Below, in pieces: positions 1-47,220 of a stretch of 47,220 bases of DNA (positions within the stretch are counted from its first letter, which is position 1; the number at the start of each line of letters is the position of its first letter). The notes beneath the pieces were generated by a model. It ran no database searches. It was not told the DNA's origin and saw nothing but the letters and a program-made list of their open reading frames with translations. This stretch comes from a virus: positions 1-47,220 of the IMG/VR virus record IMGVR_UViG_3300048010_000183, one strand, 5' to 3'. The position numbers were made by a program, and so were the translations under genes.

Positions 1-135
1 GAAGACGTAACCACTGACGGAGATGTAATGATCAGAGATGACCACGGTCACTACGAAAAGATCAGAGCTAACATCACAGCTTACACCAGCGGTACACACA
101 GCGTGTTCTCTACTGGTACAGTTGATTCTCTTTAA
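1..135 (+). CDS. 3' end of small virion-associated protein (partial; complete copy at 39545)
   Basis: The reading frame enters from the left edge and stops with TAA whose last base is the A of the following ATG (TAATG junction). The 44 residues match the C-terminal part of the 105-aa protein encoded at 39545-39862. The first difference between the copies is a T/C at base 126. Function is described at the complete copy. Confidence 0.85.
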   Translation, partial: EDVTTDGDVMIRDDHGHYEKIRANITAYTSGTHSVFSTGTVDSL

Positions 136-1088
136 TGGGACTATCGTTTACATCGGACGCACGTCCACCCAGTAACACACAGCTTCTGCCTAACAGATTC
201 CTACGTCCTGCATTTGGTGAGTTGTATGGGTTTGATGCTGATGCAGACAGCGGTGTTACTATAGACGGAGCGTTAACGACAGAACTAGCTGAACCGTTAA
301 CTACTGAACTTGGCGACTTTTTAGCATTCGATGAGAATGTTGCTTATTGGACACCAACTTTACTGACTACAGAGAATTGGTACGATGCAGCAGATACTGC
401 TACTATTACAGATACAGCAGGGGTAGTGTCACAGTGGGACGACAAGTCAGGCAACGCTAATCATTTGACTGCTGTTGGTAGTGGCATTTTTACGGATAGA
501 AGAACTAGGAACAGTAGTAATGTCATGGACATCGAGCAAGGTTCTTACTTTAGTAAAGCTGCCTACCAACTACCTGCTGACTGTTCAATCTTTATGATGG
601 CAGGTATTGATTCGATTAATGTAAATACAGATGCACTTTTAGCTATACGAGGAGGTTCCAGCAATAACTTTCAATTTGACTCAGGCGATGTAGTAGGAGA
701 TCAAGATCAGTTTTTTGCTCGCTTTAATGCAACTAATATAGGTACTACTAATACTTTCTCTCCTACTGTAGATCAAAAAGGACCGTCAATATATGAATTA
801 ATTTTTGATTTAAACGGAGATGGTGATCTAGAAGTTTTCATAGACGGCACAACTTTTGGTACAACTGCGTACACCACTCAGTGCGGAGCTAATTCTGAGT
901 TACTTTTATTTACTAATCGTTCCCTGAATCAATACCCTGACGGATGTGCAGCTGAAGTTATCATTGTTCCATCAGTACTTTCTACAACAGACAGACAAAA
1001 AATGGAGGGATACCTCGCTCACAAATGGGGACTCACTGCTCAGTTAGATGTTTCGCATCCTTATAAAACTTCAAGACCACTCGCATAA
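135..1088 (+). CDS. LamG/concanavalin-like adhesin, allele 1 (317 aa)
   Basis: Probable surface adhesin or receptor-binding virion protein. The first ~65 residues are a conserved leader rich in TTEL repeats. From about residue 80 the sequence looks like a concanavalin A-like (LamG-type) jelly roll: WYDAADTAT, then QWDDKSGN, IYELIFD, LEVFIDG, and the closing EGYLAHKWGL...HPYK motif that is common at the end of bacterial and phage LamG-like modules. It starts by TAATG coupling to the gene upstream and precedes fibre-like genes. The second copy at 39862 differs at about 36 residues, nearly all after residue 69. The virion location is inferred from the neighbours and not proven. Confidence 0.72.
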   Translation: MGLSFTSDARPPSNTQLLPNRFLRPAFGELYGFDADADSGVTIDGALTTELAEPLTTELGDFLAFDENVAYWTPTLLTTENWYDAADTATITDTAGVVSQWDDKSGNANHLTAVGSGIFTDRRTRNSSNVMDIEQGSYFSKAAYQLPADCSIFMMAGIDSINVNTDALLAIRGGSSNNFQFDSGDVVGDQDQFFARFNATNIGTTNTFSPTVDQKGPSIYELIFDLNGDGDLEVFIDGTTFGTTAYTTQCGANSELLLFTNRSLNQYPDGCAAEVIIVPSVLSTTDRQKMEGYLAHKWGLTAQLDVSHPYKTSRPLA

Positions 1089-1093
1089 TACTC

Positions 1094-1786
1094 ATGGCTA
1101 ATAAAAAAATTACAGAACTTACAGACCTGCCGAGTCCAGCCGGAGCCGATATAATGGCTATCGTGGATGACGTATCAGGCACACCCACAACTAAGAAAGT
1201 AACCGCTACTAACCTGATGACCCTAGCACCTGTGCAATCGGTAGCAGGACGGACGGGCACAGTTACACTTAGCAACACAGACATCAGCGGATTAGGAACA
1301 TCAGCAACACAAGATGTAGGGACTGCTAACGGAAATGTTGTACAGTTAGATGCGACAGGTTTACCCGCAGTTGATGGAAGTCAGTTAACAAACCTCCCTG
1401 TCCCGGATGTAGATGGTCCTATCAATGCTAACCTCAGAGGCACGGACAACCCACACATCGGAGCGTATCCTAATCAAGCATTTAAGGTCGTAGACAACCC
1501 TTTTAAAAGTGCATTTCTAGCAGCCCGTGCAGACGGGGAAATAAGTGTTATTACAGACACAGGTGCAGAGATTTTGAGTAAAGGATTCTCTATAGTAGAA
1601 GACTCTAACGAACCTGACATCGAAGCCGTGGGTACTTATAATGGAGTTATCGAAAATTACTCAGTCATCAGTGGTGACTCAGACATAAAAGGAGGTAATA
1701 ATTTACCAATCCGACAAGGCTTTAATAATCCCGACATCGGGGCAAACCCATCACCGCTTTTAATATCGGGCGGTTCAATTTCTTAA
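1094..1786 (+). CDS. Fibre-like virion protein (230 aa)
   Basis: Probable tail-fibre or adhesin component. Residues 1-45 carry the KITELTDLPSPAGADIMAIVDD motif followed by GTPTTKKVTATNLM, a pattern repeated at the N-termini of many phage fibre proteins. Residues 50-100 (SVAGRTGTVTLSNTDISGLG then LDATGLPAVDGSQLTNL) are typical fibre-shaft segments. The C-terminal ~130 residues, ending LLISGGSIS, are not recognised. It begins six bases after the LamG gene. The other copy (40821) has a one-residue deletion at residue 2 and two nearby substitution clusters, and is identical after about residue 32. Confidence 0.7.
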   Translation: MANKKITELTDLPSPAGADIMAIVDDVSGTPTTKKVTATNLMTLAPVQSVAGRTGTVTLSNTDISGLGTSATQDVGTANGNVVQLDATGLPAVDGSQLTNLPVPDVDGPINANLRGTDNPHIGAYPNQAFKVVDNPFKSAFLAARADGEISVITDTGAEILSKGFSIVEDSNEPDIEAVGTYNGVIENYSVISGDSDIKGGNNLPIRQGFNNPDIGANPSPLLISGGSIS

Positions 1787-1809
1787 CTAATTCTTAACTA
1801 CTAAATATC

Positions 1810-2643
1810 ATGGCAACAGTATACATATCACCATCAGGAGCAGGAACAGGTTCAGGAGACTCCGAAGCAAACGCAGTAAATTGGAACAGTGGAGCAGGTC
1901 TAGGAACCGCAGAAACAGCAGCAGGAACAGGCGGTACTATTATTTTTCTTGATGGTAGCTATCCCTTTGGGGGTAACGAAGTTTTTGATGGGGCTAATAA
2001 TCTTACTTATGAAAGTCAAAACATACACGGAGCAATTCTTGGAGACAGTGGCACTTTTAGGCGATTACAAATAGGATCGGGAAGTGTTGATGGGATTGCC
2101 GTTAATAAATTCAAGTTTGTTGATGTTAATCAATTTTATCAATACGGGGCAGGAAGCACTAATAATACGATGGATCAGTGTTTACACACCTCAACTGTCG
2201 CACATAATTTAGGCAGTTCTGAATGGTTTTATGGCAGTAGTGGACAGTTAGATGTTACTAACACAAGTTTCAGCCCTAACATCACAGTAAGTGGTTATAG
2301 GTTTTTTAGTGGTGGTGATCATTTCACATTTAACAATTGTAGTTTTAATATTACTACATCGTCAATAAGTACGGGGATTGGATTTATGGGTGGATCACCT
2401 ACCCCTAGTTTCCTAAAAAATACAATAATGGCGTGTGACGATGATACTGCTGTCAATAGTGGTTCAGCAGGTGATTTTGCACAGTTTGCAACTAATTGTT
2501 GTTTCTTCCAAATGGGTACACAGAACGACTCAGGTGGTACTAATAATCTGTATGACACTGACCCACAGTTTGTAGATGCAGCAAACAACGACTATCGCCT
2601 CCGTCCAAACAGTCCTTGTATCGGCGCTGGAACCGCAAGCTAA
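1810..2643 (+). CDS. Parallel beta-helix adhesin / tailspike-like protein (277 aa)
   Basis: Predicted right-handed parallel beta-helix protein, the fold used by many phage tailspikes and extracellular adhesins. It opens with VYISPSGAGTGSG, a typical first rung of such proteins, is rich in Asn, Gly, Ser and Thr, and ends with DPQFVDAANNDYRLRPNSPC, the classic closing motif of right-handed beta-helix repeat proteins (D-P-x-F-V-D...Y-x-L-x-x-x-S-P). I see no convincing catalytic residues, so enzymatic depolymerase activity is not claimed. It lies in the adhesin cassette upstream of the portal, 24 bp after the fibre-like gene. Confidence 0.75.
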   Translation: MATVYISPSGAGTGSGDSEANAVNWNSGAGLGTAETAAGTGGTIIFLDGSYPFGGNEVFDGANNLTYESQNIHGAILGDSGTFRRLQIGSGSVDGIAVNKFKFVDVNQFYQYGAGSTNNTMDQCLHTSTVAHNLGSSEWFYGSSGQLDVTNTSFSPNITVSGYRFFSGGDHFTFNNCSFNITTSSISTGIGFMGGSPTPSFLKNTIMACDDDTAVNSGSAGDFAQFATNCCFFQMGTQNDSGGTNNLYDTDPQFVDAANNDYRLRPNSPCIGAGTAS

Positions 2644-2649
2644 GTAGTC

Positions 2650-2856
2650 ATGGCACTCAATAAATTGCACAAGAAGGACTTTACCATTGCGGTGAAGACG
2701 GGGACAGACGCAAACAAGTCAAAGTTTAAGAAGGAGTGTGTGCAAGGTGAATACTACTTTGCTACTGACACTAAAAAACTTTACCTTGCTGAAACGACTG
2801 CCGGAGCTTCTGATGCTACTTTAGCTGAGTTTACACCATCTGCCACGGGTCAATGA
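2650..2856 (+). CDS. Short hook-module protein (68 aa), paralogue of the next gene's N-terminus
   Basis: A short protein consisting of a single hook-like module. About 55 residues (KLHKKDFTIAVKTGTDANKS, then ATDTKKLYLAE) align with the first 55 residues of the next gene, so the pair arose by duplication. The ATDTKKLY motif resembles the N-terminal attachment segment of Mtd-type fibres, where a short beta-rich domain anchors a fibre to the baseplate or tail. The stop overlaps the start of the next gene (ATGA), which suggests translational coupling. Attachment function is inferred. Confidence 0.68.
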   Translation: MALNKLHKKDFTIAVKTGTDANKSKFKKECVQGEYYFATDTKKLYLAETTAGASDATLAEFTPSATGQ

Positions 2857-3743
2857 ATAAACTTCATAACAAAGATTTTAGTATCGCCTTTAAAACAGGG
2901 ACTGATGCAAATAAATCTAAGTTTAAAAAGGAATGCGTCCAAGGTGAAATATACCACGCAACGGACACAGGATTCTTTTATGTTGCTGAAGTAACTGCTG
3001 GTGCGAGCGATGCAACTTTAAGTAAGTTTGGTGGTGCTGCTTTCCCTAACACCTACTCCATAGACTTAGACGGTACTGATGACTATGTTGATGTTAACTC
3101 TAGCGGAGATTTAGGCACTGTAAGTATATGGTTTAAGCCTACGACTACAACATCATCAACTAGTATTGATCGTTGTTTAATAGGATTTCACGGTATCACA
3201 CAATATCAAGCCTACGCAGCTATTTACATCGGAAATTACAACGGTGGTAATGATGTTTATGGTCTTTTTGACGGAGATTGGGGATATTTTCATTCAAGCA
3301 CTACCACTACATTAAGTAATACTGATTGGCATCATTTAGTGGTTCATTGGTCAGGTACTGATTACGAGCTTTATTTAAATGGTGGTAGTAACTCAAAAAA
3401 TACAGAGCAGAATTATTTTGCGACGGCTAAAGCCAAACGACCTTACAGTATTTTAAAAATAGGTGAAATAAATTTAGGCGCTCAAGAGCCTTTCGATGGT
3501 CTCATCGATGAGGTAGCCATTTGGCATAACCCTTTATCATCAGCCGAACTAGCGGGACTATACAACGGTGGTGTACCTACGGATTTAGCTGCAATAGGGA
3601 ACAGCGGTGCGGGACCAAATGGATGGTGGCGTATGGGAGATAACGATGGTGGTACAGGAAGTACAATCACAGACCAAGGAAGCGGAGGTAATGACGGAAC
3701 GCTGACTAACGGGCCTACATTTTCAACTGATATTCCTTCTTAA
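2853..3743 (+). CDS. LamG-domain adhesin with N-terminal hook module (296 aa)
   Basis: Two-part protein. Residues 1-58 repeat the hook module of the gene just upstream. Residues ~65-230 form a LamG/concanavalin A-like domain: YSIDLDGTDDYVDV, VSIWFKP, DWHHLVVHWSG, YELYLNGG, PFDGLIDEVAIWHNPLSSAE, the last being the highly typical LamG ending. A Gly/Asn-rich tail (WWRMGDNDGGTGST) follows. Likely binds a carbohydrate on the host or on particles while the hook fixes it to the virion. Starts inside the stop of the preceding gene. Confidence 0.78.
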   Translation: MNKLHNKDFSIAFKTGTDANKSKFKKECVQGEIYHATDTGFFYVAEVTAGASDATLSKFGGAAFPNTYSIDLDGTDDYVDVNSSGDLGTVSIWFKPTTTTSSTSIDRCLIGFHGITQYQAYAAIYIGNYNGGNDVYGLFDGDWGYFHSSTTTTLSNTDWHHLVVHWSGTDYELYLNGGSNSKNTEQNYFATAKAKRPYSILKIGEINLGAQEPFDGLIDEVAIWHNPLSSAELAGLYNGGVPTDLAAIGNSGAGPNGWWRMGDNDGGTGSTITDQGSGGNDGTLTNGPTFSTDIPS

Positions 3744-3747
3744 TACT

Positions 3748-3975
3748 ATGAGAAATTATGTAATTATAGACGCACCGGAAGTATCTTCCGTAGATTTTAA
3801 CCAAGTCCTAGAGACGAGTGCTGATACACTTAGATACAATCTAGCTGGCACACAGACCTTTGTTAAGTACGAGGGCGACACTCCTAGCTTTTTGGAGGGT
3901 AAGACTGCCTATGATCGCTCTGAGATGTTGACTATACTAGCTAACGAAGAGTGGTCATCTGACGATCCTATCTAA
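3748..3975 (+). CDS. Small conserved protein upstream of portal (75 aa)
   Basis: Unrecognised function. The sequence is acidic (VSSVDFNQVLETSADTLRYN, then FVKYEGDTPSFLEGKTAYDR) and resembles small proteins I associate with the position just before the portal in marine T7-like phages. No signal peptide, membrane segment or catalytic motif is seen. Four bases separate its start from the LamG gene and three bases separate its stop from the portal, so it is part of the same transcript. Confidence 0.65.
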   Translation: MRNYVIIDAPEVSSVDFNQVLETSADTLRYNLAGTQTFVKYEGDTPSFLEGKTAYDRSEMLTILANEEWSSDDPI

Positions 3976-3978
3976 GTT

Positions 3979-5544
3979 ATGGAACAGGAGACAGCACAAG
4001 GGTTATACCATTCGTTGGAGAACCAGCGGTGGTCGTTTTTAGACAGAGGACGTCAATCGTCAGAGTTAACCCTACCCTATGTACTACCTCCTGACGGGCA
4101 CAACTACGCCACTAAATACTACACACCGTATCAAGGCATCGGAGCACGTGGTGTTCTGAATCTATCGTCTAAGTTATTGTTAGCTTTACTACCACCGAAC
4201 GCTCCGTTCTTTCGTCTTGTTATAGATAGATACGAACTAGACAAAGCGAAAGCTGAACTGGGGCAAGAGGGTGCAGAGCAACTGCGTACAGACTTAGAGA
4301 AAGCACTGGCTGATGTGGAACGTAGTGTATCACAGGAAGTAGAAGTACAGAACTTTAGGAACGGTATATTTCAAGCGTTAAAGAATTTGTTAATCACGGG
4401 TAACGCTTTGTTATACTTACCGGATGAAGGAGGTATGAGAACGTTTAAGTTGGATCGTTACGTTGTTAAGCGTGATCCAATGGGTAACGTTACGCACATA
4501 GCTGTGAAAGAAACAGTAGCACCTATGATGTTACCTGAGTCGGTACGGGAAGAAGTGTACAGACAAGAGAAAGAAAACACGTGTGATTTGTACACTGCTA
4601 TCGTGCGTGAAGATGATGAATTTAAAGTGTATCAAGACGTAAAGGGAATGCTTATCGAGGAAAGCGTAGGACGTTATCCGTTAGAAAAGTCCCCGTGGCT
4701 ACCCTTGCGTTACACTCAAATAGACGGAGAAGACTACGGACGTGGGTTTGTTGAAGAATATATCGGAGACATCCGCTCGTTGGAGTCGTTAACTAAATCA
4801 ATCGTAGAAGCTAGTGCAGCAGCAGCTAAGGTATTGTTCATGGTCAATCCTAACGGAACGACACGGGCAAGGACACTGGCTGAAGCTCCTAACGGTGCGA
4901 TTGTGCAAGGGTCTGAAGGAGACGTCTCCGTCTTACAACTTAATAAGTTCAACGATCTACGGACAGCACAGACTACAATGGCTGGTATAACAGATCGATT
5001 GAGCCAAGCCTTTCTACTGACATCGGGGGTTGTTAGAGATGCCGAGAGAGTGACTGCCGAGGAGATACGGATGTTAAGCCAAGAGCTTGAAGCTGCCCTC
5101 GGTGGTCTCTACTCTCTCTTAGCTCAGGAGATGCAACTGCCTATCGTCACTCGTTTGATGGATCGTATGTCCAAAGAGAAACGACTACCTAAGCTACCCA
5201 AGGATATTGTTAAACCTACCATCGTTACAGGTGTGGAAGCATTGGGTCGTGGTAATGATCTTAATCGTCTTGATATGTTTCTTGCTGGTGCTAATCAGGT
5301 AGTAGGACCACAAGCAGTCAATCAATATCTTAACGTATCTGATTACTTCAAGCGTCGTGCTACTGCTCTTGGTATAGAAACTGAGGGACTGATCAAGACG
5401 GAAGAAGAGATTCAACAAGCTATGCAGATGCAACAACAACAAGAGATGATGATGAAGTTGGGAAGCCCTGCCGTAGCACCCGCTATCAATGCTGCACAGG
5501 AGCAGTACATGGCAAGTCAACAACAACAACCTACCGAGGAATAA
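3979..5544 (+). CDS. Portal (head-tail connector) protein, T7 gp8-like (521 aa)
   Basis: Forms the dodecameric ring at the head vertex through which DNA is packaged and ejected. Length (521 aa; T7 gp8 is 536) and order before scaffold and capsid fit. Typical segments include YYTPYQGIGARGVLNLSSKL near residue 55, LPDEGGMRTFKLDRYVV around 150, and the YTQIDGEDYGRGFVEEYIGD region near 250. The C-terminal ~50 residues are Gln/Met-rich and low in complexity (QQAMQMQQQQEMMMK), as in other gp8 homologues. Confidence 0.93.
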   Translation: MEQETAQGLYHSLENQRWSFLDRGRQSSELTLPYVLPPDGHNYATKYYTPYQGIGARGVLNLSSKLLLALLPPNAPFFRLVIDRYELDKAKAELGQEGAEQLRTDLEKALADVERSVSQEVEVQNFRNGIFQALKNLLITGNALLYLPDEGGMRTFKLDRYVVKRDPMGNVTHIAVKETVAPMMLPESVREEVYRQEKENTCDLYTAIVREDDEFKVYQDVKGMLIEESVGRYPLEKSPWLPLRYTQIDGEDYGRGFVEEYIGDIRSLESLTKSIVEASAAAAKVLFMVNPNGTTRARTLAEAPNGAIVQGSEGDVSVLQLNKFNDLRTAQTTMAGITDRLSQAFLLTSGVVRDAERVTAEEIRMLSQELEAALGGLYSLLAQEMQLPIVTRLMDRMSKEKRLPKLPKDIVKPTIVTGVEALGRGNDLNRLDMFLAGANQVVGPQAVNQYLNVSDYFKRRATALGIETEGLIKTEEEIQQAMQMQQQQEMMMKLGSPAVAPAINAAQEQYMASQQQQPTEE

Positions 5545-5550
5545 TAAATT

Positions 5551-6333
5551 ATGGCAGAACTACACCGAGTAGAGATTAACGAAAAAGCACCGAATGAGAT
5601 CGAACCCGAAGAAGCTCAGACTGACGAAGTTACTGAGACTACGGAAGAACAAGCACCGACGGAAGAACGTCCTGAATGGTTACCTGAGAAGTTCAAGTCA
5701 GCGGAAGACATGGCGAACGCTTATAGTGAGCTTGAGAAGAAACTTGGACAAGCTCCTAAAGAAGATGAAGCAGAAGCTGAACAAGTTGAAGAGAAAGCTG
5801 AGGACGAAACGGAACAAAGTGAAGAGAACACTAGTGAAGCATCTCAAGTTCTTGAAGAAGCGAGTAAAGAGTTTTGGTCTAACGACGGTCAACTTAGTGA
5901 GGAAACTTATAACGCTTTAGAGAAAGCCGGATACCCTAAGCACATTGTTGATAGCTATGCTGAAGGTATGGCGGCTCTAGCTGAAAAGCAGCAGGGGGAA
6001 TTGAATAGTTTAACTCAGGGTAATTACGAATCAATGGTAGAGTGGGCCAATGAAAACTTACCACAAGAGGAATTAAATGCTATAAATAATACTATTACTA
6101 ATTCCGACATGAATATGGCTAAGTTAGCAGTACAAGGACTATACGCTCGTTATCAGAATGCTACAGGTAGTCGTCCAAAAACTTTAGTACAAGGTGCGGT
6201 TAGTGGTTCATCAACCATGCCGTTTAAGAGTATGCAAGAATTAGCACGAGCACAGTCAGACCCACGTTATCGTAGTGGTGACAAAGCTTATCATCAAGAG
6301 ATTGACAGACGACTGGCTGTAAGTAATATATAA
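5551..6333 (+). CDS. Capsid assembly scaffold protein, T7 gp9-like (260 aa)
   Basis: Internal scaffold that guides procapsid assembly and then leaves. It lies between portal and capsid, starting six bases after the portal stop. The N-terminal half is extremely acidic and Glu-rich with the conserved RPEWLPEKFKSAEDMANAY motif of phage scaffolds around residues 40-60. The C-terminal half is helical and ends PRYRSGDKAYHQEIDRRL, the capsid-binding type of ending seen in gp9 homologues. A 108-residue basic ORF in another frame of the acidic region is a shadow of this gene. Confidence 0.9.
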   Translation: MAELHRVEINEKAPNEIEPEEAQTDEVTETTEEQAPTEERPEWLPEKFKSAEDMANAYSELEKKLGQAPKEDEAEAEQVEEKAEDETEQSEENTSEASQVLEEASKEFWSNDGQLSEETYNALEKAGYPKHIVDSYAEGMAALAEKQQGELNSLTQGNYESMVEWANENLPQEELNAINNTITNSDMNMAKLAVQGLYARYQNATGSRPKTLVQGAVSGSSTMPFKSMQELARAQSDPRYRSGDKAYHQEIDRRLAVSNI

Positions 6334-6354
6334 TGTCTTTCATTCATAAGTAAG

Positions 6355-6801
6355 GTGAACAGATGCCTTGGACGACTCGCTTTGGTTTTCTTCCTTTTAT
6401 CGGTTATGGGGAGTTTTGCGGGTTGTTCCAAGGCATCATTTTATCCGGCTCTCGGAGCTACGGGTGGAGCAGCAGTAGGTAGTTTAGGAGGACCGGGACC
6501 CGCTGCGGGAGGTGCTGCACTTGGTTGGGGTGTGGGAGAAACAGCCAAATACATGGAAGAAAACAAACATTTAACGGAACAAGTTAAGGCGTTAAGTGAA
6601 GGAGATATTAAGCAACTCGTTAATAATCAACTAGATGCGTCAATGGATAACGGGTTTTTTGACGGTATGCTGAATGAAATTTATGGCTTGCTAAAGCTGT
6701 GCCTTATCGGTGTAGTCTTGTGGAATGTCATACCAATCATATATACGAGATACGTACACAAGAAAGCAAAAGATGAAATATCAAATAGAAAGATTACTTA
6801 G
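6355..6801 (+). CDS. Lipoprotein with C-terminal membrane segment, u-spanin-like candidate (148 aa, GTG start)
   Basis: N-terminal lipoprotein signal: basic N-region, hydrophobic LALVFFLLSVM, and lipobox FAGC with Cys24. Residues 31-62 are a Gly/Ala zipper (GATGGAAVGSL, GGPGPAAGGAALG). A second hydrophobic stretch spans about residues 111-131 (LLKLCLIGVVLWNVIPII), followed by a basic tail. An N-terminal outer-membrane lipid anchor plus a C-terminal inner-membrane segment is the architecture of unimolecular spanins such as T1 gp11, which fuse the membranes at lysis. The Gly zipper could instead mark a different envelope protein. GTG start with an AAG-GTG context. Its 3' end overlaps the 40-aa membrane protein. 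Confidence 0.6.
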   Translation: MNRCLGRLALVFFLLSVMGSFAGCSKASFYPALGATGGAAVGSLGGPGPAAGGAALGWGVGETAKYMEENKHLTEQVKALSEGDIKQLVNNQLDASMDNGFFDGMLNEIYGLLKLCLIGVVLWNVIPIIYTRYVHKKAKDEISNRKIT

Positions 6802-6895
6802 AATCTACAACGATCTACCACCACGTCAGAAAGTCCTAGTGTTGACAATTGGTGCATTTGTTGGTCTTATAGTAATCGGTAACATATTTAATTAG
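6773..6895 (+). CDS. Small single-span membrane protein (40 aa), holin-like candidate
   Basis: An ATG inside the 3' end of the lipoprotein gene opens a 40-codon frame with 29 bases of overlap. The protein has a basic N-terminus (KYQIERLLRIYNDLPPRQK) and then one hydrophobic helix (VLVLTIGAFVGLIVIGNIF) ending at the C-terminus. Overlap with the u-spanin-like gene and late position suggest a lysis or envelope role, for instance a minimal holin or antiholin, but nothing in the sequence proves it. Confidence 0.55.
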   Translation: MKYQIERLLRIYNDLPPRQKVLVLTIGAFVGLIVIGNIFN

Positions 6896-6898
6896 ACA

Positions 6899-7011
6899 AC
6901 TAGCGACTACTAGTCCCTCGACCCTCTGCGGAGGACAATCCTGTGCGAACGAACGAAGTGAAAGTCAACCAACTAATAACTACAACTATAAATAACTACA
7001 ACATAAAGGAG
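6899..7011 (+). promoter_or_regulatory. Structured leader of the capsid gene
   Basis: The 126-bp gap before the capsid gene is the longest non-coding stretch among the late genes. It holds an ACTAG/CTAGT hairpin (6899-6914), a CCTC-TGCG-GAGG hairpin (6923-6934), a perfect 12-base direct repeat AATAACTACAAC (6975-6986 and 6991-7002), and a strong ribosome binding site AAAGGAG at 7005-7011. This is where a class III-type phage promoter and a stabilising 5' leader would be expected, by analogy to T7 gene 10. The promoter itself cannot be pinpointed. Confidence 0.5.
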
Positions 7012-7021
7012 AAAATATATC

Positions 7022-8083
7022 ATGGCTAATGGAGATACATCCCCCTCACGTGTAGGACAGATTAATAGTGCTGGTGATGCAGATGCGTTGTTTCTTAAAA
7101 AGTTTAGCGGAGAGATTCTGCAAACCTTCGAAGAGTCAAACATCTTTAAAGCACTTCACACTGTTCGCACAATCGAAAACGGTAAATCAGCTCAGTTCCC
7201 TGTAACAGGAATCGCTAGTGCTGCTTATCACACACCCGGTGAAAACATCGCTGACGCTGGAAACAGCTACCTTAGCGACATCAAGAAAGCTGAGAAAGTC
7301 ATCACTATCGACAAGATGCTTTTGGCTTCTACTTTCTTAAGCAACATCGACGACGTAAAGAACCACTACGACATCCGCAGCGTCTACGCTAACGAGTTGG
7401 GTAAAGCTCTTGCTGTTCGTTTCGATACTGCTCTCGCTAAAGTATTCATCGCTGCTGCTCGTTCTGCTGCTGCCGTAACTGGTGGTAAGACTGGTGGTAT
7501 CCTTGATGTTTCTGCTAATGCAATGGGTGACGTAAGTGACTCAAGCGACGACGCAGACAACACTGATCCTACAGGTGCTGAATTAACAGCTGCTCTCTTT
7601 ACCGCAGCTCAGAAGCTCGACGAAAACGATGTTCCTAGTGACGGTCGTTTCGCAGTTCTTCGTCCTCAAGAGTACTACAAGTTAATCACTGGTGGTGCAG
7701 GAACGCTCGCTATCTCTACTTCTGCTGTCAATAAAGACGTCGGAGGTTTAGGAAGCATCGCTTCTGGATCAATCCCACAAGTAGCTGGTATCACTATCTA
7801 CAAATCCAACCACATCCCATCAACTGACTTGTCTGCTGTTTCCTCTGGTGACGGAGAAGCTGCTAACGACGTGTTCGGTGGTAGTGGTGTAGGATACAAC
7901 GGAAACTTTACTAACACGCTTGGTATCGTTTCTCATTCCGCTGCTGTTGGAACAGTTAAACTGCTCGACTTGGCTACTGAATCTGAGTACCAAATTGAGC
8001 GTCAAGGTACGCTTTTCGTTGCGAAGTATGCTATGGGTCACGGAGTTCTCCGTCCTGAGTGTGCTATCGAACTTCAGAAGTAA
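7022..8083 (+). CDS. Major capsid protein, T7 gp10-like (353 aa)
   Basis: Builds the icosahedral head (HK97 fold). The opening is typical of T7-type capsids: GQINSAGDADALFLKKFSGE, then FEESNIFKALHTVRTIENGK and FPVTGIASAAYHTPGENI. The central AVRFDTALAKVFIAAAR helix and the C-terminal FVAKYAMGHGVLRPECAIEL also fit gp10 homologues. Length is normal (T7 gp10A 345 aa). It has the strongest ribosome binding site in the window, a structured leader upstream and a terminator-like hairpin downstream, all consistent with very high expression. The second copy at 46746 is cut by the window edge. Confidence 0.95.
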   Translation: MANGDTSPSRVGQINSAGDADALFLKKFSGEILQTFEESNIFKALHTVRTIENGKSAQFPVTGIASAAYHTPGENIADAGNSYLSDIKKAEKVITIDKMLLASTFLSNIDDVKNHYDIRSVYANELGKALAVRFDTALAKVFIAAARSAAAVTGGKTGGILDVSANAMGDVSDSSDDADNTDPTGAELTAALFTAAQKLDENDVPSDGRFAVLRPQEYYKLITGGAGTLAISTSAVNKDVGGLGSIASGSIPQVAGITIYKSNHIPSTDLSAVSSGDGEAANDVFGGSGVGYNGNFTNTLGIVSHSAAVGTVKLLDLATESEYQIERQGTLFVAKYAMGHGVLRPECAIELQK

Positions 8084-8091
8084 CCACTCTC

Positions 8092-8135
8092 TCGGTGTTG
8101 GGAGGTCTGTGATTCGTTCCGCTCCCTTCTACCGA
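8092..8135 (+). terminator. Hairpin after the capsid gene, terminator-like
   Basis: Nested inverted repeat just after the capsid stop: TCGGT (8092-8096) pairs with ACCGA (8131-8135), and GGGAG (8100-8104) pairs with CTCCC (8122-8126). The loop is 17 bases and a short AACCTTTATT tail follows. T7 has its single class III terminator, Tphi, at exactly this place. The U-tract is weak, so partial read-through is likely. Confidence 0.55.
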
Positions 8136-8148
8136 AACCTTTATTACA

Positions 8149-8727
8149 ATGGCTCTTACAACTAAACTCGAAGCGGTAAACACAATGATTGCCGTTATAG
8201 GCGAAGCACCCGTTAACACGTTAGGAGGTACTGCTGTCCCGATCACCGTGGTTCAAGCAGAGAATGTGTTAGACGAAACGAGTAGAGCCGTACAGTCAGA
8301 AGGTTGGCACTTTAACACGGAGCACGAATATCCATTCACTCCTGATGCGACTAACAGTAAGATTACTTTACCTAGCAACGTGTTAACCATAGACTTAGAC
8401 CCACAGATATATACAGACGTCGATCCTGTACAACGTGGTAATACTTTATACGACAGGAAGAATCACACAGACGTCTGGACAAAAGAGGTAAAAGCCTCTG
8501 TTACTTTTCAGTTAGACTTTACAGAAATACCTGAACAATTTAGAAACTACATCACTATTAAAGCTGCCCGTATATTCAGTAATCGTTTTCTTGGTAGTCG
8601 TGAGATCGAAGGATTTGCACTACGGGACGAAGTGGAAGCGAAAGCACGGGCTATTGATAGCGACTCCGAGAATGCAGACCGTACTATCTTTGATAACTAC
8701 AGCGTAATGCGTGTGCTTGACAGGTAA
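8149..8727 (+). CDS. Tail tubular protein A, T7 gp11-like (192 aa)
   Basis: Adaptor ring linking the portal to the tail nozzle. The start, LTTKLEAVNTMIAVIGEAPV, is the diagnostic opening of gp11 homologues. It continues with VLDETSRAVQSEGWHFNTE and the RFLGSREIEGFALRDEVEAK helix near the C-terminus. Size matches T7 gp11 (196 aa). Its TAA stop shares a base with the ATG of tail tubular protein B. Confidence 0.93.
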   Translation: MALTTKLEAVNTMIAVIGEAPVNTLGGTAVPITVVQAENVLDETSRAVQSEGWHFNTEHEYPFTPDATNSKITLPSNVLTIDLDPQIYTDVDPVQRGNTLYDRKNHTDVWTKEVKASVTFQLDFTEIPEQFRNYITIKAARIFSNRFLGSREIEGFALRDEVEAKARAIDSDSENADRTIFDNYSVMRVLDR

Positions 8728-11700
8728 TGCCTCTGTTAGTAAATAGCGTACCTAACTTAGCCCAAGGTGTATCGCAGCAGCCTGACAATCTGCGTTATCC
8801 CGGTCAGTGCGACGAACAGATCAATGCTTGGGCTACTGTTGTTGAGGGACTAAAGAAACGTCCTAATACCAACTACGTAAAGAATTTAGACACAGACGGT
8901 ACGGCTAATATATTCACACACTTTGTTAAACGGGACGAAACCAACCAGTACGCTATAGTCGTATCGTTAGGTAATGTATCGTTAGGTATTCCTGCTGGTG
9001 TTAGTGCTTACGACGTATCGTTAGGTACATCTATACCTGTTACCGTTACATCTATTGCTAACAGCTATCTTAGTCTTGGTACTTCTGTTACTAATCCGTT
9101 GAATGATCTGAGAGCGTTGACGGTAGCTGACTATACGTTTCTTGTTAATAAGAGGAAAACAATAGCAATCAATACTGACGCTGATTTAAAAAGTAAAGAC
9201 ATACGTAACGACGACGGAAAGTACGAAGCATTAGTGTTTGTTAAACTTGGCGACTACGAGAAAAAGTATGATATATATTTAGATGGTAAGCTAGTTCCCG
9301 TAGATGGTTCTTTAGTTAGTTATCATCAAGTAGCCGGCCATACATACGAAAGTGGGCCAGCTGACCAAGGAGAAAAAGGAGCACACGCAGATACAGAAGT
9401 TATAGCAGAAGATTTAGAAGGATGTTTAAGAGCTTATTTACCCTCAGATGAATCTGTAACAGCTTCGGTGATTGGTGGTGGTGCTGGTTTTCCAGATTCT
9501 GGTAGGCACAAAACAGGTTTTGCCGCTCTTGATAGAATAACTTATAGTTACGAGTTTTTTATAGAACAATACGACATCGACCACACAAACCCATCCGCTG
9601 TTCAAACAGGTTTTGGTGCTAAAGGTACGTGCGTATTTAAAAACGGTGTGGTACAATCAAGTGAGTTAACAAAAAACGGAACAGGGTACGACAGTGCTTT
9701 AGCTACCGCAACTCCCGCTACTTTGAAGCTTATAATAAGGCAGCACTCTGTATATGAGAGTAACTGGACTCGTGATCCACTTTCGACCTCTAGTAAACGA
9801 GATTATACAGCCTCGACCCTTTCCGCACCTGTAACTGCGATGCCTTCTATTACAAGTAGTGCTTTTACGGGTACATCGCTAGAAGTGGAGCGTCAAGGTT
9901 CTGTTATTAAAATTACAAGTGATAACGACTTTAGCATACGGACAGAAGACGGATTGGCTAATCAAGGTTTAGGTGTCGCTTATAAAGAAGTAGATAGCAT
10001 TACTGACTTACCTAAGCATTGTTTTAATGACTTCCGTGTAAGAGTGCGTGGAGATGCTGATATAGCACAGGACGACTACTACGTTCGTTTTCAAACAAAA
10101 GACAGGGAAGATTACGGAGAAGGCAGTTGGGTAGAGATAGCTGGGTGGACTAGTGACGTGCGTTCTGCTAAACCTCCTGAAGGAATAGATACTGTCGTTA
10201 AAAACGAAACGATGCCTGTAACATTAGTACCAGAGTTTGATGCAACTGGTAAGGTAAGTAAGCTTTTTCTACAAGCACCTGATGAATTAAGGAATACTGT
10301 TAAGAATAGCGGTGTTATATATACAACAGCAGAAGACCACGAATCCAGCAGTGATAATGAACCGGGCACGGGAGCTGATTGGGAGGATTACTGGGTGGTT
10401 ACTACGGATTACACGGACGCTCCTGCTTGGGTTACGGGTAGACAATACAATTCAGCAGGTTACGGTTACACAGCAAGACAAGCGGGTGACGACTTCACCA
10501 ATCCATTCCCGTCGTTTGTAGACCAAACTATCAACGACGTCTTCTTCTTCAAGAACCGTTTAGGGTTTGTTACTGATACATCTGTTATCTTTAGTGAAGC
10601 AGACAACTACTTTAACTTCTTTAGGACTACCACACAGCAGCTGTTAGATAGTGCTCCGATAGATGTCGGACTAAGTCACACCAAGGTAGCTATCCTACAA
10701 CACGCTATACCGTTCCAAGAGAAGCTGATGCTGTTCAGTAAGCAGTCCCAGTTCGTATTGCGTGGTGCTGATGTACTCAGTCCTAAGACGGTAGCTATCT
10801 CTCCTGTTACTGAGTACGATATATCAGACAGTGTAGAACCCGTAGCTCTCGGTAACTATATATACTTTACATTTAAACGTAACGACTTCGAAGGAATGTA
10901 CGAATACTTTGTTGATAACAATACAGAACTGTTTGATGCAGAGGAAGTTACACAACAAGTACCTAAGTACATACCAAACAACGTACGCAAGATAGCAGGT
11001 AGCCAACAAGAGAATACTATATGTATCGGTGTAGACAGCGACCTGAAGACGTTGTACGTATATAAATACTTTTGGAGCAACAAGGAGAAGATACAAAGTG
11101 CTTGGATGAAGTTCACCTTTGATCGTGACGTTGTTGGTTTTGATTTCATAGACAGTAAGTTGTACATGATAACCAAGGACACGGAAGGGTTACACCTAGA
11201 GTTCTTGACATTGGAAGACGGACTGACGGACGAAGGACTAGGTTATCCGTTGTTGTTAGATAGTAGGGTAGACGGTAACGATGTTACTGTAGCTTCTTAC
11301 GATGCATCTACTAAGAAGACACGTATAAGCGGTATACCATACAACGTCAGTCTTGGTACTGATATAGAGATTTATACTAAGATAGGAACGCAACGAGCTA
11401 TTACTATGGTGGACAACACTACGGTGGATGTAACAGGTGCGTTAGCTAGTTATGTGAGTAATGGTGGTACAGTTTATAAGTGCGTACATACTGATCCTGA
11501 TACTCAAGTACACACTTCTACAGCTGCTACTGAACCGGGTACAGGTGCTGATTGGACAGATTACTGGGTTGTTAGCACAGACTTTAGTTCTGCAACAGCG
11601 TGGGCACTAGGTAAGACTTACAACGACGATACGTACTTTGTTATAGGTAAGCCGTACGATATGTTGTACAGGTTCTCTAACCAAGCGATCAAACAACCAA

Positions 11701-12029
11701 CGGAACGAGGAGGACGTAGTGCTTCTGATTATACATTTCAAACGATCCGTAACGGTAGTATCAACTACGCAGACACTGGACACTTTGTTGTGGAAGTAAC
11801 CCCTGAGTATCGGGACACTTATAAGTATGTGTTTAATCCTGACATCACGGGAGCTAATCTTTTATTAAACGAGTTCGAACCACAAGACGGTCACTTCAGA
11901 TTTGCAGTACAAGGACAACCCGACAAGGTGACTATCGAAGTAAAGAGTGATAGTGCGTTGCCTTGCAAGTTGTTAGCTGCTGAGTTTGAATCGATGGTTA
12001 TACCAAGGAGTAAACGATATGGGGCTTAG
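8727..12029 (+). CDS. Tail tubular protein B (nozzle), T7 gp12-like, with two inserted repeat modules (1100 aa)
   Basis: Forms the tail nozzle. The N-terminus (NSVPNLAQGVSQQPDNLRYP, then EGLKKRPNT) is the gp12 signature, and the core FFFKNRLGFVTDTSVIFSEA near residue 610 is conserved. At 1100 aa it is longer than T7 gp12 (794 aa). Extra length includes two related modules at about residues 528-575 and 917-965, each centred on EPGTGADWxDYWVV, resembling short chitin/carbohydrate-binding-like repeats seen in phage proteins. A tripeptide SLG recurs four or more times between residues 78 and 125. The coding region overlaps the next gene by 11 bases. Confidence 0.92.
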   Translation: MPLLVNSVPNLAQGVSQQPDNLRYPGQCDEQINAWATVVEGLKKRPNTNYVKNLDTDGTANIFTHFVKRDETNQYAIVVSLGNVSLGIPAGVSAYDVSLGTSIPVTVTSIANSYLSLGTSVTNPLNDLRALTVADYTFLVNKRKTIAINTDADLKSKDIRNDDGKYEALVFVKLGDYEKKYDIYLDGKLVPVDGSLVSYHQVAGHTYESGPADQGEKGAHADTEVIAEDLEGCLRAYLPSDESVTASVIGGGAGFPDSGRHKTGFAALDRITYSYEFFIEQYDIDHTNPSAVQTGFGAKGTCVFKNGVVQSSELTKNGTGYDSALATATPATLKLIIRQHSVYESNWTRDPLSTSSKRDYTASTLSAPVTAMPSITSSAFTGTSLEVERQGSVIKITSDNDFSIRTEDGLANQGLGVAYKEVDSITDLPKHCFNDFRVRVRGDADIAQDDYYVRFQTKDREDYGEGSWVEIAGWTSDVRSAKPPEGIDTVVKNETMPVTLVPEFDATGKVSKLFLQAPDELRNTVKNSGVIYTTAEDHESSSDNEPGTGADWEDYWVVTTDYTDAPAWVTGRQYNSAGYGYTARQAGDDFTNPFPSFVDQTINDVFFFKNRLGFVTDTSVIFSEADNYFNFFRTTTQQLLDSAPIDVGLSHTKVAILQHAIPFQEKLMLFSKQSQFVLRGADVLSPKTVAISPVTEYDISDSVEPVALGNYIYFTFKRNDFEGMYEYFVDNNTELFDAEEVTQQVPKYIPNNVRKIAGSQQENTICIGVDSDLKTLYVYKYFWSNKEKIQSAWMKFTFDRDVVGFDFIDSKLYMITKDTEGLHLEFLTLEDGLTDEGLGYPLLLDSRVDGNDVTVASYDASTKKTRISGIPYNVSLGTDIEIYTKIGTQRAITMVDNTTVDVTGALASYVSNGGTVYKCVHTDPDTQVHTSTAATEPGTGADWTDYWVVSTDFSSATAWALGKTYNDDTYFVIGKPYDMLYRFSNQAIKQPTERGGRSASDYTFQTIRNGSINYADTGHFVVEVTPEYRDTYKYVFNPDITGANLLLNEFEPQDGHFRFAVQGQPDKVTIEVKSDSALPCKLLAAEFESMVIPRSKRYGA

Positions 12030-12456
12030 GGTCGAGGAAGCTATGCCGGACATGGATGCGTTCGAATTGTACGACGACATGAGAGAAGAGGACATGATGG
12101 AATGTATCGGTCTTATGCACCACCCAAAGGACGCAGTTAACCTGTCGTTTGAGACAAGCAGTAAGTGTTATTCACTACGAGGTAACGACGGATTGTATTG
12201 TAGTTTTGGTGTTGCCCCTAACGAGAATGTTGGTGTTGTGTGGTTGTTAGGAACACGACGATTGGCTACCGCTAAAAAGTACTTTCTTAAACATTCAAAG
12301 CAGTGGGTAGACGAGATGATGATCGGTTTTGACTATTTAACAAACATCGTAATGGAGACTAACACGTTGAGTTACAGGTGGTTGCAATGGTTGGGTGCTG
12401 AGTTTAGCGATTGCCAGTACGACGGGTATATGTCATTTATATTAGAGAGGAAGTAA
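12019..12456 (+). CDS. Internal virion protein A-like, T7 gp13 position, GNAT-like (145 aa)
   Basis: Located where T7 has gene 13. ATG at 12019 is chosen because AAGGAG lies at 12005-12010; an upstream TTG in the same frame has no such site. The sequence (GLRVEEAMPDMDAFELYDDM, NVGVVWLLGTRRLATAKKYF, NTLSYRWLQWLGAEF) resembles the gp13/acetyltransferase-like proteins of marine T7-like phages. In T7, gp13 is needed for making infectious virions. Enzyme activity is not claimed. Overlaps the end of the nozzle gene. Confidence 0.75.
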   Translation: MGLRVEEAMPDMDAFELYDDMREEDMMECIGLMHHPKDAVNLSFETSSKCYSLRGNDGLYCSFGVAPNENVGVVWLLGTRRLATAKKYFLKHSKQWVDEMMIGFDYLTNIVMETNTLSYRWLQWLGAEFSDCQYDGYMSFILERK

Positions 12457-12458
12457 GA

Positions 12459-13016
12459 ATGTGTGTACCATTACCAGTAATAGCAGCAGCCGTGCAAGTA
12501 GCAGCAGCCGGTGCTCAGTTTGCAGGAGCTAGACGACAAGCTAAACAACAAGCTGCGTATCAAGCACAAGCGTCAGCAGCTGAGAGACAAAGATTTTTAC
12601 AAGAACAAACTTCCATCCGTATGCGTCAAGCACAAGAGCAGGAAGCTGTTGGTCGTGAGTTAGAACAAGTTAGTCAGAAGTCACAAGCTGCATTAGCTAG
12701 AGCTAGAGTGTCTGCTGGAGAAGCAGGTGTTGCAGGAGCTAGTGTACAAGCATTGATGGATGACTACACACGACAAGAAGCAGGGTATCGTGCAGCACTT
12801 TTAAGACAGCAAGAGTTAGGTGGAGTAGCAACAGGCATGGGTCTTGAACAAGCAGGGTTTGCAACACAACAACGTCAGATCGGTATTAATCAACCAATAA
12901 ACAGACCTAGTGCTTTGACAGCAGGATTGCAAGCGATCAGCGGTGGTCTTAGTGGATACTCAGCAGGTTTAGATATACAGAGCAGGATGAATACTCCTAA
13001 CACACAAGTTTCATAA
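12459..13016 (+). CDS. Internal virion protein B, T7 gp14-like (185 aa)
   Basis: Probable ejection-core protein that forms the outer-membrane part of the DNA channel in T7. The start MCVPLPVIAAAVQVAAAGAQ (ATG 12459, preceded by GAGAGGAAG) has the short hydrophobic N-terminus typical of gp14-like proteins. It is followed by a long Ala/Gln-rich helix (QAKQQAAYQAQASAAERQRF, ARARVSAGEAGVAGASVQAL) and a Gly-rich tail. T7 gp14 is 196 aa. An in-frame upstream start exists inside the previous gene but would add an unlikely basic leader. Confidence 0.82.
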   Translation: MCVPLPVIAAAVQVAAAGAQFAGARRQAKQQAAYQAQASAAERQRFLQEQTSIRMRQAQEQEAVGRELEQVSQKSQAALARARVSAGEAGVAGASVQALMDDYTRQEAGYRAALLRQQELGGVATGMGLEQAGFATQQRQIGINQPINRPSALTAGLQAISGGLSGYSAGLDIQSRMNTPNTQVS

Positions 13017-13017
13017 C

Positions 13018-15303
13018 ATGGCTAGAGAACGAGTACAAGTACAAGGATTAGGCGGGCAAGTACCCGGTATATCACCTACCATTCAACGGGGAGGACAGTA
13101 CGCTGTACAGGTTCAACGAGCAGGTCGTAACAAGTTGATGGACTTAGCTGATGCGTTGGGACAGGTTAATCCGATGTTACAGCAGTACGGTCAGTTACAG
13201 AAACAACAAGAACAGATAGGTGTTGAGAGAGCTGCTTTAGTAGAAGAACAGAATGTTATAGCTGAACTGAAGAAGCAGAAGGACGTAGACGGCTTCAGTA
13301 TATTAGCTACTACCAACAGAGACAGAGCGTATCGTGATGCGTTGTTAAAACGACACATTAATAATACGATGCTTCCTAGCTTACAAACTAAAGCTACGGA
13401 CTTAGTAAACGCTGAGACATATAAGACACAAGCAGACTTCGGTAAAGCGTTGGATGATGCGTTGACAGCTGAATGGGATAGTTTAGTAGGACAAGTAGGA
13501 GAAGGCGTAGCTAACACTACAGCAGCTAGAGCACTTTGGAGTACAGTAACAACACCATATAAGAACGATCTAGCACTGAAGTATGAGAGAGCTAGGGATG
13601 AGGTGATACTTAACAACGAAGTGCAGGAACTAGGACTTAACCTATCAGCTGCTACTAAACCTATTGTTGATCCAGCTAGTGGTCGTGTTATTCCTATGGA
13701 TACATCGAATCTTCAGAACATAGCACAACTAGCAGACGATAGATTAGCAGAAGATTTACCACAACTAAGTAACGAAGATAGAAGTAAAACGCTTGTTTCT
13801 GCTTATGCTACACAGCTAGATAGTTTGTATGCTTCTCAACGTTACACTGATGCTAGTAGAATGTTAGCAGCATTGAAGGTTATAAAAGTAAATGGTGTTC
13901 CTGTCTTTAATACTACTCAAGCTAAGTCTGTTCTTAATCCTATAGAGGCTAAATTAAACAATAAATTATTAAGCTTAGATGAGAAGAAAGATTCTAAAGC
14001 CGGTAAGCGTTTTGCCAATAAAGTTGTAGATGTTTTAGCAAATATTAAAAACATAGAGGAGAGGGAACAATTATCAGACATAACAGCCGAGGTCATGAAA
14101 GATACTTTTATTTCCTTGAATCCTAACTTAACAATGGAGCAATTAAATGAAGAGGTTAATAATTTATTTAACGGCACGGCTTCTCCTTTGCAATTATACA
14201 ACAAAAGACTAAGGGAGTTAGTCGTACCCGGAGGAGATGAGGCTGATGCTTTATACTACGATAATGTTGGAACTATAAAAGAGGGTTATCAAGATGCACT
14301 ACAATTTCCTTTTGATCCTGTGCCTTTAACTAAAGAAAAGAGAGAAGGAATAGTTGAGGAATATGAAAAGTATCATAAAAAAGAAAACAAAGATGCAGTA
14401 GAGTTCATAAAAGATAAGTACGGGAATAGAATAAAACTTAATCAGATACCTGAGTTAAGGGCTAAATCTGATGAGCTTATGGCGGGTGAGTATGTTAAAG
14501 ATAGACCTGTATATACAGAAATAAAAGATCGTCTTAATAGTAATTTAAAAGTAGTAGATCAAAAATATGAAGATAACGATTTTGAATTAGACTACGGTAA
14601 TTTTCTAAATGTAGCCTATCCATCAATACAACGTGCTTTAGTAAAAAGGGGAAAGGAATTAGCTGGTGAGGAATACGATGAGACACGAGACGAAACCTTA
14701 CAGAGACTAGCTGACACACTACTAAAAGAAGAGACCGAACGTTACGAAGGAATTGTAAAAGCTAAACAAATATCTTTTGATATTGAACCTATTACCGAAA
14801 AACAAAAAGAACGCTTAAAGCCTAGTAAAGAAACGGGATTAAGACTGAAGGGGGATATTAAGTATCCGTCATTAGATGAAACAAAAACTAGAAAAAGACA
14901 GTCTACTTATAAAGCAGGTAGACTAGCTAAAGCCTCTTATACTACTGCTAAAATTGATAGGAAGTTAATAAACGAAGAACGCACTTTGATGATAGAAAAT
15001 AGAGACATCACTGATTTAAAGTTATCTTTAGTACGACATCATTTCGAAGAGTACAAACCTGAATCTGCTGAAATATTAAGCAAAGCTGGACTTGATTTTA
15101 TGGATGTGCGTTTATTCGGGAATGATCAAGAGTTTAGGAATCTGATAGGAAGGTGGAGTCCTGTGCTAGATAAAGATCGTCGTAATGAAGTTCTCACTGC
15201 TGAGGAAAAGGAGACAAGAGATGAGTTCCAAGCTTTCGGTGTGTTTGATGAGGAAACCATGTTTCAATTCTCAAGTAGTCAGGAAACATTTTTAAATGAC
15301 TGA
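13018..15303 (+). CDS. Internal virion protein C, T7 gp15-like (761 aa)
   Basis: Ejection-core protein, by position between the gp14-like and gp16-like genes and by size (T7 gp15 is 747 aa). N-terminal segment with GLGGQVPGISPTIQRGGQYA, then long helical stretches rich in Gln, Lys and Glu, including LMDLADALGQVNPMLQQYGQ. No catalytic motif is seen. The last 8 bases overlap the next gene. In T7, gp15 and gp16 form the periplasmic tube that leads DNA into the cell. Confidence 0.82.
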   Translation: MARERVQVQGLGGQVPGISPTIQRGGQYAVQVQRAGRNKLMDLADALGQVNPMLQQYGQLQKQQEQIGVERAALVEEQNVIAELKKQKDVDGFSILATTNRDRAYRDALLKRHINNTMLPSLQTKATDLVNAETYKTQADFGKALDDALTAEWDSLVGQVGEGVANTTAARALWSTVTTPYKNDLALKYERARDEVILNNEVQELGLNLSAATKPIVDPASGRVIPMDTSNLQNIAQLADDRLAEDLPQLSNEDRSKTLVSAYATQLDSLYASQRYTDASRMLAALKVIKVNGVPVFNTTQAKSVLNPIEAKLNNKLLSLDEKKDSKAGKRFANKVVDVLANIKNIEEREQLSDITAEVMKDTFISLNPNLTMEQLNEEVNNLFNGTASPLQLYNKRLRELVVPGGDEADALYYDNVGTIKEGYQDALQFPFDPVPLTKEKREGIVEEYEKYHKKENKDAVEFIKDKYGNRIKLNQIPELRAKSDELMAGEYVKDRPVYTEIKDRLNSNLKVVDQKYEDNDFELDYGNFLNVAYPSIQRALVKRGKELAGEEYDETRDETLQRLADTLLKEETERYEGIVKAKQISFDIEPITEKQKERLKPSKETGLRLKGDIKYPSLDETKTRKRQSTYKAGRLAKASYTTAKIDRKLINEERTLMIENRDITDLKLSLVRHHFEEYKPESAEILSKAGLDFMDVRLFGNDQEFRNLIGRWSPVLDKDRRNEVLTAEEKETRDEFQAFGVFDEETMFQFSSSQETFLND

Positions 15304-18300
15304 GGAAGAATATAAGAGGTGGAAGGAACGTCTTAGATCGAGAGTAAACGCCACTAAAGTCCAAGAGATTGACCAACAAGTCGAGAAGATAAGAACAGCT
15401 CCTGTAACAGCAGAGCCTGATGTTTCCGATATTACAGCTGAGATTGCACCTGAAGTATTAGAAGCTAGACAGATAGCTGAACAAGAAGTAAGCACAGGTA
15501 GACATATAACTGGTACTGCTTTGGGTGTTACAGCTGAACTAGGTACTGGATTAGCTCTTACTCATAAACTGCACAGATCACAGAAATACCTACAGTGGTT
15601 AAACAATGCAAAGCGTATATCTACTGTCGGTGTATTAGCCCCTGAACCTACAACAACGGTAGGTGGTGTCGTTGGTCTTGCTGCTACCGAGGCGGCCATA
15701 TGGGCTACTTCTAACTTTATAGGACAGAAGATACGACAAGCTTACGGACTACAAGACAAAGTGTCGGGTGGTGAAATGATTGCAGCATCTGTGTTTGGTG
15801 TGGGTCTTGTTACTAAAACTGCTGATAAGTTTATTAGACTCGGACCCGGTATAGGGGCAGCGAATGCTTGGAAGGGTCGTGAGATGCTAGTCAAAGGTGT
15901 TAATACTTTTGTTAGTGGTGCTGCCCTAGGTGTAGCTGAATCTGCATTACGGCAAGAAATAGAAGCACAATTAAACGGTAAAGACAGAGACGAATACGAC
16001 TACCTATTCTCAGGATTAGCAGGTGGTACATTTAATAGTTTGTTTTCTGTGTGGTCTAGAACTGGTAAGTGGGGTAGAGGGAAGGCGGCAGAGGCAGCTG
16101 AGAACGCTAAAGCTAGAATAGACAACGACATAAAAGACTTAAAGGATCGTCTAAAAGAAATGGACGGTCGTGGTCGTGGTAGTCAATTTAAGATTAAGAA
16201 AGAGATAGAAAAACTAGAGCAGGGTAAAGACCTTATCGACGATTCTATCAATGAGATAAAAACAGCAGACGAAGCTTTATCTAAACAGGAAACAAATCCT
16301 AAAGAAGTAGAAGATATAGATGAACCTCTGATTAAGAAAGAGGAAGAAGTTGTTGAAGAACCTGAAGTAGGGGAGTTACCTGAAACACTGCGTGAATTAA
16401 AACAAAACTTTATTAGTAAGAAACTTGCAGTACCTGCGAGGGAGGGTGAGTTCCCATTTATTGAGACACCTGAAGGATATTTTAAACAAGGTAATGTATA
16501 CAGACATAAAGACGATCCTAACTTTAAAGTAGAACAAACAGATGCTGAAGGGGTTGTTAAACTTGCAGAGGATATAGCTAACGAAGCGGGAGGTGAAGGT
16601 GTATACAACTTAAGGAGACACATGGGGCCGATGAGTAACCCTGAAGCTGCTTCTAAAGCTCTAAGAGAGAAAGCCGAAGAGTTAGCCCCCGTTCAACAAG
16701 CACAGCGAGATTTACTCCGTCAGAAGTACGGGGATACTGTAACTGTGTATCGTGTTGAAGACCCTGACTTTACGCCCTCCCCTGAAAGAGATGTATCAAG
16801 TTGGAGTTTAGAAAAGAAGAGTGTTGAAGATCGGTTATTAGTAGAAGGTACTGTATTAAAAGAGAAAACAATCGCTGTTGATGATGTTCAGTTTGTATAT
16901 AATTACCGAGAAACTGAAGTACTCCTTAGAGATGATGCAGCACCCGTCAAACCTGCTACCAAGCCTGAACTTGAGGTAGAAGAACCTGAGATACCACGTG
17001 TTGTTGATGATGAAAGAGAAGACGCTTTTGATGTACTACGTGATCGTGTGTCTAAAATAAATAACGACAATATATCTACGGAGCTACCACTGATAGAGCG
17101 TGAAGCTAAGAAAGTGTACAATCGTACATATAGAAACCTAAACGACCTAACAAGAAGACTCTCTAAGAATGCAGACGATACAGAAGCACTAGAGGAGATG
17201 TTAGCTGAAGTTAAGTTCTTTAGAAAGTTAAACACGGAAGTTAAGGATATAGCAGAAACTACTGGAGGACGTACACTACAAGCTGCTCGTAGAGATGCCG
17301 ATAAGTACAGATGGTTATCTAAGTATAGTTATCGTTCTCGTTTGGAAGATGCTGCGTTAGGTAAGTTGGAGATAAGTCTTGAAGCTAAATTAGGACGCAC
17401 AACAATCTCAGAAGATGCAGACATAAAAGACTTGTTTGATGACTTTGTTAAAATAAAACCACGAATAAAAGAAGCTGGTAAAAAGATAGATAAGAAAGTA
17501 ACTAAGAGAGCTGAAGCACGGAAGAAGAAAGAGGTTACTGAACAGCAGAAAGCTGAGAAACTAAAGAAAGCTTTTCAGACTAAGATAGGTAAACTACAGA
17601 AAGAACTAGACGATCTACGTAAACGTTTTGGTGATGATATAGCACTTGAAGAAGCACAGGCTAAAGTTAAAAAGAAGAAACCAAAAGACCCACGAATCGT
17701 AGACTTAGAAGATCGTATTCGTTTTTACAAAGAAGCAGAAGCTGAAGTTGGAAAGATTGAACAACTAGAGGCAAACTTAGCAAGACTAGCAGACATCGAA
17801 GGGCGTGGTGTTATCTCTGAATTAAGAAAAGAAGTAGCACCAAAACCCACAGGACCAACTAAGCCTAGCAAAGTAAAAGAACTACAAAAGAAAATATCTG
17901 ATTCTAAGAAACGAATGAAGCAAAAGCTTGCTGACTTAGACAGAGTTGTAGCGAAAGAGGCTAAAGAAAAGCAGGATAGAAATCTATACAACGATATGGA
18001 GCAAGCTTTCTTTGCAGCGTTAGAAGCGGATGCAGCTACAAAAGGAACTAAGTTTATAAGAGGTGTTAAGCAAGCTAGACAAATGGCTCTAATTGACCAA
18101 CTACCTTCTGTGTTCGCTGGTGTTCCTACTGGTATTGGTGCAGGGTTCAAGCAGTTCTTTAGAGTACCGGCAGCTTGGTTGTCCAATTTACCACAAGGTT
18201 TGTCTGTTGCTAATAAAATGTTTCATATAGAAGCATCTGCTGCATTTAAAATGCTGACAGACTTGAACGGCTTAGGAGAAGCTTTGCGTCGTACATTTGC

Positions 18301-20287
18301 TGAGAATATAAGTGCTACTGATAGAAGAGCAGGAAGATTGGCAGACGAGATTAGTACAGTAGGTTTACCTAGAGGAGAACACGCTTTGATAGCCAAAGCA
18401 GCAAGAGATGCTAAAAGAAGAGCAGAAGCTGTTGATAATGTGTCTAATTCGTTAGCGTCGTTTGTATTGAACGGTAAGTGGCACGAAATACTTTCGCTAG
18501 GTGTACGTGGTATTCAGTCAGTTGATGAGCTGTTTAAAAGACAGATAGTTAAGTCTCGTATATATTCTGAATCTAATAAGAAAGCATTACTTGAATTTCC
18601 TAACGATCCTGCGAAGCAACAACAAAGAGCAGAAGAATTATACAATTCAGCTTGGGTAGACAGTGATGGACTAGAAGTACTTAACGATACTCATCAGTTT
18701 ATGGATGAGGTTAATCAGGTGCGGGAAGAACTTTTGTTCGCTAGTAACACTGACGACTTGCAGGATGTTTATGTCAGTAGTTCTGAGAAACTTATAAACG
18801 CATTAAAAGATTTGAGCAATGACGACGGTTTAATGGGTTTCGTTATTAATGCTTTTCTACCTTACATAGGTGTTCCTATACGAGCAGTGTATCGAGGAGC
18901 TAGATTAGTAGCAGCACCTGCGAAACGTACGTTAGGTTTACTTGAGGTTTCACCTTTTGAATTACCAAGACGCATAGGGGAACAAGCAAATCCATACAAT
19001 AAGATTATAAGAAACATCGAGCTAGAAATGGATGTTGTTACTAAGCAGTTAGCTAAGTCTGAATTAGACGACGCTGCTAAAGCTAGTTTTCGTGATGAGT
19101 TTAATTTGTTGGATGAGCGATTAAAGACTGCTCAAGTTAGACGTGCTAAGTACAATAACGAACTACTGACCGACGGTTTAATCGGAGTTACTATAGCTGG
19201 TATAGGTTACGCATACGCACAAAGCGGTGCTGTTACTGGTTCACTTGCGTGGTTGACTGATGACCAACGTAAAAAATCAGGACTAGAATCTTTTAAGGCT
19301 TTTGGTAGTGACTACTCAGCTGCTTTGCCTTGGTCTTTTCCTTTAGCGTTGTACGCTGATTTAGGTGCATTCTATAGGATTAAGGACATAGAAGAAGAAA
19401 AAGGAATAAAAATACTAACCAAAGATCAAAACGTGTTTTCAGTCTTAAAACAATCTTTCATACAACTTTCTAAAGCAATGCCACTAGCTGAAGGCGTAAA
19501 GAACTTTGAAGAGATTGTTGGAGGAGAAGGAGAAGTTCTTACGTCAGCGTTTTCACGTTTAGTAGCTAGTTATGTTCCTGTGCCAGCTCAAGCTAGAAAG
19601 ATAGTACAAGCAATCGAGGCTGAAGGTGATGCGTCCGTCGCTGATTTACGTGGTGGTACTTTCTATGAGCGTATGATGTATTCTGTTTTAGGTGTAGCTC
19701 CTACCAATAAAAAGACAGACTTATTAGGTAATGATTTAATATCTAATAAGACAGCAATTACAGAAGCTATTGTAAGACAAGCACCTAGAAGAAAGAAAAG
19801 CCTGAGTGATTTTGAGAAGATAGTAGCAACAGATACACACGGTAATATTAGACGTAAACCTGCGACTTTGTACCCCGGTATCCGTATGACTGAGTTTAGA
19901 AACTCCGACGGTATGACATTGTCTTATGCTTTTGATCGCAGACTGAGGGACACACAAGTAAGAATTAAAGGTAAGAAGCAGTACATAGAGGATGCTGTAT
20001 TCGATTTAATTAACAGTAGCAGATGGTTGAAGAAATTTGATAAAGGTTTTGTTGCTAGTGAAACTAATCCTGATGTACTTGTAAATGAAGGACTAAAAGA
20101 TTTAGACAGCTTACTGCAAAAGTTTTATAAACAAACACAAAAAGATATGTTAAAAGATACTGAAGTTTTGGATGATTTTATAAACAGAGATGATGTATCT
20201 TTATACGAAATAATGGAAAACTTAGAAATGAAAGCAGACGAGGGAGGGCAACCTATCTCAATATTAGAAGTGCTTTCTGCTGACTAA
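15296..20287 (+). CDS. Internal virion protein D, T7 gp16-like ejection protein with an ADP-ribosyltransferase-like domain (1663 aa)
   Basis: Largest protein of the phage, at the T7 gene 16 place (T7 gp16 is 1318 aa). I see no lytic transglycosylase domain at the N-terminus, unlike T7. Residues ~30-230 hold Gly/Ala-rich hydrophobic stretches. Residues ~470-546 look like an R-S-E ADP-ribosyltransferase: KYGDTVTVYR with Arg486, SSWS at 501-504, and ETEVLL with Glu539 and Glu541. Residues ~560-920 are highly charged coiled coil. The C-terminal half has conserved ejection-protein-like segments (GFVINAFLPYIGVPIRAVYR near 1185). If the ART reading is right, the enzyme would be carried in the head and enter the cell with the DNA, as T4 Alt does. 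Confidence 0.8.
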   Translation: MTEEEYKRWKERLRSRVNATKVQEIDQQVEKIRTAPVTAEPDVSDITAEIAPEVLEARQIAEQEVSTGRHITGTALGVTAELGTGLALTHKLHRSQKYLQWLNNAKRISTVGVLAPEPTTTVGGVVGLAATEAAIWATSNFIGQKIRQAYGLQDKVSGGEMIAASVFGVGLVTKTADKFIRLGPGIGAANAWKGREMLVKGVNTFVSGAALGVAESALRQEIEAQLNGKDRDEYDYLFSGLAGGTFNSLFSVWSRTGKWGRGKAAEAAENAKARIDNDIKDLKDRLKEMDGRGRGSQFKIKKEIEKLEQGKDLIDDSINEIKTADEALSKQETNPKEVEDIDEPLIKKEEEVVEEPEVGELPETLRELKQNFISKKLAVPAREGEFPFIETPEGYFKQGNVYRHKDDPNFKVEQTDAEGVVKLAEDIANEAGGEGVYNLRRHMGPMSNPEAASKALREKAEELAPVQQAQRDLLRQKYGDTVTVYRVEDPDFTPSPERDVSSWSLEKKSVEDRLLVEGTVLKEKTIAVDDVQFVYNYRETEVLLRDDAAPVKPATKPELEVEEPEIPRVVDDEREDAFDVLRDRVSKINNDNISTELPLIEREAKKVYNRTYRNLNDLTRRLSKNADDTEALEEMLAEVKFFRKLNTEVKDIAETTGGRTLQAARRDADKYRWLSKYSYRSRLEDAALGKLEISLEAKLGRTTISEDADIKDLFDDFVKIKPRIKEAGKKIDKKVTKRAEARKKKEVTEQQKAEKLKKAFQTKIGKLQKELDDLRKRFGDDIALEEAQAKVKKKKPKDPRIVDLEDRIRFYKEAEAEVGKIEQLEANLARLADIEGRGVISELRKEVAPKPTGPTKPSKVKELQKKISDSKKRMKQKLADLDRVVAKEAKEKQDRNLYNDMEQAFFAALEADAATKGTKFIRGVKQARQMALIDQLPSVFAGVPTGIGAGFKQFFRVPAAWLSNLPQGLSVANKMFHIEASAAFKMLTDLNGLGEALRRTFAENISATDRRAGRLADEISTVGLPRGEHALIAKAARDAKRRAEAVDNVSNSLASFVLNGKWHEILSLGVRGIQSVDELFKRQIVKSRIYSESNKKALLEFPNDPAKQQQRAEELYNSAWVDSDGLEVLNDTHQFMDEVNQVREELLFASNTDDLQDVYVSSSEKLINALKDLSNDDGLMGFVINAFLPYIGVPIRAVYRGARLVAAPAKRTLGLLEVSPFELPRRIGEQANPYNKIIRNIELEMDVVTKQLAKSELDDAAKASFRDEFNLLDERLKTAQVRRAKYNNELLTDGLIGVTIAGIGYAYAQSGAVTGSLAWLTDDQRKKSGLESFKAFGSDYSAALPWSFPLALYADLGAFYRIKDIEEEKGIKILTKDQNVFSVLKQSFIQLSKAMPLAEGVKNFEEIVGGEGEVLTSAFSRLVASYVPVPAQARKIVQAIEAEGDASVADLRGGTFYERMMYSVLGVAPTNKKTDLLGNDLISNKTAITEAIVRQAPRRKKSLSDFEKIVATDTHGNIRRKPATLYPGIRMTEFRNSDGMTLSYAFDRRLRDTQVRIKGKKQYIEDAVFDLINSSRWLKKFDKGFVASETNPDVLVNEGLKDLDSLLQKFYKQTQKDMLKDTEVLDDFINRDDVSLYEIMENLEMKADEGGQPISILEVLSAD

Positions 20288-20309
20288 GTGCTTGAACTCC
20301 TCGCTCAAT

Positions 20310-20323
20310 AAGTAATAATATAA
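20310..20323 (+). promoter_or_regulatory. AT-rich 14-base motif before tail fibre, shared with 39528
   Basis: The sequence AAGTAATAATATAA occurs here just before the tail fibre start and again at 39528-39541 before the 105-aa gene that opens the other adhesin cassette. It could be part of a late promoter or a translation enhancer. Chance is possible because the motif is AT-rich. Confidence 0.25.
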
Positions 20324-20327
20324 TATC

Positions 20328-21251
20328 ATGGCTAACACCTACGTAGACTATACAGCAACAGCAGCACAAACTGACTTTGCTTTTACCTTTCCCTATTTAG
20401 AAGACGAACACGTAATAGTCGAGATAGACGGTGTACAGAAAACACTGACCACTGACTACACTATCGTAACTTCTCCGTCCACTAAGATTGTACTTACTTC
20501 AGGAGCTACTGCCGGACAGGTTGTTAGAGTACGTCGTAAGAGTCAACCCGGTATAGACCTTGTAGACTTTGAGAACGGATCGGTACTTACTGAAAGTGAA
20601 CTGGATCGAGCGTACCAGCACAACCGTTATCTGAACGAAGAGATCAGCGAACTAAACGATGCGTCGTTGCAGAAGAAACAAGGTAGCGATAATTACACAG
20701 CTAAGAACAACAGGATTGTAGACTTGGCAGACCCAGTAGACCCACAAGACGCTGCCACTAAGAACTACGTAGATACACAAGACGCACTAAAGGTAGATAA
20801 AGCAGGGGATTCGATGACGGGTGCTCTAGCTATGGGTGGTAATAAGATTACTGGATTAGGAACACCTACTCTTGCTGACGATGCTGCTACCAAGACTTAT
20901 GTAGATAGTAGTGTATCTTCCGCTGTAACAGGTACAGGACTTCCCCCATCGTTTGATAAGTTTACGGGGACAGGTTCACAAACAACATTCTCTTTGACCT
21001 TTACTACAAACGGCACTGCTTCCTCTTCAATTTTAGTAGCAATCGATGGGGAGGTAATAGACCCAGATGACTACACAATTTCAGGCGGTGCTGATGAAAT
21101 AGAGTTTACCACGCCTCCTCCTCTTAACTCAGAAGTTCTAGTTATTGAAAGAGGTTTTAAAGTTAAGACGGACATACCAACAGAGTATGATTGGGGAAGT
21201 ATAGTCGGTGATCCTGTTACCGCTAATTATTCATACGGACAAATAGTATAA
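20328..21251 (+). CDS. Tail fibre, T7 gp17 N-terminal type adaptor (307 aa)
   Basis: Attaches to the tail through a T7-type fibre N-domain: residues 1-110 contain YVDYTATAAQTDFAFTFPYL, DEHVIVEIDGVQKTL, TAGQVVRVRRKSQPG and LTESELDRAYQHNRYLNEE. Two shaft repeats follow (DPQDAATKNYVDTQDAL near 145, LADDAATKTYVDSSV near 185). Residues ~205-280 form a second domain that echoes the first (FTGTGSQTTFSLTF, SSILVAIDGEVIDPDDY). At 307 aa with no receptor tip it probably acts as an adaptor for the two fibre proteins encoded directly downstream. Confidence 0.88.
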   Translation: MANTYVDYTATAAQTDFAFTFPYLEDEHVIVEIDGVQKTLTTDYTIVTSPSTKIVLTSGATAGQVVRVRRKSQPGIDLVDFENGSVLTESELDRAYQHNRYLNEEISELNDASLQKKQGSDNYTAKNNRIVDLADPVDPQDAATKNYVDTQDALKVDKAGDSMTGALAMGGNKITGLGTPTLADDAATKTYVDSSVSSAVTGTGLPPSFDKFTGTGSQTTFSLTFTTNGTASSSILVAIDGEVIDPDDYTISGGADEIEFTTPPPLNSEVLVIERGFKVKTDIPTEYDWGSIVGDPVTANYSYGQIV

Positions 21252-21254
21252 GAT

Positions 21255-21845
21255 ATGAGTTTATCAGTACAATTAAGAAGAGGAACATCCGCACAGAACG
21301 CTGCGTTTATAGGAAGAGCTGGCGAGTTAATATATACAACTGATACCAAGGATTTGTTTGTACACGACGGTTCTACTGCTGGTGGCACTCCTGTTGGATC
21401 GTTAGCGTCGATAGCTGATGACTCCGTTACGTTTGCTAAGATAGAAGAGATACCAGCCAATACGATACTTGGTAACAATACAGGCAGTTCTTCGGATATA
21501 CTAGAGTTAAGCGTAGCACAGACTCAAACGTTGTTGAACGTAGCTGACGGTGCTACTGCTAACGATAGTGATGCTAACCTGAAGAATAGAGCTAACCACA
21601 CGGGTACACAGACTGCTAGTACTATCTCAGACTTTGACACGGAAGTAGCTAACAACAGTGCTGTAGCTGCTAACACGGCTAAGATCAGTTATACAGACTC
21701 TGCTGCTGTAGCTTTAAATACAGCTAAGGTAACAAACGCCACACACACCGGGGATGTAACAGGGGCAACTGCACTCACTATCGCTAACGGAGTAGTAGAC
21801 TCTGACAAATTATCAACAACATTAGACTTTGGATCAATCGCGTAA
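21255..21845 (+). CDS. Fibre protein with Mtd N-terminal-like hook (196 aa)
   Basis: Residues 1-50 (SVQLRRGTSAQNAAF, GELIYTTDTKDLFVHDGST) match the hook domain found at the N-terminus of major tropism determinant (Mtd)-type fibres. The rest is repetitive shaft: ADGATANDSDANLKNRANHT, GTQTASTISDFDTEV and ATHTGDVTGATALTI, motifs common in phage side fibres. It starts three bases after the adaptor stop. Likely a fibre segment stacked on the adaptor. No receptor tip is recognised. Confidence 0.75.
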   Translation: MSLSVQLRRGTSAQNAAFIGRAGELIYTTDTKDLFVHDGSTAGGTPVGSLASIADDSVTFAKIEEIPANTILGNNTGSSSDILELSVAQTQTLLNVADGATANDSDANLKNRANHTGTQTASTISDFDTEVANNSAVAANTAKISYTDSAAVALNTAKVTNATHTGDVTGATALTIANGVVDSDKLSTTLDFGSIA

Positions 21846-21857
21846 CCACATATAATC

Positions 21858-23036
21858 ATGGCAAACATAGAAGTAAAACTTAGAAGAGGAACCACATCAC
21901 AACACAGCAGCTTTACAGGTGCTGAAGGTGAAGTAACAGTAGACACCGATTTAGATACACTCAGGGTACACGACGGATCAACTGCTGGTGGTGAACGTTT
22001 AGCTAAATACAGTGAGTTAGCAGGAGCTGGTGGAGGTGGTACAGTCACGTCAGTAGACAGCGGTACAGGATTGACAGGCGGTCCTATTACTACAAGCGGT
22101 ACGCTTAGTATAGCTAACGACGGTGTTGATACGGCTCAGATAGCTGCTAATGCTGTCACAAGCACTGAGATAGCTGCTAACGCTGTTACAAGTACTGAGA
22201 TAGCTGATAATGCTGTTACCTCTACTGAGATAAGTTCTACTGATACGACCCTTAACGTTAACGATACCAATAACAATATAGGTACAGGTGCTTTAGCTGA
22301 CGCTGGTTATCAACTAACAGTAGACGGCGGTACAGGAAAAAGCGCCATATATGCTAAAGGTAACAAAGCTTCTGGTTATGTTGATTTAGACCTTGAGAAT
22401 GAAAGTGCGACTGGATCGGGCGGTCGAATGATAATCACGCAAGGTTCTAATTCAGCCTATTTCCAGTATCAAGAATCAGGAGAGCAGCTTAGTTTTGTTA
22501 TTGTAGATGGAAGTCTTAGCGCAAACGCTGGTATAAAAATAGCTTGTTCTTCTGCTTCTCAAGCAGCTGTTACGCCATCAGGTAGTATGTACAGTAATCC
22601 TAATTCAAATGTTGATTTAGGTAGTAGTTCTAATACTTGGGATAATGGATATATAAATGGAGGTTCTTGGACGGGTTCTGATCGTAACTTAAAACAAGAC
22701 ATAGAGGATTTAAGTGAAGCGGAATTAAGAGTGGCGACAGCTTTGAAGGGTCTGATGAAAAAGTTTAGACTTAAAGATGCGGTGGCAAAGAAAGGTGACG
22801 ACGCTCGTATTCATATTGGTGTCATTGCACAAGATGTAAAAGCAGCTTTTGAAGCTGAAGGGTTAGATGCTTATCGATACGCTGTTATAGGTGAAGACAC
22901 TTGGTGGTCTAAGCAAGATGAAGACGGTGAGTGGATAATTAAAAATGACAATCCAAACGACGCAACTTATACAGAATATACTAAGATGTCAGTGCGTTAC
23001 GAACAGCTACTAGCATTTATAATTGCAGCAATGTAA
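21858..23036 (+). CDS. Tail fibre with Mtd-like hook and C-terminal S74 self-cleaving chaperone (392 aa)
   Basis: Residues 1-50 are a second hook (VKLRRGTTSQHSSF, VHDGSTAGG) homologous to the preceding gene. Residues ~55-80 are a Gly-rich turn, followed by imperfect AANAVTSTEI repeats near 95-125. The C-terminus is an intramolecular chaperone/peptidase S74 domain: Ser274 and Lys279 in SDRNLKQDI form the Ser-Lys dyad with the usual five-residue spacing, then HIGVIAQDVKAAFEAEGL and SVRYEQLLAFIIAAM. The chaperone folds the trimer and then cuts itself off before Ser274. The receptor-facing region is therefore about residues 130-273. Confidence 0.87.
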   Translation: MANIEVKLRRGTTSQHSSFTGAEGEVTVDTDLDTLRVHDGSTAGGERLAKYSELAGAGGGGTVTSVDSGTGLTGGPITTSGTLSIANDGVDTAQIAANAVTSTEIAANAVTSTEIADNAVTSTEISSTDTTLNVNDTNNNIGTGALADAGYQLTVDGGTGKSAIYAKGNKASGYVDLDLENESATGSGGRMIITQGSNSAYFQYQESGEQLSFVIVDGSLSANAGIKIACSSASQAAVTPSGSMYSNPNSNVDLGSSSNTWDNGYINGGSWTGSDRNLKQDIEDLSEAELRVATALKGLMKKFRLKDAVAKKGDDARIHIGVIAQDVKAAFEAEGLDAYRYAVIGEDTWWSKQDEDGEWIIKNDNPNDATYTEYTKMSVRYEQLLAFIIAAM

Positions 23037-23040
23037 TACG

Positions 23041-23292
23041 ATGACTGAATCTGTCTCACACTTTCTCGACTCTGCCCTTGCCATCGTTCTTGGTGTTATC
23101 GGGTGGATGATTAAAAAACTAACAGATCGTTTGGAGAATGATGAGAGACGTTTAACAAAGATTGAAGTAGAACTGGCTGCACAACGTGAACGAGACACCG
23201 CTGTTGAGAACCGTATGACGGGTCTTGAGAGTAGTGTTAAAGAGATCAGCCATAAACTAGACCGCATGATGGAGATGTTGATGAAACGATGA
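23041..23292 (+). CDS. Holin-like membrane protein with coiled coil (83 aa)
   Basis: One hydrophobic helix near the N-terminus (FLDSALAIVLGVIGWMIKKL) is followed by a long charged coiled coil (RLENDERRLTKIEVELAAQ, SSVKEISHKLDRMMEML). Position after the fibres and before the terminase genes equals T7 gene 17.5 (holin). An inner-membrane protein for lysis is the best guess; an i-spanin role is an alternative. ATG at 23041 is preferred over an upstream start inside the fibre gene. The stop overlaps the next start (ATGA). Confidence 0.6.
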   Translation: MTESVSHFLDSALAIVLGVIGWMIKKLTDRLENDERRLTKIEVELAAQRERDTAVENRMTGLESSVKEISHKLDRMMEMLMKR

Positions 23293-23414
23293 AACAAGGA
23301 CTATACGCAAACATAAACAGAAGACGTAAACTAGGCATCAGCCGTAGTAAAAAGAAATCAACCATTACACCTAAAGCTTACGCCAACATGAAGCGTGGGT
23401 TTAAAAAGAAGTAA
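23289..23414 (+). CDS. Small basic protein (41 aa)
   Basis: A Lys/Arg-rich protein starting QGLYANINRRRKLGISRSKK and ending AYANMKRGFKKK. This GLYANI-type basic protein resembles small conserved phage proteins often found near packaging genes; function unknown, nucleic-acid binding plausible from charge. The ATG overlaps the TGA of the holin-like gene. Confidence 0.62.
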   Translation: MKQGLYANINRRRKLGISRSKKKSTITPKAYANMKRGFKKK

Positions 23415-23415
23415 G

Positions 23416-23652
23416 GTGGCTGTATCGTTGTCCATAGGCAGAGGTGAGAAGTCCCGTAAAGGCGGACTCACTGCAAAGGGTAGACGCAAGTACAATCGTG
23501 CTACTGGGTCTAACCTGAAAGCTCCTCAACCCGGTGGTGGTCCTCGTAAGCGTTCCTTCTGTGCTAGGATGTCAGGAGTAAAAGGACCAATGAAAGACAG
23601 TAAAGGCAGACCTACCCGTAAAGCGTTAGCGTTAAGAAGGTGGAAGTGCTGA
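23416..23652 (+). CDS. DUF6321-like small basic protein (78 aa, GTG start)
   Basis: Strongly basic. The motif GGLTAKGRRKYNRATGSNLK, then APQPGGGPRKRSFCARM and a closing LRRWKC are, as far as I recall, the hallmark of the DUF6321 family, present in many phages and of unknown function. The GTG at 23416 follows the previous stop by one base; an upstream in-frame GTG at 23395, inside the previous gene, would add seven residues. Two Cys are kept. Confidence 0.7.
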   Translation: MAVSLSIGRGEKSRKGGLTAKGRRKYNRATGSNLKAPQPGGGPRKRSFCARMSGVKGPMKDSKGRPTRKALALRRWKC

Positions 23653-23655
23653 CAG

Positions 23656-23841
23656 ATGCCTAAACCTTTTCGCAGAGCTAGACCCCGTCCTAATCCTTTA
23701 TTCTTTCAGAACAGGACTCTATCAGCTACTAGCGGTAGTGGTGGAGGTGGTAGCACTGCTGCTGTAGAAGTATCTATTGCCACTTTAAAAACCAGATTGA
23801 TTGCGTTAGAGTCAATAAAAGCGTTAGAATTTGAGGAGTAA
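23656..23841 (+). CDS. Unrecognised small protein (61 aa)
   Basis: Arg/Pro-rich N-terminus (PKPFRRARPRPNPLFFQN), a Gly/Ser linker and a short predicted helix (VSIATLKTRLIALESIKALE). No known family recognised. It fits tightly between its neighbours, with three and six bases of spacing, and shares their base composition, which supports it as a real gene. Confidence 0.5.
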   Translation: MPKPFRRARPRPNPLFFQNRTLSATSGSGGGGSTAAVEVSIATLKTRLIALESIKALEFEE

Positions 23842-23847
23842 CCATTT

Positions 23848-24111
23848 ATGAAAGATCACGTAGAAGGAGCTAAACTAGCAGACAACTATACTGAACTGTG
23901 TAAAGATGCAGTCGGGTACATGAAAGCGATGGAGGAGTACAACCCAGCTTTGATGAACACTGTGGGTAAGTGGTTGAAAGATAACAACATAACAGTTGAC
24001 AGTCGTAACGGTACTCCTATGGATAGTTTAGCTAACGATTTTAAAACTTTACCTTTCAGTGAACAACAAGACGAAACACCAAGAGATACCACCGCCTCTG
24101 CGGGACTTTAG
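23848..24111 (+). CDS. terS: Terminase small subunit candidate (87 aa)
   Basis: Position directly upstream of and overlapping the large terminase by 53 bases, as T7 gene 18 precedes gene 19. The pattern ALMNTVGKWLKDNNITVDSR followed by PMDSLANDFKTLPF resembles the xFLKDNxI...LPF ending of small terminase subunits of marine T7-like phages. It would recognise concatemeric DNA and hand it to the large subunit. The protein is short, so the call rests mainly on this motif and on position. Confidence 0.65.
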   Translation: MKDHVEGAKLADNYTELCKDAVGYMKAMEEYNPALMNTVGKWLKDNNITVDSRNGTPMDSLANDFKTLPFSEQQDETPRDTTASAGL

Positions 24112-25750
24112 AAACTTTCTGTACTTAGTATGGAAACATCTGAACCTGCCTGATCCAACAACATTACAGTACGATATTGCTGACTATATGCAGCACGGAC
24201 CTAAGCGGTCAACCATCATGGCGTTTCGTGGTGTTGGTAAGAGCTGGATTTGTAGTGCGTATGTAGTACATCAGTTGCTGCTAGACCCAACAAAGAACGT
24301 ACTCGTTGTATCTGCTAGTAAGAATCGTGCTGATGACTTCTCCACGTTCACGTTAAAGATCATACACGATATACCTATCCTTAAACAACTGAAACCAACA
24401 GAGAACCAACGGTTCAGTAAGATAGCTTTTGATGTAGGACCAGCTCCTGCGTCACACGCCCCGTCCGTTAAGTCCCTTGGTATATCGTCCCAGTTAACAG
24501 GGTCTCGTGCTGATATAATCGTAGCGGACGACGTGGAAGTCCCTAACAACTCCGCTACCCAAGGTATGCGGGATAAACTAGATGAACAAGTAAAAGAGTT
24601 TGAAGCGATCCTTAAACCCCTCGATTCGTCCCGTATATTATTCCTTGGTACTCCTCAGTGTGAAGATAGTATCTATAACAAACTACGAGAAAGAGGCTAC
24701 AACGCCCGTATATGGCCTTCGGAGTATCCGGATGAGTCAGAAGTCATATCAAACTACGGAGGCGATCTAGCACCCCTTATAGCGGATAATATAGACGAAA
24801 CAACAACCAGTACCACTACAGAACCTCTACGGTTTACTGATATGGACTTAGAGGAACGTAAGATGTCCTACGGTCGTACCGGGTATGCGTTGCAGTTCAT
24901 GTTGAATCCTAAGCTGTCGGATGCTGACAGATACCCACTGAAGATTAACGATCTGATCATTATGGACGTAGACGTGGATACTGCTCCTGAGAAAGTCCTG
25001 TGGTCGTCTGATCCAGATCAAGCGGATAGAACACTACCAAATGTAGGTCTCAGTGGGGATCGGTATAAACGTCCAGCTAAGACTATCGGGGATAACATAC
25101 CCTATACAGGCTCTGTACTATCCATTGACCCGTCTGGTCGTGGTAAAGATGAAACAGGGTACGCTGTCGTCAAGATGCTTAACGGTCAACTGTTTGTACC
25201 CGATGCTGGCGGTATCCGTGGTGGTTATGACGAGGTAACACTAAAACGTCTCGTCTCTATAGCCAAGGATAACAAAGTTAACAAAGTAGTCATAGAGTCT
25301 AACTTTGGTGACGGTATGTTTATGGAACTGATTAAACCGTTGTTTCGTACTACGTACCCGATAACAATAGAAGAAGTAAGACATAACAAACAAAAAGAAC
25401 TACGTATTGTTGATGTTATGGAACCTGTACTCAACTCTCATCGTCTTATTGTTGATCCCAGTGTTATTAATAACGACTATAAGAGTGCTCTTAGCTACCC
25501 TATAGAACAACAAACCAGGTACATGCTAATGTATCAACTATCACGAATAACACGTGATAAAGGTTCCCTTGTACACGATGACCGTCTTGACGCTCTATCA
25601 ATAGCGATTGGTTACTGGGTGCAGCAGATGGCTGCTGACGTTAACCAAAACATGATTGATAGAAAGCAAGAACTGTTAGATCAAGAGTTAACAAACTTTA
25701 CTGATAGCTTTTATAAACGTAAACGTTCTAAAGCGTTCCTCTGGTCGTAG
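24059..25750 (+). CDS. terL: Terminase large subunit, T7 gp19-like (563 aa, GTG start)
   Basis: DNA-packaging motor ATPase and nuclease. Walker A is FRGVGKS (residues 56-62) and Walker B DIIVADDVE (152-160), followed by the coupling motif LFLGTPQ near 200. The C-terminal RNase H-like nuclease has SIDPSGRGKDETGYAVV with Asp357, VIESNFGDGMF near 418 and a final DDRLDALSIAIGYW. T7 gp19 is 586 aa. The GTG start lies within the small-subunit gene, implying coupled translation. As in T7 this should be the last gene before the right genome end. Confidence 0.94.
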   Translation: MNNKTKHQEIPPPLRDFRNFLYLVWKHLNLPDPTTLQYDIADYMQHGPKRSTIMAFRGVGKSWICSAYVVHQLLLDPTKNVLVVSASKNRADDFSTFTLKIIHDIPILKQLKPTENQRFSKIAFDVGPAPASHAPSVKSLGISSQLTGSRADIIVADDVEVPNNSATQGMRDKLDEQVKEFEAILKPLDSSRILFLGTPQCEDSIYNKLRERGYNARIWPSEYPDESEVISNYGGDLAPLIADNIDETTTSTTTEPLRFTDMDLEERKMSYGRTGYALQFMLNPKLSDADRYPLKINDLIIMDVDVDTAPEKVLWSSDPDQADRTLPNVGLSGDRYKRPAKTIGDNIPYTGSVLSIDPSGRGKDETGYAVVKMLNGQLFVPDAGGIRGGYDEVTLKRLVSIAKDNKVNKVVIESNFGDGMFMELIKPLFRTTYPITIEEVRHNKQKELRIVDVMEPVLNSHRLIVDPSVINNDYKSALSYPIEQQTRYMLMYQLSRITRDKGSLVHDDRLDALSIAIGYWVQQMAADVNQNMIDRKQELLDQELTNFTDSFYKRKRSKAFLWS

Positions 25751-26286
25751 TCGTCGTTATCACTCCTCCTACTTACTATAACAAACTCTTTAGTAGCACC
25801 TATCTATCTCTCTATAACTGTGTTTTTGTAGTTAGTACAGATACAGGATTATTGTTATTGTAAATTCTAAAGTTAGACTTTAAATATGCTTGGTTTACGT
25901 GTAAACACACCTATCCTTAAATACTGTTGAAAGAAGATGACGACTATAGGATAAAAGCGTGTCAAGTCTTTGAGGAGCTTTTACAATAACAGTTTATAAC
26001 GACGACGTTTTAAAGTGTCCGTTGTTGTGGTCGTCTCGTCTAAAGAAGCTATTACTATTGATGTTATCGTTTAAAACAGACAGCTGTTGCAGCACTCTCA
26101 CTAAAGCCGTGAGGGGCTAGTATAACAACATACAGCCTATACAGGTTGGGTGTCAATAGTAGAGTTGTAAGTCGTTGTTATTGAACGATTTAAAATAGTG
26201 ATAAAAACTACTAGTAAAAATTAAAGCAAACAGATATACTAAACGACACTATGATTACAGCAACGACAACACTACGTTAACGTCTT
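25751..26286. other. Non-coding stretch after terminase; probable genome-end region
   Basis: 536 bp without a credible gene on either strand. It holds a GTTTAC-GT-GTAAAC inverted repeat (25893-25906), a CTCAC/GTGAG hairpin (26097-26113) and a perfect 10-bp palindrome ACGTTAACGT (26274-26283) just before the next ATG. In T7-like phages the direct terminal repeat lies right here, after the terminase gene. The exact ends cannot be read from sequence alone. Confidence 0.5.
26097..26113 (+). terminator. CTCAC/GTGAG hairpin in the post-terminase region
   Basis: Five-base stem CTCAC (26097-26101) and GTGAG (26109-26113) with a 7-base loop; it can be extended outward with a G-U pair. No clear U-tract follows, so it may be a processing or packaging structure and not a terminator. 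Confidence 0.3.
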
Positions 26287-26499
26287 ATGGATATGCACCA
26301 TCAAGTCGATTCTTTTATGTTTGATCTGGACAATTTAATACGACGATACCAGCAGGAATACGACCTGTCAGACCAAGCATTAGTGGGGGCGTTGGAGTTT
26401 GCCAAGCTCACTGTTCTAACGGATTCTAGCGTACTTTTCAGCCCGGAAGACATAGACGAAGACGGTCTAGATGACGGTACGATCAGTCCGCACTTCTAG
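26287..26499 (+). CDS. Small acidic protein, unrecognised (70 aa)
   Basis: Helical N-terminus (SFMFDLDNLIRRYQQEYDLS, QALVGALEFAKL) and a very acidic tail (SPEDIDEDGLDDG). No known domain recognised. It stands alone between two non-coding stretches, with a 10-bp palindrome (26274-26283) just upstream and a hairpin just downstream (26524-26551), so it may be the first early gene or the last late gene. The acidic tail would suit a DNA-mimic or host-protein-binding role, but this is only inference. Confidence 0.6.
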   Translation: MDMHHQVDSFMFDLDNLIRRYQQEYDLSDQALVGALEFAKLTVLTDSSVLFSPEDIDEDGLDDGTISPHF

Positions 26500-26523
26500 T
26501 CGGTCACGTTGTTCCCTCCTATC

Positions 26524-26551
26524 GTATTCTCTCGCACAGCTCGTAGAATAC
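26524..26551 (+). terminator. GTATTCT/AGAATAC hairpin
   Basis: Perfect 7-bp inverted repeat (26524-26530 and 26545-26551) with a 14-base loop and a short CTCTTT following, 24 bp after the stop of the 70-aa gene. Terminator-like, though the stem is AT-rich and the U-tract is short. Confidence 0.4.
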
Positions 26552-26609
26552 TCTTTAAGTCGATACCGTTGTAAAAATGGTAAAAAAATCTGAGCGGCTT
26601 ACGCTATAT

Positions 26610-26636
26610 ACGCGCGCATTAATTACCCCCGCGCGT
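26610..26636. repeat. GC-rich inverted repeat ACGCGCG / CGCGCGT
   Basis: Perfect 7-bp stem made of ACGCGCG (26610-26616) and CGCGCGT (26630-26636) with a 13-base loop. Such a CG-dense element is very unlike the surrounding AT-rich sequence. It could be a concatemer-junction or terminus structure, or a protein-binding site. Confidence 0.5.
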
Positions 26637-26650
26637 GCCCGCGTTTTATC

Positions 26651-26706
26651 TACTGGCAGGGGTTGTCATTGTTGCACAATACTTTTAAAAACGATTAGTG
26701 CCAGTA
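26651..26706. repeat. 8-bp inverted repeat enclosing a small palindrome
   Basis: TACTGGCA (26651-26658) and TGCCAGTA (26699-26706) are perfect complements separated by 40 bases. Inside lies ATTGT-TGC-ACAAT (26668-26680), a 13-base operator-like palindrome. The arrangement suggests protein binding or a cruciform; function unknown. Confidence 0.45.
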
Positions 26707-26830
26707 ATATTTCGCATTAGCAAATATATTAACTCCTGATAGTCAGCACTTTATGAAAATAAAAACCTTCATACATCGGGCGTTATGTCTAATTTACACG
26801 AGTAAAGCAGGTATCGTTGCCATTTGTTTT

Positions 26831-26902
26831 GCTTATTGCAAGTTAGTTGCGTTAAGGCTGATCGAATGGCGTTGAATCGTTCGCTTATTGCAAGTCATTT
26901 GC
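26831..26902. repeat. Pair of 20-base direct repeats
   Basis: GCTTATTGCAAGTTAGTTGC (26831-26850) and GCTTATTGCAAGTCATTTGC (26883-26902) match at 18 of 20 bases and start 52 bp apart, about five helical turns. Likely binding sites for a phage or host protein close to the tandem array. Confidence 0.55.
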
Positions 26903-26930
26903 ATCTATTTTTTTACGCTTTCAGCCGTCA

Positions 26931-26970
26931 TCAAAAACGATCAAAAACGATCAAAAACGATCAAAAACGA
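26931..26970. repeat. Four tandem copies of TCAAAAACGA (iteron-like)
   Basis: Four exact head-to-tail copies of a 10-bp unit, one per helical turn, followed by a partial TCA copy. Every copy would present the same face to a binding protein, as iterons do in replication origins. It could also be a simple slippage repeat. A DnaA domain IV-like gene lies about 3 kb downstream. Confidence 0.65.
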
Positions 26971-27123
26971 TCAATCATTAGTCGATCTGATAGCTGATAA
27001 GACTTGCTAATAGATGTCATTAGAAACACAGCAAAGTGATGCAGATTGATATTTTTTTATCGTAAAAGTCTTTAAATGCTGTAAACGCTGTTTGTATTAC
27101 TTATTAACTATTGTTCAAAACTT

Positions 27124-27465
27124 ATGAAATATATCGATAAAATCCAAGTCACAAACGAATATGATGTCACTTTTAATGTGACTTTATCAGATTCAGAAAA
27201 ACCTAATCAGCCTTTGGTTAAATTCTATGATACAAGGCATACAGACAAACAAGGATGGGAATTAGGACAACCAGTATCTAGTTATTATGCTTCCACTTTA
27301 ATGGGCAGGGATTCATTTCTGAATAAGGACAATCCTAGAGATTATGGGATCACGCTTTGGGGGGATACTCCAGAATGGTCTATAAATAGAAGCAATAAAT
27401 GTTTTATACTTGATTGGCTCGAATCTTTAGAGGATAACGGGAAGACGAAAATCAAAGGACTCTAA
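27124..27465 (+). CDS. Early-region protein of unknown function (113 aa)
   Basis: Contains LVKFYDTRHTDKQGWELGQ, then PVSSYYASTLMGRDSF, YGITLWGDTPEWSI and a C-terminal helix FILDWLESLEDNG. This VKFYD...GQxVSSYY...W pattern recurs in hypothetical proteins of marine phages but has no assigned role. First gene after the repeat-rich control region, so likely early. Base composition is clearly more AT-rich than the virion genes. Confidence 0.62.
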   Translation: MKYIDKIQVTNEYDVTFNVTLSDSEKPNQPLVKFYDTRHTDKQGWELGQPVSSYYASTLMGRDSFLNKDNPRDYGITLWGDTPEWSINRSNKCFILDWLESLEDNGKTKIKGL

Positions 27466-27485
27466 TTCTTAATCACAACTGTATC

Positions 27486-27656
27486 ATGAAAGACCTTAAT
27501 ATGAGTAAAACTGAAGCACTTGAAGAAATTTTAAGAATAATACAATGGAATGGAGGTATCCACCAAGGGCAAGAAATCAAAATCGATCACAATTGCGGTT
27601 TGTGGAGGATTGAGAAATTAGCAGAAGATGCACTAGCAGGAAAGGATAACGCATAA
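27486..27656 (+). CDS. Small protein of unknown function (56 aa)
   Basis: Helical: SKTEALEEILRIIQWNGGI, then HQGQEIKIDHNCGLWRIEKL. No family assigned. An internal ATG at 27501 is an alternative start, giving a 51-residue protein that begins SKTEA. Neither start has a good ribosome binding site. It ends one base before the start of the next gene, which supports co-translation. Confidence 0.5.
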   Translation: MKDLNMSKTEALEEILRIIQWNGGIHQGQEIKIDHNCGLWRIEKLAEDALAGKDNA

Positions 27657-27657
27657 C

Positions 27658-28062
27658 ATGAAATATACAAAAGACAAAAGACAGCTTGTAATTGATACAC
27701 TTGTATCAGCATTCAAAAAAATAACTAGAGACCGGATTCCGCAGCATATTACCGGCAACGATTGCGCGACTATGCTTCCAACATTATTCAATAAAGATTT
27801 ATTTCTTGTTTCTAAATCTACTTTAAACAATAGGCTTAAAAAGTTTGAAAGTACTAATGATAAAGAATTGTTTTGTGCTTTATGGTGGTCAATTACTAGC
27901 AACGCAAATCCATATAAAATGGAAGTGTCTACCATGTTTTTTTGGGATCGATCCCAACAAGATTTATTTAAGGCTATTGATGAAATATTAACGCCGGTAT
28001 CTCAATTTCTGGCTTTATTGGATAAAGATAGGGTCAAGTTGTCATCAATTGGCGCTTGGTAA
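27658..28062 (+). CDS. Unrecognised early-region protein (134 aa)
   Basis: Mostly helical, with a basic N-terminus (KYTKDKRQLVIDTLVSAFKK) and a central STLNNRLKKF segment that could be a helix-turn-helix type recognition helix, though this is weak. Contains LFCALWWSITSNANPYKM. No family recognised. Same AT-rich composition as the neighbours; followed 28 bp later by the GP88-like gene with its own AAAGGA site. Confidence 0.5.
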   Translation: MKYTKDKRQLVIDTLVSAFKKITRDRIPQHITGNDCATMLPTLFNKDLFLVSKSTLNNRLKKFESTNDKELFCALWWSITSNANPYKMEVSTMFFWDRSQQDLFKAIDEILTPVSQFLALLDKDRVKLSSIGAW

Positions 28063-28090
28063 TTAATACAAATAGAAAGGAAATTTTATC

Positions 28091-28960
28091 ATGTTAAAAG
28101 AACTTGCAACTAGATATTTACAGGAACCGGAGCCAATCAAGCACTTTGGTATCTTATTACAAGTAGAGAATATTCTTGCTGATTATGACTTTAAGTCTAA
28201 ATCTAAATTTCTAAAAGACTTTCAATTATCTTACTTTGCCGGCGTTAATAGCTCACAAAAGATAGAAAAGGGAAAGAAAGCCAATTTTGATACCTTAGTA
28301 CTTTATTTATCAGCAAGTAAAAACGCCGGGAAAGATTTATGTTCTTTTGCTAGTACTGGTTGCCGGCTTGCGTGTTTGGTTGAATCCGGCCATAGATTAC
28401 TAGAAAAGCGTGCCGGAAAAGATAAGATCAATATCTCTAGAATTGTTAAGTCGTGGATTGCTATTTATCGTAAAGACTTAGCGGAAAGCGTATTGACTGA
28501 GGAAATTAAACTTGCCAGTAAGCGTGCAAAAAAGAATAAAAAGAAATTTGCTGTAAGATTGAACGGGACGAGTGACATTGACTGGTCAAACATTTATAAC
28601 TCTTTTCCTGATGTTCAATTCTATGACTACACAAAAGATCCGAATAGAATTGATTTACCTAATTATCATTTGACTTTTTCTTTCAGCAATAATGCAAAGT
28701 CTAGGTTAAAACATTACCGACAAGCTTTAAGCCGGGGTCAATCAATTGCTTTTCCAGTGGTCTCTACTGATGTAGATCAAGCTTTATCGTTACCGGATTG
28801 CTATTCAATGGATGAGACTGACCTACGCTTTTTAGATAAAGCCGGCAAATATGGTATCCTTAAAGCAAAATTGACTGATGACTTACAAGCCGGCGTAAAC
28901 AAAGGATTCATTCTTACAATAGACAAGCTTAAAGAAATAATTGAACAAATAGAAAGTTAA
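28091..28960 (+). CDS. GP88-family protein (289 aa)
   Basis: Matches the 'gene product 88' family of phage proteins, first named in mycobacteriophages and of unknown function. The family core is visible at residues ~70-100: LVLYLSASKNAGKDLCSFAS then TGCRLACLVESGH, giving a C-X6-C-X3-C set (Cys84, Cys91, Cys95) that may bind metal or an iron-sulphur cluster. Further conserved-looking parts are FAVRLNGTSDIDW near 158 and VQFYDYTKDPNR near 176, where an N-G-T-S-D motif is typical. Start ATG follows GAAAGGAAA. Ala-Gly pairs are repeatedly written GCCGG here, unlike the virion genes, a sign of different origin. Confidence 0.78.
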   Translation: MLKELATRYLQEPEPIKHFGILLQVENILADYDFKSKSKFLKDFQLSYFAGVNSSQKIEKGKKANFDTLVLYLSASKNAGKDLCSFASTGCRLACLVESGHRLLEKRAGKDKINISRIVKSWIAIYRKDLAESVLTEEIKLASKRAKKNKKKFAVRLNGTSDIDWSNIYNSFPDVQFYDYTKDPNRIDLPNYHLTFSFSNNAKSRLKHYRQALSRGQSIAFPVVSTDVDQALSLPDCYSMDETDLRFLDKAGKYGILKAKLTDDLQAGVNKGFILTIDKLKEIIEQIES

Positions 28961-28969
28961 AACAAACTA

Positions 28970-29116
28970 ATGAAAACCGAAAACGATTCACTTGATCGCC
29001 ACATGCCTAAGACATCTAAAAAAACATTCTTGATCTACTTGTTAGCTAGTCCAATACTGGCTTGCGGTGCATGGCTATTACTTATTTGGTGCATGCTTTA
29101 TACCGATGCTAACTGA
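28970..29116 (+). CDS. Small single-span membrane protein (48 aa)
   Basis: A short polar N-terminus (KTENDSLDRHMPKTSKK) is followed by one hydrophobic segment (FLIYLLASPILACGAWLLLI) and a short C-tail. It starts nine bases after the GP88 stop. Possibly an early inner-membrane protein acting on the host envelope; no family recognised. Confidence 0.5.
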   Translation: MKTENDSLDRHMPKTSKKTFLIYLLASPILACGAWLLLIWCMLYTDAN

Positions 29117-29134
29117 TAAAAAGGAAAAACTTAT

Positions 29135-29296
29135 ATGAAAAGCGAACCGATAACTCACATTGAATTGTATCAAATCATTAAAAAACCTATAGCTGAAAAG
29201 CTTTACAATTTAGCGGAAAGTCTAAGCGGAAAAGAAAAGAAAAAGCTTATTGATCTTGCCGATTATATACTATTAAAAGAATTGCACCAATCATGA
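29135..29296 (+). CDS. Small helical protein (53 aa)
   Basis: Charged helical protein (PITHIELYQIIKKPIAEKLY, then KEKKKLIDLADYILLKEL). ATG 29135 has an AAAAAGGAAAAA site upstream, and the stop overlaps the next start (ATGA). No family recognised. Confidence 0.5.
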   Translation: MKSEPITHIELYQIIKKPIAEKLYNLAESLSGKEKKKLIDLADYILLKELHQS

Positions 29297-29604
29297 CAAC
29301 TACACTATCAAAACAATTAGACAAAGACATCAACGGCACTCGCGTTTGGAGCTATCCTTGTTGCTATATGGTAGACGGAATAGATGGCGATGTTTGGCGA
29401 GACATTTGTTCTAATCTTAGAAATTTAAGAGCCACCTCCATAAATCTTGATGAAGTGCTTCTTTCAGTGCCTGAGTTCAGTATGTTAGTTGAAGAAAACT
29501 TTAAATATTGGGATATAAACAGCGACCAAACAAAAGACTTTTTAACCGAGGTTTATAATACTATAGATACCTTTGAAGGGTTCGTTATATTTAGAAAATC
29601 ATGA
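29293..29604 (+). CDS. Unrecognised protein (103 aa)
   Basis: Contains WSYPCCYMVDGIDGDVWRDI and NLRNLRATSINLDEVLLSV, then an acidic C-terminal half. No family recognised. Its start overlaps the previous stop and its stop overlaps the start of the lipoprotein gene, so three genes form a tightly coupled string. Confidence 0.5.
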   Translation: MTTTLSKQLDKDINGTRVWSYPCCYMVDGIDGDVWRDICSNLRNLRATSINLDEVLLSVPEFSMLVEENFKYWDINSDQTKDFLTEVYNTIDTFEGFVIFRKS

Positions 29605-29735
29605 ATAAACTACTAATATTACTTACCACTAGCTTACTCTTAACCGCCAGTTGCTCGACGGTGTGCAAGCGAAAGACTTGTTGTCCTGAGCCTAAGCACG
29701 GTCCTTGCCCCATTTGTAACTATCCGAATGAATAA
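29601..29735 (+). CDS. Small Cys-rich lipoprotein (44 aa)
   Basis: Clear lipoprotein signal: NK, hydrophobic LLILLTTSLLL, lipobox TASC with Cys18. The mature part is only 27 residues and has six further Cys (STVCKRKTCCPEPKHG, CPICNYPNE). Tiny early lipoproteins in other phages (for example T5 Llp) block the receptor and prevent superinfection. That role is a guess from size, signal and early position. Overlaps both neighbours. Confidence 0.62.
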   Translation: MNKLLILLTTSLLLTASCSTVCKRKTCCPEPKHGPCPICNYPNE

Positions 29736-29955
29736 ACCTGTCTGCAAACACTGCGGTCTTACCTTGCAAGGCACTGACAACGAAGGTGAGGACATATGCG
29801 TCCAGTGCCTTGCTGACCTGTGCTTTCCCAGTAATAACTATTCGATCATTGAAGGCATGATCCGACAAGCAACCGATAACCCTATTAATAAAACCGAGAA
29901 TTATGATACAACCGAGAAAACTACCACTAGAAAAGATCAAGACGGCAGTAAGTAA
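29728..29955 (+). CDS. Zinc-ribbon protein (75 aa)
   Basis: Two CXXC pairs near the N-terminus (VCKHCG at residues 5-10 and ICVQC about 15 residues later) form a likely zinc ribbon. The C-terminal half is polar and disordered (ENYDTTEKTTTRKDQDG). It may bind nucleic acid or host protein. Start lies within the lipoprotein 3' end and the 3' end overlaps the DnaA-like gene by 53 bases. Confidence 0.6.
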   Translation: MNKPVCKHCGLTLQGTDNEGEDICVQCLADLCFPSNNYSIIEGMIRQATDNPINKTENYDTTEKTTTRKDQDGSK

Positions 29956-30193
29956 AGTCTTTGATACCACGCCAGAGTTAATCGACTCTAAAACCAAGTT
30001 TCAACCACACGCACTAGCTAGGCAGATTTGTTACTACTACGCCTTGCCCGGACGATCTTACGTGTCCGTGGCAAAACTATTTAACAAGCACCACGGCTCG
30101 ATAATGCACGGAGTCCGTAAGATACGAAGTCTTAGCGAGGACGACTGGCAGATAAAGGCGTACCTAACCGAAATTGAGAAAGAGCTAGCATGA
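29903..30193 (+). CDS. Stand-alone DnaA domain IV-like DNA-binding protein (96 aa)
   Basis: The whole protein resembles the C-terminal DNA-binding domain of the replication initiator DnaA. Residues 10-35 match the entry helices (AVSKVFDTTPELIDSKTKF). HALARQICYYYA corresponds to the conserved R-Q-I/x-M-Y-L helix, and SVAKLFNKHHGSIMHGVRKI corresponds to the DnaA signature (xFxxRDHSTVLHAxxKI). The AAA+ domain is missing. It might bind DnaA boxes on host or phage DNA, seeding phage replication or blocking host initiation. Phage proteins of this kind exist, but the role here is inferred. Confidence 0.78.
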   Translation: MIQPRKLPLEKIKTAVSKVFDTTPELIDSKTKFQPHALARQICYYYALPGRSYVSVAKLFNKHHGSIMHGVRKIRSLSEDDWQIKAYLTEIEKELA

Positions 30194-30261
30194 GCATTAC
30201 TACTTACCTGACCATTATCCTATTGTTCATCATCCTTATCAGCTTTCTGTATGAAGACTAG
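30190..30261 (+). CDS. Tiny membrane peptide (23 aa)
   Basis: The ATG overlaps the preceding TGA (ATGA), and the frame encodes SITTYLTIILLFIILISFLY then ED-stop, almost entirely one transmembrane helix. The stop overlaps the following gene's start region. Its place in an unbroken chain of overlapping genes supports translation, but the size leaves real doubt. Confidence 0.4.
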   Translation: MSITTYLTIILLFIILISFLYED

Positions 30262-30454
30262 AGAAACCACACTAACACCAGAGATTATGATCGAAGAATT
30301 AATGTACTTCATTTTCCACAACGAGATGAACGGAGAATTGAATCCTGACCATCCGTTCATGGACTTGTATGTTGAGCTTCAGAAACTGCTTGACCGACAA
30401 AATCAAAAGAGGTACGACCTTTACGTGTCCGTATCTGCGGATGAAACAAAATAA
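30251..30454 (+). CDS. Small protein (67 aa), unrecognised
   Basis: Mostly helical (PEIMIEELMYFIFHNEMNGE, FMDLYVELQKLLDRQNQ). No family recognised. A TTTTCCACA sequence matching the DnaA-box consensus TTWTNCACA occurs within it at 30312-30320, possibly by chance. Starts inside the 23-codon membrane peptide gene. Confidence 0.5.
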   Translation: MKTRETTLTPEIMIEELMYFIFHNEMNGELNPDHPFMDLYVELQKLLDRQNQKRYDLYVSVSADETK

Positions 30455-30458
30455 TACT

Positions 30459-30611
30459 ATGAACTACGATGACTGGCTAACTAGCTTCCTCGAATACGAG
30501 GACGATGACGACGATTTAACCGAGGAAGAGCGACAGAAACTAAAAGATTTGTACGATGAATGGCAGGGTGCAGATCAATACGAGAAAAATGAACGTAACA
30601 AACTAGACTAG
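30459..30611 (+). CDS. Small acidic protein (50 aa)
   Basis: Very acidic, with NYDDWLTSFLEYEDDDDDLT, then EEERQKLKDLYDEWQ. ATG at 30459 follows the previous stop by four bases and gives a coherent acidic protein; the frame stays open further upstream but within the previous gene. Function unknown; an inhibitor of a DNA-binding host protein would fit the charge, but that is speculation. Confidence 0.5.
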   Translation: MNYDDWLTSFLEYEDDDDDLTEEERQKLKDLYDEWQGADQYEKNERNKLD

Positions 30612-30615
30612 ACTG

Positions 30616-30825
30616 ATGGACGGACACGAGGACGAGATCGAAGACATAGAAATAGACGAGTCGTTGGCTAAACAAGTGGCGAACGGACTTGACTACTTTT
30701 GGTCACAGAATGAGTTGTGTTATGATGAGAACCTGAAGGTTGTCCGAAGTGATCGACCTCGTGTCCGTCCTAAATATTCCTACGATTACATTAAACGAAG
30801 CAAGGACGATGTCGAAAGCAATTGA
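30616..30825 (+). CDS. Small acidic protein upstream of RNA polymerase (69 aa)
   Basis: Acidic N-terminal half (DGHEDEIEDIEIDESLAKQ) followed by ANGLDYFWSQNELCYDENL and a basic C-terminal part (RPRVRPKYSYDYIKR). Its last 17 bases overlap the likely RNA polymerase start at 30809. Unrecognised; possibly translated in tandem with the polymerase. Confidence 0.5.
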   Translation: MDGHEDEIEDIEIDESLAKQVANGLDYFWSQNELCYDENLKVVRSDRPRVRPKYSYDYIKRSKDDVESN

Positions 30826-33124
30826 GTTCGAGATGAAACGGTGGGGACGAGCGACATACCGCCAATTCCAACAGTTCTATAAAGAAAGTGATCGTGGTTC
30901 TGAGATGGACAGCAGTAAGCGTATCCTTGGTAAGCTTGCACCACAGTTAGCACAACCGATTGAAGATTTCTTTAACCGATTTGCCGGAGACGACAGCCCA
31001 TCGATGCCGTTGTGGCTTTGCTATATTGCAGACTTCCACCCACAAATGGTCGCACACATCGGGTTAAAGGTTTTACTTGACCGTATGTACGCACCCGACC
31101 GATTCTTTACCGCGTTGGCAAGGGAGATAGGTGGTGCGTTTGAAGAAATAGCACGACAACGTGTTGCTGAACAGACCGTACCAAAGAATAAGATGTGGGG
31201 GATAAAGGGCACGAAGAGTAAACGTTCCAAGATGCAACGGTTTTACAGCGTTGAAAAGAACAACCGACGATTTACGTGTTGGGAAGGACGGCACAAGTTA
31301 GCGTTAGGTTCGTGGTTGTTAAACGAGATCAAGACGCACACGGGCATCGTTGACTTTCGTATCGAACGGTTTGGAAAGAGACAACGCAAGGACGTGGTGT
31401 TAACTCCTGACTTTACTGACTGGGTAAGACGATACGACAAGTGGAAAGAGATGCTTGATCCGATGCGTATGGCGTTGCCGACAAAACCGAGGGACTGGGT
31501 GGATTATTACAACGGTGGGTACGAGACATTCAACGATCCGTTTGTAATGAACCGACCAAGCAAAGCTAACTACGATTTCTTTTCGATCAATACTATTTAT
31601 ACCGCTTGCAACAACGTACAACAAGTACCTTGGCAGATCAACAAGAAGATAATGGACGTGGCACAGAAGTGTTGGGAATTGGAACGAGTCTTTGACTTTC
31701 ATGAAGTACCGATGCAACCGTACCTTGAGAACGGCCACGAACGACCTGAAGAACTGAGACAATGGAAGTTTAAGCAAGACAAGATTCGTCGGATGAACGA
31801 GTCTAACCGTAGCAAAAGGCTACAACACGCCAAGGTCATGCACTTAGCTAAGAAGTACAGCGAGTGGGACGAGGTATACTTTCCTGCTCGTATTGATTAC
31901 CGTGGCCGTGTCTATTATATGCCCGCTTACCTGCACCCACAAGGTTCTGATCTAGCTAGAGCTTTGTTGCAATTCGCTGATGGTCAACAGGTTACGGATG
32001 AAGAGGATGCCGAAAGACTGCTGGTTCACGGAGCTAACGCTTGGGGTATAAAGGGTTCGTTGATGGAACGGGTAGCGTGGGTAGGTCAACATAAGAACGA
32101 CATACTAGAGTGTGCTACTGATCCGATGACGAACGACTGGTGGATGGAAGCAAGTGAACCGTTTGGATTTCTTGCGTTTTGCCTTGAGTATCAACAGTTT
32201 ACGAAACAAGGATACGGTTACGTGTCCCACTTTCCGGTGCGTATGGACTGTAGTAATAATGGTATGCAGATATTACACTTGTTATTACGGGATACACGTC
32301 ACGCCAAGCACTGTAACCTAGTACCTGACCAACCACCGGGTGATATGTACCAGTACATTGCTGACCTTGTGTACGAACGGTTGAAGGAGCAGTCAAAGGA
32401 GAGTTACGTGGCTAGTGAATGGTTTAAGTACGGAGTCACACGAGCTATGGCTAAGGCAGCAGTGATGAATAAGCCATACGGTCAATCATTCTATCAGGTC
32501 ATGTCTAGGTTTCTTACAATCATAGGGGACAACCATCCGTTTCAAGTGGGGGAAGACATAGACGCTATCAACTATTTGACTGAACAGTTTAACACGGTAG
32601 CACGAGAGCAACTGGAGAGTGTTGTCCGTATCCAGCAATTCCTACGTGGTTGTGCCAATGCAATAGGTAATAAGGTGTTTGAATGGACGACACCATCAGG
32701 CTTTAAGATCATTCAAGGGTTGACTAAGGGCAAGAGGTCGAAGGTAAGAACTATCACAGGAAGTATTACTACGTGGTTAGACTTTGATTTAGAAACAGAT
32801 GAGATCGATCCCAAAGCACAACGACGTAGTGTCACTGCTAACTTTATACACGGGATAGATGCAGCTGTTGTCCATCGATTAGCGTACGATATGCCGTACG
32901 CAATGGGCTTTGTTCACGATTGCTTTATATGCCACGCAGCTAACGCCCGAAAGGTACACCAAGACGTACGAAAAACATACAAGAATTTCTTTTCAATTGA
33001 CTTACTAGCCGAGTTCAGATGTGAGTTATTGAATCAACACCCGACAGCAAAACTGCCCGAACTGCCTGAACTTGGTGACCTAGATGTCACCGCAATAGAT
33101 CGAGCCATGTATCTGCTGTCATAA
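30809..33124 (+). CDS. Single-subunit DNA-dependent RNA polymerase, T7 gp1-like (771 aa)
   Basis: Transcribes the phage middle and late genes. All T7-family catalytic elements are visible: Asp480 in RMDCSNNGMQ (motif A; T7 D537), Arg545, Lys549 and Tyr557 in RAMAKAAVMNKPYG (motif B; T7 R627, K631, Y639 with the same spacing) and Asp704 in FVHDCF (motif C; T7 D812), plus DYRGRVYYMPAYLHPQG. Motif A has Cys-Asn in place of the usual Gly-Ser-Cys context. ATG 30809 is the first in-frame ATG and gives a start (SKAIEFEMKRWG) resembling the T7 N-domain; an upstream TTG at 30740 would add 23 residues. Confidence 0.96.
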   Translation: MSKAIEFEMKRWGRATYRQFQQFYKESDRGSEMDSSKRILGKLAPQLAQPIEDFFNRFAGDDSPSMPLWLCYIADFHPQMVAHIGLKVLLDRMYAPDRFFTALAREIGGAFEEIARQRVAEQTVPKNKMWGIKGTKSKRSKMQRFYSVEKNNRRFTCWEGRHKLALGSWLLNEIKTHTGIVDFRIERFGKRQRKDVVLTPDFTDWVRRYDKWKEMLDPMRMALPTKPRDWVDYYNGGYETFNDPFVMNRPSKANYDFFSINTIYTACNNVQQVPWQINKKIMDVAQKCWELERVFDFHEVPMQPYLENGHERPEELRQWKFKQDKIRRMNESNRSKRLQHAKVMHLAKKYSEWDEVYFPARIDYRGRVYYMPAYLHPQGSDLARALLQFADGQQVTDEEDAERLLVHGANAWGIKGSLMERVAWVGQHKNDILECATDPMTNDWWMEASEPFGFLAFCLEYQQFTKQGYGYVSHFPVRMDCSNNGMQILHLLLRDTRHAKHCNLVPDQPPGDMYQYIADLVYERLKEQSKESYVASEWFKYGVTRAMAKAAVMNKPYGQSFYQVMSRFLTIIGDNHPFQVGEDIDAINYLTEQFNTVAREQLESVVRIQQFLRGCANAIGNKVFEWTTPSGFKIIQGLTKGKRSKVRTITGSITTWLDFDLETDEIDPKAQRRSVTANFIHGIDAAVVHRLAYDMPYAMGFVHDCFICHAANARKVHQDVRKTYKNFFSIDLLAEFRCELLNQHPTAKLPELPELGDLDVTAIDRAMYLLS

Positions 33125-33140
33125 CACCGATAAATAAACA

Positions 33141-33773
33141 ATGAGTATACAAGCAAGAAAGAAACACGATGTAATAAAAGTAAAAGGAACAGCTAAATAC
33201 TGCCACCTCAACGAGCCGAACAAACGGTTTGAGCCTGAGTTTGGTACGTACAGTTGTGATCTGGTTATAGATAAAGACCAAGCTGATCTGTTGAAGAACA
33301 CGATACGTCCGTTGTACGAAGAGGAGTTGAAGACTGTACAAGAAGAGCACGCTGGTAAGAAGATTGAACAAAAAGAGTTACCGATCAAAGAAGAGGACGG
33401 TGCTTTTGTTGTTAAGTCTAAGTTGAAAGCTGGGGGCAGACGCAAAGACGGTAGTGTTTACAGCCTATCAATTGCTTTGTTTGATTCCAAAGGTCAACCG
33501 TTACCTGAAGATGTTAAAGTGTGGGGTGGTAGTAAAGTAAACATGGCATTTCGTCCAAGGTTTTGGTACACACCGATGGCAGGGTTTGGTGTATCGTTCG
33601 AGCTGCAAGCTGTTCAAGTAATAGAACTACAGAACGGAGGCGTAAGTGGTGTGGCAGCTGATGCTTTTGGATTTACTACTGAAGAAGAAGGATACGTTAA
33701 TGGCGGTGAAAACCTAGACACTACATTCGATGCGGAACAAACGGACGAAACCGAAGTCACAGCGAACTTCTAA
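33141..33773 (+). CDS. Single-stranded DNA-binding protein, T7 gp2.5-like (210 aa)
   Basis: Coats ssDNA and coordinates polymerase and helicase. Length and order fit T7 gp2.5 (232 aa). Segments VKGTAKYCHLNEPNKRFEPE, FGTYSCDLVIDKDQA and KVNMAFRPRFWYTP are typical of this OB-fold family. The acidic tail (NLDTTFDAEQTDETEV) ends in Phe, like the T7 C-terminal Phe that contacts partner proteins. Its 3' end overlaps the endonuclease gene by 44 bases. Confidence 0.9.
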   Translation: MSIQARKKHDVIKVKGTAKYCHLNEPNKRFEPEFGTYSCDLVIDKDQADLLKNTIRPLYEEELKTVQEEHAGKKIEQKELPIKEEDGAFVVKSKLKAGGRRKDGSVYSLSIALFDSKGQPLPEDVKVWGGSKVNMAFRPRFWYTPMAGFGVSFELQAVQVIELQNGGVSGVAADAFGFTTEEEGYVNGGENLDTTFDAEQTDETEVTANF

Positions 33774-34242
33774 TAATCGTTATCGTTCCGGATTTGAATC
33801 GAAATTAGCACACCAACTGAAACGTAGTGGCGTTGAGTTCAAGTACGAGACGTTAACTATTGAATATCAGAAGGTTAGTACATACACTCCCGACTTCATA
33901 CTTCCTAACGGCATCATCATAGAAGCCAAGGGAGTATGGACGGTGGAGGACAGGACAAAGCACTTGTTAGTACGCAAGCAACACCCTCACTTAGATATAC
34001 GCTTGGTGTTTCAACGAGCGAGTAACAAGATCAACAAGAAGTCTAAGACAACGTATGGAATGTGGTGTGAAAAGAAGGGAATTAAATATGCAGATAAAGT
34101 TATACCGAAGTCATGGCTTTCACAAAAACGCATGAACCATGCTCAAAGTGTGGGAGTAGTGACGCTCTCTCCACCAACGATGACGGAAGCACCTATTGTT
34201 TCAGTTGCAACAGTTATAGTGGAGGACGAGGAAAAGCAATGA
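33730..34242 (+). CDS. Endonuclease I / Holliday junction resolvase, T7 gp3-like (170 aa)
   Basis: Resolves branched DNA and breaks host DNA. The active-site residues are present: Glu23 (RSGFESKL; T7 E20), Asp55 (TYTPDF), Glu65 and Lys67 (IIIEAKG), with the last three at the very numbers known in T7. KHLLVRKQHPHLDIRLVF and the GIKYADKVIPKSWL region also match. Unlike T7 it runs past this point for about 40 residues whose codons overlap the primase-helicase gene by 130 bases, including the primase zinc finger. That tail (SPPTMTEAPIVSVATVIVED) looks unconstrained. Confidence 0.94.
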   Translation: MRNKRTKPKSQRTSNNRYRSGFESKLAHQLKRSGVEFKYETLTIEYQKVSTYTPDFILPNGIIIEAKGVWTVEDRTKHLLVRKQHPHLDIRLVFQRASNKINKKSKTTYGMWCEKKGIKYADKVIPKSWLSQKRMNHAQSVGVVTLSPPTMTEAPIVSVATVIVEDEEKQ

Positions 34243-35693
34243 GTGAACCAACACCGAGAGAGTTTCTTACTGGCGAACCCAAAGCAATACCACGACGTAA
34301 CCTAACACAGGAAACATGTCGTAAGTGGGGCTACTGGGTTGGTCGTTTGAATGGTGAAGACGTTCAGATAGCTAACTATAAGACACGAGACGGCAAGCCT
34401 GTCGCTCAGAAGATAAGATATGCCAACAAGAACTTCAGTGTTCGTGGTGAGTTGATTGGCTTGTACGGTCAGCACCTGTGGAAAGAGGGAGGTCGTCGTG
34501 TTGTTGTAGTCGAAGGAGAGATAGATGCGTTGAGTGCGTCACAGGCTATGGATAACAGATGGCCAGTGGTCAGCGTACCGAACGGAGCAAGTGCTGCAAA
34601 GAAACACGTGGCACAAGCTATCGACTGGTTGGAACGGTTCGAGAAGGTGGTGTTCTGTTTTGATATGGATGATGTCGGACGGAAGGGAGCAGCTGAATGT
34701 GCAGCACTCCTGACACCCGGCAAAGCACACATCGCAGAGCTACCACTGAAAGACCCGTCTGATATGCTGACAGGTGGCAAGTCGAAAGAGTTGGTGTCGT
34801 GTTTATATGAAGCAAGAGAGTACAGACCTGACGGAATCGTAAACGGTAAGGACTTGTGGGAATTGGTAAGTAATCTTGAGGAACACAAAGCAGTACCGTA
34901 CCCATACTATAGTTTAAATGAGTTAACCCACGGCATGAGGCTAGGAGAATTAGTTACAGTGTGCGCGGGTAGTGGAATAGGAAAGTCTCTTTTCTGTCGC
35001 GAGGTTGCTCATCACCTGCTAGGTCTTGGCGAGACGGTAGGTTATATAGCACTGGAGGAATCCGTCAGGCGTACAGCTCTTGGTATCATGGGCATCCATC
35101 TGAACAAACCACTGCACCTAGAAGACGAACAACTAGACACGGAAGCGTTACGTCCTGCGTTTGAAGAGACGGTAGGGAACGGAAAGTTCTACACCTACGA
35201 TCACTTCGGAAGTATGGACAGCGACAACTTGCTGGGTAAGATACGTTATCTGATAAAAGGATTCGATTGTAAATGGATATTCCTAGATCACCTATCGATT
35301 GTTGTCAGTGGTATAGCGGGGGACGACGAACGACGATTGATTGATAACACGATGACCAAGCTACGTAGTCTTGTTGAAGAGACAGGGTGTGGTATGGTGT
35401 TGGTCAGTCACTTGAAGCGTGTGGATAGTGGACACGAAGAGGGAGGACGAGTAAGTCTACACCATCTACGTGGTAGTCAAGCTATAGCACAGCTGTCGGA
35501 CATGGTGATAGGCTTGGAACGAAACCAACAAGCTGAGACAACAAGCAATGAAACACGAGTAAGAGTGTTAAAGAATAGATTCAGCGGACAGACAGGACAT
35601 TGCACCACACTTAATTACGACACAGAAACCGGACGATACACAGAAGATAAGAACGTCTTCGAAGATACAACAACTACTAACAACCCATTCTAA
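34113..35693 (+). CDS. Primase-helicase, T7 gp4-like (526 aa)
   Basis: Bifunctional replication protein. Zinc finger with Cys10, Cys13, Cys29 and Cys32; TOPRIM primase core VVVEGEIDAL (Glu134) and CFDMDDVGRKG (Asp184, Asp186); RecA-like helicase with Walker A GSGIGKS (286-292), Walker B WIFLDHLSIVVSG near 390, and the HLRGSQAIAQLSDMVIGLER motif near 450. T7 gp4A is 566 aa. The final residues are acidic-polar, as for polymerase contact in T7. Its start lies inside the endonuclease gene; four bases beyond its stop codon the polymerase begins. Confidence 0.96.
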   Translation: MAFTKTHEPCSKCGSSDALSTNDDGSTYCFSCNSYSGGRGKAMSEPTPREFLTGEPKAIPRRNLTQETCRKWGYWVGRLNGEDVQIANYKTRDGKPVAQKIRYANKNFSVRGELIGLYGQHLWKEGGRRVVVVEGEIDALSASQAMDNRWPVVSVPNGASAAKKHVAQAIDWLERFEKVVFCFDMDDVGRKGAAECAALLTPGKAHIAELPLKDPSDMLTGGKSKELVSCLYEAREYRPDGIVNGKDLWELVSNLEEHKAVPYPYYSLNELTHGMRLGELVTVCAGSGIGKSLFCREVAHHLLGLGETVGYIALEESVRRTALGIMGIHLNKPLHLEDEQLDTEALRPAFEETVGNGKFYTYDHFGSMDSDNLLGKIRYLIKGFDCKWIFLDHLSIVVSGIAGDDERRLIDNTMTKLRSLVEETGCGMVLVSHLKRVDSGHEEGGRVSLHHLRGSQAIAQLSDMVIGLERNQQAETTSNETRVRVLKNRFSGQTGHCTTLNYDTETGRYTEDKNVFEDTTTTNNPF

Positions 35694-37568
35694 ATGAAAA
35701 CACTATTCTTTGATATAGAAACAAATGCGATAGAGGATTGGTCGAACTTGACAGATCTTGACACGGTTCACTGTCTATCTATCTACGATCCTACCACACC
35801 CAAGATGATTACGTATCACGGTGCTGGTATACGAAACGGACTAAATGAGTTAGCTAAGGCAGATCACATCGTCGGACACAACGTCCTTGGTTTTGATATA
35901 CCTGCTCTTGGTAAACTGTACAGCTTCCATCCACCGCTTGTTAAAGTATTGGACACGATGGTCATGGCTAGGTGTATAGTACCTGATGTACGCAACGACG
36001 ACTTCTTACGACATAAGTTTGATAAGACTTTAATAGGTAGTCACTCGTTAAAGGCGTGGGGGTTACGGTTAGACAAACTAACTAAGCTATCATACGGAGA
36101 GGAAGACGGTGCGTTTGACAGTTACAACGAGGACATGAGGAAATACTGTGAGCGTGATACAATCGTAACACAGCTACTGTATGATTATCTGATGAGTAGT
36201 AAACCCAGCAGTCAGATGTTAGCGATTGAGCACTGGTTTGCATACCTGATGAGGCTACAAGAGAAGCAAGGGTTTGCGTTCGACATAGAGAAAGCAGAGA
36301 AACTGGAGATGAAACTTGCTAGTGTTCGTGCTGATCTACTGGATAAACTACAGAAAGAGTTTCCATCCAAGCAAGAGGAGATGAAGACACCAAGTGGTTG
36401 GTCGTTAGAGATTGAATGGAACGACGGACTCGAAATAATCTCAGCACCAACCAAGACGGAATTAAAAAAGGAACTGAAGAGTCGTAACTTGAAACAGACG
36501 TTAGTTAAAGATGCAGTCAAGTTAGCTAACAAAACTAAGATAGTACCGTTTAATCCCGGTAGTCGTCAGCAGATAGCTGAACGCTTGTCGTCTTTAGGGT
36601 ACGAACTACCGATAGAACCTGACGCTAAGACACCCAAGGTGGACGAAGCTGTGCTGCGTAGTATTGAGCATCCGTTTGCTGAGGTGTTGTGTGATTACTT
36701 GTTGGTTACCAAGAGGTTAGGGCAATTATCAGAGGGTAATCAAGCGTGGTTAAAGTTACAAAAGAACGGACGAATACACGGACGGGTCAACACAAACGGT
36801 GCAGTCACTGGTCGTTGTACACATCAGAATCCTAATGTAGCTCAAGTACCTGCTTGTCGTGCTGAGTACGGAGAAGAATGTCGTGAGTTGTTTAAAGCAG
36901 GAGACGGGTACAAGTTAGTCGGGTGTGACGCTAGTGGTTTAGAACTACGAATGCTTGCCCACTACCTAGCTTACTATGACGGTGGAGAATATGCTAAGAC
37001 AGTCATTGAAGGAGACATACACACACTGAATCAGAAAGCAGCAGGACTAGAGACACGTGACCAAGCTAAGACATTTATCTACGCCTTTCTTTACGGAGCA
37101 GGTGACGCTAAGATTGGAGAGATCGTGGGTGGTAGTGCTAAAGAAGGACAGATGTTAAAGCGTAAGTTCCTGAGCAACCTACCAGCACTGAAAAGATTAC
37201 AAGCAGATGTACAACAAAAAGTACAACGAAGCAACAAGCTGATTGGATTGGATGGTCGTATACTTCCCGTTCGTTCACCACACGCTGCGTTGAATATGTT
37301 GTTACAATCAGCAGGTGCTGTGTGCATGAAGGTAGCACTTATCAACTTGTTTGCTCGTCTTAATCAAATGAAGTGGCAACATGGTAGAGAGTATAGCTTT
37401 GTTGCTAACGTACACGACGAGTTCCAAGCAGAGGTACAACCTGACAAAGCAAGTGTGTTCTGTGAGCTTGCAGTCAATGCGATAAGAGCAGCAGGTAAAG
37501 AGTTAAAACTAAATGTCATGTTGGACGGGGAAGCAAAGATCGGAGAGACGTGGGCACAGACACACTAG
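35694..37568 (+). CDS. DNA polymerase I family (family A), T7 gp5-like (624 aa)
   Basis: Replicative polymerase with proofreading. The exonuclease site starts with FFDIETN (Asp7, Glu9). Polymerase motif A is DASGLELRMLAHY (Asp412); the O-helix reads RDQAKTFIYAFLYGAG with Arg455, Lys459 and Tyr463; motif C is VHDEFQ (Asp575, Glu576). Tyr463 corresponds to E. coli Pol I position 762, where Tyr is typical of T7-type virulent phages. It is shorter than T7 gp5 (704 aa), so the thioredoxin-binding loop is probably reduced or absent. Overlaps the next gene by 19 bases. Confidence 0.96.
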   Translation: MKTLFFDIETNAIEDWSNLTDLDTVHCLSIYDPTTPKMITYHGAGIRNGLNELAKADHIVGHNVLGFDIPALGKLYSFHPPLVKVLDTMVMARCIVPDVRNDDFLRHKFDKTLIGSHSLKAWGLRLDKLTKLSYGEEDGAFDSYNEDMRKYCERDTIVTQLLYDYLMSSKPSSQMLAIEHWFAYLMRLQEKQGFAFDIEKAEKLEMKLASVRADLLDKLQKEFPSKQEEMKTPSGWSLEIEWNDGLEIISAPTKTELKKELKSRNLKQTLVKDAVKLANKTKIVPFNPGSRQQIAERLSSLGYELPIEPDAKTPKVDEAVLRSIEHPFAEVLCDYLLVTKRLGQLSEGNQAWLKLQKNGRIHGRVNTNGAVTGRCTHQNPNVAQVPACRAEYGEECRELFKAGDGYKLVGCDASGLELRMLAHYLAYYDGGEYAKTVIEGDIHTLNQKAAGLETRDQAKTFIYAFLYGAGDAKIGEIVGGSAKEGQMLKRKFLSNLPALKRLQADVQQKVQRSNKLIGLDGRILPVRSPHAALNMLLQSAGAVCMKVALINLFARLNQMKWQHGREYSFVANVHDEFQAEVQPDKASVFCELAVNAIRAAGKELKLNVMLDGEAKIGETWAQTH

Positions 37569-38038
37569 AGCTTGAATACGATTGGCACTTGAAGGTTGCA
37601 GAATTATACGATACTGTTGACCTCAACCTACCTATGCCGTCCTCATCATCCCAGCGAACAGGAGCAATAGCTGAACAAAAGTTTATCACTGAATGTTTGG
37701 AACGGAACTTTGAACCACACCTACCTGTAACACCAATGCCGTGGGACATGATCGTCACGTGTCCAGCAGGAACCTTAAAGGTACAAATCAAAGCAACCAA
37801 CACAAGGGCTACTCCAGCTAAGAATTGTTATAGCTGTGTCACATCTGTTGGTTGTGAGAATAAAGATTATATGTCACACGACATCGATGTTGTTGGTATA
37901 TATGTTGTGCCTGAAGACACGTGGTGGATGATACCAAGAAATGAAATACAATCTAAAACCGTAAAACTAAACCCAGCACCTGACAGTACATCGAAGTACA
38001 AGAAATGGCAGGACAACTGGAGCCTATATTATGAATAA
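37550..38038 (+). CDS. PD-(D/E)XK nuclease-like protein (162 aa, GTG start)
   Basis: Fits the small PD-(D/E)XK endonuclease group related to Holliday-junction resolvases: TGAIAEQKFITECLER with Glu42, PWDMIV with Asp66, and VQIKAT with Gln79 and Lys81 form the E...D...QxK core. It lies between polymerase and exonuclease, so recombination or host DNA breakdown is likely. It is separate from the gp3-like endonuclease, so this phage has two resolvase-type nucleases. The GTG start overlaps the polymerase gene; a later ATG at 37634 is an alternative but would drop little of the domain. Confidence 0.78.
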   Translation: MGTDTLELEYDWHLKVAELYDTVDLNLPMPSSSSQRTGAIAEQKFITECLERNFEPHLPVTPMPWDMIVTCPAGTLKVQIKATNTRATPAKNCYSCVTSVGCENKDYMSHDIDVVGIYVVPEDTWWMIPRNEIQSKTVKLNPAPDSTSKYKKWQDNWSLYYE

Positions 38039-38945
38039 AACATTATTGATTGATGCTGACGTGTTAGCGTTTGAAGCATCAGTAATAGCCGAGGAATCAA
38101 TTGAGTGGAAAGAGGAGATGTGGACAGTACACGCAGACATGGCACTAGCCAAAGCACGTATTGTTAATCGCGTCGAACAGTTCAAAGAGAAGTTACAAGC
38201 GGACGACATCGTTATGGCTTTGACTGATCGTGCTAACTATCGTCGTATTCTTAATCCCGACTACAAATCTAACAGATCAAAGAGTCGATTACCTATCATA
38301 TTAAAACAAGTAAAGAAGTGGATAATAGAAGAAATGGACGGTCAACTATGGCCGAACTTAGAAGCAGATGACATCATATCAATTCTGGCAACGGACAAAA
38401 AGATGGATGAGGAAACGATTATCGTCTCCATTGACAAAGACTTCAAAAGCGTACCGGGCATCTACTACGACTTCAACAAAGACGAAACGCATCACGTCAG
38501 TCAGGAAGACGCAGACCGATACCACCTGATACAAACACTGATGGGTGACGCAACAGATGGATACAGCGGTGTGCCAAGATTAGGCCCAATAGGTGCTGAG
38601 AAAATACTGGAGAAAGATGGATACACATGGGAGACAGTTACTGCTTGTTACGAGAAAGCAGGACTCACCGAGAACGACGCACTGATGAATGCGTGGATGG
38701 CACGACTGCTGCAAGCTGATAACTATTGCTTTAGAACTAACACAATAAAAAAACTATGGACACCGAGAAACTACCAAACCAAGGATATACTAAAGATTTC
38801 ACCACAGGTGCTAGACGTGACGGGGACATTGGACGGGGACGACCCTCGCTTATTCCTCCAATCGCCTTACGCAGTCTCGCCAAAAGATTTGAAGATGGCG
38901 GAAAGCTTTACGGAGACAACAACTGGAGAAAAGGATTCCCGTTAA
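38031..38945 (+). CDS. 5'-3' exonuclease, T7 gp6-like (304 aa)
   Basis: Removes primers and degrades host DNA. Metal-binding acidic clusters of the FEN/5'-exonuclease fold are visible: LLIDADVLAFEAS (residues 4-16), NLEADDIISILAT near 115, TIIVSIDKDFKSVPG near 133 and QTLMGDATDGYSGVPRLGPI near 170 (the helix-hairpin-helix region). Size equals T7 gp6 (300 aa). The last 63 codons are also read in another frame by the next gene. The C-terminal residues here (FTETTTGEKDSR) look unstructured, which fits a tail extended by overprinting. Confidence 0.93.
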   Translation: MNKTLLIDADVLAFEASVIAEESIEWKEEMWTVHADMALAKARIVNRVEQFKEKLQADDIVMALTDRANYRRILNPDYKSNRSKSRLPIILKQVKKWIIEEMDGQLWPNLEADDIISILATDKKMDEETIIVSIDKDFKSVPGIYYDFNKDETHHVSQEDADRYHLIQTLMGDATDGYSGVPRLGPIGAEKILEKDGYTWETVTACYEKAGLTENDALMNAWMARLLQADNYCFRTNTIKKLWTPRNYQTKDILKISPQVLDVTGTLDGDDPRLFLQSPYAVSPKDLKMAESFTETTTGEKDSR

Positions 38946-39121
38946 CACGACTGTACGACAGTATGTTCAGACATCTGTTAGCGTTAGCTGACGGGGACAC
39001 ATCGGAGGATCATGCAGGTGCTATCTTGTGGAATGCGTCAGCGTGGTTGTGGACAAAGGATCAAATAAACAAAGGTAATTTACCAATAGAACTGGATGAT
39101 ATAGAAAAAGATGACAACTGA
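38756..39121 (+). CDS. dATP/dGTP diphosphohydrolase-like (DUF5664-type) protein (121 aa)
   Basis: Residues ~18-100 match the small all-helical family annotated as dATP/dGTP diphosphohydrolase N-terminal domain (formerly DUF5664): GARRDGDIGRGRPSLIPPIA, KLYGDNNWRKGFPLTRLYDS, and RHLLALADGDTSEDHAGAIL followed by WN. The RHL and EDHxxAxxWN motifs would form the metal and substrate site. A role in changing the dNTP pool is inferred from the family. The first 190 bases, with the conserved GRGRP and YGDNNW parts, lie inside the exonuclease gene in another frame. The stop overlaps the next gene by 11 bases. Confidence 0.8.
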   Translation: MDTEKLPNQGYTKDFTTGARRDGDIGRGRPSLIPPIALRSLAKRFEDGGKLYGDNNWRKGFPLTRLYDSMFRHLLALADGDTSEDHAGAILWNASAWLWTKDQINKGNLPIELDDIEKDDN

Positions 39122-39311
39122 AGAAATAGTATTACCAGCACTTAGCAAAGATTTGATAGATAAGCTTGACAAGCTGTACCCGGATAAATGTCCGCTGTTG
39201 ACAGACGACGATAGATTGGTATGGTTTAAAGTAGGACAACGTAGTGTAATTAATTATTTACAACAGATATACGACGAACAACTTCAAGATAACATAGTAA
39301 CCAAACAATAG
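39111..39311 (+). CDS. Small protein (66 aa), unrecognised
   Basis: Helical acidic protein with VLPALSKDLIDKLDKLYPDK, then DRLVWFKVGQRSVINYLQQI. No family assigned; the WFKVGQRSVINYL stretch resembles small conserved proteins in T7-like marine phages. Starts within the diphosphohydrolase-like gene and ends two bases before the Pro-rich gene. Confidence 0.58.
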   Translation: MTTEEIVLPALSKDLIDKLDKLYPDKCPLLTDDDRLVWFKVGQRSVINYLQQIYDEQLQDNIVTKQ

Positions 39312-39313
39312 TC

Positions 39314-39523
39314 ATGTGCTTTAGTACGCCCGATATACCGCCTCCTCCTCCACCACCAGCACCACCTCCTCCCCCGCTACCTACTGCGGAACGTGCTGTT
39401 ACTCAACGAGCTATGAGAGCGGAACCTAAGAAGCGTCGAGGCACACAACAATTGACTGTTCGTCGTCCTAGTGTTGGAATGGGTGGAGCAGCTGGTCAGA
39501 CTGGCGTACAACTTTCACAATAA
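39314..39523 (+). CDS. Pro-rich tail assembly protein, T7 gp7.3-like (69 aa)
   Basis: Residues 9-23 are nearly all proline (IPPPPPPPAPPPPPLP). The C-terminal part (KKRRGTQQLTVRRPSVGMGG) matches the basic-plus-Gly ending of T7 gp7.3 (KKSLSVARSSGGG) and of the many Pro-rich proteins found just before the portal in marine podoviruses. In T7 gp7.3 is a virion protein needed for adsorption and tail fibre assembly. First gene of the late adhesin cassette. Confidence 0.68.
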   Translation: MCFSTPDIPPPPPPPAPPPPPLPTAERAVTQRAMRAEPKKRRGTQQLTVRRPSVGMGGAAGQTGVQLSQ

Positions 39524-39527
39524 AACA

Positions 39528-39541
39528 AAGTAATAATATAA
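39528..39541 (+). promoter_or_regulatory. AT-rich 14-base motif before adhesin cassette, shared with 20310
   Basis: AAGTAATAATATAA, identical to the motif 4 bases before the tail fibre start. It lies in the 21-bp gap before the 105-aa gene. Possibly a shared late expression signal; chance not excluded. Confidence 0.25.
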
Positions 39542-39544
39542 CAC

Positions 39545-39862
39545 ATGAGCCTTCGCACACTAGATAAAAAGACACTACTCTCAGATGCTACATCAGCAGG
39601 GGCGGGTAGTTCGTTCGGGTCTGAGCGTACTAAGGGATATACATTTGTAATCTCTACTACAGTCAGCGGTACAGCAACCATAGCCATTCAGGCGTACATT
39701 GGAGGAGGATGGAGAACGATCCACTCTGAAGACGTAACCACTGACGGAGATGTAATGATCAGAGATGACCACGGTCACTACGAAAAGATCAGAGCTAACA
39801 TCACAGCTTACACCAGCGGTACACACAGCGTGTTCTCTACTGGTACAGTTGACTCTCTTTAA
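39545..39862 (+). CDS. Small virion-associated beta-rich protein (105 aa)
   Basis: Predicted beta-sandwich: TKGYTFVISTTVSGTATIAI, then QAYIGGGWRTIHSEDVTT and VMIRDDHGHYEKIRANITAY. Similar small beta proteins occur next to phage tail and adhesin genes, where they may act as decoration or connector proteins. It is coupled by a TAATG junction to the LamG adhesin. Its last 45 codons are seen again at the left edge of the window. No family assigned with certainty. Confidence 0.62.
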   Translation: MSLRTLDKKTLLSDATSAGAGSSFGSERTKGYTFVISTTVSGTATIAIQAYIGGGWRTIHSEDVTTDGDVMIRDDHGHYEKIRANITAYTSGTHSVFSTGTVDSL

Positions 39863-40815
39863 TGGGACTGACATTTACATCGGACGCACGTCCACCCAGT
39901 AACACACAGCTTCTGCCTAACAGATTCCTACGTCCTGCGTTTGGTGAGTTGTACGGGTTTGATGCAGATGCTGATAGCGGTGTTACTATAGATGGAGCTT
40001 TAACAACAGAACTAGCTGAACCATTAACTACTGAACTTGGAGACTTTCTAGCATTCGACGAGAATGTTTCTCATTGGACTCCATCCTTGTTGACGACAGA
40101 AAACTGGTACGACGCAGCAGATACTGCCACGATCACAGACACATCAGGAGTAGTCACGCAGTGGGATGACAAGTCCGGAAACTCTAATCATCTGTCTGTT
40201 GTTGGTAATGGTATATTTACAGACAGGAGAACTAGAAATAGTAGCAATGTTATGGACATTGAGGAGGGTTCTTATTTTCGTAAAACTGCGTACCAACTTC
40301 CTGCTGACTGCTCGATCTTTATGATGGCAGGGATTGATGCCGTTAGTGTTAATACAGATGCACTTTTTGCAATCCGAGGTGGGTTGTCTCAAAACTTTCA
40401 ATTCGATTCAGGAGACACAGTAGGAGATCAGGATCAGTTTTTTGCTCGTTTTAATCAGACAGGCATAGGTACTACCAACACATTTTCTCCTACTACAGAT
40501 CAAAAAGGGCCAAGCATATATGAATTAATTTTTGATTTAAATGGAGGTAGTGATCTTGAGGTTTACATCGATGGTAGTAGCTTTGGCACTACTGCATACA
40601 CGGCACAATGTGGAGCAAATTCAGAATTACTTTTATTTACTAATCGTTCTTTGAGTCAATTCCCTGACGGATGCATAGCTGAATTTATCGTAGTGCCTTC
40701 CGTAATCTCCACAACAGACAGACAGAAGATGGAAGGTTATCTCGCTTGGAAATGGGGGTTGACTGCACAGTTAGATGTCTCCCATCCTTATAAAACTTCA
40801 AGACCACTCGCTTAA
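39862..40815 (+). CDS. LamG/concanavalin-like adhesin, allele 2 (317 aa)
   Basis: Second allele of the gene at 135-1088, same length and architecture. The first ~69 residues differ at one place only, whereas residues 70-305 carry about 35 substitutions, for example YWTPT to HWTPS, GGSSNN to GGLSQN, EGYLAHKW to EGYLAWKW. Both reading frames are intact and both keep the LamG ending HPYKTSRPLA. Most changes sit in the predicted ligand-binding domain, as expected for receptor-binding variants in a natural population. Confidence 0.72.
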   Translation: MGLTFTSDARPPSNTQLLPNRFLRPAFGELYGFDADADSGVTIDGALTTELAEPLTTELGDFLAFDENVSHWTPSLLTTENWYDAADTATITDTSGVVTQWDDKSGNSNHLSVVGNGIFTDRRTRNSSNVMDIEEGSYFRKTAYQLPADCSIFMMAGIDAVSVNTDALFAIRGGLSQNFQFDSGDTVGDQDQFFARFNQTGIGTTNTFSPTTDQKGPSIYELIFDLNGGSDLEVYIDGSSFGTTAYTAQCGANSELLLFTNRSLSQFPDGCIAEFIVVPSVISTTDRQKMEGYLAWKWGLTAQLDVSHPYKTSRPLA

Positions 40816-40820
40816 AAATC

Positions 40821-41510
40821 ATGAATAAAAAAATTACAGAACTTACAGACCTACCCAGTCCAGCAGGTGCGGATGTTATAGCAATCGTTGACGACGTTGT
40901 AGGAACACCCACCACTAAGAAAGTAACCGCTACTAACCTGATGACCCTAGCACCTGTGCAATCGGTAGCAGGACGGACGGGCACAGTTACACTTAGCAAC
41001 ACAGACATCAGCGGATTAGGAACATCAGCAACACAAGATGTAGGGACTGCTAACGGAAATGTTGTACAGTTAGATGCGACAGGTTTACCCGCAGTTGATG
41101 GAAGTCAGTTAACAAACCTCCCTGTCCCGGATGTAGATGGTCCTATCAATGCTAACCTCAGAGGCACGGACAACCCACACATCGGAGCGTATCCTAATCA
41201 AGCATTTAAGGTCGTAGACAACCCTTTTAAAAGTGCATTTCTAGCAGCCCGTGCAGACGGGGAAATAAGTGTTATTACAGACACAGGTGCAGAGATTTTG
41301 AGTAAAGGATTCTCTATAGTAGAAGACTCTAACGAACCTGACATCGAAGCCGTGGGTACTTATAATGGAGTTATCGAAAATTACTCAGTCATCAGTGGTG
41401 ACTCAGACATAAAAGGAGGTAATAATTTACCAATCCGACAAGGCTTTAATAATCCCGACATCGGGGCAAACCCATCACCGCTTTTAATATCGGGCGGTTC
41501 AATTTCTTAA
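40821..41510 (+). CDS. Fibre-like virion protein, second copy (229 aa)
   Basis: Copy of 1094-1786. It lacks the second residue (Ala) and has ADVIAIVDDVVG in place of ADIMAIVDDVSG; after about residue 32 it is identical. The switch from diverged to identical sequence is at about base 40913. Confidence 0.7.
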   Translation: MNKKITELTDLPSPAGADVIAIVDDVVGTPTTKKVTATNLMTLAPVQSVAGRTGTVTLSNTDISGLGTSATQDVGTANGNVVQLDATGLPAVDGSQLTNLPVPDVDGPINANLRGTDNPHIGAYPNQAFKVVDNPFKSAFLAARADGEISVITDTGAEILSKGFSIVEDSNEPDIEAVGTYNGVIENYSVISGDSDIKGGNNLPIRQGFNNPDIGANPSPLLISGGSIS

Positions 41511-41533
41511 CTAATTCTTAACTACTAAATATC

Positions 41534-42367
41534 ATGGCAACAGTATACATATCACCATCAGGAGCAGGAACAGGTTCAGGAGACTCCGAAGCAAACGCAG
41601 TAAATTGGAACAGTGGAGCAGGTCTAGGAACCGCAGAAACAGCAGCAGGAACAGGCGGTACTATTATTTTTCTTGATGGTAGCTATCCCTTTGGGGGTAA
41701 CGAAGTTTTTGATGGGGCTAATAATCTTACTTATGAAAGTCAAAACATACACGGAGCAATTCTTGGAGACAGTGGCACTTTTAGGCGATTACAAATAGGA
41801 TCGGGAAGTGTTGATGGGATTGCCGTTAATAAATTCAAGTTTGTTGATGTTAATCAATTTTATCAATACGGGGCAGGAAGCACTAATAATACGATGGATC
41901 AGTGTTTACACACCTCAACTGTCGCACATAATTTAGGCAGTTCTGAATGGTTTTATGGCAGTAGTGGACAGTTAGATGTTACTAACACAAGTTTCAGCCC
42001 TAACATCACAGTAAGTGGTTATAGGTTTTTTAGTGGTGGTGATCATTTCACATTTAACAATTGTAGTTTTAATATTACTACATCGTCAATAAGTACGGGG
42101 ATTGGATTTATGGGTGGATCACCTACCCCTAGTTTCCTAAAAAATACAATAATGGCGTGTGACGATGATACTGCTGTCAATAGTGGTTCAGCAGGTGATT
42201 TTGCACAGTTTGCAACTAATTGTTGTTTCTTCCAAATGGGTACACAGAACGACTCAGGTGGTACTAATAATCTGTATGACACTGACCCACAGTTTGTAGA
42301 TGCAGCAAACAACGACTATCGCCTCCGTCCAAACAGTCCTTGTATCGGCGCTGGAACCGCAAGCTAA
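41534..42367 (+). CDS. Parallel beta-helix adhesin, second copy (277 aa)
   Basis: Identical protein to 1810-2643; see that entry for the domain description. Part of the end overlap of the window. Confidence 0.75.
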   Translation: MATVYISPSGAGTGSGDSEANAVNWNSGAGLGTAETAAGTGGTIIFLDGSYPFGGNEVFDGANNLTYESQNIHGAILGDSGTFRRLQIGSGSVDGIAVNKFKFVDVNQFYQYGAGSTNNTMDQCLHTSTVAHNLGSSEWFYGSSGQLDVTNTSFSPNITVSGYRFFSGGDHFTFNNCSFNITTSSISTGIGFMGGSPTPSFLKNTIMACDDDTAVNSGSAGDFAQFATNCCFFQMGTQNDSGGTNNLYDTDPQFVDAANNDYRLRPNSPCIGAGTAS

Positions 42368-42373
42368 GTAGTC

Positions 42374-42580
42374 ATGGCACTCAATAAATTGCACAAGAAG
42401 GACTTTACCATTGCGGTGAAGACGGGGACAGACGCAAACAAGTCAAAGTTTAAGAAGGAGTGTGTGCAAGGTGAATACTACTTTGCTACTGACACTAAAA
42501 AACTTTACCTTGCTGAAACGACTGCCGGAGCTTCTGATGCTACTTTAGCTGAGTTTACACCATCTGCCACGGGTCAATGA
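42374..42580 (+). CDS. Short hook-module protein, second copy (68 aa)
   Basis: Identical to 2650-2856. Its stop again overlaps the start of the LamG adhesin gene. Confidence 0.68.
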   Translation: MALNKLHKKDFTIAVKTGTDANKSKFKKECVQGEYYFATDTKKLYLAETTAGASDATLAEFTPSATGQ

Positions 42581-43467
42581 ATAAACTTCATAACAAAGAT
42601 TTTAGTATCGCCTTTAAAACAGGGACTGATGCAAATAAATCTAAGTTTAAAAAGGAATGCGTCCAAGGTGAAATATACCACGCAACGGACACAGGATTCT
42701 TTTATGTTGCTGAAGTAACTGCTGGTGCGAGCGATGCAACTTTAAGTAAGTTTGGTGGTGCTGCTTTCCCTAACACCTACTCCATAGACTTAGACGGTAC
42801 TGATGACTATGTTGATGTTAACTCTAGCGGAGATTTAGGCACTGTAAGTATATGGTTTAAGCCTACGACTACAACATCATCAACTAGTATTGATCGTTGT
42901 TTAATAGGATTTCACGGTATCACACAATATCAAGCCTACGCAGCTATTTACATCGGAAATTACAACGGTGGTAATGATGTTTATGGTCTTTTTGACGGAG
43001 ATTGGGGATATTTTCATTCAAGCACTACCACTACATTAAGTAATACTGATTGGCATCATTTAGTGGTTCATTGGTCAGGTACTGATTACGAGCTTTATTT
43101 AAATGGTGGTAGTAACTCAAAAAATACAGAGCAGAATTATTTTGCGACGGCTAAAGCCAAACGACCTTACAGTATTTTAAAAATAGGTGAAATAAATTTA
43201 GGCGCTCAAGAGCCTTTCGATGGTCTCATCGATGAGGTAGCCATTTGGCATAACCCTTTATCATCAGCCGAACTAGCGGGACTATACAACGGTGGTGTAC
43301 CTACGGATTTAGCTGCAATAGGGAACAGCGGTGCGGGACCAAATGGATGGTGGCGTATGGGAGATAACGATGGTGGTACAGGAAGTACAATCACAGACCA
43401 AGGAAGCGGAGGTAATGACGGAACGCTGACTAACGGGCCTACATTTTCAACTGATATTCCTTCTTAA
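42577..43467 (+). CDS. LamG adhesin with hook module, second copy (296 aa)
   Basis: Identical to 2853-3743. Unlike the first LamG gene (39862), this one shows no variation between the two ends of the window. Confidence 0.78.
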   Translation: MNKLHNKDFSIAFKTGTDANKSKFKKECVQGEIYHATDTGFFYVAEVTAGASDATLSKFGGAAFPNTYSIDLDGTDDYVDVNSSGDLGTVSIWFKPTTTTSSTSIDRCLIGFHGITQYQAYAAIYIGNYNGGNDVYGLFDGDWGYFHSSTTTTLSNTDWHHLVVHWSGTDYELYLNGGSNSKNTEQNYFATAKAKRPYSILKIGEINLGAQEPFDGLIDEVAIWHNPLSSAELAGLYNGGVPTDLAAIGNSGAGPNGWWRMGDNDGGTGSTITDQGSGGNDGTLTNGPTFSTDIPS

Positions 43468-43471
43468 TACT

Positions 43472-43699
43472 ATGAGAAATTATGTAATTATAGACGCACC
43501 GGAAGTATCTTCCGTAGATTTTAACCAAGTCCTAGAGACGAGTGCTGATACACTTAGATACAATCTAGCTGGCACACAGACCTTTGTTAAGTACGAGGGC
43601 GACACTCCTAGCTTTTTGGAGGGTAAGACTGCCTATGATCGCTCTGAGATGTTGACTATACTAGCTAACGAAGAGTGGTCATCTGACGATCCTATCTAA
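43472..43699 (+). CDS. Small conserved protein upstream of portal, second copy (75 aa)
   Basis: Identical to 3748-3975. Confidence 0.65.
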   Translation: MRNYVIIDAPEVSSVDFNQVLETSADTLRYNLAGTQTFVKYEGDTPSFLEGKTAYDRSEMLTILANEEWSSDDPI

Positions 43700-43702
43700 G
43701 TT

Positions 43703-45268
43703 ATGGAACAGGAGACAGCACAAGGGTTATACCATTCGTTGGAGAACCAGCGGTGGTCGTTTTTAGACAGAGGACGTCAATCGTCAGAGTTAACCCTACC
43801 CTATGTACTACCTCCTGACGGGCACAACTACGCCACTAAATACTACACACCGTATCAAGGCATCGGAGCACGTGGTGTTCTGAATCTATCGTCTAAGTTA
43901 TTGTTAGCTTTACTACCACCGAACGCTCCGTTCTTTCGTCTTGTTATAGATAGATACGAACTAGACAAAGCGAAAGCTGAACTGGGGCAAGAGGGTGCAG
44001 AGCAACTGCGTACAGACTTAGAGAAAGCACTGGCTGATGTGGAACGTAGTGTATCACAGGAAGTAGAAGTACAGAACTTTAGGAACGGTATATTTCAAGC
44101 GTTAAAGAATTTGTTAATCACGGGTAACGCTTTGTTATACTTACCGGATGAAGGAGGTATGAGAACGTTTAAGTTGGATCGTTACGTTGTTAAGCGTGAT
44201 CCAATGGGTAACGTTACGCACATAGCTGTGAAAGAAACAGTAGCACCTATGATGTTACCTGAGTCGGTACGGGAAGAAGTGTACAGACAAGAGAAAGAAA
44301 ACACGTGTGATTTGTACACTGCTATCGTGCGTGAAGATGATGAATTTAAAGTGTATCAAGACGTAAAGGGAATGCTTATCGAGGAAAGCGTAGGACGTTA
44401 TCCGTTAGAAAAGTCCCCGTGGCTACCCTTGCGTTACACTCAAATAGACGGAGAAGACTACGGACGTGGGTTTGTTGAAGAATATATCGGAGACATCCGC
44501 TCGTTGGAGTCGTTAACTAAATCAATCGTAGAAGCTAGTGCAGCAGCAGCTAAGGTATTGTTCATGGTCAATCCTAACGGAACGACACGGGCAAGGACAC
44601 TGGCTGAAGCTCCTAACGGTGCGATTGTGCAAGGGTCTGAAGGAGACGTCTCCGTCTTACAACTTAATAAGTTCAACGATCTACGGACAGCACAGACTAC
44701 AATGGCTGGTATAACAGATCGATTGAGCCAAGCCTTTCTACTGACATCGGGGGTTGTTAGAGATGCCGAGAGAGTGACTGCCGAGGAGATACGGATGTTA
44801 AGCCAAGAGCTTGAAGCTGCCCTCGGTGGTCTCTACTCTCTCTTAGCTCAGGAGATGCAACTGCCTATCGTCACTCGTTTGATGGATCGTATGTCCAAAG
44901 AGAAACGACTACCTAAGCTACCCAAGGATATTGTTAAACCTACCATCGTTACAGGTGTGGAAGCATTGGGTCGTGGTAATGATCTTAATCGTCTTGATAT
45001 GTTTCTTGCTGGTGCTAATCAGGTAGTAGGACCACAAGCAGTCAATCAATATCTTAACGTATCTGATTACTTCAAGCGTCGTGCTACTGCTCTTGGTATA
45101 GAAACTGAGGGACTGATCAAGACGGAAGAAGAGATTCAACAAGCTATGCAGATGCAACAACAACAAGAGATGATGATGAAGTTGGGAAGCCCTGCCGTAG
45201 CACCCGCTATCAATGCTGCACAGGAGCAGTACATGGCAAGTCAACAACAACAACCTACCGAGGAATAA
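43703..45268 (+). CDS. Portal protein, second copy (521 aa)
   Basis: Identical to 3979-5544, in the end overlap. Confidence 0.93.
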   Translation: MEQETAQGLYHSLENQRWSFLDRGRQSSELTLPYVLPPDGHNYATKYYTPYQGIGARGVLNLSSKLLLALLPPNAPFFRLVIDRYELDKAKAELGQEGAEQLRTDLEKALADVERSVSQEVEVQNFRNGIFQALKNLLITGNALLYLPDEGGMRTFKLDRYVVKRDPMGNVTHIAVKETVAPMMLPESVREEVYRQEKENTCDLYTAIVREDDEFKVYQDVKGMLIEESVGRYPLEKSPWLPLRYTQIDGEDYGRGFVEEYIGDIRSLESLTKSIVEASAAAAKVLFMVNPNGTTRARTLAEAPNGAIVQGSEGDVSVLQLNKFNDLRTAQTTMAGITDRLSQAFLLTSGVVRDAERVTAEEIRMLSQELEAALGGLYSLLAQEMQLPIVTRLMDRMSKEKRLPKLPKDIVKPTIVTGVEALGRGNDLNRLDMFLAGANQVVGPQAVNQYLNVSDYFKRRATALGIETEGLIKTEEEIQQAMQMQQQQEMMMKLGSPAVAPAINAAQEQYMASQQQQPTEE

Positions 45269-45274
45269 TAAATT

Positions 45275-46057
45275 ATGGCAGAACTACACCGAGTAGAGAT
45301 TAACGAAAAAGCACCGAATGAGATCGAACCCGAAGAAGCTCAGACTGACGAAGTTACTGAGACTACGGAAGAACAAGCACCGACGGAAGAACGTCCTGAA
45401 TGGTTACCTGAGAAGTTCAAGTCAGCGGAAGACATGGCGAACGCTTATAGTGAGCTTGAGAAGAAACTTGGACAAGCTCCTAAAGAAGATGAAGCAGAAG
45501 CTGAACAAGTTGAAGAGAAAGCTGAGGACGAAACGGAACAAAGTGAAGAGAACACTAGTGAAGCATCTCAAGTTCTTGAAGAAGCGAGTAAAGAGTTTTG
45601 GTCTAACGACGGTCAACTTAGTGAGGAAACTTATAACGCTTTAGAGAAAGCCGGATACCCTAAGCACATTGTTGATAGCTATGCTGAAGGTATGGCGGCT
45701 CTAGCTGAAAAGCAGCAGGGGGAATTGAATAGTTTAACTCAGGGTAATTACGAATCAATGGTAGAGTGGGCCAATGAAAACTTACCACAAGAGGAATTAA
45801 ATGCTATAAATAATACTATTACTAATTCCGACATGAATATGGCTAAGTTAGCAGTACAAGGACTATACGCTCGTTATCAGAATGCTACAGGTAGTCGTCC
45901 AAAAACTTTAGTACAAGGTGCGGTTAGTGGTTCATCAACCATGCCGTTTAAGAGTATGCAAGAATTAGCACGAGCACAGTCAGACCCACGTTATCGTAGT
46001 GGTGACAAAGCTTATCATCAAGAGATTGACAGACGACTGGCTGTAAGTAATATATAA
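45275..46057 (+). CDS. Scaffold protein, second copy (260 aa)
   Basis: Identical to 5551-6333, in the end overlap. Confidence 0.9.
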   Translation: MAELHRVEINEKAPNEIEPEEAQTDEVTETTEEQAPTEERPEWLPEKFKSAEDMANAYSELEKKLGQAPKEDEAEAEQVEEKAEDETEQSEENTSEASQVLEEASKEFWSNDGQLSEETYNALEKAGYPKHIVDSYAEGMAALAEKQQGELNSLTQGNYESMVEWANENLPQEELNAINNTITNSDMNMAKLAVQGLYARYQNATGSRPKTLVQGAVSGSSTMPFKSMQELARAQSDPRYRSGDKAYHQEIDRRLAVSNI

Positions 46058-46078
46058 TGTCTTTCATTCATAAGTAAG

Positions 46079-46525
46079 GTGAACAGATGCCTTGGACGAC
46101 TCGCTTTGGTTTTCTTCCTTTTATCGGTTATGGGGAGTTTTGCGGGTTGTTCCAAGGCATCATTTTATCCGGCTCTCGGAGCTACGGGTGGAGCAGCAGT
46201 AGGTAGTTTAGGAGGACCGGGACCCGCTGCGGGAGGTGCTGCACTTGGTTGGGGTGTGGGAGAAACAGCCAAATACATGGAAGAAAACAAACATTTAACG
46301 GAACAAGTTAAGGCGTTAAGTGAAGGAGATATTAAGCAACTCGTTAATAATCAACTAGATGCGTCAATGGATAACGGGTTTTTTGACGGTATGCTGAATG
46401 AAATTTATGGCTTGCTAAAGCTGTGCCTTATCGGTGTAGTCTTGTGGAATGTCATACCAATCATATATACGAGATACGTACACAAGAAAGCAAAAGATGA
46501 AATATCAAATAGAAAGATTACTTAG
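46079..46525 (+). CDS. U-spanin-like lipoprotein, second copy (148 aa, GTG start)
   Basis: Identical to 6355-6801, in the end overlap. Confidence 0.6.
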   Translation: MNRCLGRLALVFFLLSVMGSFAGCSKASFYPALGATGGAAVGSLGGPGPAAGGAALGWGVGETAKYMEENKHLTEQVKALSEGDIKQLVNNQLDASMDNGFFDGMLNEIYGLLKLCLIGVVLWNVIPIIYTRYVHKKAKDEISNRKIT

Positions 46526-46619
46526 AATCTACAACGATCTACCACCACGTCAGAAAGTCCTAGTGTTGACAATTGGTGCATTTGTTGGTCTTATAGTAAT
46601 CGGTAACATATTTAATTAG
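46497..46619 (+). CDS. Small single-span membrane protein, second copy (40 aa)
   Basis: Identical to 6773-6895, overlapping the lipoprotein gene by 29 bases as in the first copy. Confidence 0.55.
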   Translation: MKYQIERLLRIYNDLPPRQKVLVLTIGAFVGLIVIGNIFN

Positions 46620-46745
46620 ACAACTAGCGACTACTAGTCCCTCGACCCTCTGCGGAGGACAATCCTGTGCGAACGAACGAAGTGAAAGTCAACCAACTAA
46701 TAACTACAACTATAAATAACTACAACATAAAGGAGAAAATATATC

Positions 46746-47220
46746 ATGGCTAATGGAGATACATCCCCCTCACGTGTAGGACAGATTAATAGTGCTGGTG
46801 ATGCAGATGCGTTGTTTCTTAAAAAGTTTAGCGGAGAGATTCTGCAAACCTTCGAAGAGTCAAACATCTTTAAAGCACTTCACACTGTTCGCACAATCGA
46901 AAACGGTAAATCAGCTCAGTTCCCTGTAACAGGAATCGCTAGTGCTGCTTATCACACACCCGGTGAAAACATCGCTGACGCTGGAAACAGCTACCTTAGC
47001 GACATCAAGAAAGCTGAGAAAGTCATCACTATCGACAAGATGCTTTTGGCTTCTACTTTCTTAAGCAACATCGACGACGTAAAGAACCACTACGACATCC
47101 GCAGCGTCTACGCTAACGAGTTGGGTAAAGCTCTTGCTGTTCGTTTCGATACTGCTCTCGCTAAAGTATTCATCGCTGCTGCTCGTTCTGCTGCTGCCGT
47201 AACTGGTGGTAAGACTGGTG
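46746..47220 (+). CDS. Major capsid protein, second copy, cut by window edge
   Basis: First 158 codons of the capsid gene, the same as 7022-7496; the rest lies beyond the right edge. The leader with its hairpins, direct repeat and AAAGGAG site is repeated just upstream. Confidence 0.93.
   Translation, partial: MANGDTSPSRVGQINSAGDADALFLKKFSGEILQTFEESNIFKALHTVRTIENGKSAQFPVTGIASAAYHTPGENIADAGNSYLSDIKKAEKVITIDKMLLASTFLSNIDDVKNHYDIRSVYANELGKALAVRFDTALAKVFIAAARSAAAVTGGKTG

What the first reader, a model, noticed from the sequence alone, without database searches (positions are those of the whole stretch)
16600..16935. ADP-ribosyltransferase-like domain inside the giant ejection protein
In the gp16-like protein, residues ~470-546 read as an R-S-E ADP-ribosyltransferase: KYGDTVTVYR (Arg486), SSWS (501-504) and ETEVLL (Glu539/Glu541) in the right order and with reasonable spacing. 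Established: T4 Alt is an ART packaged in the head and injected to modify host RNA polymerase; T7 gp16 is ejected into the cell and normally has a lytic transglycosylase, which I do not see here. Inference: this phage may have built its injected effector enzyme into the DNA-ejection machine itself, acting before any phage gene is expressed.
Basis: partly seen in the sequence, partly recalled or inferred. Interest (0 to 1): 0.8.

Follow-up and report, generated by a model that had tools for sequence, protein, structure and literature searches.

The report
Swappable effector slot in phage ejection protein
A marine T7-like phage carries, inside the large protein it appears to eject into the bacterium to deliver its DNA, a plug-in domain that looks like a protein-modifying (ADP-ribosylating) enzyme; related phages have the same site empty or filled with other enzymes, so the DNA-ejection machine seems to double as an interchangeable weapon carrier.

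Summary
The motif is present as described: Arg486, SSWS 501-504 and E539-T-E541 in the 1663-aa gp16-position protein (15296..20287 +). That this particular domain is an ADP-ribosyltransferase (ART) remains unproven: no Pfam, PHROG, NCBIfam or PDB sequence match is significant, and AlphaFold models are low-confidence, although the predicted strand order fits and the top PDB fold match is IcmQ (ART-like fold, from memory).

Comparison with relatives gives a stronger result. The domain is a 603-nt in-frame cassette (16364-16966) in an acidic E/P linker. A close relative (L015; 93% nt identity downstream) lacks it at exactly that point. Two much more divergent ejection proteins (31% and 49% identical C-terminally) carry it at 83-91% aa identity, under purifying selection. 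Another relative (L007) has a different cassette at the same base positions, a Pfam-level ART (ART-PolyVal, 32.9 bits, cut-off 31.2). Others carry a GNAT acetyltransferase, a methyltransferase plus ART, or unknown domains; 49 of 64 distinct slots are empty.

Best reading: a conserved effector slot in T7-type ejection proteins, filled here probably by an R-S-E ART. This extends injected "polyvalent" effectors to T7-like phages. Packaging, delivery and activity are inferred.

The parts
15296..20287 (+). gp16-position ejection (internal virion) protein, 1663 aa
   Evidence: Single open frame between the gp14/gp15-position genes and a T7-type tail fibre gene, as in T7; no sequence match to T7 gp16
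16364..16966 (+). Effector cassette, 603 nt, inserted in an acidic linker
   Evidence: blastn against L015: matches stop at 16363 and resume at 16967; L007 has a different cassette between the same bases; protein alignment
16682..16939 (+). Predicted R-S-E ART-like core (residues 463-548)
   Evidence: Motif and predicted strand order
16751..16753 (+). Arg486, candidate first-strand Arg
   Evidence: invariant in three versions
16796..16807 (+). SSWS (residues 501-504), candidate S-x-S strand
   Evidence: invariant
16910..16918 (+). E539-T-E541, candidate E-x-E motif
   Evidence: invariant
16352..16365 (+). Left copy of 14-nt direct repeat GTTGAAGAACCTGA (encodes VEEPE)
16976..16989 (+). Right copy of the direct repeat, GTAGAAGAACCTGA
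   Evidence: only two places in the window fit GTNGAAGAACCTGA
15518..16087 (+). N-terminal conserved block with hydrophobic segments (residues 75-264)
   Evidence: Hydropathy peaks at 71-197; profile A8
17993..20284 (+). Conserved C-terminal region (residues 900-1663)
   Evidence: Alignments A2 and A7; 59 related loci
13018..15303 (+). gp15-position internal virion protein, 761 aa
   Evidence: Position only; no Pfam or PHROG hit
12411..13016 (+). gp14-like internal virion protein
   Evidence: PF24072 T7_gp14, E 3.7e-24

Best explanation
The slot is an acidic, proline-rich, aromatic-poor linker just after the N-terminal hydrophobic segments. Cassettes of roughly 100-500 aa are gained, lost and swapped there, probably by recombination in the repetitive EEPE-type linker DNA (short direct repeats flank the window's cassette). 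The window's cassette is most likely an R-S-E type mono-ADP-ribosyltransferase (Arg486, SSWS, ETE541). It would be packaged in the head as part of the ejection protein, threaded into the cell ahead of or with the DNA, and end on the cytoplasmic side after membrane insertion, where it would use NAD to modify a host protein (RNA polymerase or a defence component are the obvious candidates) before any phage gene is expressed. Shown: the cassette, its exact ends, its absence or replacement in relatives, its horizontal movement and purifying selection, and recognisable enzymes in the same slot elsewhere. Inferred: virion packaging and delivery (from gene position and T7 gp16), ART activity of this cassette, the target, and the recombination route.
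For: Clean presence/absence and exact shared breakpoints 16363|16967 with L015 and L007. Same cassette at aa identity 0.91 and 0.83 in backbones whose C-terminal regions are 0.31 and 0.49 identical, cassette dS 0.24 against 1.9 for the backbone (W-L001), dN/dS 0.19 and 0.11. L007 slot = ART-PolyVal above the Pfam cut-off; the same cassette, 86-92% identical, in remotely homologous ejection proteins L074 and L075. GNAT and methyltransferase above cut-off, further ART-PolyVal matches just below it, in other slots. Motif rarity, strand order, IcmQ fold match. T7 gp16 residues 411-1118, after the first membrane region, are placed in the host cytoplasm (PMC8954989). ARTs are the commonest modifying enzymes of polyvalent injected proteins (PMC5512222).
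Against: No significant profile or sequence match of the window's cassette to any ART family; low-confidence models; IcmQ falls to rank 4 (E 1.3) with the core alone; only three, fairly similar, versions of the cassette are known. No evidence of packaging or ejection beyond gene order. No sequence match between this protein and T7 gp16.
Confidence: 0.62

Rival explanations
1. The slot is real and carries effectors, but the window's cassette is not an ART: it is another small enzyme or binding domain (for example a nuclease or an inhibitor of a defence protein) whose R/S/E residues only resemble the motif.
For: No ART profile hit; at least four other slot contents are unassigned and not ART-like; a weak hit to a restriction enzyme model, 16.9 bits against a cut-off of 100.
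Against: R-S-E pattern is rare and otherwise picks out real ARTs; strand order fits; best PDB fold match is IcmQ; ART is the commonest recognisable slot content.
Confidence: 0.27
2. The cassettes are structural or regulatory spacers of the ejection machine (for example length or packing adjusters), not effectors.
For: The same proteins also vary in the number of a coiled-coil unit, so length variation as such is tolerated.
Against: Contents are unrelated to one another and include recognisable enzymes (ART-PolyVal, GNAT, methyltransferase); cassettes are conserved under purifying selection and moved between distant backbones; most relatives do without any.
Confidence: 0.08
3. Assembly artefact: the cassette was joined into the gene by a misassembled metagenome contig.
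For: The contig does contain a strain-chimeric 7.5-kb end overlap at 97.6% identity.
Against: The gene lies outside that overlap; the frame is open through 1663 codons; the same cassette in the same linker appears in contigs L001, L002 and L003 from other samples.
Confidence: 0.02

Closest known systems
Polyvalent proteins of phages and conjugative elements (Iyer et al. 2017, PMC5512222), with ART-PolyVal PF18760
   Same: Injected, multi-domain proteins in which ART, GNAT and methyltransferase domains are combined; relatives of the window carry ART-PolyVal, GNAT and methyltransferase domains in the slot, two of them in pairs (L131, L144).
   Different: Here the carrier is the T7-type gp16-position ejection protein and the effectors occupy one defined linker slot. 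The window's cassette is not ART-PolyVal (no hit; R-S-E instead of H-Y-D).
T4 Alt (and ModA/ModB), Alt/VIP2 clade of R-S-E ARTs
   Same: R-S-E motif order; Alt is packaged and injected and acts on host RNA polymerase at the start of infection (PMC9503650).
   Different: Alt is a separate head protein; the window's domain is part of the ejection protein and shows no profile similarity to Alt/Mod.
T7 gp16 / gp15-gp16 ejectosome (PMC8954989)
   Same: Gene position, large size, hydrophobic segments; modular swapping of the peptidoglycan hydrolase between gp15 and gp16 homologues is known.
   Different: No transglycosylase detected, no sequence match; carries swappable enzyme cassettes in a linker instead.
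[quoted passage not shown]
   Same: An ART built into a giant ejected podovirus protein.
   Different: Different carrier protein (vRNAP), different phage family, and ART-PolyVal/HYD2 type.
IcmQ (PDB 4eyy), NAD-binding ART-like fold (fold assignment from my own knowledge)
   Same: Best PDB fold match of the cassette model.
   Different: Weak score, low-confidence model, no sequence similarity; IcmQ is a secretion-system component.

Membership tests
R-S-E ADP-ribosyltransferase | Arg in strand 1, S-x-S in strand 2, E/Q-x-E in strand 5, in order | tested here: met
   R486, SSWS, ETE541; predicted strands in matching order; pattern rare outside ARTs
R-S-E ADP-ribosyltransferase | ART split beta-sheet fold | tested here: inconclusive
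   pLDDT 45 and 54; IcmQ top PDB match with the cassette, rank 4 with the core; nothing in viral models
R-S-E ADP-ribosyltransferase | Profile match to an ART family (PF03496, PF01129, Alt/Mod) | tested here: not met
   No Pfam hit; hhalign with Alt/Mod null, a test that also misses a true ART
R-S-E ADP-ribosyltransferase | NAD-dependent ADP-ribosyl transfer | not testable with these tools
   Needs biochemistry
ART-PolyVal PF18760 | Profile match above cut-off (window cassette) | tested here: not met
   No hit
ART-PolyVal PF18760 | Profile match above cut-off (cassette of relative L007 in the same slot) | tested here: met
   32.9 bits, cut-off 31.2, E 1.3e-7
T7 gp16-type ejection protein | Gene position between gp14/gp15 and the tail fibre | tested here: met
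T7 gp16-type ejection protein | Sequence homology to T7 gp16 | tested here: not met
   hhalign probability 2% for the C-terminal profile against T7 gp16; it is therefore called 'gp16-position'
T7 gp16-type ejection protein | N-terminal lytic transglycosylase | tested here: not met
   No Pfam hit; the domain is also absent from P22-type homologues (PMC8954989)
T7 gp16-type ejection protein | Present in virion and ejected into the cell | not testable with these tools
   Needs proteomics or imaging
Polyvalent protein | Two or more effector domains in one delivered polypeptide | tested here: inconclusive
   Methyltransferase plus ART-PolyVal-like in L131 (the ART match is below cut-off); the window protein itself shows one cassette

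The most novel reading that the evidence does not exclude
T7-type ejection proteins of marine phages are a general effector-delivery platform: one homologous linker slot, at the first cytoplasmic stretch, through which phage lineages trade a pool of enzyme cassettes (ARTs of two active-site types, acetyltransferases, methyltransferases, unknown families) that act on the host before the first phage transcript; the window's cassette is the founding member of a new R-S-E ART family.
Probability: 0.5. Interest if true: 0.85.

Novelty: new variant of a known kind. Interest (0 to 1): 0.72.

Why it matters
Injected enzymes are known from T4-like and N4-like phages, but a published survey finds ARTs in only about 3% of podoviruses and suggests that contractile phages are better equipped to inject proteins (PMC9503650). 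A swappable effector slot in the T7-type ejection machine would give small phages (about 40 kb) a way to modify the host before their own transcription starts, and would help explain why these ejection proteins vary so much in size. It also gives a simple way to mine for early-acting anti-host and anti-defence enzymes: read what lies in the slot.

Tried and rejected
Distant homologues of the window cassette: none in GTDB genomes, annotated phages or plasmids; the weak phage hits were inspected and look like chance (the two Klebsiella phage matches lie antisense to annotated genes). Profile comparison with T4 Alt/ModA/ModB is null, but the same test fails for a verified ART, so it is uninformative. 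PHROG 25265 matched the core in all three versions at E 0.11-0.16 but not in a search of the window record: not used. UpaP162 restriction enzyme hit: 16.9 bits against a cut-off of 100, rejected. Foldseek against viral models: nothing. ART-PolyVal profile against the window cassette: nothing. L136 looks ART-like by eye (FFHGSP, GKGLYLT, DEYLVFD), but neither Pfam nor an ad hoc profile confirms it, so it is not counted; the same holds for the truncated second domain of L144. PADLOC defence models: nothing.

Full report
OBSERVATION. A loose motif is uninformative, but tighter R-S-E patterns are rare: 0 of 2000 shuffles of this protein for the strict form; across 456,848 residues of phage frames the 'aromatic' form finds this cassette family, T4 Alt/ModB and ModA/ModB relatives, and one unrelated frame. 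These patterns were made after the fact.

THE DOMAIN IS A CASSETTE. Close relatives (L006, L008-L011, L015) lack residues about 358-557 with the rest of the protein intact. blastn against L015 (93.4% identity over 2150 nt downstream, 80.4% over 3371 nt upstream) places the insertion at 16364-16966, 603 nt, in frame. L007, also a close relative, has a different cassette between the same two bases. A 14-nt direct repeat, GT(T/A)GAAGAACCTGA, encoding VEEPE, brackets the cassette and occurs nowhere else in the window in that form. Recombination through such linker repeats is an inference.

IT MOVES AND IS SELECTED. The window cassette recurs in L001 and L002 (and L003) at aa identity 0.91 and 0.83, while the C-terminal backbone is 0.31 and 0.49 identical. 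W-L001 cassette dS is 0.24 against 1.9 for the backbone, so it was exchanged comparatively recently; dN/dS of about 0.19 and 0.11 indicates purifying selection. No relative was found in GTDB genomes, annotated phages or plasmids.

WHAT ELSE SITS IN THE SLOT. L007's cassette is ART-PolyVal (32.9 bits, cut-off 31.2). The same cassette, 86-92% identical, is in L074 and L075, whose ejection proteins are only remotely homologous to the window's (hhalign 99.5% and 95.2% probability; W residue 368 aligns near L088 residue 442, just at its slot). These two families also have empty-slot members and, in one, two further cassette types. An N-terminal profile scan gave 80 loci. Of 64 distinct complete slot sequences, 49 are short linkers (33% D/E, 12% P, 0.5% aromatic) and 15 are filled. 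Pfam identifies a GNAT (L144, 34.8 bits, cut-off 20.7), a methyltransferase (L131, 26.4 bits, cut-off 21.2) followed by an ART-PolyVal match (24.9 bits, below cut-off), and another ART-PolyVal match (L149, 29.1 bits, below cut-off). Four other cassette types (L042, L052, the L061/L071/L159/L177 type, and L132, which is 44-47% identical to the cassette of L092/L094 in the remote F75 family) have no assignment.

IS THE WINDOW'S CASSETTE AN ART? For: conserved R-S-E motif; predicted strand(R), strand(SSWS)-helix, two strands, strand(ETE); best PDB fold match IcmQ (E 0.016, probability 0.72), whose C-terminal domain I recall as an ART-like NAD-binding fold; and ARTs are the commonest recognisable slot content. 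Against: no profile hit at all, low model confidence, and IcmQ drops to rank 4 with the core alone. I put the ART reading of this cassette at about two in three, and do not file it in a named ART family.

MECHANISM. T7 gp16 is ejected, crosses the inner membrane with two hydrophobic regions and puts residues 411-1118 in the cytoplasm (PMC8954989). The slot lies just after the first hydrophobic block of the window's protein (hydropathy peaks at 71-197, again at 930, 1180 and 1290), so by analogy it would face the cytoplasm. An ART there could act before phage transcription, as T4 Alt does. Packaging, topology, activity and target are untested, and the analogy rests on gene position, since no sequence match to T7 gp16 was found.

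KNOWN OR NEW. [quoted passage not shown] Mosaic swapping of the peptidoglycan hydrolase between ejection proteins is known (PMC8954989). I found no paper that joins the two for T7-type ejection proteins, within an open-access library only. Hence: new variant of a known kind.

Noticed in passing
window 1-7496 and 39727-47220: The first 7.5 kb is repeated at the end at 97.6% identity (171 mismatches, 7 gaps): the contig is one genome of about 39.7 kb plus a second strain's copy of its beginning.
   Followed up: partly
window 17500-17960 (residues about 743-885); L001, L039, L068: A coiled-coil unit of about 135 aa occurs once in the window's ejection protein but two or three times in tandem in relatives (region lengths 280, 403, 544, 681 aa); possibly a length-setting element.
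   Followed up: partly
L149 slot: After its ART-like domain the slot holds a second uncharacterised domain of about 200 aa with no Pfam match.
   Followed up: no
L061, L071, L072, L159, L177, L184 slots: A roughly 90-aa cassette (KGVDE..GSPVEVVVKW..DGSRG) is shared, 53-93% identical over the slot, by ejection proteins of divergent backbones; function unknown.
   Followed up: partly
L076 6001-6555: In another podovirus-like contig a stand-alone 416-aa gene with an ART-PolyVal-like domain (25% identical to L007's cassette) lies among the putative internal virion protein genes.
   Followed up: no
L005: A contig from another sample is 99.99% identical to window 17414-26284, so this phage recurs nearly unchanged.
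   Followed up: no
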